This document shows, piece after piece, positions 1 through 64,000 of a stretch of 64,000 nucleotides of DNA. The first letter of the stretch is position 1; each line of letters opens with the position of its first letter. The stretch spans positions 372,001 through 436,000 of the forward strand of contig NW_024465777.1 in assembly GCF_017591425.1 (NCBI RefSeq), read 5' to 3'. Origin of the DNA: Ochotona curzoniae (taxonomy: Eukaryota > Chordata > Mammalia > Lagomorpha > Ochotonidae). A program made the position numbers and the translations under genes. Below the pieces are notes generated by a model. The model was not told the DNA's origin. It made no database searches and saw only the letters and a program-made list of their open reading frames with translations.

Positions 1-159
1 GTATGTGGGTGATAGAGATAAAAGTACTTGAAGGCATCGTCTGCTGTCTTTTAAGTTGCACATCAGCAGGAAGTGGCTTGTGGAGCAGAGTCAGAGCTCA
101 ATTTCAGACACTCCAGTATTATATGGAAATGTTATAAATGCCACCTCAACTATTATGCC

Positions 160-1130
160 AAACACATATCACTCCCTTAGCTGCTCTTAATTTTCCTGTA
201 CAGTTCAACCAAATACTTCTCCTTCAGACTGAATGCCAGTCTCCTTCCCCTCCTGCTCCCATCCTAGTCATGCATTCCTCTTCTATCACCTGGCACCTGC
301 CCCATGCCCAGACACAGCCTTTGTTAAATTTGGTTGACAAATCATTGTCTCCTACACTAGATGCTGACTCAGAAAGTGTGAGTGCCATGTGTTGTGCTAA
401 GGTACAGAATCCTGGATCACTACTTGACCTAGGATGAGAGGGTGCTCCACAAGATCTCTGTACTGAGGTAAATGTGTATACTGATCCGTCATTAGAGATG
501 AGAAGCCTGAGACTTGAAGATCTGAGGCTGTGGACCCAAAGCCTTGGAGCTGGGAAGTGACACAGGCTGAACATGAATCCAGATATCGAGTTCCAACACC
601 TGTAGTCTTTCCTAGACTATAATGTGTGTTGTGACATAAGCTTTCCATTGTTGTCCCTGTTATCAGTTGTCCACCTGGTGACCTTTGTTGAAATTCACAG
701 TGCAATGAACACTGAGTCCTTTACTGATGGTCACTCCACAATACGCTGTGGTGGTGGCTGCAGCCTTGGACCATGGGAGAACTGGTATTTTACCACCTGT
801 TCTAGGACTGGGCCCAGTGTGGCCCTCACTATCTGCCTCTGCCTCTGCCCTATGTGAGAGCTCAGGCTCTGTGTCTCACTCCTGCCATCTACAAATAAAT
901 GATGCTCCAGCTATTGAATTTACTTCTTCTGTGGCCTTTGTTGGCCCCCCAGCCCCAGTCTGTGCTCCCTGTGCTGCCATGGACACCAGGAACCCTGAAA
1001 ATCTGCTCCCTGTTTTTAGTCCCATGATCCTAACACCTGCTTCCAAAGGAGGTATTTCAGCATGTAACTGGAGCCAACAGTGGGGCTTTCAGCTTGGTGA
1101 CTGAGAGCGTGGTAAAGGGGATACTGAGAC
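160..1130 (+). pseudogene. CELA3-like gene head relic (5' flank, exon 1, start of intron 1)
   Basis: The relic aligns by eye to the 5' flank, exon 1 and early intron 1 of the intact gene at 11423. An exon-1-like reading starts at 899 and gives MMLQLLNLLLLWPL, a hydrophobic signal peptide very like [14 protein letters not shown] of the intact gene. The splice donor is gone: where the intact gene has GGGTAAG the relic reads GTTGGCC at about 940. A TATGTGA sequence at 851-857 sits where the other copies have their TATA-like box. No exon 2 follows; after about 1130 the sequence passes into block X. The 210-480 part resembles the L2 fragment found upstream of the other copies. I read it as a 3'-truncated duplicate that cannot make a protease. 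Confidence 0.7.
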
Positions 1131-1189
1131 AGGATAGCTCATGAGAGAGAGCTTGAAGTAACCAATGTGGCTCTCACATGCCCTTGCGC

Positions 1190-1960
1190 AAGGTTTGGGG
1201 GATAACAATGAGAGTCAGAGAGTCCCAAATATTTGAGAAGGAGCTTCCGTGGCAGCACCCTCATTTCCTTCATTATAACTGACACTGCAAGTTCAATTTG
1301 TGGACTTCTAGCTTTGGATTCTTGTCAGAAATATGTAGTGTTTGGTAGCTTGTTCTTTCCACTGTCCAGTGTGGTGGCTAGGTGGCTTTTCAGTCCTTTG
1401 GCTGCCTGCCCAGGTGGCTTTGTTTCTGCAGGCTATGAAACTCACACCAGGGGCCACGGACAACGTAGTGGACCTGGAGGCTTGCACATGTGTTTTAGTT
1501 CCGGATGGACATGGAGAGGAAAGGGGAGTTGTAGGGCCCCAGATGGGCATCCTGGTATGATTCACTGGTGGAACAGGCTTGGGGCTTATGCATGTGGGGC
1601 CCAGGCCAGCACAGTGACCGGATGCGTTGGCAGAGGGGAAAAGTCCCAGGTCAGCTCCTGATCCCTGCATGTGCTAAGGTTCAGGGTGGGTGGGCAGGGC
1701 TTCAGGCCAGCATTCTTCGCTGTCAGAAGATCAAGGTGAAGAGCCCATGTGTTCACAGACATGGAGGCTGTGTGTTTCTTGGGGTGGAGGAATATGGAAT
1801 GTGTGGGAGGGGAGACTACTGAGTACATTGCAGGTGAGAAATGACTTCTGGGTGTTCCACAGAAAAGGCCACCGTACTTTCAGATAAGCAATGAAGCTGA
1901 GACTGAGTGGTTTCAAGGAGTGAAACTGAAGGACAGTTTTGGGTCAGACCATTGCATCTG
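1190..1960 (+). other. Degenerate start of block X, no gene seen
   Basis: The stretch around 1265-1330 (tgtggacttctagc and its context) resembles 35315-35360 and 55525-55570 in the other two X blocks. The rest, to about 1960, shows no gene, no recognised repeat and no good paralogue by eye. Confidence 0.4.
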
Positions 1961-4900
1961 CCCATGTGAGAGACTTGAGCTGGGCTAGTTGGCATCTACC
2001 ACTGCTGCGCACAAGGGATAGGGCTAGAGGGCCTACCTGGCAGGGATAGACCACAGTATCCTGCAGTGAGTGTCAGAACAGGATATCGGCTGGGCCATGA
2101 CACTAAACAGCATGTGAGAGAACCAGACCTGGGGGAAGATTTTGTGGGAAATATGTGGGATTACCCCTGAGGGAAAGCCATATTCACTGGTTTATTCAAG
2201 AACTGGTGGTGGTGATGGGCTTAGCTAGGCATGACCATGGAACCCTCTGACACTCATGGGTACTGGGGTTGGAATAAGACAGGCTGGTACAGACTGCAGC
2301 ATGTGTAAGTGCACCCAAGAATTGGGAGTGGGGTGAAGTGGGCTGCAACATCCACCAGCATGCATAAGGCCATGACAGAGGAGAAGGTAAGGACCTAGCA
2401 CTGGGTGGCACACGTGAGATCTGGCTCTGGGAGTGGGTCTTGTCGGGAAACTTAGGGAACTCACTTCCTTGTTGGGCCGTAGCTCCTGCTGGTGAGCATG
2501 TGATTCAGGCCTGGGTGTTGGTCATGTTAGGCAGGGTGCTTCACAGGTCAGCAAGTGTATGGGTTGGCCCTGGTGGGAGTAGAGGGAATCAAGCAGGGCC
2601 AGGCCAAACTGTAGCACACTGGATTGGGGTGTGTGCCATGCTGGGTTTGGCTATCACACCTATCAGGCGGCATAAAAGCCAGGGATGGGGGAAGACTGGG
2701 CATAGAGCTAAGATGCAGTGATTATCAGCAAGAGTTGGGACTAGGTGCTCGCCAGACCAGGCCAGGCTGTAGCATCCAATGGCAAAGGCCAAGATGAGGG
2801 ATGGGCTATGCTAGGTTGGGTCAGAGCAACCACCAGCATGCACAAAACTTGTGGCTGAGAGGGGACCTGGTCAGTGAGCTAAGTTTTGTGGTTCCCAATG
2901 ATAAGTACAAGAGCAGGAATGGAGGTGTCAAACTGGGCTGGACATGATTGCAGCATCCCTTGGCATGTGTGTGGACTAAATTTTGGATGTGCCAGACTGG
3001 GATAAGCTCCAGCACCTGCTGGTGCTCATCAGAGCCAGTGTGGGTATAAGACAGGCTGGGCAAGGTCTTAGCACCCGCTGAACCACATGAAAGCTGAATT
3101 TGGCAGTGGACCAGGCAGAGCTGGGCTGTAGCACTCAACTGTAAGATCTAGAATGTGTGTGGGCCAATTGGGTAAGGCCACTGTATCTGCCAGGGCATGA
3201 GGTGGCCAAAGTCAGCCTGGGCTAAGAATATACCAGTGTGTGTGAGATCTGCAACTAGGAGATGACCTGAGAGAGGAGTTTGGAAAACTCCTTTGTCAGA
3301 GATGCAGTCCTTGCTGATGGGTGCAAGAATTGAGGCTGGGTACAGGAACCAGGGCAGGTGACAGTATCCACTGCCATATATGTGGGTCAGGTCTGGGGGT
3401 GGGCCAAGTCAGAACAGTTCATAGCACCCATTGGCAGATATGAGAACCTGGATTGGGAGTAGGGCAGGATGGATGGGGATACAACACCAACCAATTCATG
3501 TTAGACCTGGGACTGGGGGCTGGCTTGACTAAGTTGCAGCACCTACCAGCATGAGCTAGAAACTGGGGGCAGGCAGGACTGAGTCAGGCTGCAGCACCTA
3601 TTAGTGAATGCTCAGGTGAGGCAAGCTATTCCAGACTGTGCCATAGCTCCCACCAGCACATGTAAGACCCGGGATGTGGCAGAGGGGTGTAGGAGCAAGC
3701 CAAGTAGAGGAGCTACTGCTGGGGCTCCTCTATTGGGCACTGCTCCTTCCGCTGAGTATGAGAGTTGGGACTGAGGGAAAACCAGGCTGGGCGGGGATAC
3801 AGCATCTGCTGGCCTGAATGTAAGCCAGGTTAGAGAGAGAGTCAGGTCTGGTAAGTGACTATATGCGTTGGTACATGCATGAGCCAGAGTAAGAGCATGC
3901 TGGTTGGATTTTGCTGCAGCATTAGCTGGCAAGTGTCAAGAATGAGGGCAAGTTCCACAGACTAGACTGCAGAACCTCCTGGAAAGTGCAAGATTCAGTG
4001 CTGGGAGTGGGCCTAGAAGGGAAAACATGGGCAACCTTCTGATAGGCTGTAGTTTCCACCGTTGGTCATGACAACCAGGGCTGTGGAGTGGCCTGGCTGC
4101 ACAGGTGGTTGCACCCACTGGCCTAAGTATGGCCTGGATAGTGTGGTTGGTTAGGCTGAGCTAGATTTTAGCACTCACTGATGTGTACAAAATCCGAATA
4201 GGATGTGGGACAGACTGGACCAGTCTACTCCAGATACTAACATGTACAAGAACTGGGGCTCAGGGTAAACCTGGTGGGGATTACTGGGGGTTGTTCCAAT
4301 CAGACTGCATCTCCTTTTGGTGTACATGAGGGCTGAGATTGTGGTGGGTGACAACATGAGCTTTGGTTTGTGTAAGAGATGGGACTGTTGACATAACTGA
4401 CCAAGCAACTGCAACCACCACTGTGTGTATAGGCTGAGGTGGGTGGCAGACTGACCCAGACACCACACTGGTTGGCACACAGAGTCAGGTCTGCGGTCAC
4501 CTCTGGTGAGGTTTCTTTGGAGAATCCCCTAACTGGTCTGTTGAACTCAGAATTCCAACCCTGGGGAAAATCACTTGATCTGTGGCCTGATTTTGGAGTG
4601 TCTGTGACAGAACAAGGTTTCTTCAGTTGCTGAAGCCTGCGTAGTGGACAGCATGTTCAGATGTACATTGGGGATGTGACAGATCATTGAGCCCTGCAGA
4701 GGATATCTAGTACCATGTGAGAGGTGGCAAGAACAAATTGGATAGCTCTCCCCATCAAGCTTGGATAGCAAGTATCTGGGTAAGTGGAAATTCTAAATGG
4801 ACTGTATCAGCCAGTGGACCTTAGAAGGATTTTCTCCACAAATTCAACAAAGATAGGGAGCAAGGCCAGTTCCTCCACAGAGATTGCACTAGTTGCTCCT
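1960..4900 (+). mobile_element. Old L1-like 3' body, degenerate short tandem repeats
   Basis: About 2.9 kb of diverged units of roughly 50-70 bp built around phrases such as 'gctgcagcacc...accagcatg...agacctgggactgggg'. The last 300 bases (from about 4515, 'tttctttggag', to 'cagccagtgga' near 4811) align to 31008-31085 of the better-preserved plus-strand copy. The A-rich 3' terminus is missing. No ORF above about 105 codons is present. It belongs to the same family as the minus-strand copies elsewhere in the window and looks like the oldest of them. Confidence 0.55.
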
Positions 4901-6520
4901 AGACATGAACACTTCCAAAGGAACTGGTCATGGTGCAGCCAGCTAAGCTGCTACATGTGACCCAGCCCCCATCAAGACACAAATGCTCTGTTTCTGCTCT
5001 AGCTCCCTGTGAATGTGCCTGGCAACTCAGCATAACTAGACCAAGTACTTGTTTCTCTGCATCCAATATGGGAGAGCAGTTTCTAGCCCTGGTTTTGTCC
5101 TGGCCCAGCTGAAGCTATGCAGGCATTTGTGGAGTCAAGCAGCAGATAGATCAATATATCTATATTATATGTAAAACTGTATATATGAGACATATAAACA
5201 TGTAAATATATTATATACATCTACATTTATACATATATATACATATATTAAAAATGAAACAAAACAACACTGTTCAAGGGTAGTCACAGCTGGCAGTGCC
5301 TGGGTGCAAGACAAAGATGAGTCCAATTCAACAGGGACAGTGATGGGGAATGGCTTTTGTAGGTCCATCTTTCTAGAGCTCATTAAGAGAGAAGGTGTAT
5401 CCCCCATTAGGAGTATAAAAAGCCATGTGGATAAGGCAGGTGGCTTCTTGATTGTGGTTGGGGAGGTTTTAAACTTCCCTGTCACTGAGTTAACCCTTCC
5501 AGGCAAAGCAGCAACAAAATTGAGGGTCCTAAGCCAGTCCTAGCTTTTCTGTGGTGCACAAGTTCTCTGGGACACGAGTTCCCAACAAATCTTTTTGGGT
5601 CAGATGGTTCTTGGGGCCCTGTCTGATCCAGATGCTCCACAGTGGGTTCAGGGCTTATCCCACCTGTCACTCTGCTCCAAGTGGTCCTTTCTGGATCTGC
5701 CTTTTCTCAACTCAGGGTCTAGGGAAGAGCTCTGAATACAAAGCTGAGCAAATAATCATATTCAGAACCAGAGAGAGTGTGACTAGTGAGAACAGGACTG
5801 TTTCATCACCTTGTGAAGAGCTTTTCCTCTCTTCTGCTTGTGACCACTCACTGCCTCCAAGCCCAGCAGACTCACATCTGGAGGGACAGATGTTGCTGTC
5901 CACCTCACAACTGACCTTCCACCACTGGGAACCACGCATTAGCCCTAAGTGTTGCTTCTATCTCAGCTTGGACACAGAATTGCCCCAAAGGAAGGCTGTG
6001 CATTGACAGGGACACTCAAGGGAGGCTGGCACTCTTACATAGCAGTGGGTGTGAATGTGGTGGAGAATCCCTTAGGGAGGTCTAGGGGCTGCTAGGTCTG
6101 ATGCAGAAATAATCCTGGAGCTCCTGCAGAAGGCTGGGCTGGGTGCTGGTCTCAGCAGCAGCCAGAAAGGAGCAGAGTCTTTTCTATGAATTTATCTAGA
6201 TCACGTTCACTGCATTCATGCTGGGCACTGCACTTCCACCTGCTCAGGGTCGGCCTCACCATTTATTCTAGTGTAGGCGCACTCTGACCCCACTGCAGCT
6301 CTGCATGTCCATCTCCATGGACTTGGGAAAAGCTCTTTCATCCCCACGCTCTGCCCAGATGACTAAATTAAGCTGCTTCCCCTCCCCCTCCCATCCTCTG
6401 TGCAATGTCCAGGAAGAATTTTGGAAAATGTTAATCAGATCTGAGCTCATTCTCTGTTCACTGACCATGTCCAGATCAGAACTCAAGACTTGTCCTTACA
6501 CTTAACGCACAGACCGAGGG
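4900..6520. other. Unassigned sequence with an AT-rich patch
   Basis: Bases 5145-5250 are a low-complexity TATA/ATAT-rich patch. The remainder contains only short ORFs with no recognisable domain, no splice pattern I trust and no clear repeat. Confidence 0.4.
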
Positions 6521-6605
6521 TGGCATCTGGTGCAGTGGTTCAGGTGCTGCTTGGATGCCCACATCTCGCACTGGCGTGCCTGTTTGCAGTGCAGCAGTGT
6601 CCACT
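6520..6605 (+). mobile_element. Lagomorph C-type SINE, 5' fragment
   Basis: The sequence 'ggcatctggtgcagtggttcagg' in outline (gtgcagtggttcaggtgctg) matches the tRNA-derived head of the C-SINE. The body and tail are absent. Confidence 0.45.
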
Positions 6606-6759
6606 AGGAGGACCTCTGCTGGGCCCCAGTTCCTCTTAAATGTAGCCAGTTGTCCCCACCTCTGGCTAAACCAGTCACTTCCTAACTGCCTGTGTCTTCA
6701 CGCTAGTGTTCAAATATCTGCAAAGGAATATCTGCTACATATCTTTCCTTGAATTTTCA

Positions 6760-7145
6760 CTTGGGCTGTAAAAACATTTTGGATAACTGTGATGATGATA
6801 TCTGCTGCTGTGAAAACACAGCTTCTCTCTGTCCTTCATCCATGCACATTTCAATCTCTTAGCTACTTTAGGGTTTGTCAAAGTGTTCAGGTGTCACATA
6901 CTTTCTTTAGGAGGCTTCAGTTCCTACAGATGTGACCCGTGATGGTTAGCGTCATTGATGAGGGGAGGATTTCAGTTCAGTCCTCACCCAGCATTCTATG
7001 ACTGCTCAGGGTCAGGTTCTCTGTCAGGCAACCGTTTCTGGGACAGTTTCAGTATTGGCCACCACTGTGCCTTCTGCTTCCAGTGTCCCTTCTACGCCGT
7101 GCAATCCACCCATTTGTAGTGTAGAAAATACATCTTGAAGTTTCA
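6760..7145 (+). other. Block X segment in unit 1
   Basis: Around 6910-7085 the order of short matches (caggtgtcacat / gtgacccgtgatggttag / cattctatgactgctca / gccttctgcttccagtg) follows 60160-60360 and 38590-38770 of the other X blocks. No gene is visible. Confidence 0.4.
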
Positions 7146-7149
7146 GTTG

Positions 7150-8425
7150 TGGACCTGGTCAGTAGCTTAGTGACTAAAGTCTTCACCTTTCACTTGCTGG
7201 GATCCAATATGGATGCCAGTTTGTGTCCTGGCCACCCCTTTTCCCATCTTGCTCCATGCTTGTGGCCTGGCAAAGCAATCGAGGATGGCCCAAAGCCTTG
7301 GAACTCTGGCTTCTGGCTTTGGATCAGCTCAGCTCTGGCCATTATGGCCACTAGGGGAGTGAATGAGCAGATGGAAGATCTTCCTCTCTGCCTCTCCTCC
7401 TCTGTATATCTGAATTTCCAATAAAAAGTAAATTTTTTAATGCTTAAATTGTTTTAGATCTTTAAAAGGAAATTATGTGATGGAAGTTTTACTCCAGTAG
7501 ATAAAACATACTAATATGTGGATTTGGGTTTCAGCTTCAGTTCCTGACTAACTCTTAAAAAGGCTTGTGACCCTGGATATCAGTGATGAATACTTAAATA
7601 ATTGGATTCTGTCACCCTGTGGGAGACCTGGCTTGCATTCCTGAATCCTGGCTTTCTCCCCAGCCCTCCCCCCCTGGTCATACGGGCATTTGGAGGAGTG
7701 AATCAGTGAGTGGGAGATAGTGTGTTTTCTATATCCTTTTCTCCTTCTCCCCTCCTCTCCTCTGCCTCTCAATTTTAAAAAGTGTATATATGGAGATTTA
7801 ATGCATCAGTTAAGATGCCTCTTGAAGGGCTGACACTATGGCACAGCCAGGTAAGCTGTGATCTGAAGCACCTGCTACCTATATAGCTGCTAGTTGAGTT
7901 CTTGCAGCTCCACTTCTGATTCAAACCCCTGGAAATGTTCCTGGGAAAGCAATGGAAGGTTTCTTGGGTTGTAGGGCATTTGCCACCCATGTGGGAAATC
8001 AGAAGAAGCTCCTGGCTTTAGCCTGGTTCACCTGCAGTCATTGTGGCAATTTGGGGAGTGGATCAGCAGATGGAAGATCTCTCTCCCTTTCTGTGTTCCT
8101 CTTCTCTCTGTGTGTAACTCGTCTATCAAGTCAGTCAATACATTCTTTTAAATAAGTGTTTGCTGAGACACCTGCATCGCATATCAGAGTGCCGGCATTT
8201 ACGTCCCAGTTTTCTTACAATTGCAGCTTCCTAATGTACTTTCTGAACTGTGGCAGGTGATGGTTTAGGTACTGTGTTTACCCAGGAGATCAAGATTAAC
8301 TTATAATCAGGTCTCAATTTGGCTCAGCTTCAGTTGCCACAGGTAGGAGAATAAGCCTTCATATTAGCAATATACATCTGTGTCTCTCTGTCTCTTTGCC
8401 TTTCAAATTAATATGATTTTTGTTG
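7150..8425 (+). mobile_element. Cluster of four C-type SINEs (plus strand)
   Basis: Approximate bounds are 7150-7440, 7470-7790, 7820-8160 and 8165-8425. The first is closest to a pika-style consensus: 'gggatccaatatgg', 'ggcctggcaaagcaatcgagg', 'tcttcctctctgcctctcc', then an A-rich end. The last three have counterparts at 39000-39905 and 60400-61300, so they were in block X before the array duplicated. The first has no counterpart I can see and is probably younger. Confidence 0.75.
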
Positions 8426-8429
8426 TTGT

Positions 8430-10095
8430 TGTTTTTTGGGCTTTTCTTGTTTTTTGATATATATATGTTTTTATTATATTTTGACAATCCTTACATATTT
8501 AATTAGGGTAAAAAAGGTTCAAGGGCTACAGGGAAGTGGGCAAGACCATCACTTCCCTACCGCTTCCTTCATGTATCTGAGGTAAAGGGGGATATAGAGG
8601 AAGAAACCCCACCCAGTTTCCCACCCATCCTAAGTCCCGGATGTGGGGCATGCTCTGAGATACTCGATCAAGTGGTTCCAATAATTCACCATTCATGGGT
8701 CGCTGCCAGTCTCGCCACTCCAAGCACGATGTGGTCGTTGAAGAGTCCATTGATTGACACAGTCCCTTCTAGAGTCTCCATTTGCCCAATATTTTGCTGC
8801 CAACAGATAGCTGAGGTTGTTGATTGACTTGTTCTGTCTTTTCTTGGTTAGGACTCTGAGTCCGGTGTCTCGACTGGGAAGATCCTCAAAGAAATTTTGA
8901 GGTATTCCCAGTCCAGATTCCTGCATGTTCTAGCAAGTATAAGACCCGGCACAGCCCATCGCCCCGATCAGCTGGTGGTTGCAGATGCTGGGTCGGTTCT
9001 GTCTCCATCCATGTCCTCCACTGGAACCAATGGGTGTTACGGTCCGGCCTGGTTCCACCCTGGACACACTTGGCCCTCACAAAAACCAGTAGGAGCTGCA
9101 GCCCAGTCAGGGTGGCCCACAGTAACCCCAACTGGGCCCACCCCCTACCCTGGCTTGCCAGTATGTATGGCAGACTAGTCCAGTCTGTCCCACATTCCCT
9201 TCTGCTCATATACTTGCCAACGGGTGTTGCGACCTAATTCCATCCAACCATCTCATCCAACCAGCCTTAACGGATGTTGTTGGGTGTCTGTCTAGCCACC
9301 CCAGCCCCTGTCCTAGTTCCCTTGCCCTCCCGTGAAAGGTGATGACCCAAGAGGGAGAAGCCCACTATTTCCTTCCCAGGTCGCTCCCACTCCAGTTGTG
9401 CCCTCTCCAGTTGGCCCTGTGGTTCAACTAGACATGACTAGCCCCCTGTACCAGCTTCCACCAGCTGATGCTATGACCAAGCCTTAACAACCCTCACCTA
9501 CTCTGATTGTAGCTTGCACCAGTGGGAATAGTCAGCCCAGCCTGGTTTTCACCCAATCTGGTCCACATGAGGTGCGCAGGTGCTGTAGCCCTGCCTGGTC
9601 TGGTCTACCCCCTACCCAGCTCACGCTCCTCAATGGAAGTAGCTGTTCAGCTAGGGAACCACCCCTTATTCCCCTGCCAGCTCTGCCTCCTCCCTTCCTG
9701 ATTCTCACATGTGCTGGTTGGGGTGCTGCGGCTGTATCCGGCTCAGGTTACCTCACCTTGGCATTCCAAATTGTGTATTGCTTTTGTCACAACCGGACCT
9801 GGTTCGACCCATACTCTGTTCTGGCATTCGGATTTACCAGTGGATGACTTGAACTGATTCAGCCTGGTCTGCCCCCGAACCATGCCTGCCAGTGGACACT
9901 TTCCATGACCTCTTGGCTGTTACCTTCCATGTTTCTTGTGCTGACCTGTAGGGTCTGTGTCCTGCCAGAGGAGTTGCCCGGGCTCCTCCATCAGAACCCC
10001 TCCAAGTGCCAGGTTTCGTGCCTGCCAGTGAGTCCATGTGCCAGTTCGCCTCCTGTCCTAGCAGGAACAGTGGCCTTTCCTAACTGGCCTTCATC
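8430..10095 (-). mobile_element. 5'-truncated L1-like element with the repeat-type 3' body
   Basis: On the minus strand it ends in an A-rich tail (plus-strand T-rich 8410-8455). The 3' end block at 8460-8750 is shared with 45600-45900, 50880-51190 and, in reverse, 31090-31376. The 5' edge at about 10095 is a truncation. Block X in units 2 and 3 lacks it: the SINEs that flank it here (8165-8425 and 10095-10430) are adjacent at about 39905 and 61300. It therefore inserted after the duplication, or those sites predate it. No coding region. Confidence 0.65.
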
Positions 10096-10735
10096 CCATT
10101 CTGGTTTAATTTGTTTGAAAGGTAAAGTGGTAGAGAGAGAAAGACTAAGAGACAAAGACAGAAAAGGAGCTCTGCCATCTTCTGGATCACCCCACAGATA
10201 AATATAACAGCCATAGTTGAACTAGGCTGAATCAAGGGTCAGAAACTCCAGCCAGGTCTCCCAGTGTGTACAAGGGTCCATGTGTTTGGGCCATCAACAG
10301 TTGCCTTCCCAGATGTGTTAGCAGGGATCAGGTTTGAAGCAGCAAACCAGGGCTTCAAATAAGTGCTGCTCAGATGCCAGAGTTGCAGGCCAAAACTTAA
10401 ACCATTATGCCACAATGCTGGTCCAAAACATGTATTTTGTCTTCATGTTATTGGAAAGGCATAGATTGAAGGACTTCTTCTATTCATTGATTCATTTCCC
10501 CAAAACCTGAAGCATAGGGGACTGAGCCAGACAAAAAGCCAAAGTCCAGAATTCAAAATGAGTCTATAGGTAACAGGGACGAATTGCTTGAGCCATCACC
10601 TGTCGGTTTTTAATAGGCCAGAATCAGGAGCAGAGATGGGACTCAAGTACAAGCACTCCCTTTGGAATGAGGTTGCTGCATGTGCTGTGTTTACTATGCC
10701 AAACACAAATGTGTCCTTCATAACTGGCTTTAATT
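10095..10735 (-). mobile_element. Two minus-strand C-type SINEs
   Basis: Copies at about 10095-10430 and 10440-10735, seen as tttgaaaggtaaagtgg...agagagaaagac and ending in 'acaatgctggtcc'. They correspond to 61305-61660 and 61690-61975 upstream of the gene in unit 3, and the first also to 39905-40195. This fixes block X as the sequence directly 5' of each gene. Confidence 0.65.
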
Positions 10736-10779
10736 TTTTTTCCTTTAGGTCTGTATGAAACCCTGAACCCTCAGCTGAA

Positions 10780-11045
10780 ATGTCACTTTAACTTCCCTCT
10801 AATTGAGATAGTCCCACTGCTGATCATCTCAGGCGCATCCCCTACTCTGGAGCATCTATCCCCACTTTTGGACATGGTCTTTGCATATTTTTATTGATTT
10901 TTCCTAATCTCCCACATTCAGACTCAAACCCCTGAAGGAATGAGACCACATATTACGCTCACTAAAGTCCCTAAAGTAGTTCCTGATCTATTCAGAGCAG
11001 GTGCTCACAAGGTCTCTTTATTAAGATGGATACCCACAATGATTC
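10780..11045 (+). repeat. Ancient L2-like fragment in the gene's 5' flank
   Basis: Features are 'gctgaaatgtcactt', 'cctgaaggaatgagaccacat' and 'cagagcaggtgctcacaagg', in the order of an L2 3' end ('agggcagg...agcacagtgcctg...aggtgctcaataaa'). It is also present at 48290-48490 and 62080-62300. Confidence 0.5.
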
Positions 11046-11194
11046 CATTTTTCTGAGAATCAGAGAAGTAAAGCTCTGTGCTCAAGGTCTCAGAGCAGGA
11101 TGTGAATCCAGGGCTGAGGGGTCCAGCACCTGTGTTCATCCCTGAAGGAGGTGGCATGTTCTAATGCCAACTTTCCATTATGTTTTCTGGTTAT

Positions 11195-11422
11195 CAGTAG
11201 GCCACTCAACCACCTGTGCAGACACATGGTGCAGGGAAAGCTGTATACTTCATTGGCTGTCATTTCTCTATATGCAGGGGGTGGGAACTATGGTCTTAAA
11301 TATAAGATACCAGATGTTCCACCATCTATTCTGGGGCTGGACCCTAGTCTGGCCCTTTCTATCTGCTGTTGCCCTATGTAAGAGTGCTGGTTCCTTTTCT
11401 CCTTCCCTTCTTCTTCAAACTC
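11195..11422 (+). promoter_or_regulatory. Proximal promoter of the intact CELA3-like gene
   Basis: A TATA-like TATGTAA lies at 11375-11381, 42-48 bases before the start codon; the unit 3 gene has TATATTA at the same place. An E-box CACCTG at 11211 is followed by GGGAAA at 11234, the two half-motifs bound by the acinar factor PTF1 in elastase promoters, but with wide spacing and inverted TC-box orientation. A GATA-type TTATCAG at 11191 is kept in all copies that retain this region. The assignment is inference from motif and position only. Confidence 0.4.
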
Positions 11423-14400
11423 ATGATGCTCCGGCTGCTGAGCTCCCTCCTCCTTGTGGCCCTGGGTAAGCCCCCAACCCAAGTCTGCGTTCCCTGTGCT
11501 ATACTGGGCTGAGAGCCCTGAAATCTGTTCCCCATCCTGGGTCCTGTGACCCAACACCTGCTTCCATAGAAGGGGTCTCAGCATGTATCTGGGGCACAAC
11601 AGTAGGTTCTTTACGCTTGGTGCTGGGGAGAACAGAAAAGAAAGCAGAAGATGGACAAGTCCAGGAGAATCAGGAACAGCACCAAGCGCTGTGGAAAGAG
11701 CCTTAGTTAAGGGAGGACAAAGCTTCATGGTTAAAATCTGGCCTCCCGACTATATAGGTGGAAGTTTCACTCCTCTGCTGAACTAATTCTCCACTCACAC
11801 TCCCTCTACCTGGCCCCATAGCCTATAGTTGAGCCTTGCCCTGGTCTCTGCCACATGAAGTTGCAGCTCTGTGCCCTCTCCTGTGACAGTTTCTCCTGAC
11901 TTAAAGTCATGGTAACATAATATTTACTGAGTGCTTATCATATCACCAAAGAATACTGTGAGAATTTTGTATATTATCTCATGCATTCTCATCATAACCA
12001 TACAAAGTCAGTATTATTGTCTGTATTTTACAGACTAGCACACTGACCTCAGAGAAGTAAATTAGTTCATCTGATAACAAGGGGTTGGGCTGTGTTCTGA
12101 ACACAGGAGGTCTTATTTCAAGTCATCTTCTGAAAACTCAAAATATTTACTGATCTTTTTTTTCAGAGAGAGAAAGAGAGACAGACACATATGCCCCTCC
12201 CTCAGGTTACTTTCCTCACTGAAGCCGGTAGTCAGGGGGGGCTGGGGCTCCAGCACTGGGGCCATCATTTCAGCATGCCAGGGCTCACACTGAAGGGAGC
12301 TGGATCTGAACACACAGAGTCAAAGCACAGACCAAGCACTTGGTGTGGACTGTGGGTGACTGACGGGCTGTCCTACCACAGCACCAATGCCCACCCCAAA
12401 GCCTCCACTCTCGGGGACAGCAGCCAGCAGTGGGAGAGGGATCCTTGTCTCAGACTGTGTGAAGTGTCACCCTCCTCAGTCACTCCATTTACTGAGGCTG
12501 CATTTTATCTCCATCCTTGGACTCCTGGGACTCAAGAAAGCCCTGTTGTAGTGCCAATGCTCACTTCAAAGGTGGCTGCAGAGGGTCAGAGAGCAAAGGG
12601 GCTTGCAGGGGTAACACAGCCTGTTTGGTACTCTGGGACTTGAATCCTGCCCTGCTTTCCTGTTGGGGCCCCTGTGGCTGACTGATGTCCACCTCTCCTC
12701 TCCATCCTTCTCCTTTGCTCTCCTCTCTAGCCACAGGCTCACACCCACCGATCTACAACCCGTCCAACCACTTCTCCAACCCCTCCAGCCGTGTGGTCAA
12801 TGGCACTCCTGTAAATCCTACCAACAAGTATCCCTGGCAGGTAAGAGCAACCCCAGCTGCACTGACTCCCACTGTGTGCTCTAGACTGCATGCTCTGATT
12901 GCAAGGTCTCCAGTTCTGACCCCACAGCAGCCTTGACTTATGCTTCCTAGGTTCTAGAAACTTAAAACAATCAGCTTCACACAGAGATTTTATGCATGCC
13001 ATCTACAAACCTCACTGGGCTGTTGGCAAATTAGAGTGATCTAGGGTCCGGGGACATCTTAAACAAGCAGCTGATGCAGTAATAGAAGAATTCAGGCACT
13101 GTGCAGAGGCACAGGTAGGATCTAGTTCCAGTTCCTTGAGGCCCACAGCAGGGCTCTGAGTTCTGGAGCACAGAGTGGAGAATTGGATCAGGGCAGTGGA
13201 GGGCAGCACCTAGGGCGAGGCTTGCTGTGCTGTGTAGCACAGTAGCCATTAACACATGGGGTATTTAAATGCAAATTAAATAAATTCAAGCATGTCCAAC
13301 ATTCAATCCCTCTGTGCCAGCCACATTTCGAGTGACTAAGAGACACATGTGGCCAGTAGTTCCCACCTTGGACAGCAAAGGCTGAGCACATTTCCATAGC
13401 TTAGAACGCTGTCTGAGGCAGAGTCAGGAAGCGTGTTCAAGGAGGGAGCAGAGAGTGAGTGCTGTAGCCCTATCAGCCACATGGCTTCTCCAGCACTGAC
13501 TTAGCCCTGCCACTGCAGCAGGAAAGCAGCCAGAGAGCATGTGTGCCTGAGTGAGTGGCCTGTGTGCAGTCAGCATCTGTGCACACAGACCACAGCCAGC
13601 CTGGCAGCATGGAGCAAACTTGGCCAACCTTGGTCTCCAGGGAGATATTGAGAATCTGAATGAGTAGAAAAGGAGAATGGAGGCAAAGGAGTCAGGACGA
13701 GTCATACTTTAGAACATCCAAGGGTCCTGGGAGAGCTGAGATGCAGGAGAATAGCAGACTTAGAAAACAGAAGTATTTAGGGGCTGTCAGTAGACAGAAG
13801 GTTTTGGAAATCCCTTGAAGACTGAGAAGGGGATTCCTCAGGGAGATCACAAGCACTGGGATGGAAATACCAGAGACCACAGTGATCACAGAGGAAACTG
13901 GCAAAGGCTGCATTAGAACATGGGCAAGTTGCGTAGTTACGACATATGCACTAATCCTCACTGTGGGCTTTGATCTCTCAGACTGCACACCCCTGCCACT
14001 TCTCCAGGTCGCCCTTGCATATGAGGAGAATGGTTATCTGTACATCATCTGTGGTGGGTTCCTCATTGACACAGACTGGGTTGTGACGGCTGCTCATTGT
14101 ATCATGTGAGTTCTCCTGTGGTTCCCCTCCTAGTGCTGATGTTTGTCTCTATGACACCCATACAACCTGGGGCAGTGGATAACTATGAGAACAAGACAAT
14201 GAAGGGCAGATTGACTTTTCTTTCTCTGGCAGTAATGAGAGTGTAACATACTGGGCACTATTGGGTGTGTATGACCTGTCGGCAATACCAGCAACTGCGC
14301 AGTTTATCCCTGGTCAGTACATCGTGCACCCAGATTATGATGAAGAAGATGCGTCCAAAGGGTGAGTAAGCTCCCAGTCTGGTACCAGACTCCTGTGTCC

Positions 14401-17400
14401 TTCCCTCCATGACACACAGTTCATCTAGGAGACTCCTAGGGACAGTGGGGAGGGTGAGCAATGTGGGCCCACACACTGGACAGAGCCTTAGAGACCAGCA
14501 GCATCAACCTCCCTCCCTGTACAAGGGACAGTAGACCCAGGGAGACTTAGGAAGTCCACCAGCACTACTGGGCTCAGCATCTCTGGAGCCAATGGCCCTT
14601 CCGCAAGTCCAAGGTGTCCTGTGCTCAGCAGATGTTCCTCCAGCACAGACTGGGTTCTTAACTGTTTATGCAGAGGAGGAGTCCTGGACTGAGAGTCAGG
14701 CTGTTGGTGTCCCTGCCTGAGTGTCTTGGGCAGTAAGTGCCCTGTTCTGGGCCTCAGGATTCCACTTGTCAAGGTGATGCTGCAGCAGGGCTTCCTGGTG
14801 CTGGTGATGGTCAGGGAGGCCCTGCTCATTTCTCACCTATGTACATACCTGTGTATACACTTGTGTGACCAGGGTCTTAGTTTTCTCTGGTGAGATCAAG
14901 GAGAGTGCATAACCATCATAAAAGTACTATGGAAATAAGAGACAATCCTGAAGGAACTCCATTCCATCATCACAGGTCATCCTGGGGTTGTAATGAGGCA
15001 CGTTAACTCAGGTAATATGTCCTAAATGACAGCAGGCAGAGCAGCGGTCCCTGAAGTGTGGGCTGTGGAGCAGCAGTACTAGAGTTCCCTAGAAACCTGT
15101 GAGTAATGTCAGACCTCAGGCCTCAGCCATAAATGTTCTCAGAATGCCTGTGCCAGATCCCTGAAAGGTGTGTGGCTTTAATATTTTAACTTATGTATTA
15201 ATGTGTATTTGCTTGAATGAAAGAGAGACACAGAGAGAGATACAAAGCAAGACAGAAAGCCTATCTTCTGGGCCCTACCCAAGTGCACCGAAGCTGAATA
15301 TTTTTTAAGTCTCCCAAGTGGGCAGCTAAAATCTAAGCCTTTAATCATCACCTGCTAACTTAGTGGGCACCTTAGCAGGAAGCTGGAAAGGAAAGCTGAG
15401 CATGGTCTTGAACCCAAGCACTATGATAGAGGGTATAATCTCTTAGCTATTATGCTCAATGCACACCATAATTAGAATCAGAACACCTGTGTTTTCATAC
15501 AGCTGGACTGTGAGAACTACAAGCAGACACTAAGGACAATTAATATGACCAAATATTTCCAGGAGGGGAAGGGATGGGGGTTTTGGGAGTCTGCTTTGTG
15601 TTAAAGCTGGATTTGGGGGCATAGGAGCAGATGAGATTACCAAGGTTTGACTTTGAACAATGGTCTGGGATGGACCTGGTCCAGTTGGAGAACCAGGCTA
15701 CAAAGACTCTTCTCTCCCCACAGCAATGACATTGCTCTCCTCAAACTGCTGTGGAGTGCTGAGCTGACAGATGATGTATACCCGGCCTGCCTCCCTCCAG
15801 CTGGCTACATCATTCCCCATGAAACAAAATGCTACGTCACTGGCTGGGGTGCCATCTCCAGTATGTATTCACCAGGGAGAGTGGGAGAAAAACAAGGTCT
15901 GATGGTCAAGGCCAGTGATGCAATGGTGCATGAAACATGCATGATGTGGGGATGGTGGAAGGAGAGTCCACCTTGGATTTCAAGAGCTCTAGGCCTCAAA
16001 TGTTCCACTTCCTAAAACCTACCCATGCCACAGACACATGTGCATTGTTCTCTGTCCCTACAGCCAGTGGGCCATCCTCAAGTATTCTCCTGGAGGGGCT
16101 GCTGTGTGTGTTGGACCATGAGCACTGCTCTCAGCCAGACTATTGGGGTAGCAACGTGAACAAATGTCAATTGTGTGCTGGCGACTGTGGAGCCTCTGCA
16201 TGCTATGTGAGTCTGTTCACCCTTGCCATGGTGGAAATTGTGCGGGTGTTTCTCTGCCATCTCCATGGAGGTGGAGGAGCTATATTCTCTGTTAGCCCCA
16301 GTCAGATCCCAGGCCAGGCAGGACCTGCAGAAAACACAGCCACATACCCTAAATCCTGGCCCAGCTCACAGGCTCCCTCACCTGGGACCATCACTGTCCC
16401 TCCTCCTGCTCAGGCTTCCCCAGCAGCACAGCAGGGACACTCGCACCACCATCTGGAGTCACCCACTCTCTGGCTCTGCAGGGATCCTCAACCACTGTGC
16501 TGTGGCAGCTGAGTCCTCCTAGGCAGCAGGGAAGGTGCTGCCAGCAGGGGGCGCTGGCGTCTCTCGGGGCTCCCTCTGTGCCAGGGGCTGTGCTGAGGGC
16601 CTGTGTGGGTCCCTTCCTGCTCAGCAGCTGTGGTAGCACAGACCCTGGTCCTGGCCAGCTGAGGCCCTGAGGCTGGGAGAGATGCAGCAGTGTGGGTGTG
16701 TCTGCAACCCCCAGGTCAGGGGCAATTCCTTCCAACTGAGACGTGGCTCAGTCCCCACTTCTCTGTCCATCACAGGGTGACTCTGGAGGACCCCTCAACT
16801 GCCCTGGATTGACTACTAAGTGGCAGGTTGATGGCATAGTCAGCTTTGGTTCTGGCTATGGCTGCAATTACCCAAAGAAGCCCACGGTGTTCACCCGAGT
16901 ATCGTGCTTCATTGACTGGATTAAGGAGGTAAGGATTGAACAACTCTCCTGTGAGGTACAGGGGACAGGGAGGAAGTTCAGATCCTGGTGAGGGGCAGAA
17001 GGGATCCTAGAAAGGCAGTGGGGGAGGGGCTTGGGGACATTACCAAGGGTCTTGGGGATGTGTTTTGCTCTGTGCAGCCCCAGGACTTCACAGGCTATGG
17101 ATGGAGGCTTTGCACTTCTAATTTCATGAGGGGTTCTCAGTGTGTCCTCTGGTCAGATCTTCATCACAAAGAACAGAGGGATGCACAGCCATCTGGTAGA
17201 GGAGACATTTAATGAGCAATAATGCTAATGGATGGTGAGATCTATGGTGCGGGAAGCTGAGAATCAGCATCACCTTGGAACAGGTGATTAGAGAGAGTTA
17301 ATACTGCCCATGATATCAGAGTGCCCACCAATTAGAGGTCACTCAGGGACAGTAATAGGAGCCTTAATTCACGGTTTAATCCTACTCCATAAGGTGAATA

Positions 17401-17595
17401 TTGTGATCACCACTCCCAATAGAGAGGGAAACGGGCTCAAAGAGGGCAGATCACTCTCCTAGGTCACACAGGGAATGAGAGGTCAGACTGGGCGCTGACT
17501 CCAGTTCCTTTGACTCCAGAACCTGTGATCCTAACTCAGTTGTTCTGTCCATTCTTTTCCAGGTCACTGGGATTGACCTCAAAAAGTGGTGCTGA
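11423..17595 (+). CDS. Chymotrypsin-like elastase 3-type pancreatic serine protease, intact, 8 exons
   Basis: Exons 11423-11465, 12731-12840, 14008-14105, 14233-14361, 15724-15860, 16064-16206, 16776-16928 and 17563-17595 join with correct phases and GT-AG borders into 846 nt (281 residues; family about 270). The signal peptide is [14 protein letters not shown], the hallmark of CELA3. A short propeptide ends SSR, and cleavage would release VVNG. The triad is complete: TAAHC in exon 3, NDIALL in exon 5, GDSGGP in exon 7. The expected role is a digestive endopeptidase secreted by pancreatic acinar cells and activated by trypsin. Several features are odd. There are fourteen cysteines in the mature part where four pairs are canonical. 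The extra six are in PACLPP, LLCVL, NKCQ, GDCGA, VSCFI and the final KKWC. The sequon N-G-T sits at mature residues 3-5, and a second, N-E-S, lies in exon 4. The S1 pocket reads Ser189-Ala190, Tyr192, Gly216 and Thr226 (chymotrypsin numbering by eye), closer to elastase 2 than to CELA3. CELA3 is the best family call; a divergent paralogue with its own specificity is likely. Confidence 0.9.
11895..12120 (+). repeat. MIR fragment in intron 1
   Basis: 'atttactgagtgcttatcat', 'tctcatgcattctcatca' and 'acagactagcacactgacc' follow the MIR consensus in order. Counterparts are at 18945-19162 and 63160-63395. Confidence 0.7.
12150..12340 (-). mobile_element. Minus-strand C-type SINE in intron 1
   Basis: An A/T-rich start, then 'agagagagaaagagagacag' and a body ending near the direct 'gctggatctgaacacac'. 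The same insertion is at 63415-63620 in intron 1 of the unit 3 gene, so it predates the duplication of the two genes. Confidence 0.6.
13020..13930 (+). other. Intron 2 segment that recurs in the head relics
   Basis: The part 13400-13930 (e.g. 'gcagcaggaaagcagccaga', 'tctccagggagatattgag') recurs at 34080-34640, 49880-50260 and 50270-50820. Around 13196-13212 'cagtggagggcagcacc' is a weak CTCF-like match, kept at 33873-33889. Confidence 0.6.
15180..15470 (-). mobile_element. Minus-strand C-type SINE in intron 4
   Basis: 'gaaagagagacacagagaga', 'tcttctgggccctaccc' and 'agctattatgctcaatgc' give the reversed SINE order. No counterpart is seen in the unit 2 tail, which begins 3' of it. Confidence 0.5.
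16541..16557 (+). promoter_or_regulatory. CTCF-type motif in intron 6
   Basis: CCAGCAGGGGGCGCTGG is a near-perfect match to the CTCF core consensus. The identical 17-mer is kept in the corresponding intron of the ruined unit 2 copy at 41239-41255, in the same orientation. Binding is inferred. Confidence 0.65.
17365..17540 (+). repeat. MIR fragment in intron 7
   Basis: 'agagagggaaacgggctcaaagag', in outline, followed by 'ggtcacacagggaatgagagg' and a 'tgactccagaacctgtg' ending, is the MIR core and 3' half. Confidence 0.7.
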
Positions 17596-17615
17596 TCCCA
17601 CATCTTTTTCCAAAG

Positions 17616-17621
17616 AATAAA
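17616..17621 (+). terminator. Polyadenylation signal of the intact gene
   Basis: AATAAA lies 21 bases after the stop codon, a very short 3' UTR, as is usual for pancreatic protease mRNAs. The GT-rich downstream element is not obvious. Confidence 0.8.
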
Positions 17622-17639
17622 GATCTCTCAGCAAGTCAT

Positions 17640-18340
17640 GAGTTCAGTCTCTCTCCTTTTTGCTGCTTCCCCTCTGTCCTGTTCCTGAGATCTGAAAGCT
17701 GATGTGCAGAGATGAGAACAGGGTCGGCCTCTCATGTGAAGACAAGAATATCCTTGAGCCCAGGATGAAGAGTTGTGAAGGGGTGACCACCCTCTTGTTT
17801 TGCATGGGACTGGGGACTTCCTAGACCCAGGACATTCAGTGTGGAAACAGGCCAGACAATTGGGACAAGCAGGTCCTCCAGGATAGAGTACCCTGAGAGC
17901 AGTGGCTTTTCCATGCAGCACAACACACAGTCACACCTGCAGAGAACCTGAGCCAGCCCCTCTCAGGAAGCTCATGGTAGAGAGAAAGAACCAGGGGCTT
18001 TTACCTCCACTGACTGGCAGGAGGAGGATGAGGGCTGTGGTCATTCATTCACTCAATATCATGCATTTCTCATTTCAGAAGAGGTCTCAGGGAGACAGAC
18101 ACACCTGAGTCCTGTTGTGAAGTGGTTCATTATTTACAGAGAAATGTGCATGGCGTAAGTATTCAGGGAATATTGATCTACTCAAAGCTGGCTTGGGATG
18201 GGAGTCTATAGGTGAGCAGGACAGCCCCAGGAGAATCCTGGCTACAGAGTGAGCAGACACATATACAGGGACAGGGACAAGTTTGTGATTGCACACACAC
18301 TGGAGGTCAGAGTAACATCGGTTGTGCAGGTGGAAGAAAC
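17640..18340. other. 3' flank of the intact gene, nothing recognised
   Basis: Only short ORFs in several frames and no repeat I can name. The unit 2 tail lacks this segment, because its exon 7 is followed almost directly by the equivalent of 18345. Confidence 0.4.
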
Positions 18341-18344
18341 ACAA

Positions 18345-18590
18345 ACACAGCCCTTAATTTGTGTTCCCCCTGAACTCCACAGAATGAGGCCATGGCCCCC
18401 AGCAAAGATGCACATCAGTCTCTCTCAGTGTTCATGTGCTCCATTGCACCCTTTCTTTAACAATCAGGCTTTTTACATCTGGTGTTGGTGCAGCAGGTTG
18501 ACATGTTGATGCAACACTGACTCTGATGGACTTCTAGCTGAAGTCCCAGCTACTCTGCTTACAATCCTATTCCTTTCACCTGAGGTGGAA
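18345..18590 (+). repeat. Duplicated 3' flank segment (start of block Y)
   Basis: 'ccttaatttgtgttcccc', 'gaactccacagaatgagg' and 'catctggtgttggtgca' align to 42160-42410 downstream of the unit 2 tail. Confidence 0.7.
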
Positions 18591-18599
18591 GCAGTGGAT

Positions 18600-19165
18600 G
18601 ATTCCCAGATCCTTCCACAAGAGGAGACTCAGTGTGTACCAGGGGCAAGACAGTGGATGCTTTCAGCTTGGTGCTGGGGAGGAGAAAGGAGGAGAAACAT
18701 GGCATGGTGCAGCTCAGCACAAGGGCCGTGAGAGAATCTTTGGTGGGTGTATAAGAAAGATTCATGGCTAATTGATGGCTCTGTGCTTGGATTGTGTTGG
18801 ATGGAAATTCTACTCCCCTGATGTACACTAATTCTCCACTCACACTCTCTCTATCTGGCTCCATAGCCTGTGGTTCTCTGTTGTCCTGGTCTCTGACACA
18901 TTAAGTTGCAGCTCTGAGCCACCTCCTGTGAGCATATTCTGATAACTGATAATCACAGTAACATAATATTTTCTGAGTGCTCAAAAGAACACTGAAGGAT
19001 TTTTCTTCATAATCTCATGTCATTCTCATCACATCATCAGCTTCATTAGGTCAGTGCTATTGTTTCATTTTACAGTTTGTCACACTGATCCTCAGAGAAG
19101 TAAAGTAGTTTATCCAAGAACAAGGGGCTAGGTTGTGCTGTGAACACAGGAGGTTTTATTTCAAA
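18600..19165 (+). pseudogene. Detached intron 1 fragment of a CELA3-like gene
   Basis: 'ctttcagcttggtgctgggg', 'tccactcacactctctctat' and the following MIR (18945-19162) run parallel to 62850-63395 and 11600-12120 inside intron 1 of the two genes. No exon is attached, so this is a stray piece left by unequal exchange just downstream of the intact gene. Confidence 0.65.
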
Positions 19166-19554
19166 ATCTCCTCTGCGGACCCAGGATGATAGTGGAGTGG
19201 TTAAAGTCCTCGCCTTGCATGTGCCGGGATCCAATATGGGCTCTGGTTCTAACCCCAGCAGCCCCACTTCCCATCCGGCTCCCTGCCTGTGGCCTGGGAA
19301 AGCAGTCGAGGATGGCCCAAAGCCTTGGGACCCTGCACCCATGTGGGAGACCAGGAAGAGCTCCTGGCTCCTGGCTCCTGGCTTTAGATTGGCTCAGCTC
19401 CAGCCATTGCGGCCCTTTGTCAAGTGAACCAGCAGATGGAAGATCTTCCTCTCTGTCTCTCCTCTTCTCTGTATATCTGCCTTTCCAATAAAAGTAAATA
19501 AAGCTTTGAAAAAAAACATGCAAGCATGTCTTGTTATAAAAAAATCTCTTCTGC
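19163..19554 (+). mobile_element. Young C-type SINE with target-site duplications
   Basis: The SINE body 19177-19540 is nearly complete: 'gtggttaaagtcctcgcc', 'gccgggatccaatatgg', 'gcctgggaaagcagtcgag' and 'atcttcctctctgtctctcc', ending in an A-rich tail. It is flanked by AAAATCTCCTCTGC (19163-19176) and AAAATCTCTTCTGC (19541-19554), one mismatch. The internal box phrases are of pika style. Confidence 0.85.
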
Positions 19555-19622
19555 AAACCCCCCAAAGCTTTAGTAATGTGTTTTATTTCAGAAGAGACAG
19601 AGAAATACAAATATCTATGTAC

Positions 19623-19627
<5 letters not shown>

Positions 19628-19655
<28 letters not shown>

Positions 19656-19659
19656 AATT

Positions 19660-19708
<49 letters not shown>
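19628..19708. repeat. Compound (AT)n(AG)n(AC)n microsatellite
   Basis: AT to 19638, AG to about 19655, then an uninterrupted AC run from 19661 to 19708. Confidence 0.95.
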
Positions 19709-19711
<3 letters not shown>

Positions 19712-19714
19712 GTG

Positions 19715-21425
19715 TGGGTTGGGGGCCCTGAGCAGCTGAGCAGCTTCAGTCTGTTCCCCAGAGAGGCAACATTTCTGGTTCTTCTTGGACTCAGCACTTG
19801 GTTCCTGACTCCCTTGATTTTCCCCGGGAGTGGAGGTGATCTCTTCCTTGTTCTTTCCCCCCTCTCTGTCACTCTGCCTTTCGATCACATAGATAAGTAA
19901 ATCATAATAAACAAAGGAAAGTCAGGAGTAGAATGCAGTAGGAAGAGCCCTGCTGGAGTCAGGAGTTCCTGGTTCCAGTCTCACTTGTGCCCTTGAGGCT
20001 CCAAAGCCTCCACTACCTGCAACAAAGACCAGCACATTGCAAGCCTGGCTGCAGCACTGACCTCTAACCCCACCAGGAGAAAGGCAGGAAACAGATCAAC
20101 AGGCAAGAAGCCTCCCATGGACACAGCCTGGACCTAGGCTTCTCTCAGATAAGAGCTGGATCTTCCTTCCAGGGGGCAAAGCCTGTTCCACTGTCCAGTG
20201 TGTCTGAGCTCAGCTGCTCTAGCCCAGCAAACCAGGCACCTTGTCTGCCCCCCTGGAAGCACCAAGGACAGCTCCACAAGCACCAAGCAACTGGCTCAGG
20301 CAGGGGTGTAGCTGAGGTCAGGTGTCCTGAGCTGTTCCCACTTCTATTTCTCATGTCTGGATGATGTTGTGCCATACTTTTCTCTATTCTTTCAGCCTCT
20401 GCTGATTCATCCTACTTCATGATTGGGGCTGTTTGGGGAAGCAAAACTGAAAAACCCTTCTATATATCCCCTTCCTTCACCCTATTCGAGAAACTCAAGA
20501 GCAAGTTCCACTTTCTCTCTTCCTGCTTCCTAGAAGGTTTCACTCCTATCCATGATTATCTTTGTAGCACATATTTATCCCAACCCCATCCTTAACTGTA
20601 ACAGCACAGCAGTGACTTATACCTAGTCAAATTTCAGGTGCACTATGGCTCTATATTGAGTGTATTATTCTGCTGGGAGCATTGCTCTGCCATACACTCT
20701 TTCACTATTGTATGAATACATGCAACTCAAGTTCTATCTGTGTCACTATTTGGTACTTGATTCTACAAAAACTGCATGATTCATTCATTCTGTTATTGAA
20801 ATGCATTTACATTTTAATGTTTTATTATTCCAAGCAGCAGTGAGATACTCTCTTCCATGTAAAAAAACAGCAGTTAAGTGAACATGAATGTTACAGGGGG
20901 ATGACCTCATTCACCTTTAGTGTTTACCATTCCCTGTGATGCCACATGTTCTGATCATGAATTGGGGTGACTCAGTGGGTTGTCTCTGCTGTGACCCTGA
21001 CATCCCATATAGTTTTGGTGGCTTTTAACTTCAAAATTACTTCCTACTAATATGTCTGGGAAATCTGCATAAGATGGAGCAGGTTGAGAACTCTAAAAAG
21101 AAACATTCTGAATTGGTGTGAACGGATTGTCAGTCAGGCAAATCAGTTGAACTTGAGATTCTGGAAGGTCACAGCCATTCCTGCTCTCCTTTGCTTTGTG
21201 CTCTCTGTGGGCAAAGCCATGTGTCAGTTCTTAATCTGCTTCAATTTTTACAAAATTTCTGCTGGGATGTGACTAGTGCTAATACAATTGAGGAAACTGA
21301 GGCAAGCGGAGGTTGGGTCACCTGCTACATTGTTCATCTACTTAGTGCAGTCAATGAAGGCAAACACTTGGATGAACACATGGGCTTTGGGAGAGGGGTG
21401 TTATGGCCATAAGAAGGAGATGAAA
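19715..21425 (+). repeat. Block Y, unit 1 copy
   Basis: It is collinear with 43935-45600; for example 'agtaggaagagccctgctgg' at 19937 and 44165. It includes a MIR-like piece around 21225-21345 ('tgggatgtgactagtgc', 'gaggaaactgaggc'), also present at 45465-45580. No coding potential was recognised in either copy. Confidence 0.75.
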
Positions 21426-21559
21426 TACGAACTTTAATATAGGACAGGGACAGGCAGAGTGTGTTAAAGTGAACACATTTCCTTTGTAAGTGGTGCTGCA
21501 TATCCAAGATCACAGTCCCCACACTGCAGATAAAGGAGTGACAGCGAATGGAAGAAACC

Positions 21560-23180
21560 AGAGATCTGTGCTACACAGGTGCACCAGGTCATCGCCTGAC
21601 TCTTATGTGTGCCAACCAGTCCAAGGTCAATTTCATTCTGTCACTTACACCAGCCAATGCACATTTTTGGTGGATTCAGCTGCCTATTCAGTTCCACTCC
21701 CAGCCCCAAATCTCAGGCAAAGTGATGGATGCTTGTCCTTGGCCTAGTCTTGATGCATACCAACAGGAGCCATGGCCTAGTTGAGGTGACCCCAAATAAC
21801 CCTCACCAAGCCTACCCCCAGCCAGAATCTGCTGGGGTTTAACCCAGTCCATCCCAAATTGTATCTGGCTCTCAGGCACACCCATGGGTGCTGTGGCTTA
21901 GCACAACCCATCTGCCCCCACACCACACTTATGCCAATGGATGCAGCCGCCTTGACCAGCCTGGTCTGTCAACAGGAGAGTGCTCACAAATTCCTTAGAA
22001 GGCCTGCTCCCAGCCCTGGATCTTGTGCCTGCCAGGGGGCACTGTGGTCCAATTTGGCATAACTTGCACTCTGTCCTAGCACTCTCCAGCAGGTATGTGG
22101 CCCAGCCTGGCTGAACCATACTCATTTTTTTCCTTGAGTCAGCAGGTGCTACAACTCAGCCCAGTCCAGTCCATCCCCAGAACTGGCCTACTCACTAGCT
22201 GATGCGTGCTGCAACCCTTCCTGGACCACCTCACCACCAGTCACAGCTCTCATGTTCAAGTGAGGAAGCAGTTGTCCAGTAGAGGTGTCACTGAAATTTC
22301 TCTGCTAGGTTTACTCCCAGCCCCAGGTCTTACATGCAACAGCAGGTGCCGCAGTTCAGTCAGAGATGGCCCACCCCAGTCTACAAATTCACCAGAAGAT
22401 GCCACAATTTGGTTTAGCTTGGTCCACCTCTCATACCAGCTTAGTATAGCAAATTAGCCAAGCCAGGACCAGCCCCAGCCCTCAAGTGAACTGGCAGGTG
22501 TTGCAGTTAAACCCAGTTGGGCATGAACTCCATTCTGGCTCTCATTTGAGTTAATGTGTACTATGGAATGATCAAGGATGGTTCACCCCCAGACGGGGCC
22601 CACATGCTAACTGATGGGTGCACAGCCATACCTGGACCTGCCTGCCTCCAGTCAAAGCTCTCATGCTCATCAGTGGAAGCAGTGCCCCAGCAGAGGAGTA
22701 CCCAATGTTCCCTTACCAGACTCACCTGCAGCCCTGAGTCTTGCATGCAGCAACGTGATATAGCCCAGTTTAAGATGGTCTGCCCCCAGACTTGGCTTTC
22801 ACAAGCAGGTCCTACAACCTGCTCAACTCTGCCAGTCCCCAGTTCCAGTTCCCACCAATGAATGCAACAGCCTAGCCCAACCTGGCTTACTGCTAGTCCT
22901 CATGTGAACTGGTAAGTGCTACAATCTAATCCAGCCTGGTGCACCCCATCTTGGCTCTTGCTTATGTCCAGTATGTTGTGGACTTCCCCAGCTTCCTTTC
23001 CCCGACCCCACCCATGTGCCTGGCCTATTTGTTTGCCAATAGGTGCTGTAGCCTAGCCTGATCTGCCCTGTGCTCTGCCATGGCAGTCACATTCACTAAT
23101 GGAAGCTGTGCCTAGCACATATGACATAACCCAATGTGACACAACACCAGGCCAAGTGATTATCACTTCTATAATCTCTT
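21560..23180 (-). mobile_element. Old L1-like repeat-type body, minus strand
   Basis: On the plus strand it reads as complement-orientation units ('gccagtccaaggtc...', 'tgcaacccttcctggacc', 'gtcttacatgcaacagcaggtg'), like 8900-10000 and 51300-52700 but more diverged. The characteristic 3' end block is absent. No ORF of note. Confidence 0.5.
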
Positions 23181-23489
23181 CTATGACTTTCCTTTGGATT
23201 TATAAAGCCTATCAACAACTAGATTTAGTCCACATGTCCTGAGCACATACTCATGCCCTTTGTCAAGGTGGTGAAAATCACAGGAAAATGGACAACACTT
23301 ATAGGCTAACTTAGAATCTGGATTCCCCGAAGGAGGGATCATGACTACTTAGTGTATGCTGCAGACCCAGAATGATGTGGGACAAAGGACTGGATCAACC
23401 TGGTTCTTGGTTGCTGGGACTCTCCACAGCCCTTACCAGACTGATGATTGCATTGAAACAGGAAGGAATTCCTCTGAAAAGTGCATATA

Positions 23490-23764
23490 TCAGGGGCTGG
23501 TAGTGGGGCTCAGCAGCTAATGCACAGCTTACAATCTCTGAGCACTGGTAGCACTCCTTGCTTCTCTATGTTAGATTTAATTTCTTTCTAATGTACTTGA
23601 AAGGAAATAGATGGTGACCCTAGTATTCAGACCCTGCCATATGCATGAAAGACTGTCATTGTGTTCTGGCTCGAGGCTCTGGCCTGGTCCAATACTAGCT
23701 GTTGTGGTCATATGGAAGTGAATGGTCACATGGGAGTGAACCAGAAGGTAAAAGATTATTTATG

Positions 23765-23824
<60 letters not shown>

Positions 23825-23850
23825 CAATCTTGAAATGAGTAGGTGCATAA
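23490..23850 (+). mobile_element. C-type SINE with an expanded (TC)n tract
   Basis: It starts 'ggggctggtagtggggctca' and runs through 'ggcctggtccaatactagc' to a pure TC run at 23768-23824, which has grown from the SINE's own 'tctctctctc' tail region. Confidence 0.6.
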
Positions 23851-23869
23851 ATCATAAAAAGAGTGATTT

Positions 23870-24550
23870 TCCACCCTAATTCAGACCATCAGACAGGACT
23901 TACTGAACACAACCATCTATTTTTAGTAGAATTCTGTGATGTGCTGAACTCTTTGATGTGCAAGAAAACAGAATAAGGTCAAATTGTGTGCCCAAGTCAT
24001 GTGTTAATCCTTCACACAGCTGGGTTTGCCTTCAGTCCATCAGAATAAGTTAATTCAGTGTCACCTAAATTCTGTTCTCTCCCAGGTCCTGTGATAATCC
24101 TGTTGCTTCCTTCTCTTCAGAACATGTCACATTTTTGGGGGGGGGTGGGTGCTGTCTCCCATGCAGGATCAGGTTAATAAACATGACTTTGTTAAACCAC
24201 AGCAGTGTCTCTGGTGCTCTTTATCTGTTTCCCCTTTATCCTCCCAGGAGACTGGTACATGGAGCTCTAAGTTGTAATTATGTAATTGTTTGAACCTTCT
24301 GGTAACCAGTTCCACCCTGTTTGTTGAGAGTGGTCATTACAAATCATTTCATTGTTGTAAACTCAGATGTGATATTGTGAATCCCAGCAGGTTGGCATCA
24401 CTCGGGAAATTCCTAGGAACTCTGTAGGATGATTAGAGGACAGAAATCTGAGACATATTGTTTATTATTGCAAAAGTGAATTTCCCATAAACTGAGTTAT
24501 CTTTTATTCACACTACCCATATATATATGTATATATATATATATATACCT
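23870..24550. other. Unassigned, ending in an AT microsatellite
   Basis: The AT run spans 24519-24548. An AATAAA at 24177 with 'gtgtctctggtgctc' downstream looks vaguely like a retroviral R-U5 or a processed transcript end, but no LTR borders are visible. Confidence 0.3.
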
Positions 24551-24554
24551 TTAT

Positions 24555-25290
24555 GATTTCATATTTGTTTATTACTGGTTGATTTGGAAGCAAAGCATTA
24601 AAGAGAAAATGAGAAACAAAGAAATAGTTACATAGAGAGAGATAGCCTTCCAACTGCTATTTCATTTTCTAAGCGACATTAACTTCCAGGTCTGGGTGAG
24701 GCTGAAATCTAGAGCTTGGAACTCCATGCAGATCTCCCATATGGGTGTAGGAATTCAAATACTTAAGTCATCACCCTACCTCCTAGGATCTTCATTAGCA
24801 GGAAGCTGGAGTCAGGAGTCAAAGCCAGAGCCCACTATCACTGCAATAGAGGACACTGGTGACAGGTACCCAACTTCCTCAATCATTCCTGGTTTCTCCC
24901 AGGCTGTGCATTAGTAGGAAACTATATCCAGCAATGTTACTGCTGCATTAAAGGCCTTTCCTAAATAGGAATACATGGAATTGATCCAGTGCTGTACCAC
25001 TATCTTCTATAGAATCCCTATTGATTTTTGCCAATTATCTCTCTATAATTAATTTGAAGGAATGAGCTTGAGAGAGAGAGACAGGGAAAGAGATGGAGAG
25101 AGAGAAATCTTCCAACTTCTGGGTTACTCCCTAAATGACTGTAATGGCTGGGGTTTAGCCAGGCCTGAACAGGGGTCTACAACTATTTCCAGGTTTACAT
25201 TGTGCATGGTATGCATCAAGCATGTAGGCCCTCTTACATTGCTTTCCTAAGCTCATTAGTAGCTGGGTAAGTTGGAGTGGAACAGAGAGG
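24555..25290 (-). mobile_element. Two degraded minus-strand C-type SINEs
   Basis: Copies at about 24555-24965 and 25045-25290. Each begins with A/G-rich 'gagaaaatgagaaacaaag' or 'gagagagagacagggaaag', followed by 'tccaacttctgggttactcc'-like text. Confidence 0.55.
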
Positions 25291-25299
25291 CTTCAAACT

Positions 25300-27370
25300 G
25301 TTCCTTGTCTATGGGGTGTCAGCATCACAGGTTATGTGTTGTGTCACATTACCAGCTATGGACATTGCTGTAGCAGAAGAATGCATGCCAGTTGCTTGGA
25401 CAATGGTCTCCAGTCTGAGTAATCTGCTGTTTCTTATTAACACACCCAGGATTACAAAGCATTGAAGCATACAAATTCCAGTGCATGTTGTTGAGAGTGA
25501 AGGCACTTTTGTCGTTGAGAGGAAAGTGACATTGCTTCAAAAGGTTGCAAGAGGAGGTCTTGGATCACAGAATTTTCCCCACAAGACAAGGAAGAGATTA
25601 TGGGGGAGCCCATTGCACAATGGATGAAGTGGGGACAGTTCCCATATGTGACCTAATCAGATTGTGGCTCAACTCTGGGCTTGAGGCCCAGTGGTGAGGA
25701 TCCAACCATAGGGTTGGTCTTCAGGGTATTATAGAAGGCACACAGGCACTGAGATCCTTATCTGTTTCCTGGGCACTGAGAGCTGCTGAAAATAGCTCAA
25801 GAGCAATTATTTCAGGAGGAGTGTGCTGTTGCTCTATCTTCCTGGAGGCAGGGGAGTCCCTCTCCAGCTCCCACTGTGGGAGGTTCTAGGAATACTGATG
25901 GGACCACAGAGGTTTCAGAGCCAGAAGGAGTGGGGAGCCAAGAGGAGCCAGGAGATTATTTTGCCCAGTGAAGGAAGCAGGGTTCTGTCCTAGGATCCTA
26001 GGCTCTCAGATTTCATCCTGGTAGTAACCTGGGTTGGCTGGATCTGAGGGTAGGGTGGGGGAATTGAAAAAGCTACCTGCTTCCATGGTTCCCTGCTGAA
26101 GGGTGACATCTGAAAAGTACCTACTGTATGCACAGACTATGAAATCATCACTGCTAGGCTCTTTTCTTCCAGTGTCTTTTTTTTTCATTCTCACAGCATA
26201 GTATTCTTGATGAAGACACTAAGGGTCAGAGAGAGTAAGCCACTTAAACAAGCTAACTCTACCTTCTGGCTGCAGAGCCTACCTCAACACTTAGTGAGGA
26301 AGACAGTGCTGCCTCCCCATCCAACTCTGTGACTGACCCAGTGAACAGAGAGTGATGGCTGGCCCATTCTGAATAGGATGATGTTGAGCAGCTGCACCCC
26401 ATCCCACACTGTTTCCCTCATTCACCTCCCTGCCAGGTGCTGTAAGGATGGATGCCAGAGTCTCAGAAGGTCTTGACCAGGACAGAGAGTCAAGGCCAAA
26501 CACTGTCCCTAGTCTTAGCTCCACCCACTGCTCAGGCCTGCATTGTTTCATTGAGAAACCAGTTACAATCATAGGCTTTCAAGAACCGTTTCATCTCCCA
26601 CCACCCCCTCTACTCCAAGCTCCCACTTCTCACCTCCTGCTCCCCTTCCCTCTTGACTTCAAGGCTTGCTGGGACAACAACCCCAGGTTCATCCTCAGCT
26701 CCTGATGTTTCTCAGTCCTGGCTAAGTAGACAGGGTCAATATGTCCTCTCCCTAAACACCTGGAGGTGAAGCTTGGCAAACCTGAGAAAAATCGAGCATT
26801 TGGGTTCTGTGAAGGAGGTTGATGTCATGTGCGAGTCTTTGTAGTCAATAATTTTCTGTGCCATTGTAACTAATTCAGGTGAAAATCATATCCTTTTCTG
26901 TAGTTTTAATTGAGCAATGATGAAACGTTCACCAAATTAACCAATCTAAACTGCGCATCTCTGAGACCAATCACGAGAAATACCCTTTTATAACCTATAG
27001 GGGAATGATTACTTGTCCATTGCCTTCACTCTCTTTGCCGGCAGCAGTGGTTTATTTTTTCCCTTTTCTATTGCATTCATTCTCTGCTGTCTTCCAATAC
27101 AACACTGCTTTCCACACACTTCCTTGTGATCATTGTTTATGGAAACACAGAACAAACCTGGTGGGGAAAGAGCATTGCAGTAATGGCTGACTCTTGCAAT
27201 GTTATTTAGGGTCTTGTTAGGAATTGTTGAAATCATCAGTAAGTGAAAATTGTCTTTTCTTCTATTTTTCAGATTCTGAATTCTACCATAGTCCTCTAGT
27301 ACTGAAAACACTGAGACTCTGTCAGCCTGGCCCATTAAACGCAATTAGCATGGCTGTCAGTCATTTTTTT
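25300..27370. other. Spacer with one MIR, otherwise unassigned
   Basis: A MIR-like segment lies at about 26100-26265 ('tacctactgtatgcacaga', 'attctcacagcatagtattc', 'actaagggtcagagagagtaa'). The rest has short ORFs only, no splice-consistent exon series and no paralogue within the window. Confidence 0.4.
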
Positions 27371-27371
27371 C

Positions 27372-27690
27372 TTTTTAATCTATTTTTATTGGAAAGCAGA
27401 TTTACAAACAGAAGGAGATACAGAGAGAAAGATCTTCCATCTGCTGATTCACTCCCCAAGTAACTGCAATGGCAAGAACTGAGCCAATCCAAAGTCAGTA
27501 GTCTCCTCTGGGTCTCCCATTTGGGTGCAGGGCCCCAAGATTTGGACCATCCTCTACTGCTTTCTCAGGCCACAGGCAGGGAGATGGATGGGAAGTAGAG
27601 CAGCCAGGACACAAACTGGCATACACATGGATCCTGGTACATGCAAAGCAAGGATTTAGTCACTAGGCTACAACACTGGGCCTGGCTGTT
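27372..27690 (-). mobile_element. C-type SINE, nearly complete, minus strand
   Basis: 'tctatttttattggaaagca', 'gagaaagatcttccatctgc', 'gtgcagggccccaagat' and 'ggcatacacatggatcctgg' follow the reversed consensus, ending 'ctacaacactgggcc'. Confidence 0.75.
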
Positions 27691-27699
27691 GGTCTTAAA

Positions 27700-30000
27700 C
27701 TCAGAGGGCAAACTTATGGAATAAACCTGACCAACTTCCCTTGATCTTTTATCACCAGGAATTTTTCCCTATTTCTGTCTCAATTTCCTTTCATGGAAAC
27801 TTATAATCATATGTGCGACTGGAATCAGGCCTTGGAGAAATGAAAGTTACAACCCAGTCATCTTTGGGGATAGGGAGCTGGCTGCCTTCCACCCTGGAAT
27901 CCCATCCTTGTTCACAACCCTTCCCTACCTAGCATGCCCTGGCACTAAGGGCTAAGACTCCAAGGCGGGGGGGATGTCACCACCAGCCCGGGGGAGACAC
28001 ACCTAGGAGGATCCTTACAACCTGGAGTCTATGTCAGGGACAGGTAACTGCCTGGTAAATGTGAGATGGGAAGACACACACTTCATTCTGGCTTTGTGGT
28101 TGTGGCTGTCTGAGGAGGAAAAAGAGAGAATGATGCTTTGTCCTGCTCAAGCTGCAATGTTCAGTGAGCAGGCTGGATTCTGTAAGGAGGAATGTATAAA
28201 GGCACAGGTTAGCCAAGTATTAAATAATTAGTCACGGCCCAGGTAAATATGAATGAAAGAGGGATATCAGATTAAGAAAAAACAACAAATGTTGATTCAG
28301 GTAGAAAATGCACAGCTGAGAGTGCAGGATGACATGAAGGAACCCCTCAGGCTGGGGGCTGAGATTTTATACTGAGTTGTTTGGGGTAAGCAGTGGAGGG
28401 GAGTTACCACAGAAGCTCCTACATGTGGGCTCACTTTCCTTATGGTGTGAAGAACTGGAAGGGTTAATCCACAGTTAGAAGAACCATTATAGGAATAGGA
28501 ACAAGATGCTCCTTATTTTTTGTGAAATGCGCTGTTTGCTGTTTAGACAAAAGACATTGTCCCCAGAACATCCCAAGTGTAATAGTTAGGGAAAACAGCA
28601 GGTCTCATTCTCATAGACAGCCATACTAGAACACAACACAAAGCAGCACTACTTTTTCTTCTACTGCTTAGAATCGATCAGGTGGACATAACTTGCCTTC
28701 ATTTGTCAGCTCAACAGTATTTCCCAACCTGCAAATATCCCAAGTGTTCAGTGTGGTAACATTAATTACCTGGTGAGTAACCATTACCATTATATACAGA
28801 AAATAGAAAAATAAATAAAGCAGAGCCATGACATATTGAGTGTATGTAGAAGAATTTATCAGTTCATGTGCATTACCTATATAATCTCTCAATACCCAGA
28901 CTGTCACAGACCCCTGCACTGGGGACCCTCCTGCCAAGCAGTCGACTCTATGATAAAATCTATTTTTGCTTGCTTGTTCACCCCTATTACTGTTTGCATT
29001 TATGCCTGTCAAGAGAGAACTGGCTTCAAACTCCTGTAACATCATCGGTGCTCTGACTCGAATTCTTTGGCTTGATTCAATGACTCAGATCATTGCCAGA
29101 AGGGTGAGCAAGTGCAAAACTTGGAAACTTCTAGTCTCCTTCATAATTAATAATAAAACAAAACAAAAAAACCCAATAAACTCACTGGGTTCCAGGTAGA
29201 CAGTAAAAAGCAGTTAGCATGACTCTCCTCTAGGATAAATTCCATCTTCCTACCACAGTTTTACATATCTTCATTTCTTATCTAACATCATCAGATGGCA
29301 AGGACCTATACCTGCTCCTAAAACTTTGGCCCTGAGAATATTATTTGTTTGCATTTGTAAAACTCACTTCCAAATTCAGGCATGAAAGATATTTCTAGGA
29401 GATGCAGAGCACCTGTTTTCACTCACACTAGACAGGGATGGTGATGATGCAGATAAGGTATAGACACCTGGTCTTTTCTACCTTCCAGAGTTTGCTATTG
29501 GAGTGCAGTGGAAAAGAGTGAGTGTCAGTACATACATCTAATCTTACCAGTTACTTCCTTCCACTTTGTGGACCTTGGCATGCACAGGATATCATGAGCA
29601 TTAAGAGGGATAGCTCAGAGCCTAAAAGGAAAAGCAAAAAGAAAACAAAAACACTATCTGTCTCTATACCGCTGCCTAGTTTGGTCCAGTTTATAGGATG
29701 GAGAGAGTTGGCTTCCTGAGGGAGCTTCCAGCTGTACTTTCTGCCACAACATGTTGTTATTTAAAATCATTCCTCCTAGGAAAACTTAAAGATCCGTTAA
29801 GCCATGGAACTGAATATGTGGGCCTAATGTGTTAAACCCCCCTACTCCATCTCGACATTTATAACCTCTTTGGCTGGTCTGCAATAATCATGTATAATCA
29901 TGTCAAGGTAATACTTCTTATTCCAATTTGCATGCACTGGGATTAAAGAGATTTGTCTGTTTTGGAGCTAAATGAATCACTGCCTTAAACTTGTTCTGTG
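27700..30000. other. Unassigned spacer
   Basis: No gene, paralogue or clear repeat. AATAAA-like runs occur at 28810-28822 and 29150-29178. ORFs are below 130 codons and have no recognised domain. Confidence 0.35.
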
Positions 30001-30004
30001 ACTT

Positions 30005-31376
30005 TTTGTAACTTACTCAATTTATTTTGAATCTGAGCACCAGCATAGACTGTGGGTCAGGCCAGTTTCGGTCGCAACACATAACAGTGCATATGAAGGA
30101 ATGCCAAGGTGAGGTAAGCTGTACCAGATGTGATTGCAGCACCCAAACAGTACACATGAGACCCAGGAGAGCAGGGGAGGAGGCAAAGCCAGCAGGGGAA
30201 TGTGGGCTCCCCTGCTGGACAACCACTCCCATTGGAGAGCATGAGTTGGAATGAAGGCAGACCAGACCAGGCAGGGCTACAACACCTGTGGGTTTCATGT
30301 GAGCTAGACTGGGGAAGGGCCGGATTGGGTTGACTGTTCTGACTGTACAAGCAAAAATTAGAGTGGGTGAGTGTTGGTGGGCTTTGCCACATCATCAGAT
30401 GGCAGAGACTGGCACTGGGGGCTAATTCTGTTAAGTTAAATGCCAGAACCATCTGGAGAGTGCATAATCCGGAAGTTGGAGTGGCCTAGTAGGAAGATAG
30501 TGGGCACCTCCCTTGTGGGTTACCCACTCCCACTAGAGAGCACAACAACCAGGACAGGGGCAGGGGTGGCTAGACAGAAAGGCCCCTGCCAGTATGTGTG
30601 TGGGCTGGATAGTAGGTTGGTTGGGTTGAACTAGGCTTCAATGCCCATTGACAAGTACAAGAGCTAAATGGGATGTGGGACAGACTGAACAAGTCTGCAG
30701 TACATACTGGCATGCATGGGAACCAGGCTAGGGAGCAGGCCTGGTGGGGGTTATAGGGTTATGGGGCGTCGCCCCAACTAGGCTGCAGCTCCAACTGGTT
30801 TGCATGAGGACCGAGTATGAAGTGTGTAGGATTGAGCTGGACTACAACACCCATTAGTTCAAGTGGAAGATAGGGCTGGAAACAGAACTGACCCAGCAAT
30901 TGCAAAGACCAGCATGTGCATAACGTGTTGATTGAGGAGACATACTGTGCTGAACTCTGTACTGGCAAACTCACACAAGAATCAGGTTTGGGGTCATCTC
31001 AGATGAAGTTTCTTTGGAGCTACCTCCAACTGAACTGCTGATCACAGAACCATAACCATGAAGAAACTATGTCAGCCAGTGGATTCTGAATAGGTTTCAT
31101 TGCGATTGGAATGGCAAGATTGGCAGCAATTCAGAACTGTTGAACTATCAAAACTGCTTGAGCAGGACCCTGGGAGCATGCCTCACATCGGGGACTGGGG
31201 CTGGGTGGGAGGTTGGGTGGGGCTTTTCCCTTTGTTTCTCTCCTGACCCCAGATACAGGGGAAAAATTATATTAGTGTGGAAACAATGGTATAACCCACT
31301 TTCCTGTAACCCTTGACCCTTTGTACCCTAATCAACTAAGTAAGATTATTACATAAATAAATAAATAACAACAACA
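30005..31376 (+). mobile_element. 5'-truncated L1-like element with poly(A)-type end, plus strand
   Basis: This plus-strand copy shows the 3' terminus directly: 'cccttgaccctttgtaccc', 'taatcaactaagtaagatt', then 'acataaataaataaataac' and an A-rich end at 31376. The body carries the short-repeat phrases (e.g. 'caccagcatagactgtgg', 'cccattgacaagtacaagag'). It is the best guide to the family's 3' end. Confidence 0.65.
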
Positions 31377-31394
31377 AAAAAGAGATTTGGTGGA

Positions 31395-32900
31395 AACAGG
31401 AACTGTCAAAATAAGGATGGGTGCTCAGAGCCCTGTTTTTGCAACCTTTAGGATGTATTATGCAAAACAAAAGCTTTAGTTAAATTTGTGTTTAATAGTA
31501 TTTTTTGCAGCACCCTTGTTTGTCCTCAAGACTCTTGAACTTAAATGGGAAATGCCCACTTAGTAGGTCTCTGGCTTAAGTTGTTGTCTTCCAGGTTAGT
31601 GTTGATTTCTGAAGAAAAATGGGAATAAGTTGTGCATATACAAGCATTTGTGCTGCCACACCAAAATGAGCCAAAGTGGTTAAAATATATTGATTCAAAT
31701 GCCTGTTGGTTTTGATAATCTTGTTTAAATTTAGTTTTCTTAAAAAGGAGTTAAGATATTCTCAGAACTGACAGCATGCATTTGTGTCTGTTTTCTAGAC
31801 AGGAAATATTATATTGACCCTTGGCTGCCACCTAAAATCATAAACAAATAATTCAGATAAGGGAATCTCAGAGAATTTGTCTATAAAGTTTTATTTGACA
31901 GGAAAATGATTTAAAGGTTTAGTTATGTGTGCTTAATCTATTTATAGCTGCTGAATATAAATTTGCTAAGGGTAAAAGAGGTTAAAGCCTCTAAATATAA
32001 CTCAACTACTCTTAGCATGTTAAATTCTTTGGAAAACTGCTATTTAGATTTATTAACAAGTGTAATTTGAAAAACTGTTCATTGTGGCAAATAATTCAAG
32101 GCTGCATAAAGGTAACTAAAGGCAAAAATAAGTTGCTAAATGTATGAACAAATCACAAAAGTTTGAGAACAATAAACTGAGAATGAAAAATTTGTATATA
32201 ATAAAACTGACTATAATCTTTAGTGCTTTGCTTTCAGGATTTTCAAAAAAAATCAAACATTTACATGAAAAATATAATGATGTAAGATTGAAATCAGGGT
32301 CCAGTGCAATGATTCAGTGGAAACATCCTCACCTTGTGATACAATAGGAAACAATACCACATGGGGGTGCCAGGTTCTGTCCTGGCTGCTCCACTTCCAA
32401 TCCGACCTCCTGAATGTGGCCTGGGAAAGCAGTCGAGGATAACCCAAAGCCTTGGGCCCTTGCATGCTCACGGGAAATCCAGAATAAGCTCCTGACTCAT
32501 GGCTCTGGATTGGCTCAGCTCTGGCTGTTGTGGCCCCTTGGTGAGTGAACTAGCAGACAGGGAATCTTTCTTTCTGTATTTCTTTCTCTATGTGTATCCA
32601 CCTTTCCAATAACAATACATAAATCTTAAAAGTAAAGATTGAAATCAGATCCTCTATCAAGCCATGAGGCTTTCGCCTTAGTCTCTTTATTATTTCTGAA
32701 GTTGTTAAATTTTCAAGTTATGCAATGATCTCATGTGCTGTGGGCAAGGAAACACAATTTTTTCATTTTTTAAGATAATTCTTTTGTGTTCTCTGCTGTT
32801 CTTGTTAAGTTCTGCTAGTCTGCTTAGAACCAATGTTTATCTACTACAGAGAATAGATGTCAACGTGAGACATTCCTAGTGTTGGCGTTCTGTTAATAGT
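31395..32900 (+). repeat. AT-rich block Z (intron 1 of the head relic), unit 2 copy
   Basis: From about 31830 it is collinear with 49270-49880 ('aaatcataaacaaataattc'). It is interrupted by a SINE at 32298-32634. Bases 31395-31830 have no counterpart. In unit 3, Z follows the exon 1/intron 1 remnant, so it looks like intron 1 sequence of the head copies; the intact gene's intron 1 lacks it. Confidence 0.6.
32284..32648 (+). mobile_element. C-type SINE with perfect 14-bp target-site duplication
   Basis: AAGATTGAAATCAG occurs at 32284-32297 and 32635-32648 on either side of a plus-strand SINE ('ggcctgggaaagcagtcgag'). The paralogous unit 3 sequence has a single AAGATTGGAATCAG at 49703-49716 with no insert. 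Confidence 0.9.
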
Positions 32901-32919
32901 TCTTCCCTTCCTTGGGAGG

Positions 32920-33160
32920 CTTCCTGCTGCTCTCCTGTCCAACAATATGAACCATGTCAGGACTCTGGGAAAGCAGGAGGATGGCCCAAGTCATTGGGCC
33001 CCTGCATCCATGTGGGAGAGTCAAATGAAGCTCCTGGCTCCCAGCTTTGGATCATCTCACTTTGGCCACTGCAACCACTTGGGGAATGAACTGGAAGTTG
33101 GAAGGCCTCTCTATCTCTCCTTCTAGCTCTGTAAATTTAGACTTTCAAAAAATATAACTA
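32920..33160 (+). mobile_element. C-type SINE, 5'-deleted
   Basis: 'gggaaagcaggaggatggcc', 'cctgcatccatgtggg' and 'ctctctatctctccttct', followed by an A-rich tail. Confidence 0.6.
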
Positions 33161-33209
33161 AATAAAACAAAAAAAGTAAAAAGAACAAAAATTAATGAAA
33201 AAAGAGTAG

Positions 33210-34640
33210 AAACTCAAGTATTTTATTTGGAATATGAATCATTATCATGGTCATTGTCATCCTCCTTAGATCTCAAATGCATGGAAGCTATATTTGAATC
33301 TCCATCCCTGGATTCTGGGATTCTGGGAAATCCAGCTCTAGTCCCAGTGCTTACCTTTTGGAGTGGCTACTGAAGTTCAAAGAAGTAAAGTAGCTTTCAC
33401 AGGTGCACACTGCCTGCTTGTGGTACAGCCAGGACTGGGATCCTGCTCCTCTTTCCGGTTAGGAACCCACTGCCTGATTGACATCTCTCCTCTGAGTTCT
33501 ATCTTCAGTGTCAAGTTAACTACTCCAGCCATGTGGTCAATCATGAGGATCCAGTACTCTACGGCTGGCCCTGGCAGATAAGAGCAATGCCAGCTGCACT
33601 GACTGCCAGCATGAGCTCTGGATGCCAAGTTCTGGTTGCAACGCCTTCAGCCTTGGTCTCACAACTCACTTTCCAATGTGCATTTCACTTCCCCATTGCC
33701 AGGAAAACATAAGTTCAACCAGAGGCCAAGAGGAGTCTTAAGAAGTTAGTACAATAATGGAACACTACAGTCAGTGCTTAGGGAGGCAGAGTTGGGAAAT
33801 CAGTTACAGTTCCTTGAGTCCTACAGTAGGGTCTGAAGTCTGGGACACAGAGAGTGGAGTGTTGGATCAGGGCAGTAGAGGGCAGCACTCACGGCAAGGC
33901 TTGCTGTGTTGTGGAGCACAGTAACTGTTAACAACATGCAGACATTTGATTGTGAATTAAGTAAATGCAATCATGTCCAAAATTCAATTCCTCCATGCCA
34001 GCCACATTCAAGTGTGCTACAGCCACCTATGGCCAGTGGTTCCCACCTTGGACAGGAAACAGAATATTTCCATAGCCTAAAACATTCTCCAGGGCAGGGT
34101 CAGAAAGTGTGTTCTTGGAGGGAGCAGAGAGTTAGTGCTGTAGCCCTATCAGTTACATGGCTTCTCCAGCAGTGACTTAGCCCTGCCATTGCAGCAGAAA
34201 AGCAGCCAGAGAGCATGTGTGCCTGAATAAGCAGCCTGTGTGCAGTCAGCATCTGTGTGCACACAGACCACAGCCAGCCTGGGGCCGTGGGTCACACTTT
34301 GCCAACATTGGTCTCCAGGGAGATTTGAGAATCTGAATGAGTAGCAAATGAGAAGGGAGGCAAAGGAGTCAGGGTGAGTTGTGCTTCAGAGAATCTGAGA
34401 GGCCTGGGAGAGCTGAAATGCAGGAGAATGGGGGCCTGAAAGGTAAGAGGGTCTTTCGGGTTTCTGAGGAGACAGAAGGCTTGCAGATATCCTGGATGGC
34501 CAAGGATTTGAGGTTCTCAAGGAGATTGCAGGGCCTGGATGGGGAGGCTGGAGAATTACAGTGAGCCCAGAGGAAAAGGGATAGGGTCACCTTGAGAAGG
34601 TGTGCAGGTTGTGCACTGCATATGTCCAGGTAGGCTTTTG
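33210..34640 (+). pseudogene. CELA3-like head relic: exon 2 and intron 2
   Basis: This aligns to 12510-13930 of the intact gene. The exon 2 remnant at 33509-33577 is 69 nt instead of 110 and reads SHVVNHEDPVLYGWPWQ at its end. That is closer to canonical CELA3 (EDAVPYSWPWQ) than the intact gene is. The activation Arg is His, the mature Gly is His, and the splice donor GT has become AT (33578-33579). No exon 1 is visible upstream; an L1-like insert and block Z sit there instead. It cannot give a functional protease. Confidence 0.75.
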
Positions 34641-36052
34641 TTTTTTTGTGAAAGGTGCCCATTATGTTGTTAAGTGCTATGTTTAAGCAAGTCCCCGTGT
34701 GGGCCTCAACTTCTCTGATTTACCTTTTCTGGGCCATTACATGTTACTATTAGCAGAGTGGGGATCTGTACTTACCTGTAGTACGATCCACATCAGACTT
34801 CATCAGGTTCTGACTGCTGGGCCCTGTGTCTTACACACTCTCCAACTGTCGCTATCTCTCTCCACACCACAGTCTTTGCCCCTGTATGAGACCCAGGCAG
34901 TGCAGACAAGTGGGTAGATATGGGAGATTGGCAGTCAGGTCCAAACAATCTCAGCTCTCTGGCAGTAGACCCCAGACCTTCTGGATGGCGTGGAGTGAGT
35001 ACAACAGGGTAGTCTCAAATTGAACTGAGCAGTTCATGATTCATCTTTGTCAAACCAGATGATACTCCATTTCTGCACTGAAGCCTGAGAGACCCCCTGC
35101 CCAGAACTGGTGGTGTGCATCTGCCACACTGAGCTCCACCCCTACGGGGAGACTCTGATGCTTATCCTCCCACATGGAGGGTCTGAAATGACCATGGTGG
35201 ATCACACACTCCCCTGCTGTTCATTTGGGAGATATCAGGGATTGGATACTCTCACAGATTTTTAGAAAGGATCATAGAGGCTGTGCCCTCAGCTCCTGCA
35301 CTGTAACCTAGGCTGGCAGTTCCATTTACGGACTTCTAGCTTGGGGCTCCTGTCATAGATGGGTAAAGCCCTGGCCTTTATCAGGCCTCAGTCACAGGCT
35401 GCTCTAAGAAACAGATTCAGAGAGAACTTTGTTCAAGGAAACAGATGTGGATTTGTGTCATACGCAAGTCCATGAAGAGTGTATGTAGGTGGGGGAGTTG
35501 AGGTGTGAGCTCTTGGTGTGTGCTGTGTAGTGTTCTGGGCATGAGAAGAGAGAGGAGAGCAGGATACTAAGACTCATCTGAACATACCAGGTATCAGAGC
35601 AAGTGATGAGAAGGAAAGATGCACTTACTCACACATGGATGGTGTGGCTCTCAGGCTCCCAGAGTGCGCTGTTGGTGGGATGGGGCTGGTTCTCTCCCTC
35701 CATGTCTTGTTTCCCTGCTGTCCTTTTCATGGAGTCACCAAACAAGCACAGTCCACACGTGGGGAATGAAGAAAGCAGCTCCAGAGGAGAGGCCAGCAGA
35801 CTGACCCAACAGAGTGCACGGGTGACAAGTGACCTGCTTGTTCTGATGGTGCCGTGAAGCAGGACTAACCAACCAGCGGCTGCTCCTCCTTTCACCTTGG
35901 AAAGAAAAGCCAGATTGCTTATGGCTGTGTGAATGGGGCAGCTGTTTTCATAACCAAAGCTTTCTAAGAATATAGCCCTCTTCAAGGACAGATTACATGG
36001 GAAGAGTAGATTAAGAGTCAGGTGCGGTCAAGGAATGAGTACACAGTACTGG

Positions 36053-36053
<1 letters not shown>

Positions 36054-36086
<33 letters not shown>
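36054..36086. repeat. (TG)n microsatellite
   Basis: Pure TG run. The unit 3 counterpart is longer and has gained an AG tract. Confidence 0.95.
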
Positions 36087-36090
<4 letters not shown>

Positions 36091-38798
36091 ATCTGGTCAC
36101 CTGTGTCTTACATTCCACTCAATTTCTTCATCCATTCTGGACTTTGTCTTTCTGGAACCTGTTCCTCACTCTAGGACTTTCTCCTACTATACTGTCCCAA
36201 TCTGGATACCTGTCATTCTTTGTAGACTCCACCTGGGCTGTTCCGTGGGATTTTTGTTCATCTTCACAGTCATCTTAGCTCAGCAATCAGAGGTCTGCAG
36301 TGTCAATCAAAGTTGGATCCTGTGTTCTCTTGCTGCAACTCTCCATGACTCTCTGTGGGCCTGGGACACCTGCCCTGCAGGGGTCTCTGCCCCTCTCTAT
36401 CCTCATCTCCATCACCAACCCATCCCCAGTTTTGTGCCCCTCACTGTGCTCTGGGCAGAAGCAGGTGGCATTTTCAGGTGCCTTAAGCAGCATGTTGGAG
36501 AATGGAAGGTCAGGAGGAAGAGAAAAGCCAGGACAGATCTCTCCTTGCCTCCCCTCTCTGGCTCTCAACTGTGTCAAACCTGGGATTGGCCAGTTTCCAC
36601 AAGGCAGCAGTCCCAGGAATCTGGCTGTGGGTGTCTGTCCTGTCTGTCCTGCCACCATCTTAGCAAGTAAGCAAGTCTCCAAGCTGAGCTGCCTAGTTCC
36701 CTGAGCTATGTCAAGTTGTATTTCCAGAACTTGAAAGTCTGTTTTCATGTTTGATTCTAAGTGACTCTGGTGAGAAGGAAGCCTGGAGCTCACGCAGGGC
36801 AGAGGCTGGGGAACAGCAGGGCGCTAAGCCCTGAGCCTTGGGCCAGCAGAGACTCTCATGAGGATTCAGTGCATTGACAACAATTGTGTAGTTTAGACAA
36901 GGCTTCCTGTGGATACATCAGAACCTATTTGTATTTTGTTGCAGACTTGTAGCAGCTCCCAATGCCTGTGTTTCTTTTCTATCACTATGCCTGGGCACAG
37001 GGCTGTGCAGAATGAAAAACCACACCTTTCTGCCCCTGACAGCCAGGTGAGGCCAAGTGCAGCTGTGGCTTTGATGAAGTAGCTGAAGACCCCAGGCTAT
37101 GTGATCAGGGATGAGGCTTGCCCTTCCTCCTTTCTGCAGGGTGGCCGTGGGTTTGCAACCATGCTGGGCCAAGTTCCTCTGATAGTGCTGCATTCACAAA
37201 GGCCTTGGACTCACACAACAGTCCTGTGAGCAGCATTCTAGAGGCCAGAGCGCAACCTCCAGGTGTCAGCAGGTGGCTTCCCCCATAACACCATGAGGGG
37301 TCTATCTCAGGTCTCTCTCCCTATGCATAAAGGGCCACCTTCCCCGAACACTGTTGCCTTTGCTGCATTTCCATTTTCTACAAAGGTACCTAGCACAGTG
37401 CACAAGGACCACCCCAACAACCTCAGTGTAAGTCATTACTTCTGGAGTGACCCTATTCCAGATGAGGTTACATTCTAAATGGCTAGGATTTCATCACAGG
37501 CAGCATTGCAGGACATAGCTTCATTCATCTGATGTGCTTGTGGGTGTAGTAAAACAGAGGAGCTAGTGTCCCAGAGCAGAGCCACAAGGGCAGATTGGAT
37601 CTGAAATGGAAGGGGAATAAAAACCTCTCTCATGGCATGCACTGATTGGTCTCTAATTTTCAGCCAAACCTGTGTCATGATCAGGGCCTGAAAGAGAGTA
37701 GATGGCAGCCTGGAGGGGGAAGTGAAGAACTTTTGATAAAAGTGGAGACACAGTTGGAGAAATTCACAAGGGATGGTGACCTCTGAGACCAGCAACAATA
37801 TAGACCTGAGGTCACCCCTTGTCCTGAAGGAGACATGGGGGTTATCATTTCACAGGCGCTTGGGAGCAGGGCACTGGGTAGTAGTGATGACCTGTGGGAA
37901 GGAATGCATCCAGTACACACGTGGGGCTGCGATGAAGAAGCTGAGGAACAGGTGCCCTGACTGTGCTCTCTTCCTGTCCCTGGTCTCCAGCTGGACAGTG
38001 ATGAAAGCGAATCCCCCAGATCATCCAGTCAACCAAGAGGGAGCCAGAGCAGGGATGGCAGGCAGAGTGGGACAGACAGGTGGAGACTGCTCTGCACTGC
38101 TGCTGCTGTGTCCTCTGGGCTATGAGCTCAGCTTTACCCATTCATTCCTTGCCTCTGAAAAAATATTATTTTTGACACTGCTCCAAGTCAGCTTCCCTCT
38201 TAGACACTGGGACTTTGAAGAGAGAAGTTTGGGGTTCTCAGGTGTTTCCCTTCTGAAATAACTTCGTTGAAGAAGACTTCCCTGGTTCCCAAAACTGCCC
38301 CAGCCTTCGCTCTGTTTCTATTCCCAGCTCCTGATCTGCTCCTGAACCTCCACATCCCAACCAGAGAGCAGATTGGTTGCACAGGCTGAGGCCTTCAGTT
38401 GTTCTCACCCCTGATGTTTCCAGCAGCTCTTTCTTCTTAAGGGAAAGAGAGGTTCTTCTGTTGAGTTTTCCACAGCTGGTCCTGAACAACAAACCTCTGA
38501 AAGAGTCTCCATTATCTTCTTTCAGGATTGTGGAATTCCAACTGTTAAAACATCAGATATAATTTTCATGAGATTTCAGGCTTTACACTCTTTCACATGA
38601 GCCTGCGCAATGGTCAGTGCTATTGGTGACGAGATTTCAGATCAGCCGGCTCCCAACATTCTGACATGACTGCTCAGGTAAGATACACACCAACAACTCT
38701 GGCTGTGACAACTCCAGTACTGTCTGCCACTGTGTCTTTTACACAGTGTTGTCCAACTGCTCATGGTCCCTAAAATACACCTGAATATTTCTATGGTT

Positions 38799-38998
38799 TA
38801 GTTCTTTTTTTCTCTCATTATTATTATTATTATTTTATTTATTTTTTAATTAATTACATTGCAATATGTGACAGTGTTATGGGCACTGGGATTCCCCCCA
38901 CCCCTCCCCAAACCCTCTCCCCATGGTGGATTTCTCCACCTTGCTGCATTACCACAGTTCAAGTTCAGTTGAGCTTCTTTCATTGGAAGTAGTTCTTT
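38799..38998 (-). mobile_element. Very short L1 3' end with target-site duplication
   Basis: The insert 38808-38989 reads 'cactgggattccccccacc', 'ctccccatggtggatttctcc' in outline and 'cacagttcaagttcagttg', the usual lagomorph L1 3' UTR. It is preceded by a T/ATT-rich run, so it lies on the minus strand. TAGTTCTTT flanks it at 38799-38807 and 38990-38998. The unit 3 site (about 60390-60405, 'taattctttaaacagg') is uninterrupted. Confidence 0.8.
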
Positions 38999-41238
38999 AA
39001 ACAAGACATTACGTGAACAGAAGTTTTATCCCAGATCAGACATTGGAATACCCGGATTTGATTCTCAGCACCAGTTCCTCACTAGCTCCCAGTCAGGCAG
39101 GCTATCAGTGATGGCCCAAATAATTGGCTCCTGCCACATGTGTGGGAGAGCTGTCTTGCATTCCTATAACCTGATTCCATCTTAAGCTGAGCTTCAATCT
39201 TGTGGGGATTTATGGAATGAACCAATCTGTGAAAGTTCACTTTCTCTGCCTCTCAGTTTTGTAAGGTACGTGTAAGGAAATTAAGCATAGTGGTTAGGCT
39301 GCCCCTTAACAGGCTATGGCACAGCCCATTAAGCAGTAGTCTACAGTGTTCACATCCTATATGGTGGTCAGTTCCAGTTCTGACTGTTCCATTTCTGATG
39401 CAACTCCCTGCAACTGTTTGTGAGAAATCAACAGGTTATTGTTCAAGTTTCTGGGCCAATGTCACCTCTGTGGGAACCTAGAAAAAGCTCCTGGTTCCTG
39501 GAATTGGCCTGGTCCATCTAAGGTCATTGTGACAATTTGAGAGTGAACCAGCAGATGGAAGTTGCATTTCTCTCTGTGTGTCTTTCCTTTCTCTCATGAC
39601 TCTGCTTATCATATAAATAAATAAAACTTTAAAGAGCACATGACCCTTGAGACATCTGAATCCCACATCACAATGTCTACATTTGGGTTCCAGATTCCTT
39701 CCCTCCCAGCTTCCCACTGATGCACACTCTGGGAGGCAGCAGGTGATGTTCAAGTGCTTGTGTTCACCAGAATCTGGATTAAGTGGCCATTTCTAAGTCT
39801 CCATCTAACATCATCAGCTGTTGCAGGCTTTAAGCTAGTGAAACTGCCTGTCGCAATATTTGCATTTCTCTGCCTTATTGTCCTTCCAATTAATAAAGTA
39901 AATATTATTTTCAAAGATAAATTAATTTGCTTGAGAGGCAGAGTGGCAGAGAAATAAAAGAGAACTTCCACTGTTGGTTCTCTCCCCAATCAGGAACAAT
40001 AGCCATGGTTGGACTAGGCTGAGGTGTGTCCAGAAGCTCCATCCAGGTCTCCCACCGAGCTGCAAGGGCACCAGATGAGTTAACAGGGAATTAGTTTGCA
40101 AGCACAAAAGCTTGACCTGACATCACTGCTCAATTGGGATACAGTCTTGAAACCCATGTCTTAATCACTGCACCACAGTGCTGGCCCCAAATTAATATTT
40201 TTATAAGTTTTGTTTTAGTTCTGCTTGAAAGACTTAGAGGGAAGAAGCAGGCACTAAAGGGATGGGGGTTTCTGGAGTTTGTTCTGTGTTAAGCCTGGAT
40301 TTGGGGGAATAAGAGTGGTAGGGGTCACCCAGGTGCGAACCCTTTGAGCAAAGGTCTGGGATGGGACCTTTTTAAGTTGGATGACTAGACATTACGTGAC
40401 TCTTCCCTCCACACAGCAATGACATTGCTCTCCTCAAGCTGTCACGGAGTGCAGAGCTGACATCTGAAGTCTAGCCAGCCTGCCTCCCTCCAGCTGGCTA
40501 CATCACGCCCCACGGGATGTTATGTCAGTGGCTGGGGTTACACATCCAGTATGTATTCCCCAGGGAAAGCAGGAGAAAAACAAGGTCTGATGGTCAAGGC
40601 CAATGATGCAGTGGTGCATAAAGCATGCAGATGGTGGGGCAGGTGGAATGAGAGTTCCCCTTGGATCTGAAGAGCTGTGGGTCTCAAATGTTCTGCCTCT
40701 GGAAACTTAGTCATGCCCCAGTTACACATGCACATTGTTCTCTGTCCCTACAGCTAGTGGGCCAATCACACCAGTTCTACTGGAGGGGCTGGTGTGTATG
40801 TTGGACCCATAACACTGCTCTCAGCCAGACTATTGGGGTGACACTGTGAAGAAATGCCAATTGTGTGCTGGTGAGTGTGGATCCTCTGTGTGTAGTATAA
40901 GTCAGCTCACACCTGCCATGTGGGGCCATGGTGCGGGTATGTCTGTGACATCTCTACGGAGGTGAAGAGGCTGTCTTTTCTGTTGAAACAGGCTGGCTAC
41001 AGGCCAGGCAGCACTTGGAATAAGTCAGTACAACCCACACACACCCTGATTCCTGGCCCACATCACAGGGCCCCCTACACCTGGGACCATCACTGTCCCT
41101 CCTGCTGCTCAGGCTGCTCCATCAGCACAGCAGGGACACTTGTACCACCACCTTGAGTCACCCACTCTGGGCTCTGCAGGGATCCTCAACCACTGTGCTG
41201 TGGCAGCTGAGTCCTGCTAGGCAGCAGGGAAGATGCTG

Positions 41239-41255
41239 CCAGCAGGGGGCGCTGG
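41239..41255 (+). promoter_or_regulatory. CTCF-type motif in the pseudogene tail
   Basis: CCAGCAGGGGGCGCTGG is unchanged from the intact gene although the surrounding exons have decayed; about 40 bases of flank are nearly identical too. Confidence 0.6.
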
Positions 41256-41424
41256 CGTCTCTCGGGGCTCCCTCTGTGCCAGGGGCTGTGCTGAGGTCCT
41301 GTGTGGGTCCCTTCCTGCTCAGCAGCTGTGGTAGCACAGACCCTGGTCCTGGCTAGCTGAGTCCCTGAGGCTGGGAGAGGTCAGCAGTGTGGGTGTGTCT
41401 GCAATTCCAGGTCAGGGAGAATTC

Positions 41425-41936
41425 CTTCTGTTGGAGTCCGGGCTAAAGCCCCCGGACATCAGGGTGTGAGCTAGTCAAGCCCCAGAGAACGACAAAGAGT
41501 CTCACTGGTAATGCAAACAGCAAACAGAGTTTATTGCGCCAGCATGCTGGGGTCAGACCGCACTTGGGGCACACAAGCCAGCCAAGCGGGGCGGTCAGAC
41601 CCTGAACGAGCCCAAGACAGAAGCTTTTGGGCTGGGAAATACATCAAAAGTAACAACCTTAGACATGTTCATTTTTATGGCCTTCAGGCACAGGCAGCCT
41701 GTTCTGTTTCCATACCCATTATCTTCCTCCTGTTCCTGGGACCGGAGAAGAATTGTGCCCTTGCCCTGCTGCACCTGGGTTCACAAAGTTGCAGGATAGC
41801 AAAGAACAGATTTATCACTAAAGTGGAATCCTCCCAAAGTCTAGGCGCCTCCTGGCCTAGCAAAGTAGCAGTTTTCTCTACACAAAGGAACTTCACACTG
41901 CCCAACAATAGCATTTTACCTACACTCTAACACTTC
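41425..41936 (-). mobile_element. Solo LTR, gammaretrovirus-like (ERV1), 504 bp
   Basis: The LTR at 41429-41932 has TGTTGGAGT...ACTCTAACA ends (TG...CA with matching short inverted repeats). It is flanked by the 4-bp duplication CTTC (41425-41428, 41933-41936). A polyadenylation hexamer on the minus strand (plus-strand TTTATT near 41529) gives the orientation. The intact gene carries the empty site at 16727-16737 (aattccttccaactgag). No internal retroviral genes remain, as expected after LTR-LTR recombination. The class is inferred from the 4-bp duplication and R-region style. Confidence 0.85.
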
Positions 41937-42159
41937 CAGCTGAGATGTGGCTCAGCATCCACCCCTCTGACCATCACAGGACGATTCTGGAGGACCCCTC
42001 AACTGTCCTGGAGTGAGTACTGAGTGGCAGGTCGATGGCATAGTCAGCTTTGGTTCTGGCCTTGGTTGCAATTACCCTAAGAAGCCCACAGTGTTTCCTG
42101 TATGTCGTGCTTCATTGGCTGGATTACGGAGGTGAGGAGAGCAGCTCACCTTAATTTGT

Positions 42160-42410
42160 GTTCTTCCTTAATTTGTGTTCTTCCTGAACTCCACAGAATG
42201 AGGCCATGGTCCCCAGCAAGGACACACGTCAGTCTCTCTCAGTGTTCATGTGCTCCATTGGCCCCTTCCTTTAACAGTCACGCTTTTTGCATCTGGTGTT
42301 GGTGCATCTGGTTGACGTGCTGCTGCCACAGTGGCTGTGACATTGGACTTGCAGCTGAAGTCCCAGCTACTCTGCTTCCAATTCTGTTCCTTTTCAACTG
42401 GTGTGGGTAA
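42160..42410 (+). repeat. Duplicated 3' flank segment (start of block Y), unit 2
   Basis: Counterpart of 18345-18590. A 20-base phrase beginning 'ttaatttgtgttcttcc' is repeated twice in tandem at about 42151-42187, a small local duplication not seen in unit 1. Confidence 0.7.
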
Positions 42411-43320
42411 GCAGTGGTTAGCCTGCAACCACACATGAGGGAGGCAAAATGGAGTTCCAGGTTTCTGGCTGTTGCCTGTTCAAATCCTGGATTTGGGGGC
42501 TGTATGGGAAATAACCCAGCTGATGGAAGATATCTCTGTGTGTGTGATTTCTGTCTTTTTTACAAATTTTTATTTTTGCTGATATTTAAATGGTTAATCA
42601 TGGTGGGAAGATTTGAGGGCTAGGAGAAAGTGGGTGAGACCATTGTTTCCAAATTTTGTTTTTCTTTTTCCTGTATCTGGGGGAGTGCAGAGATAAGGGG
42701 AGAAGCCACACCCAGGCTCCCAACCACCCCAGGAGGCAGGTGTGTGGAACAGCCACTGTTATCAACCCCGAGTCCCCAATGTGCGGCATGATCCGAGGGT
42801 TCTGCTTAAATGGTTTTGGAAGTTCTGAAATGTGGTTGTCTCAGTAATCCAAGGATGAGGAAATCCTCCCAAGGTCCATTGACTGATAACAGTTGAGTTT
42901 AGAGTCTCCATTCACCCAGATATTTGCTGTTATCACTTGGTTGGGGGTAGTTGTCCAATTTGTTCTGCCCTCCTTTCTCTGCTATTGTACCAGATGCCTT
43001 CTGCATGCCTCGATGTACTGCCATATCCTCTGTGTGCATTTGGGCCTGCCATCCACTGCACAGTCTTTTCCATTGTGGAGGCCCAGTTCTGAACACGCAC
43101 TCTATGGTCAGACCACCAATCCTGGATGTGAACCCTCATGTCCCTACACACCCACAACTGTACCATCCCCCAGATCCCATGCATGCCCACACACCAAGCC
43201 CCAACAAGCGAGCGCTGCCTGGCCGAGGCCCCAGTGGACCTCATACCCCTGGGGCTCACAGACCCATCATTCCCCCATACATCTTTAGAGAAATAAATAG
43301 AATAGGCTAGGTGACTATGC
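42410..43320 (-). mobile_element. SINE fragment, then divergent L1-like 3' end
   Basis: 42410-42560 is a plus-strand SINE fragment. From about 42560 the sequence has the L1-like 3' block in minus orientation ('ggctaggagaaagtgggtga', 'gtgcggcatgatccgaggg'), parallel to 45640-45800. It then has a body (42960-43310) that differs from the other copies and ends in 'agagaaataaatagaatagg'. Confidence 0.5.
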
Positions 43321-43935
43321 TGGCACACTGGTGTGATTAACACAGAATTGGCATTAACCAGGTTCAGCATGTCCATAGGCAATTAGCTGCTTTTCTCTCA
43401 GCAGCGTAAGACTTGCCTAACTACAGTGCAGCCAAACCATTGCCAACAGCTGGGGGTGATTTCTGTCTTCTCTTTCTGCCTGTCACTCTGATTTTCAATA
43501 TTTTTAAAAATGAAGATTTAACATATATGCATTTTTTTCAGTAAAACATGTTTTGCATGGTGAGAAATACAGCCATGTAGTACATCACAGAACCTGGGTT
43601 GGTAACTTCCCAGCTTCTTCTGATTAGTATTCCATTCTATTTCCATAATGTTTGGGGGAAAACATGTGATATTTGCATGTGTGTGGCTTATTCCTTGTAA
43701 CACTGTGTCCAGGTGCCTAAATCTCAATGCTGTTACAGGCTTCTCTGGAGGACTGAGAGTGACAGAAGGGATGACCGCACAGCTAAGCAGAGGCACAGTG
43801 ATGCTGACTCAGTTCTTCATGTGCCTTTGTCCCCTCTCCTCTCCTTAGATCCAGGCCTCACTCAGTGTAGGGCCTACCAGAGTCTTCTCTGTGGTGCCTG
43901 CCTCTGTTATGGGACATCCTCATGTTAACCCAAGG
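43320..43935. other. Unassigned
   Basis: A SINE scrap is present near 43440-43505; nothing else was recognised. Confidence 0.3.
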
Positions 43936-45600
43936 TTGGGTGACCCTGAGCAGCTGAGCAGCTTTAGGCTGTTGCCCCTAGAGACCAGCACCTTTGTTTT
44001 TTTTTTTTTTTCTTGTACTCAGCATTTAGTTTCTAACTTCCTTGATTTTCCCCTAGGGTAGGGGCAATCTCTTTCTTTCTCTTTCCCCCTCTCTGTCATT
44101 CTGCTTTTCAAACACACACATAAGCAAATTTTAATAAATAAAGATAAGGTATTAATGAGATGTAGTAGGAAGAGCCCTGCTGGAGTCAGGAGTTCTTGGT
44201 TACAGTCTCAGTTGAGCTTTGAGGTTCCAAGCCTCCATGTCCTGCAACAAATCCAGCACATGCAAGCCTGGCTGCAGCACTGACCTCTAACCCCACCAGG
44301 AGAAAGGCAGGAAACAGACTCAAAGGCAAGAAGCCTCCCATGGACATTTGCTGGAGCTATGTTTCTCCCAGGTATGGGTTGGATCTTGCTTCCAGGAGGC
44401 TTTGCCTCTGTCCCAGTACCTGAGCTCAGCTGCTCTAGTCCAACAAATCAGGCACCTTATCTGCCACCTGAAAACACCAAAGACAGCTCCACAAACACCA
44501 GGCAGCTGGCTCGGGCAGGGAGGGCTGTTGGGCTCAGGTGTCCTAGGCTGTTCCCACTTCTGCTTCACAAAGCCTGGATGACTTTGTACCCTACTTTTCT
44601 CTATTCCCTTGGTCTCGGCTGATTCATCTTAGTTCAAGCTTGGGGGTGTTTTGTGAAGCAAACTAAAAAGCCCTTGTATAATGTCTCCTTTCTTCACCCT
44701 ATTACAGAAGCTCAAAAACCTAGTTTCACTTTTTCTCTTACTGTTTCCTGGAAGGTTTCACTCCTATCCATGACTATCTTTGTGGCACATATTTATCCCA
44801 ACCCCATCCTTGGCTGTACACAGCAAGCAGTAATTTATAATGCAGTCAAGTGTATTAAGCCTTTATACCAAATGCATTGTTCTACAGGTACATTATTCTG
44901 CCATACACTCTTTCACTGTCTGTATTCATATGTGTCACTCAAGTTCTATCAGTGTCACTATTTAGTCCTTCATTCCACAAATACCACATGATACATCCTG
45001 ATGCTGATATGCATTTACACTTCTAGTTATATTTTATTATTTCAAGCAGTAGTGAGATATCCCTTCTAAGTGAAAGCATGAATCAAGTGGAGATGAGTGT
45101 TATGAGGAAAGGACCTTATGGTGCAGTAGTGTCCGCCATTCCCTGTGATGCCATATGTTCTATCATGAATTGGGCGGGAAAGCATTGTGGCTCAGTGGGC
45201 TGTCAGTGCTGTGATGGTGGCATCCCATGTGAGTTCTAGTTCTAGTTCTGGTGCCTTTTAACTTCAGATGCAGTTCACTGCTAATATTTTTTTAAAAGCT
45301 GCATAAGATGGCCCAGGGAGAGAACATTTATTAAAAGATAAAAAAAATCTAAATTGGGGTGAACAGCTTGACAGTTGGGTAGATCAGCTGAACGTGGGAT
45401 TCTTCTGGAAGGTCACAGCTATCACTGCTCTCCTCTGCTTTGTGCTCTCTGTTGGCAAATCCCTGTGTTAGGTGCTTGATTTGCCTGAATTTTCACAAAA
45501 CTCTTACTGGGATGTGACTAGTGTTAACCTCAATTGAGGAAACTGAGGTACATGGAGGTTAGGTCACCTGCCAAGGCCACATCAGTTCTTATTGGCCAGA
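43935..45600 (+). repeat. Block Y, unit 2 copy
   Basis: Collinear with 19715-21425. It lacks the long compound microsatellite of unit 1 and has a T-tract at about 43996-44011. Confidence 0.75.
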
Positions 45601-45604
45601 ATTT

Positions 45605-47365
45605 TATTATTATTATTATTTTTCAATCTTTACATAATTAGGGTTAAAAGGTTCAAGTGCTACAGAAAGATGAGCAAGACAATTAGTTCCATATTGTTTC
45701 CTTTATATATCTGATGTAAAAGGGGATTTTAAGGGAGAAGCCCCACCCAGTCTCCCACCCACCCGAGGCCCCTGATGTGGGGCATGCTCCAAGGGTCTTG
45801 ATCAAGTGGCTTTGATAGTTTAACAGTTCTGAATTGCTGCCACTCTTGCCACTCAAGCACGAAGAGGTTGTTGAAGAATCCACTAATTGACATAGTCCAT
45901 CACAGAGTTTCCATTTGCTCAGTTTTTCACTGCCAACATATAGCTGAGGTGGTTGATTGACTTGCTCTGTCCTCTGTCTTTTGATGGTTAGTGTTCTGAG
46001 TCCGGAATCTCGATTGGGAGGATCCCCAAAGAAACTTTGAGGTGTTCCCAGACTAGATTCTTACATGTACTAGCAAGCACAGGGCCCGGCACAGTCCATT
46101 GCCCCGATCAGCTGGTGGTTGCAATTGCTGGGTTGCTTCTGTTTCCATCCCTGTGTTCCACTGGAACCAATAGGTGCTGCAGTCCAGCCTGGTTCTGCCC
46201 AGCACATACTCGGCCCTCACATAAACCAGTGTGGGCTGCAGCCTCATCAGAGCAACCCACAATAACCCCCACCAGGCCTACCCCCTAACCTGGTTTGCCA
46301 GTATGTGTGGCAGACTAGTCCAGTCTGTTCTACATCCCCTTCTGCTCTCATACATGTCAATGGGTATTAAAGGCTAATTCCATCTAACCAGCTCAACTAT
46401 CCAGCCTTCATGGATGTTGTTGGGTGCCTCTCTGTCTAGCCACGCCAGCCCCTGTCCTAGTTTTCGTGCCATTCTGTGGGGGGGGGGGGTGGTAACCAAA
46501 GAGAGAGGAGCCCACTATTTCCCTTCCAGGCCACTTCCACTCCTGAATTATGCACTCTCCAGGTGATTCTGTGGCTTGGCTTGACAGAACTAGCCCCCAG
46601 TGCCAGCTTCTGCAGCTGATGCTGAGGCTAGGCCCAACCAACCCTCACCCACTCTAATTTTAGTTTGCACCAGTAGGAATAATCAGCCCAGCCTGGCTTT
46701 TCCCTGATCTGGTTCACATGAGGCCCACAGGTGTTGTAACCCTGCCTAGTCTGGTCTGCCCACATCCTAGCTCATGTTCTCCAATGGGAGTAGCTGTCCA
46801 GCAAGGGAACCATGCCCCCATATTCCCCCTGCTAGCTCTGCCCCTCCCTTTCTGGTTCTCACGTGTGCTGGTTGGGTGGTATGGTCACATCCGGTACAGG
46901 CAATCTCACCTTGACATTCCGTATTGTGTATTGCTTTTGTCACCACCGAATCTGGCTCGACCCACACTCTGTTCTGGTGTTCGGATTTGCCAGTGGATGA
47001 AGTGAACTGATTCAGCCTGGTTTGCCCCCGACCCATGCCAAATGTATGCCAGTGGGACACCTTCCATGATCTGTTCTGGGCTGTTTCCTTCCATGCTTAT
47101 TGTGCTTACCTGCAGGGTCTGTGTCCTGCCAGAGGAGTTGCCCAGGCTCCTCCATCAGAACCCCTCCAAGTGCCAGATTCCACACATACCAGTGGGTTCA
47201 TGAGCCAACCCTACTCAGTTCACCTCCTATCCTAGCAGGAACAGTGACTTTTCCTGACTGGCCTTCAACCCATTCTGTTTCTCACTGTTGGATGTTTCAG
47301 TCAAGCCACAGCTCATCCATACCCACATACAGCTCATACATGGCTCAGTTGTGGTTGAGACCTAC
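45605..47365 (-). mobile_element. 5'-truncated L1-like element, minus strand
   Basis: The plus strand opens with a (TTA)n/T-rich run (45606-45624), then the shared 3' block ('ggttaaaaggttcaagtgc', 'gatgtggggcatgctcc'). The repeat-type body runs to about 47365. It is nearly collinear with 8455-10095 and 50890-52370. No coding region. Confidence 0.65.
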
Positions 47366-47399
47366 AGGCTGGCATTCTTTAACATTTATCTTCATTTTA

Positions 47400-48195
47400 T
47401 TTGAAAGACTGAGGGACAATACCTGGTTCTAAAGTCCTTGCCTTGAACACACCAGCATCCCATATGGGCGCCATTTCTAATCCCAATGGCTCCACTTCCC
47501 ATCTGGCTCCCCTTGCTTGTGGCCTGGCTAAACAATCAAGGACGGCCCAAAAAGCTTTGGGAATGTGCACCCACATGGGAGATGCGGAAGAAGCTCTTGG
47601 CTCCTGGCTGCGGATCTACACAGCTTTCCAATGTAGCTGCTTGGGGAGTGAATCATTGGATGGAAGATCTTCCTCTGTCTTTCCTCCTCTTTGTATATCT
47701 GACTATGAAATTAAAAAATAATAATAAAATAAAATAGAAAAGAAAGTCTGAGATACAGACTGAGAGATCTTCCATACTCTGGTCTATTCCACCTGCAGTT
47801 TGGGGCCTGATGCAGGCAAAAACACGAGCCGCAGAAGCCAATCTTAGTCTTTCATGTGGGTGGAATTGTTACAAGAATTTGAACCATCATATGTCCCCCT
47901 TTTTAAGAAAAATATTTATTATTGTCTGAAAGGCAGAATTAAAGGGGGGAAGAGAGAGAGAGGGAGAATGACTGTTGGGCATGGGCCAAATGTGGGTGGT
48001 AAGGGCACAAGTATTTTTTCCATCCTCTAGTGACTTCCCAAGTGCATACTGTCTGCTCCTTCTCAAGGTGTCCATTAGTAGGAAGATGCAACCAGAGGCA
48101 GAGCCAGGAGTTGAACTCAGGCTTTCCAATAAGCCAGTATTGCTCAACTGAACAGCATCTTAACCATTACTAAGCCACACACCTGCCCCACCATT
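47400..48195. mobile_element. Three C-type SINEs
   Basis: Plus strand 47400-47735 ('cccatatgggcgccatttc', 'atcttcctctgtctttcctc'), then minus strand about 47735-47905 (partial) and 47905-48195 (ending 'gccacacacctgcccc'). The first is near the pika-style consensus. Confidence 0.7.
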
Positions 48196-48199
48196 AGCT

Positions 48200-49260
48200 G
48201 GCTTCTGTCAACCTTTTAAGGCTTAAACAAATGCTTTGCCCATAGCCTCACTGTCACCCTCCTCAGCCTTCCTCTAAGTGAGTCACTTCAATCCTGCTGT
48301 AGTCACACATGTTTCATTTCTCTATGACACCAGGCCTCACAGCTGGACACAGCCTTTGTGTGTTTCTGTTGAGTTGTCATTGTATTCCTCTCTAAACTCC
48401 AAGAGGGCAGGCACCACATCCTGCGCTCAGCCCCTAAAGCAGTGTCTGATACAGACAGAGCAAGTGCTCAACAGATTTTCCGGTTACAGAGGAAGGTAAA
48501 ATGCACACAGAATCACATTACTCTAGCAGTATGTTTCTTATTATTTTTTTTCCTTTTTACTTTAATACTTTATCATTTTAGAGATGACAATTTTGTTTTA
48601 TGTTGTAGTGAAAGGGAAATTGTCACCTTGATTCAGATACAATATGTAAAAACAAAGGCTCTAAAAACAGTCAGGTAAAAGACAGGCAATTGCTGCTAAT
48701 ATTGATCCTAGGTTAGAAAAGGAAACCTGAGACTGGAAGCAGTTAAGCCATGGTCTTGGTCAGAGACACCCCAGGCAGGATGTGAATCCATATGCAGGGG
48801 TTCAGTGCCCATGTTCTTTCCTGAAGGAGACGGTGAGATCTGCCCTGGGTGAGCCCCCAGCCAAGGTCCAGGCTCCCTGTGCTGCTCTGGGCCAGGAGAC
48901 TTGAAAACTGCTTCCCTCCCTTGAATCTGTGACCCCTAACAATGGATTCTAAAAACAGAGAAGATCCTACCATACCTGAGACACCGTTATGCAGCTCTCA
49001 GTGTGATGCTGTGGAGAAAGGCGGTAGAGAAAGGTGATAGAGAAGCAGAGGATAATGGCTCAGGTCAGGAGAAGGACTGGGAGCAGCACCAAGGGCTGTG
49101 GAGGGAGTCCTTGTGGGGTGGTGAACAAAGCCAAGTGTTTGACTTTACACGGTGGCATTTCCATTCCTCTGCTGAATACTGCAATTCTCCACTCACACTG
49201 CCCCAACCCAGATCCATAGCCTGTCAGTTACTTACCCTTGTCAGTAGCTGTACTTACCCT
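48200..49260 (+). pseudogene. CELA3-like head relic with exon 1 deleted
   Basis: The L2-like piece (48290-48490) and the sequence up to 'gaaggagacggtgagatct' (about 48842) match the 5' flank of the other copies. The next base series 'gccctgggtgagcccccagc' equals the last bases of exon 1 plus the intron 1 donor region (intact gene 11458-11478). About 270 bp, including promoter and nearly all of exon 1, are deleted. Intron 1 continues to about 49250. Confidence 0.7.
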
Positions 49261-49264
49261 TGTC

Positions 49265-49880
49265 AGTTATTTAAAATCATAAACAAATAATTCAGATAGA
49301 GGTATCGCGTAGAAATGGCCTAGAGAGCTTTCTTTTGACAGGAAAGTGATTAAAGTGTTTGCTATGCTTAACTAATCTGTAATTGTTAAATATAACTTTT
49401 GTAAGGGTAAGTGAGGTAAGTGTGCCTTAAACTATTTTAGCATCTTAAATTCTTTGAAAGGTTTCTATTTGTATTTATTAGAAAATGTAGTTGATGACTT
49501 GTCCGTGTACAGCAAATATTTGAAGAGATTAAAGGTAACCAAATGCATAAATTAGTTGCCAAAAGTGTGAGTAAGTAGGAAAGTTTGAGAAAAGTAAATC
49601 AAGAATGAAAGCTTTCAGTGTAATAAAATGATTAAAACCTTTACAGTGCTACTTACAAGATTTTCAAAAGCAATCAAACATTTATAGGAAAGAAATAATA
49701 ATAAGATTGGAATCAGATTCTCCATCAAGCAATGAGGTTTTGCTTTGGGCTCTTTGCTGCCTTTGAAATTGTTAAATTTCCATGTTATAAGATGATTTCA
49801 TACATTGTGACCAAGGAAAGACAATGTTTCCAGTTTATTAAGATAATGCGCTGTGTTGTCTACAGTCATTGCTAAGTTCT
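49265..49880 (+). repeat. AT-rich block Z, unit 3 copy
   Basis: Counterpart of 31830-32900 without the SINE. It follows the intron 1 remnant directly. Confidence 0.65.
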
Positions 49881-50821
49881 GCCAGCTGTCACAGCAGGGA
49901 AGCAGCTAGAGAACACCTGTACCTGAGCAAGCTGCCAGTGTGCAGTCAGCATCCATGAACACACAGACCACAGCCAGCCTGGAGCCGTGGGCCTCAGTTA
50001 GCCAACCTTGAATTCCAGGGACATTTGAGAATCTGAATGAGTAGGAAATGAGAAAGAAAGCAAAGGAGTCAGGGTGTTTCAGAAAATCCAAGCTGCCTGG
50101 AGGAGCTGAGGTGCAGAGAATGGGAGCCTGAGAGAACAGAGGGTCTTGGGCTTTTCTCACGACAGAAGGCTTGAGGATGACCTGGAGAGCCAAGAATGTT
50201 GTGGTTCTCAGGGACATCGCAGGGCATGGAGGTGGGAGGCCAGTTGTTTCCACAGTGGGTGGCAGAGACAGAAAACATTTCTATAGCCCAGAAGGCTCTC
50301 TAGCATAGGGCCAACCAGTGTGTTCTGGGAGGGAGCAGAGAGTGAGTACTGTAGCCCTGTCAGCCACATGGCTTCTCCAGCAGTGACTTAGCCCTGCCAT
50401 TGCAGCAGGAAAGCAGCCAGAGAGCATGTGTGCCTGAGTGAGCAGCCTGTGTGCAGTCAGCATCTGTGTGCACACAGACCACAGCCAACGTGGGGCTGTG
50501 GGGCACACTTTGCCAATGTTGGTCTCCAGGGAGATTTTGAAAATATGAATGACTAAAATGAGAAGGGAGGCAAAGGATTCAGAGTGAGTTATGCTTCAGA
50601 AGATTTAAGAGGCCTGGGAGAGCTGAGGTGCAAGGGAACTTGGGGCTGAGAGATCAGAACAGAAGATCTGAGGATACCCTGGGAGGCTGATAATGTTGGG
50701 GTTCTCAGGGAGACTACAGGGCCTGGGGTGGGAAGGCTGGAGAATCACAGTTACCCCAAAGGAAAAGGTATAGGGCCATCATGAGCAGGTGTGCAAGCTA
50801 TGCACTGCATATGTCCAAAAG
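49880..50821 (+). pseudogene. Two tandem copies of an intron 2 segment, no exon
   Basis: 49880-50260 and 50270-50821 both match 13400-13930, sharing 'agcagtgtgcag'-type phrases ('cagtgtgcagtcagcatc', 'tgtgcagtcagcatctgtg'). Exon 2, which should precede them, is missing. The second copy is cut by the retroelement at 50822. Confidence 0.65.
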
Positions 50822-53800
50822 GAATGTTGTTTTCTTTTTTTTTTTTTTCTTTCCTGATTTCTTTTTTTTTTTTTTTATTAATAAATTTTATTTTGACATT
50901 CTTTACATAGTTAATTAGGGTAAGAAGGTTCAAGGGCTACAGGAAAGTGGATAATACTAATATGTTTTCCATATTGTTACCTTCATGTTTAAAAGGGGGG
51001 TATTAAGGGAGAAGGCCCACCCAATTTCCCACCCTCCCCAAGTCCCGGGTGTAGGGCATGCTCTGAGGTTCTTGCTCAAGTGGTTTTGATATTGCAACAG
51101 TTATGAATCGCTGTCAATCTTGCCGCTCCAAGCACTATGAGGTCTTTGAAAAATCCACTGATTGACATAGTCCATCATAGCTGAGATGGTTGGTTGACCT
51201 GTTCTGTCTTCTCTCTTTTCTTTGTTATGGTTCTGAGTCCAGCATTTAGATTAGGAAGATCTCCAAAGAAACTTCTTGTATGTGCTAACAAGTACAGGGC
51301 CTGGCACCGTCCATCGCTCCAATCAGCTGGTGGTTGCAATTCCTGGGTTGGTTCTGTTTTCACTCCCGTCTTCCACTGGAGCCAATGGGTGTTGCAGTCC
51401 AGTCTGGTTCTGCCCAGCACATACTTGGCCCTCACATAAACCAGCGGGAGCTGTAGCCTAGGTTGGAGCGACCCACAATAACCCCAACCAGGCCCACCCC
51501 CTACCCTGGTTTGCCAGTAAGTGTAGCAGTAATCCAGTCTGTCCCACATCCCATTCCACCCCAGCCGCTGTCTTAGTTTTATGTCCTCCCGTGGAAGTGG
51601 TAACCCAAGAGGGATGAGCCCACTATTTCCCTCCCAGGCCTCTCCCACTCCCAGATTCCAGTTGATGCTGCCCAAACAAACCTCGCCCACTTTAATTTTG
51701 TTTGCACCAGTAGGAATAATCCGCCCAGCCTGGCTTTTCCTGATCTAGTCCACATGAGGCGCACAGGTGTGGTAGCTCTGCCTAGTCTGGTCTGCCCCCA
51801 TCCCAGCCCATGCTCTCCTGCGGAAGTAGCTGTCCAGCAAAGGAACCCTCCCTTATTCCCCTGCCAGCTCTGCCCACTTCCTTGCTTGTTCTCAGGCTGG
51901 TTGGGCGCTGCGGTCCCTTCTGGTACAGGCAACCTCACCTCGGCATTCCATAATGTGCACTAGTCTTTGTTGCGACCGACCTGGGTCGACCCACACTGGT
52001 GCCTGGATTTGCCAGTGGATGATGTGGACAGATTCAGCCTGGTCTTGCCAACTGTATGCCAGTGGGTAGGTTTCCATGGCCTTTTCTGGGCTGTTTCCTA
52101 TCATGTTTCTTGCGTTTACCTGCTGGGTCTGTGTCCTGCCAGAGGAGTTGCCCAGGCTCCTCCATCAGAACCTCTCCCAATGCCAGGTTTCACGCTTACC
52201 AGTGGGTCCATGAGCCAACCCTACTCAGTCCACCTCCTGTCATAGCAGGAACTGTGGCTTTTCCTGACTGGCCTTCCACCCAATCTGGTTCTTGCTGTTG
52301 GATGTTCCAGCCCAGCCATGGTTTGTCCATACCCACGTATGGCTCACACATGGCTCAGTAGGGGTTTGAGACCCTGCCTAGTCCATCCCACATCTGCCCT
52401 GGTCCTCCAGAACACCAGGGGGAGTCGGGGTCCGGCCCGGTTCGGTGCATCCAATCCCAGTCCACACTTGTGCCAAGGGAGACTACAACTGTTTCCAGAT
52501 CAGAACGCAGCCCCCTTCCAGGCCACGCGCCTCTTGGTGGGAACCTCAGCCCAGCTAGGGTTGTCCCCTTTGCTCCCCAACCGGGTCCGTTCCCAGGCAT
52601 AGATCACATGCCTGCCAATGGATGCTCTGACTCAGCTTGGCACAACCCCTCCCCTGTCCCGAACTCTGCCTTAGACACTGTGGCTTAGCGTCCAGGCTCC
52701 CACAGACCAGCAGGTACAAGAGCCTAGCTCGGCATGACCTCTGCTCCCTCCTGGTTTCTAGTTTTACTTGTGGGCTAAGGTTTGCTCAGTCGTGCCTAAT
52801 CTACTCTGTTCCATTACCAGTTGACACATTGGCCAACTGTTGGAGCTACTTGTGCAGGGCAAGCCCCAAGCCATAGCTTCTGCATGACTGGTATTTGGTG
52901 CTCAGAATTATTAGTGATTACAAGTTTTGCTAAGGAAGAGTTACTGCCTCTTTCAGGTCCAAGAAGCACAATGGGTTCAACCTGGAGCTAATTAAGCAGC
53001 AACTCAAAGAACCAAATCCCCAGAGCTCCCCAGCCGGGCGGCCAGCAGGCGGAGCCTGGCACCAATGGCGCACTTGCCGCCCGGGGAGGACGGCTCACCA
53101 TGTGCCCATGGCGGCCGTCCGGGATCCAGGCATGAGACGCCCCGTCCTGAGACCCACCAGCTGCCAGGAGGCAGCTGGAGGTTTAAATAACCCAGGCCCA
53201 AGGTCGCGCCCCTCCCAAATCCCATTCACCGCCCCATGAAGGCGGCGGGTGGGCCCGGACCTGCCCAGTCCCGGAGGCCTCCCCCCTCGGTCTACTCACC
53301 CCGAAGGAAGCGGCCCCCGAAACCCAGCAGGCCCGGGGAGGACGGCTCACCATGTGCCCATGGCGGCCGTCCGGGATCCAGGCATGAGACGCCCCGTCCT
53401 GAGACCCACCAGCTGCCAGGAGGCAGCTGGAGGTTTAAATAACCCAGGCCCAAGGTCGCGCCCCTCCCAAATCCCATTCACCGCCCCATGAAGGCGGCGG
53501 GTGGGCCCCGGACCTGCCCAGTCCCGGAGGCCTCCCCCCTCGGTCTACTCACCCCGAAGGAAGCGGCCCCCGAAACCCAGCAGGCCCGGGGAGGACGGCT
53601 CACCATGTGCCCATGGCGGCCGTCCGGGATCCAGGCATGAGACGCCCCGTCCTGAGACCCACCAGCTGCCAGGAGGCAGCTGGAGGTTTAAATAACCCAG
53701 GCCCAAGGTCGCGCCCCTCCCAAATCCCATTCACCGCCCCATGAAGGCGGCGGGTGGGCCCCGGACCTGCCCAGTCCCGGAGGCCTCCCCCCTCGGTCTA

Positions 53801-54958
53801 CTCACCCCGAAGGAAGCGGCCCCCGAAACCCAGCAGGCCCGGGGAGGACGGCTCACCATGTGCCCATGGCGGCCGTCCGGGATCCAGGCATGAGACGCCC
53901 CGTCCTGAGACCCACCAGCTGCCAGGAGGCAGCTGGAGGTTTAAATAACCCAGGCCCAAGGTCGCGCCCCTCCCAAATCCCATTCACCGCCCCATGAAGG
54001 CGGCGGGTGGGCCCCGGACCTGCCCAGTCCCGGAGGCCTCCCCCCCTCGGTCTACTCACCCCGAAGGAAGCGGCCCCCGAAACCCAGCAGGCCCGGGGAG
54101 GACGGCTCACCATGTGCCCATGGCGGCCGTCCGGGATCCAGGCATGAGACGCCCCGTCCTGAGACCCACCAGCTGCCAGGAGGCAGCTGGAGGTTTAAAT
54201 AACCCAGGCCCAAGGTCGCGCCCCTCCCAAATCCCATTCACCGCCCCATGAAGGCGGCGGGTGGGCCCCGGACCTGCCCAGTCCCGGAGGCCTCCCCCCC
54301 TCGGTCTACTCACCCCGAAGGAAGCGGCCCCCGAAACCCAGCAGGCCCGGGGAGGACGGCTCACCATGTGCCCATGGCGGCCGTCCGGGATCCAGGCATG
54401 AGACGCCCCGTCCTGAGACCCACCAGCTGCCAGGAGGCAGCTGGAGGTTTAAATAACCCAGGCCCAAGGTCGCGCCCCTCCCAAATCCCATTCACCGCCC
54501 CATGAAGGCGGCGGGTGGGCCCCGGACCTGCCCAGTCCCGGAGGCCTCCCCCCTCGGTCTACTCACCCCGAAGGAAGCGGCCCCCGAAACCCAGCAGGCC
54601 CGGGGAGGACGGCTCACCATGTGCCCATGGCGGCCGTCCGGGATCCAGGCATGAGACGCCCCGTCCTGAGACCCACCAGCTGCCAGGAGGCAGCTGGAGG
54701 TTTAAATAACCCAGGCCCAAGGTCGCGCCCCTCCCAAATCCCATTCACCGCCCCATGAAGGCGGCGGGTGGGCCCCGGACCTGCCCAGTCCCGGAGGCCT
54801 CCCCCCCTCGGTCTACTCACCCCGAAGGAAGCGGCCCCCGAAACCCAGCAGGCCCGGGGAGGACGGCTCACCATGTGCCCATGGCGGCCGTCCGGGATCC
54901 AGGCATGAGACGCCCCGTCCTGAGACCCACCAGCTGCCAGGAGCGAATGTTGTTTTCT
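50822..54958 (-). mobile_element. ORF-less monomer-promoter retroelement with 14-bp target-site duplication
   Basis: GAATGTTGTTTTCT occurs at 50822-50835 and 54945-54958. Between them, reading on the minus strand: eight GC-rich monomers (54943 down to 53079), a 150-200 bp linker (to about 52860), a 1.9-kb body of short degenerate repeats, the shared 3' end block (51190-50890), and a poly(A) region (plus-strand T-runs 50836-50880). The duplication begins AGAAAAC on the minus strand, as expected for L1 endonuclease. The unit 2 counterpart (34625-34670) is uninterrupted. No reading frame of L1 ORF1 or ORF2 size exists; the longest frames are inside the monomers. It is either an L1 that lost its ORFs (deletion or retrotransposed spliced RNA) or a member of a non-autonomous composite family. 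Confidence 0.8.
53079..54943 (-). repeat. 253-bp GC-rich monomer array (7 full + 1 partial)
   Basis: Unit starts (gcccgggg) are at 53079, 53331, 53584, 53837, 54091, 54345, 54598 and 54852; periods are 252-254, differing almost only in C- and G-run length. On the minus strand each unit holds a GC box (GGGAGGGGCGCG), then a TATA-like TTATTTAAA, then a hairpin with 9-bp arms (CCAGCTGCC, 4-base loop). On the plus strand each has ATGGCGGC, a YY1-like core. It is rich in CpG. The design resembles the monomeric promoters of mouse L1. Apparent ORFs on both strands are artefacts of base composition and unit length. Confidence 0.9.
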
Positions 54959-56281
54959 GTATGGAAGGTGCCCCATTATGTTGTTCAGTGCTGTTTTTAA
55001 GCAAGCCTCCTAGTGGGCTTAAGTTTTACAGAGTCACCACAGGGGAAATGACTGCTGGCCACTGTGTTTTATACCTTCTATGTTCCCCACCCCTTCTCCC
55101 ACCCCAGTCTTTGTCCCTGTGTGAAATCCTGAAGGTGTAAACCAGTGAGTGAATATTGAAGGTTGGCAGTGAGGCTCAAAGTAATCTCACCTCTCTGGCA
55201 GTAGACTGCAGGGCGGTTTCAAAGGGAGCGGAGCAGTTCATCACTGTGCCAAATGTCTACATGCCCCAGGTTATGATCCATTTCTGCACTGAAGCCTGAG
55301 AGACACCCTGCCTAGAACTGCTAGTGGTGCATGTGCCACACTGAGCTCCACTCCTACAGGGAGCCTCTGATGCTTGTCCTCCCACTCAGTCTGAAGTGAC
55401 CATGGTGGTCCACACACTCCCCTGCTGTTCATTTGAGAGGTGATACCAGGGATTGGATGGTCCCACAGATTCTGGTAAAATGCCACGGGGCTGTGCCCTC
55501 AGCTCCTGCACTGTAACCTAGGCTTGCAGTTCCATTTGTGGCTTCTAGTTTGAGACTCTTGTCACAGATGTGAAAATCCTGGCCTTTACCAGGCTTCAGT
55601 CACAGGCTGTGCTAAGACAGACACAGAGAGAAATTTGTTTCCAGGGAGCTATGAACTGTGGGTTTGCATCACGTGTGTGCTCACAAGGACTGGGTATGTG
55701 GATGGGGGAGTTGAAGTGTGAGCTCTGGGTATGTGCTATCCTCAGTGCTATGGGCATGAGGGAGAGAAGGGCAATAAGCTTCATCTGAATATACCAGGTA
55801 TCAGAGGAAGGAATGGGAAGGAGAGCAACACCTGCTCACACATGGATGGGGTGGCTCTGAGGCTCCCAGAGTGTGCATTTAGCTTCTTGTTCAAGATAAA
55901 ATTTATGCTGCTTATTTTTCCCTCCTAGTCTCACTTCCAGCTGTCCTTCTCATGGAGTCACTAAAAGGTCAAGCACAGGCCATTCATGGGTAATGAAGAA
56001 AGCAGCTCCAGAGGGGAGGCCAGCACACCGAGTTAAATACAATTCAAAGGTGGCAAGTGACCTGTTTGTGGTGATGATGCTGTGCAGCTAAACTAATAAG
56101 TCAGTGGTTGCTCCTCCTTCCAACTTGGTAAGAAAAGCCAGAGAACTTGTGGCTGTGTGAATGAGGCAGCTGTTTTCATACCCAAAGCTTTCTAAGAAAA
56201 GAGCCCTCTTCAAGTACAGATTCCATCAGATTCCATGGGAAGGGCACACGAAAAATCAGGTGTGGCCAAGGTGTGAATACA

Positions 56282-56367
<86 letters not shown>

Positions 56368-59300
56368 AAGAGAGAGAAAGAGAGAGAAAGAGAGAGAAAG
56401 AGAGAAAGAGAGAAAGAGTCGGGTGATGTACATTGACATCCATCTATCCTGAGCCCGTTCTGTAGAGGGAATGTCATCCAGTCTTTCTGTAACTCCTCCC
56501 TCACTCTAGGACTACCTGCTCCTCTGCTACCCCACCTGGATACCTGGCCAGTCTGTGGACTCCCACCTGGGCTGCTCCATGCGGTTCCTAATCATCTTCA
56601 CAATCATCTCAGTTCAGTTGCCAGAGATCTATGCAAACACAAGTTGGATCTTGCTGTTCTCTTGCTGAAACCCCAGATCTGTGGCTTCCTGTGAGCCTGG
56701 GACACCTGACCTGCAGGGGTTCTGCTCCTCTCTGTTTTCATCCCCCTAGGGAGTCACAGCCCTGGTTTAATGTCCCTTTCTGTCTTGTGCTTGGGCAGAA
56801 GCAGGTTGCATGTTCAGCTTCCTAAAGCAGCATGTTGGAAAATGGAAGGTCAGGAGGAAGAGAAGAGTCAGGGCAGGTCTCTCCATACCGTCCCTCTCTG
56901 TCTCTCAACTGTGTTAAACCTGGGATGGACCAGTTTCCACGAGGCAGCAGCTCCTAGACTCTGGCTGCTGGTATTTGTCCTGCTGTCCCACCATTCTGTT
57001 GGCAGATTACCATGTCTCTAAAGTGAGACAACTCGTTCCCTGAACTACATCAAGTTGTATTTCAAGAACTTAAAAATCTGTTTTCTGGCTTGAGCCTAAG
57101 TGACCCTGGTGAGAAGAAGTGTAGAGCTCATGTAGGGCAGAGCCTGGGGAGCAGCGGGGCGCTGAGGCAAGAGCCTTGAGCCAATACAGCTTCTCCACTG
57201 GAAGTCAGTGCTTTGATAATACAGATTACTTAATTGTGTAGTTTAGACCGGGCTTCTTGTGGAAGCATAAGAAAATATTCGTATTTTGTGGCAAAGACCT
57301 GTAGCAGCTCACAATTTCTGTGTTTCTTTTTTCCCCCTGTGCACAGAACTATGTAGAATGAAAACCACAACTCCCTGCCTCCCTGGCAGCCAGGTAAGCC
57401 AATTGCAGAGGAAGTGGGTGCAGACTCCAGGCTAGGTGCTCAGTGATGCAGATTTCCTCCCCCTCTGTAAGGTGGCAGTGGGGCTCGAGCCATTCTGGTC
57501 TGAATTCCTCTGTTTTCCCAAAGGCCTCAGAGTCACACAGCAGTCCTGTAAGCAGCGATTCTAGTAGCCAGAAGTTCAGCGTCCAGGTGTCAGCAGGTGG
57601 CTCCTCTCCAGGACCAGGAGGGGTCTGTTCAAGGTCTCTCTTCTTGGTGCACAAAGGGCCATCCCCTCCATACACTGTCTCCTTTGTCCCATTCTCCTTT
57701 CTACAAAAGGTACCTATCACAGTGCACAAGGACCACAGTAAATCATTGTAATTCATTGCTTCGGCAGTGACACTATTCCAGGTGAGGTCATGCTCTGAAT
57801 GGTTAACACAGGAAGCTATGCATTTGGTGCAGATGGCCCGGGTGTGTAATGAGCATGGCTCCTCCGTTACCAAGGCTACGAGAATTTTTTTGCTGTGTTG
57901 CAAGGCCCAGCAGAATGTCTCTCTAATCACCTCACTGCTGCCTCTCGATCACTTCTCTGATATTTCATGGAATTTTCTTGAGGGTGGTTTTTTTTTTCTG
58001 CATATATGGAATGGTTTCTGTAATTGGTAGAATACCTGAAACTATTTTTACCAATCATGTTATACTAAAACTATCTTTAGCAACTTAAGGTAGTGACAGA
58101 CAGCTAAAAGCATGCAATAGTACAATTGAGTCCACATTGTTCCCAAATGTGTTATTATATGCCTGCCTTCATCCTGGAACTTACCCTAAAATGTGTAATA
58201 TTTTTAAGAAATGGCTTAGCAATATCTTGGAAACAGATGGCAATCATGTAGGTACGAAGAGTTTATTTACTGCATAAGCCTCTAACTACTGCAACACATG
58301 AAAATGACACATTCTGGCTTCTCACTATGTATAGCAGAAAATATAGGGGGCATCTTTAAAGGGGGACAAATCTTGTGAGGCCCCAGAGGAAAATGGTTTG
58401 AAAATTCTACCTTACACTGGCATTTATATTTAGGGAGATACAACAGTTTAAAAAGATAAAAAGAAGTTTCTTGTGAAGGTGTTCCATTCATAGAAAGGCT
58501 GAGCTACCCTTATCCTTCTCACTGCCCTTCAAAAAAAATTTTTTTAACAAATAATTGAATCAGTACCAGGTGAAGGTGATAGTAATTAATGTATGACTAT
58601 AAGGTTTAATAAAGAATCTATGATATATGTCTTTTAAATTCCTCTCATTTATAAACTTTCTTTTTAATTTTATATTCTTGATATCTTAAGTAATATTCGT
58701 TTAGGTTTAGTGAAAATTGATTTGGGATATACGGTAATGACCTGTTACTATGTAACCACATGTGCTGCCAACATGGCTTTAACTGAATGACTGCAGGTTT
58801 GATTGAGTAATGGTTTGCTAAATATGCTTTCTTTGAAGTAAAATGATATTAGTTTTTGTAGGATTGTTTTTGTAATCATTCTTTTAACCATGAAGTAAAA
58901 ATGAAACAATTGGATGTTTGTGCAAAATTTTGTGATGAATTCTGTGTAAATAAAGAAGGCAACTTTTCTGAGTTGTCCATTATGAGCATCATGCCATGGT
59001 GGCCCATGTCTCTTCTTGTCTTCTCACTGATCCACATGTATTTTGCAAGCTCCAAAGTCAGCCAGAGTTGGTTTCTGGAAGGTTAGGATTCCATCACAGG
59101 AATTATGGCAGGACAGAACTTTATTCATTTGAAGTGTTTATGGGCAAGGTAAGAAAGAGTAGGTGGTGTCCCAGAGCAAAACCAAAGGGTAGCTTGGGTC
59201 TGGAACTGAAGAGAAATAAACTTCTCTCTCACTGCATGCATTGTTTGGTCTCTGCAATCTTCAGTCAAACCTGTGCCATTAGAGGGGCTGGAAGAGAAGA

Positions 59301-61980
59301 GATGGCAGTCTAGAGGAAGAACTAAGGAAGATTTGATAAAAGTGGAGACACAGCTGGAGAAACTCACAGGGGATGAGTCTAGCAAGAACATAGACCTGAA
59401 GTCACCTTTTGCCCTGAAGGAGACATGGACGTTATTATTCACTGGAGCTCGGGAGCAGGGCACTTGGCAGCAGTGATGACCTGTGGGAAGGAATGAACCC
59501 AGTACATGCATGGAGCTGTGAGAAGGAAGCTAAGGAACAGGTTCCCTGTTGTGCTCTCTTCCTGTCCAGTGTCTCCGGCTGGTGTCTCCCTGGAATGAAG
59601 GTAAATCCCCCAGATCATCCAGTCAACCAACAGGGATCCAGAGCAGTGATGGTTAGCAGAGGCAGACAGGCAGTTGGAGAGGAAACCGCTGCTGCTGTGC
59701 CCCCTGAGCTGTGAGCTCAGCTTCACTCATTCATTCCTTGTCTCTGAATAAATGTTGATACTGGTCCTTGCCAGGCTCCCTTCTAGACACTGGGAATTTG
59801 AAGGTGAATGAAAGTTTGGGGTTCCAAGGTACTTCCTTTTTGTAGAATTCCCTTGAAGGAGAAGACTACTCTGGTTCCCCAAACTTGCCCAGCCTTCACT
59901 CTGCTTCCATTTCCAGCTTCTAATCCCCTCCTGAACCTCCATGTTCCAACCAGAGAGCAGATTGCTTTGCTGCTGGCTGAGGCCTTCAGTTGTTCTCACC
60001 CCTGATGTTTCTTGGCAGTTCATGCTTCTCAAGGGAGATGGATTCTTCTGTTGGGGCTTTCCACAGCTGATCCTGGGCAAGAAAACCCCTAGAAGAATCT
60101 CCATCATCTTCTTTCAGCACTGTGGATCTCCAAGTGTTAAGGCTTCAGTTATTTTCTTCATGAGACTTCAGGCTTCTAACTCTTTCACATGAGCCTGCAT
60201 GTTGTTTGGTGACATTGGTGAGGAGAAGGATTCTGTTCAGTTTCTGCCCAACATTCTAACCATGACTGCTCACGTGAGATACCCACCAGACAACTGTGGC
60301 TGCGACTATCCAGTGTTAAGTGCCATTGTGCTTTCTACACAGTGTTGTCCACTTGTTGTGGTCCCTAAAATATATCATAATGTTCATTGTCTAATTCTTT
60401 AAACAGGACATTATGTGAATGGGAATTTTCCCTAGTAGATCACACATTAGAATACCCTGGACTTTATTCCTAGCTCCAGTTCCTGTTTAGTTCCTGGCTA
60501 TATAGGAGATCATAGGAGGCTGATGGCTCAAATAATTGACTCCTGCCACTCATGTGGGAGACCTGTTTTAAATTCCTATATCCTGGTTCCATCTCAAGCC
60601 CAGCCTCAGACATTTGGGTTTTTGGAGAATGAACCAATTGGTGAAAGCTCACTTTCTCTGCCTCTCAGTTTTAAACAGCATGTGTATAGTGATTAGACGT
60701 ATCAGATAGGCTGCCCCTAAACAGGCTATCGCACAGCCCATTAAGCAGTAGTCTGCAGTATTCACATCCTATATAGGTGTCTGTTCTAGTCCTGACTGTT
60801 CCATTTCTGATCCAACTTTCTGCAACTGTTTGTGAGGTTACCGCAGAAGATTGTTGAACTTTCTGGCCAGTGCGAACTCTGTGGGAACCTAGCAGAAGAT
60901 CCTGGCTTCTGGCTGGCATGGTTCATTCCAGGTCATTGTAATTTTACAATGAACCAGCAGATAAGAGATACCTTTCTCTGTGTGTGTCTTTCCTTTCTCT
61001 CTCTGACTCTACTTATCATATAAATAAATAAATCTTTAAAGTAAAGATGACCCTTGAGACACAGGTATCCCATATCACAGTGTCTGCATTTGGATCCCAG
61101 CTTCCTTCCCTTCCACTTTCCTGATGATGTGCACTCCGGGAGGCAGCAGGTGAGTTTAAGTGCCTGGGTCCACTCAGAAGACCCAGATTAAGTTGGCATC
61201 TCAAAGTCTCAATCTGACAGCTGTTGTAGTCTTTATGCCTACTGGTAATGTTTTTATTTCTCTTACTCAGTCCCTTTCTAATTGGTAAAGAAAATGTTCA
61301 TTTCAAAAGATCAATTAATTTGTTTGAAATGCAGAATGGCAGAGAAAAGAGAAGACATAAGAGAAAAAAGAAATTTTCCACTGCTGGTTCACTCCCCAAA
61401 TGGCCACAATAGCCATGGTTGCACTAGGCTTAGGTAGGAGCCTAAACTCCATTTGGGTCCCAACTCTATTTGGTCCAAACTCCATTTGGGTCCCCCATGT
61501 GTATACAAGCATCCCAGCACTTGTGCTGTCAATAGTTACCTTTCCAGCTAAGTTAACAAGGAATTATTTTGCAAGCAGAGAAGCTGGGCCTCAAACCAAT
61601 GGTCATATGGGATGTAGTCTTGCAATTCATGGCTTAAACCACTGCATCACAGATTTAGTTTTGTTTGAAAGGCTTAGTTTTAGGTCAAAATAGAAGCTTT
61701 AATTTTAAATTGAAAGGGAAGGAGCTCTTTCATTGGCTTACTCACTCCCGCAGTACCTGTAACAGCTGTGTCTGAGCCAGGCCAGCTGCTCAAATCAGAA
61801 ACCCTGGGTCAATCTGTGGGCAGCAGGGACCTGAGCAATTGAGCCATTGTCTGCTGGCTGTTAAGGTGTATGTGATTAGGAAGCTGGAATCTCGGGGGAG
61901 GGGGGGAGTGGGACACAAACATAAGCACTCCAGACTTAATTGAGATCATTGCAAGAAGCATCTTTGGTATGTTGGACAAG
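54959..61980 (+). repeat. Block X, unit 3 copy (5' flank of the second gene)
   Basis: Collinear with 34645-40250. It carries C-SINEs at 60400-60685, 60690-61045 and 61045-61300 (plus strand), and 61305-61660 and 61690-61975 (minus strand); all but the last occur in unit 2 too. The 57530-57780 segment, like 37220-37480, looks like an old interspersed repeat. The 58030-58970 stretch is AT-rich and has no counterpart in unit 2, so it is an insertion here or a deletion there. No gene recognised. Confidence 0.7.
56284..56418. repeat. Compound (TG)n(AG)n microsatellite, 135 bp
   Basis: TG to about 56326, then AG with interspersed GAAAG units to 56418. Translations of it give long simple-sequence frames that are not genes. 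Confidence 0.95.
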
Positions 61981-62079
61981 GGACTCTTCCATAACTGGCT
62001 TTTACTCTTCCATTAGGACTCAACCAAATAAGGAACACACAAGCTCAAATGCCACTTTCTCTAAGCTTCTCTAAAAGTG

Positions 62080-62300
62080 AGAGAGTCACACTCCCATTCC
62101 AGTCTCTCATGCTTTATCTACTCTAAGGGACCTGACCCCACTGCTGGACACAGCCTTAGCTCATTTCTGTTGACTTATTGTCTTCTCCACTATGTTCAAA
62201 TTCCTGAAGGGCAGGAAAAACGTACCATGCTTCCTGCAGCCCCTAGGGCAGTGCCTGATTGAAATAGGCAGGTGCTCACAAGATCTGTTGATTGAAGTGG
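62080..62300 (+). repeat. L2-like fragment upstream of the second gene
   Basis: 'ctgaagggcaggaaaaacg', 'ctagggcagtgcctgatt' and 'caggtgctcacaagatctg' follow the L2 3' end. Confidence 0.6.
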
Positions 62301-62454
62301 ATACCAACATTGATTTCATGTTAAATCTGTGATTTAGACAAGTGAAGCTGTTTGCCCAAGGTATCAGACAGGATGTGAATCTGTGTCTGGGGGATTCCTA
62401 CACCTGTGTTCTTTCATGAAGGAGGTGACATGTTGTGATGCCAACTTTCCATTC

Positions 62455-62673
62455 TGTTTCCCTGATATCAGTTATCCACTAAGCACCACCTATGCAGCCA
62501 TATGATGCTGGGAACCTTGGTTTCTTCCATTGGCTGGCACTCCTCCATGTGCATTGGGTGGGAACTGTACCATCTGTTCTGGGAATGGATCCTAGTCCAG
62601 CCCCCTCTACTTGCCTCTGCCCTATATTAGAGCCCAGGTTCCATGTCATCCACACTTTCTCTCCAAATTCACA
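62455..62673 (+). promoter_or_regulatory. Proximal promoter of the second CELA3-like gene
   Basis: TATATTA at 62623-62629 is 45-51 bases before the start codon, a better TATA box than in the intact gene (TATGTAA). The GATA-type and E-box-like region around 62465-62520 is conserved but the E-box reads CACCTA. Confidence 0.45.
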
Positions 62674-64000
62674 ATGTTCCAGTTGCTGAGTTTCCTCCTC
62701 CTTCTGGCTCTAGGTAAGCGCCTCTAGCCTAAGTGTGTGTTCCCTTTTATTGCCGTGGGTCAGAAGTCCTGAAATCTGCCCTACCCTGGGTCCTATGATC
62801 ATACCACCTGCTTACCTAAGAGGAGTCCAAGTGTGTTCCTAGGCACAACAATGGGTTCTTTCAGCTTGGTGCTGGGGAGGAGAAAATAGGGGAAGTAGGG
62901 CATGGCCCAGCTCAGGAGAAGTACGGGGAGCAGCTCCAAGAGATGTGAGAGAGTCTTTGGTGGGTGGAGAACAAAGCCTCATGGTTAAACGTCTGGCTCT
63001 GTGCTTAGACCACACGGAATGGAATATCCACTCCTATGATGATCATTCTAATCTCTACTCACATTCCCTTACCTGCCTCCATAAACTATGGTTCAGTCTT
63101 TCCCTGGTCTCTGCTACATTATATTGCTACTCTGTGCCCTTTCTGTGAAAAGCTTTGCTAACTGACAATCATGGTAACACTATATTTACTGAGTGCTGAC
63201 CATAAGCTCAGAAGAATACTGAGGGATTTTTCTATATGATCACATGTAATTTTATCACAGCTACATCAGGTCAATGCTATCATCTCCATTTTACATATTG
63301 TCTCACTGACCCTCAAAGAAGTAAATTAGTTCATCCTAGAACAATGGACTGGGTTATGCTCTGAATGCAAGGGATCTTATTTCAAACTTTCTCCTTAAAA
63401 ACTCTCAAAAAAAACTTTACTGATGTGTTTTATTTGAAAGAGAGAGAGAGAGACAGACACATAGACACATATGCCACTCCCTGGGTAATCTCCAATGCCT
63501 GACTGAGGCCGGCAGTCAGTGGGGGCTGGGGCTCCAGCACTCCAGCCATCATTTCAACATGTCAGGGCTCACACTGAAGGGAGCTGGAACTGAACACACT
63601 GAGTCAAAGCACAAACCAGGCACTTGGTGTGGGTTGTGGGTGACTGACGGGCTGTCATACCACAGCACCAATGCCCACCCCAAAGCCTCCACTCTCGAGA
63701 CAGCAGCCAGCACTGGGAGAGGGCTCCTTGTCCCAGGTATGAAGTGTCACCCTCCTCAGGCACTCCATTTAGGGAGGCTGCATTTTTTATCTCCATCCTT
63801 GGACTCCTGGGACTCTGGAAGCCCACTTCAAAGGTGGATGCTGAGGGTCAGAGAGCCAATGGGGCTTACGGGCGTAACACAGCTTGTGTGTAGCACCTAG
63901 GAAATGGGATCCTGTCCCGCTTACCTGTTGGGGCCCCTCTGGTTGACTGATACTTCTCCTCTGCTCTCTTCTCTAGCTGCCAGCTCACACCCACCGATCT
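62674..64000 (+). CDS. Second CELA3-like protease gene, partial (exon 1 and start of exon 2)
   Basis: Exon 1 spans 62674-62713 and encodes MFQLLSFLLLLAL. The first of the two ATG codons used in the intact gene is ACA here, so the start is the second ATG. The donor GTAAGC is intact and the phase (one base over) fits exon 2. Exon 2 opens at 63977 after 'ctcttctctag' and reads AASSHPPI before the window ends; the intact gene has ATGSHPPI there. Intron 1 is collinear with the intact gene, including the MIR and SINE. Nothing visible is broken, so this may be a second functional secreted zymogen, but seven-eighths of it lies outside the window. Confidence 0.75.
63160..63395 (+). repeat. MIR fragment in intron 1 of the second gene
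   Basis: 'atatttactgagtgctgacc' and 'tctccattttacatattgtc' match the MIR core; orthologous position to 11895-12120. Confidence 0.65.
63415..63620 (-). mobile_element. Minus-strand C-type SINE in intron 1 of the second gene
   Basis: Begins 'tttgaaagagagagagagag' and is collinear with 12150-12340. Confidence 0.6.

Follow-up and report, generated by a model that had tools for sequence, protein, structure and literature searches.

An ORF-less, recently active retroelement family with promoter monomers in the pika Ochotona curzoniae, probably mobilised by L1

The 4.1-kb minus-strand unit at positions 50822-54958 of the window (the whole stretch of Ochotona curzoniae DNA analysed here, 64,000 nucleotides) very probably belongs to a multi-copy, ORF-less and recently active family of non-LTR retroelements that is transcribed from its own promoter monomers and copied in trans by L1. 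Making no recognisable protein, equipped with stacked promoter repeats of its own and present in many near-identical copies, it has the appearance of a parasite, active until recently, that uses the enzymes of another element. In the mechanism that we propose, RNA polymerase II would start some 31 nt downstream of a monomer's TATA-like box, and the resulting RNA would span the remaining monomers, the linker and the body before being polyadenylated. The endonuclease and reverse transcriptase of L1 would then insert copies of this RNA in trans at T|AAAA-like sites. Whenever transcription starts in an upstream monomer, the new copy would keep the downstream ones and would in this way stay transcribable. 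Besides the family of sister copies described below, this explanation is supported by the presence in the genome of L1-type ORF1 genes and of an ORF2-bearing L1 end, and by older copies of the body that have no L1 ORFs adjoining them.

Architecture and coding content of the element

A perfect 14-bp direct repeat, read as a target-site duplication, flanks the unit at 54945-54958 on the element's 5' side and at 50822-50835 on its 3' side, as an earlier note on this DNA had reported. From its 5' end, the element starts with a promoter monomer array of 7.4 units of 253 bp with 99% matches (about 53079-54944, minus strand, by tandem-repeat scan), in which seven TATA-like TATTTAAA boxes are found, one of them at 54701-54708 (minus strand). 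A linker of about 228 bp (52852-53079, minus strand), common to the 40 of 40 scored loci with the junction, leads from the monomers to a non-coding body of about 1.8 kb that appears as a degenerate array (51091-52851, minus strand). The 3' end of about 200 bp (50879-51090, minus strand) contains a G-rich tract (about 51016-51041) and AATAAA-like signals, and is followed by a poly(A) tail (50836-50878, minus strand) that, judged by eye, consists of two A-runs with a short non-A stretch between them. The boundary between linker and body lies at element position 2107/2108, which corresponds to 52852/52851 in the window. The earlier note had placed it near 52850, and the homology to the element indeed begins there in five of the eight older copies read.

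The monomers, linker, 3' end and poly(A) of the architecture initially proposed are thus all confirmed, while its "short-repeat body" is borne out only weakly. Linker and body together yield 16 internal self-matches versus 0-14 (mean 4.7) in 20 dinucleotide shuffles, and their best self-match score of 25.4 is exceeded by one shuffle (34.0); they are only weakly repetitive within themselves. Early-body sequence matches many places within older copies, and the tandem-repeat scan of the element returns only the 253-bp array and the A-rich tail.

The absence of ORF1 and ORF2 from the unit, another point of the earlier note, agrees with a tblastn search with human L1 proteins, in which no L1 ORF remnant was detected in the 64-kb window (three matches, best E 4.1). 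The same search gives no sign of a reverse transcriptase of the element's own, and in 20 sister loci the L1 protein matches (seven, in four loci) concern only old pieces in the flanks. Rfam gave nothing at gathering level in the window and two sub-threshold matches in one sister locus (L043). Searches of other sequence collections were equally poor in matches: none in a pattern search of viral contigs, none in the phage search, two in the plasmid search that cover 60-69 query bases in the tail, and 33 prokaryote records with a 17-base pattern in genome contigs, which is about the chance expectation.

Sister copies, target sites and 5' starts

The window's own genome (2.08 Gb in 1389 contigs) was searched with the linker, which returned 2018 candidates; this total, like the others given below, is a first-look count and not a number of verified copies. 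Forty loci were scored, all at about 100% over 230 bases, and since these are the best-scoring places, the sample leans to young copies. In 20 of them, for which about 6 kb upstream and 3.7 kb downstream of the linker start were read, one alignment spans monomers, linker and body in every case (96.6-99.3%). Of these 20 loci, 19 extend into the 3' end region, at least to element position 3998, while L048 ends at 3625, within the body and with an unclear tail; L042, L052, L058 and L061 fall short of the end by about 90 nt. The remaining 19 loci, read over about 700 bases, all cross the linker-body junction at 99.1-99.7%. The ORF-less junction is therefore found in 40 of 40 scored loci (the window, 20 long-read and 19 short-read loci). 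When a 206-base segment of the 3' end served as the query instead, 1991 first-look candidates were returned, 40 of which were scored at 100%. Ten of these were linker loci already seen, and among 20 taken from the other 30, the linker stands at the predicted place above 18, with no element sequence there in the other two.

The sister copies carry from 0.66 to 22 monomers. They diverge from the majority consensus of 21 copies by 0.05-0.99% outside CpG, with a CpG change of 0-3.5%. The sampled copies are therefore young, at 1% or less from the consensus in a best-scoring sample that is biased to young copies.

The long-read loci also possess flanking repeats of their own. A direct repeat with at least four non-A letters was observed in 18 of 20 loci versus 18 of 380 swapped flank pairs, and one with at least six non-A letters in 14 of 20 versus 7 of 380, which is more than chance would give; weak cases are L049 (8 bp) and L057 (an A-run). 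The sister copies have thus been retrotransposed. Positions 1 to 4 of the duplication are A in 15-17 of 21 copies (the 20 loci and the window), and the letters before it are T in 10 (position -1) and 13 (position -2) of the 21. T|AAAA-like sites correspond to the preference of the L1 endonuclease. A-runs are present at most 3' ends of the same copies, and are unclear in L042, L048 and L061. The junction search for sister loci is the decisive check, proposed beforehand in the earlier note. Since the joint is common to all 40 scored loci and convincing duplications of their own are seen in 18 of the 20 long-read ones, its outcome supports the reading of a propagating ORF-less family, in which many loci share one architecture, rather than a one-off deleted or spliced L1.

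The 5' ends of the copies are informative about the predicted promoter. The box reads TTATTTAAA in the window and in nine of the 20 loci, and AATTTTAAA in the other 11. In ten of 21 copies the start is 30-34 nt away from the box's first T (binomial tail 2.6e-12, for an interval picked after seeing the data), and the sister copies have their main cluster 31 nt below this T. Six further copies start at 2-12 nt, and one each at 19 (the window copy), 40, 118, 195 and 219 nt. A TATA-type start would explain the main cluster at 30-34, but not the cluster at 2-12. The 11 starts outside 30-34 are among the observations that weigh against our best explanation, together with the two weak duplications and the lack of a clear tail in L048. 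In the same vein, no sequence of a partner L1 is shared with the element in the L1 loci read, that is, 12 ORF1 loci and one ORF2-bearing end.

Older copies, relation to L1 and alternative explanations

The body has a longer history than the young family. The window holds at least six older copies: three are 5'-truncated and comprise body and 3' end (45603-47362 and 8423-10118 on the minus strand, 30029-31392 on the plus strand), one is a still older and longer copy of the body array (1994-4560, plus strand), one consists of still older body matches (21601-23077, minus strand), and one is limited to the 3' part (42547-42991, minus strand). More of them are located in the flanks of seven of the 20 fetched loci. 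A genome search with one older copy returned 7268 candidates. Of the 40 that were scored, the window's own copy stands at 100% and the remaining 39 range from 86 to 90%. The upstream sequence (about 650 bases) was read in eight of those 39. In five of them (L118, L119, L120, L122 and L123), homology to the element reaches back as far as position 2107/2108; beyond this point, four share 140-180 bases of further array and L119 about 40. L116 matches from 2124, with upstream array common to L120, L122 and L123, and L117 is cut at 2488. In L121, the body starts at 2163 and is preceded by sequence related at 76% to the end of the monomers and the start of the linker (positions 1776-1919). Two further older copies start at 2360 (L114) and 2457 (L115). 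L1 protein matches upstream in the older copies do not exceed chance (best E 0.40 and 0.74), and no older relative of the linker was found in the window and the 20 loci (best E 4.9).

Since older copies run past the joint into more array, the array predates the present linker-body joint. The different joint of L121 indicates that a related linker module was joined to the array at at least two points, the second point being a single case. The young joint has AAG on both sides, as would fit either splicing or recombination between repeat units. On this comparison of old and young copies, we tentatively propose, with somewhat less than even confidence, a long-lived and wholly non-coding lineage instead of an L1 that lost its ORFs. 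Its array would have been joined to a promoter/linker module at different points (2108 in young copies, 2163 in L121), perhaps by splicing, and would so have gained working promoters.

The L1s of the genome bear directly on this origin. Among 11351 candidates for L1-type ORF1 genes, 150 were scored, with frames open up to 393 aa, and 12 ORF1 loci (L081-L092) were compared with the element, about 1 kb above ORF1 included. Blastn gave no match between these loci and the element except for A-runs in four of them. Aligned to L089, the 12 loci define a separate half-L1 family made of ORF1, the start of ORF2 and then the 3' end; this common 3' end is reached by ten of them, L082 and L086 ending sooner. 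Monomers and linker are absent from about 1 kb above ORF1 in 12 of 12 loci, a set in which at least ten are half-L1. A more sensitive comparison produced a single match (one of 12 loci), an older body copy in L082 in the same sense (E 1.4e-22). It starts about 110 bases below the terminal A-run of the half-L1 copy. We rejected L082 as a body-carrying L1, judging (rather than testing) that a match beyond the half-L1's own A-run is a neighbouring older insertion. We also rejected the body as the 3'UTR of the only ORF2-bearing L1 end available (L088, n = 1): there, the ORF2 C-terminus (61% to human) and its stop precede a 3'UTR of about 435 bp, which includes a G-rich tract, is unrelated to the body and leads to a poly(A). 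The L1 flank pieces in L049 and L056, checked for a 3'UTR, show no sense-strand match to the body above chance (best E 0.2). L049 carries an antisense body match at 9474-9615 (E 1e-5).

An internally deleted L1 derivative amplified in trans, with monomers and linker as 5'UTR and the 2-kb body as 3'UTR, is a possible but rather unlikely origin. Such a derivation concerns where the element comes from and is compatible with our explanation of how it moves. It would agree with the monomeric TATA-type promoter and the G-rich tract near the 3' end, which we take to be L1-like features. However, the foreign 3'UTR of L088 and the 12 ORF1 loci just described speak against it, as do the older copies: no ORF2 above chance was detected in the 650 bases upstream of the eight copies or in L114 and L115, and six of the eight continue upstream as more array. 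Finally, at the 18 positions examined 2 kb above a 3' end, only linker is present.

The other alternatives survive less well. The element could be a small-protein element in which a frame of the body is made and used, but we consider this very improbable. The longest ATG frame has 193 aa in the linker-body consensus and 124 aa in the window's own element. Seventeen of 20 sister copies keep the 193-aa frame open, which is uninformative either way about a gene in copies so young, too young indeed for a selection test. Moreover, the frame is shortened in L042, L047, L048 and the window copy, and has no match in Pfam. A spread mainly by segmental or subtelomeric DNA duplication instead of retrotransposition is less credible still. 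Four of the 40 scored 3' ends (C1348, C743, C527 and C526) lie 8049-8064 bases from a contig start and perhaps belong to one duplicated block, so that some of the 18 of 20 linkers found above 3' ends may not be independent; yet flanks, duplications, monomer number and 5' end vary among the 20 long-read loci. As for a single deleted or spliced L1 copy, which the earlier note had kept as its alternative and which would be a SpIRE-like dead end, spliced L1 copies are known from the accessible part of PMC5860796, but the recurrence of the same joint in all scored loci, with flanks and duplications that differ among the long-read ones, refutes it almost beyond doubt.

Significance and comparison with known elements

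The literature searched revealed no comparable family, either in lagomorphs or among ORF-less elements dependent on L1, which does not prove that none has been published; the portions consulted of PMC13174262 and PMC12424770 contain no treatment of such a family. A separately built and recently active family with L1-style monomers would allow one to ask which properties of an RNA suit it to L1 proteins, and by what means such elements acquire and retain promoters. If our explanation is true, many such promoter arrays (about 2000 first-look candidates) are scattered through the genome.

Several known systems share part of these features. The half-L1 HAL1 relies on L1 enzymes, has its own 5' and 3' ends and keeps ORF1. 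The pika element resembles it in its proposed dependence on L1 enzymes and its own ends, but has neither ORF (no ORF1 match in the window), while a half-L1 family is present in the same genome (L081-L092). Monomer-promoter L1s such as mouse Tf/A have tandem monomers in variable number, with starts inside them, followed by ORF1 and ORF2. The likeness lies in the tandem promoter monomers, their variable number and the starts within them, whereas no ORF1/ORF2 follows the monomers here. RIME/NARTc and SIDER of trypanosomatids and R2 SIDEs are ORF-less and depend on a LINE with which they share ends; the pika element would be alike in the first two respects, but no end shared with a partner was found for it in the L1 sequence read. 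SpIREs also display L1-like ends around a missing inside, but they are generally dead ends according to the part of PMC5860796 consulted, unlike a multi-copy young family whose joint is common to 40 of 40 scored loci.

The closest parallel is offered by SVA and LAVA of apes. In the sections seen of PMC7353768 and PMC6139936, these are described as large ORF-less elements with a repeat region, a poly(A) and target-site duplications, all of which the pika element shares. Their parts are (TCTCCC)n, Alu-like, VNTR and SINE-R or L1/Alu sequences, and new 5' parts can be spliced onto SVA (PMC6139936, same limits). The pika element is instead made of a 253-bp monomer array, a linker and a degenerate body, and in it the tandem-repeat scan met neither a hexamer repeat nor a 36-49 bp VNTR of the SVA/LAVA type. 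Mobilisation in trans by L1 has been shown for SVA and LAVA (PMC7353768 and PMC6139936, in the parts consulted), whereas we infer it here. SVA and its relatives are the standard large protein-less L1-dependent elements and are presented as specific to hominoid primates in the part of PMC7353768 available. By analogy, the pika element would work like them, but with an L1-style monomeric promoter.

A half-L1 family and an older relative in the same genome

Besides the ORF-less element, the same genome carries a half-L1 family with a unit of ~2.4 kb (twelve ORF1 loci, L081-L092), in which the 5'UTR, ORF1 and the beginning of ORF2 are followed by a 3' end with a G-rich tract and by a poly(A). This common 3' end is reached in 10 of the 12 loci. 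The clearest copy (L089, about 365-2827, minus strand) has an open ORF1 of 343 aa and is flanked by a 12-bp duplication, as judged by eye. Locus L121 (C292:2116614-2117264) holds an older relative. Its monomer end and linker start show 76% identity to those of the element and are joined to the body at another point, element position 2163.

A-tails and 3' ends near contig starts

Short non-A stretches (GAAATCAGGAAAG, GAAATTGCTCCT and TGT) interrupt the A-tails of the window copy (50836-50878) and of its sister loci L052 and L058; they are possibly tiny 3' transductions. Four element 3' ends sit 8049-8064 bases from the start of their contigs (C1348, C743, C527 and C526 of G000), perhaps because a single block was duplicated or through an edge effect of the assembly.

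Other frames in the window

Two exon-like plus-strand frames (window 13819-14109 and 15635-16015) resemble, when their translations are inspected by eye, a trypsin-type serine protease. The frames at 709-1104 and 11146-11469 have visibly similar translations and, on this visual comparison, probably belong to another interspersed repeat.
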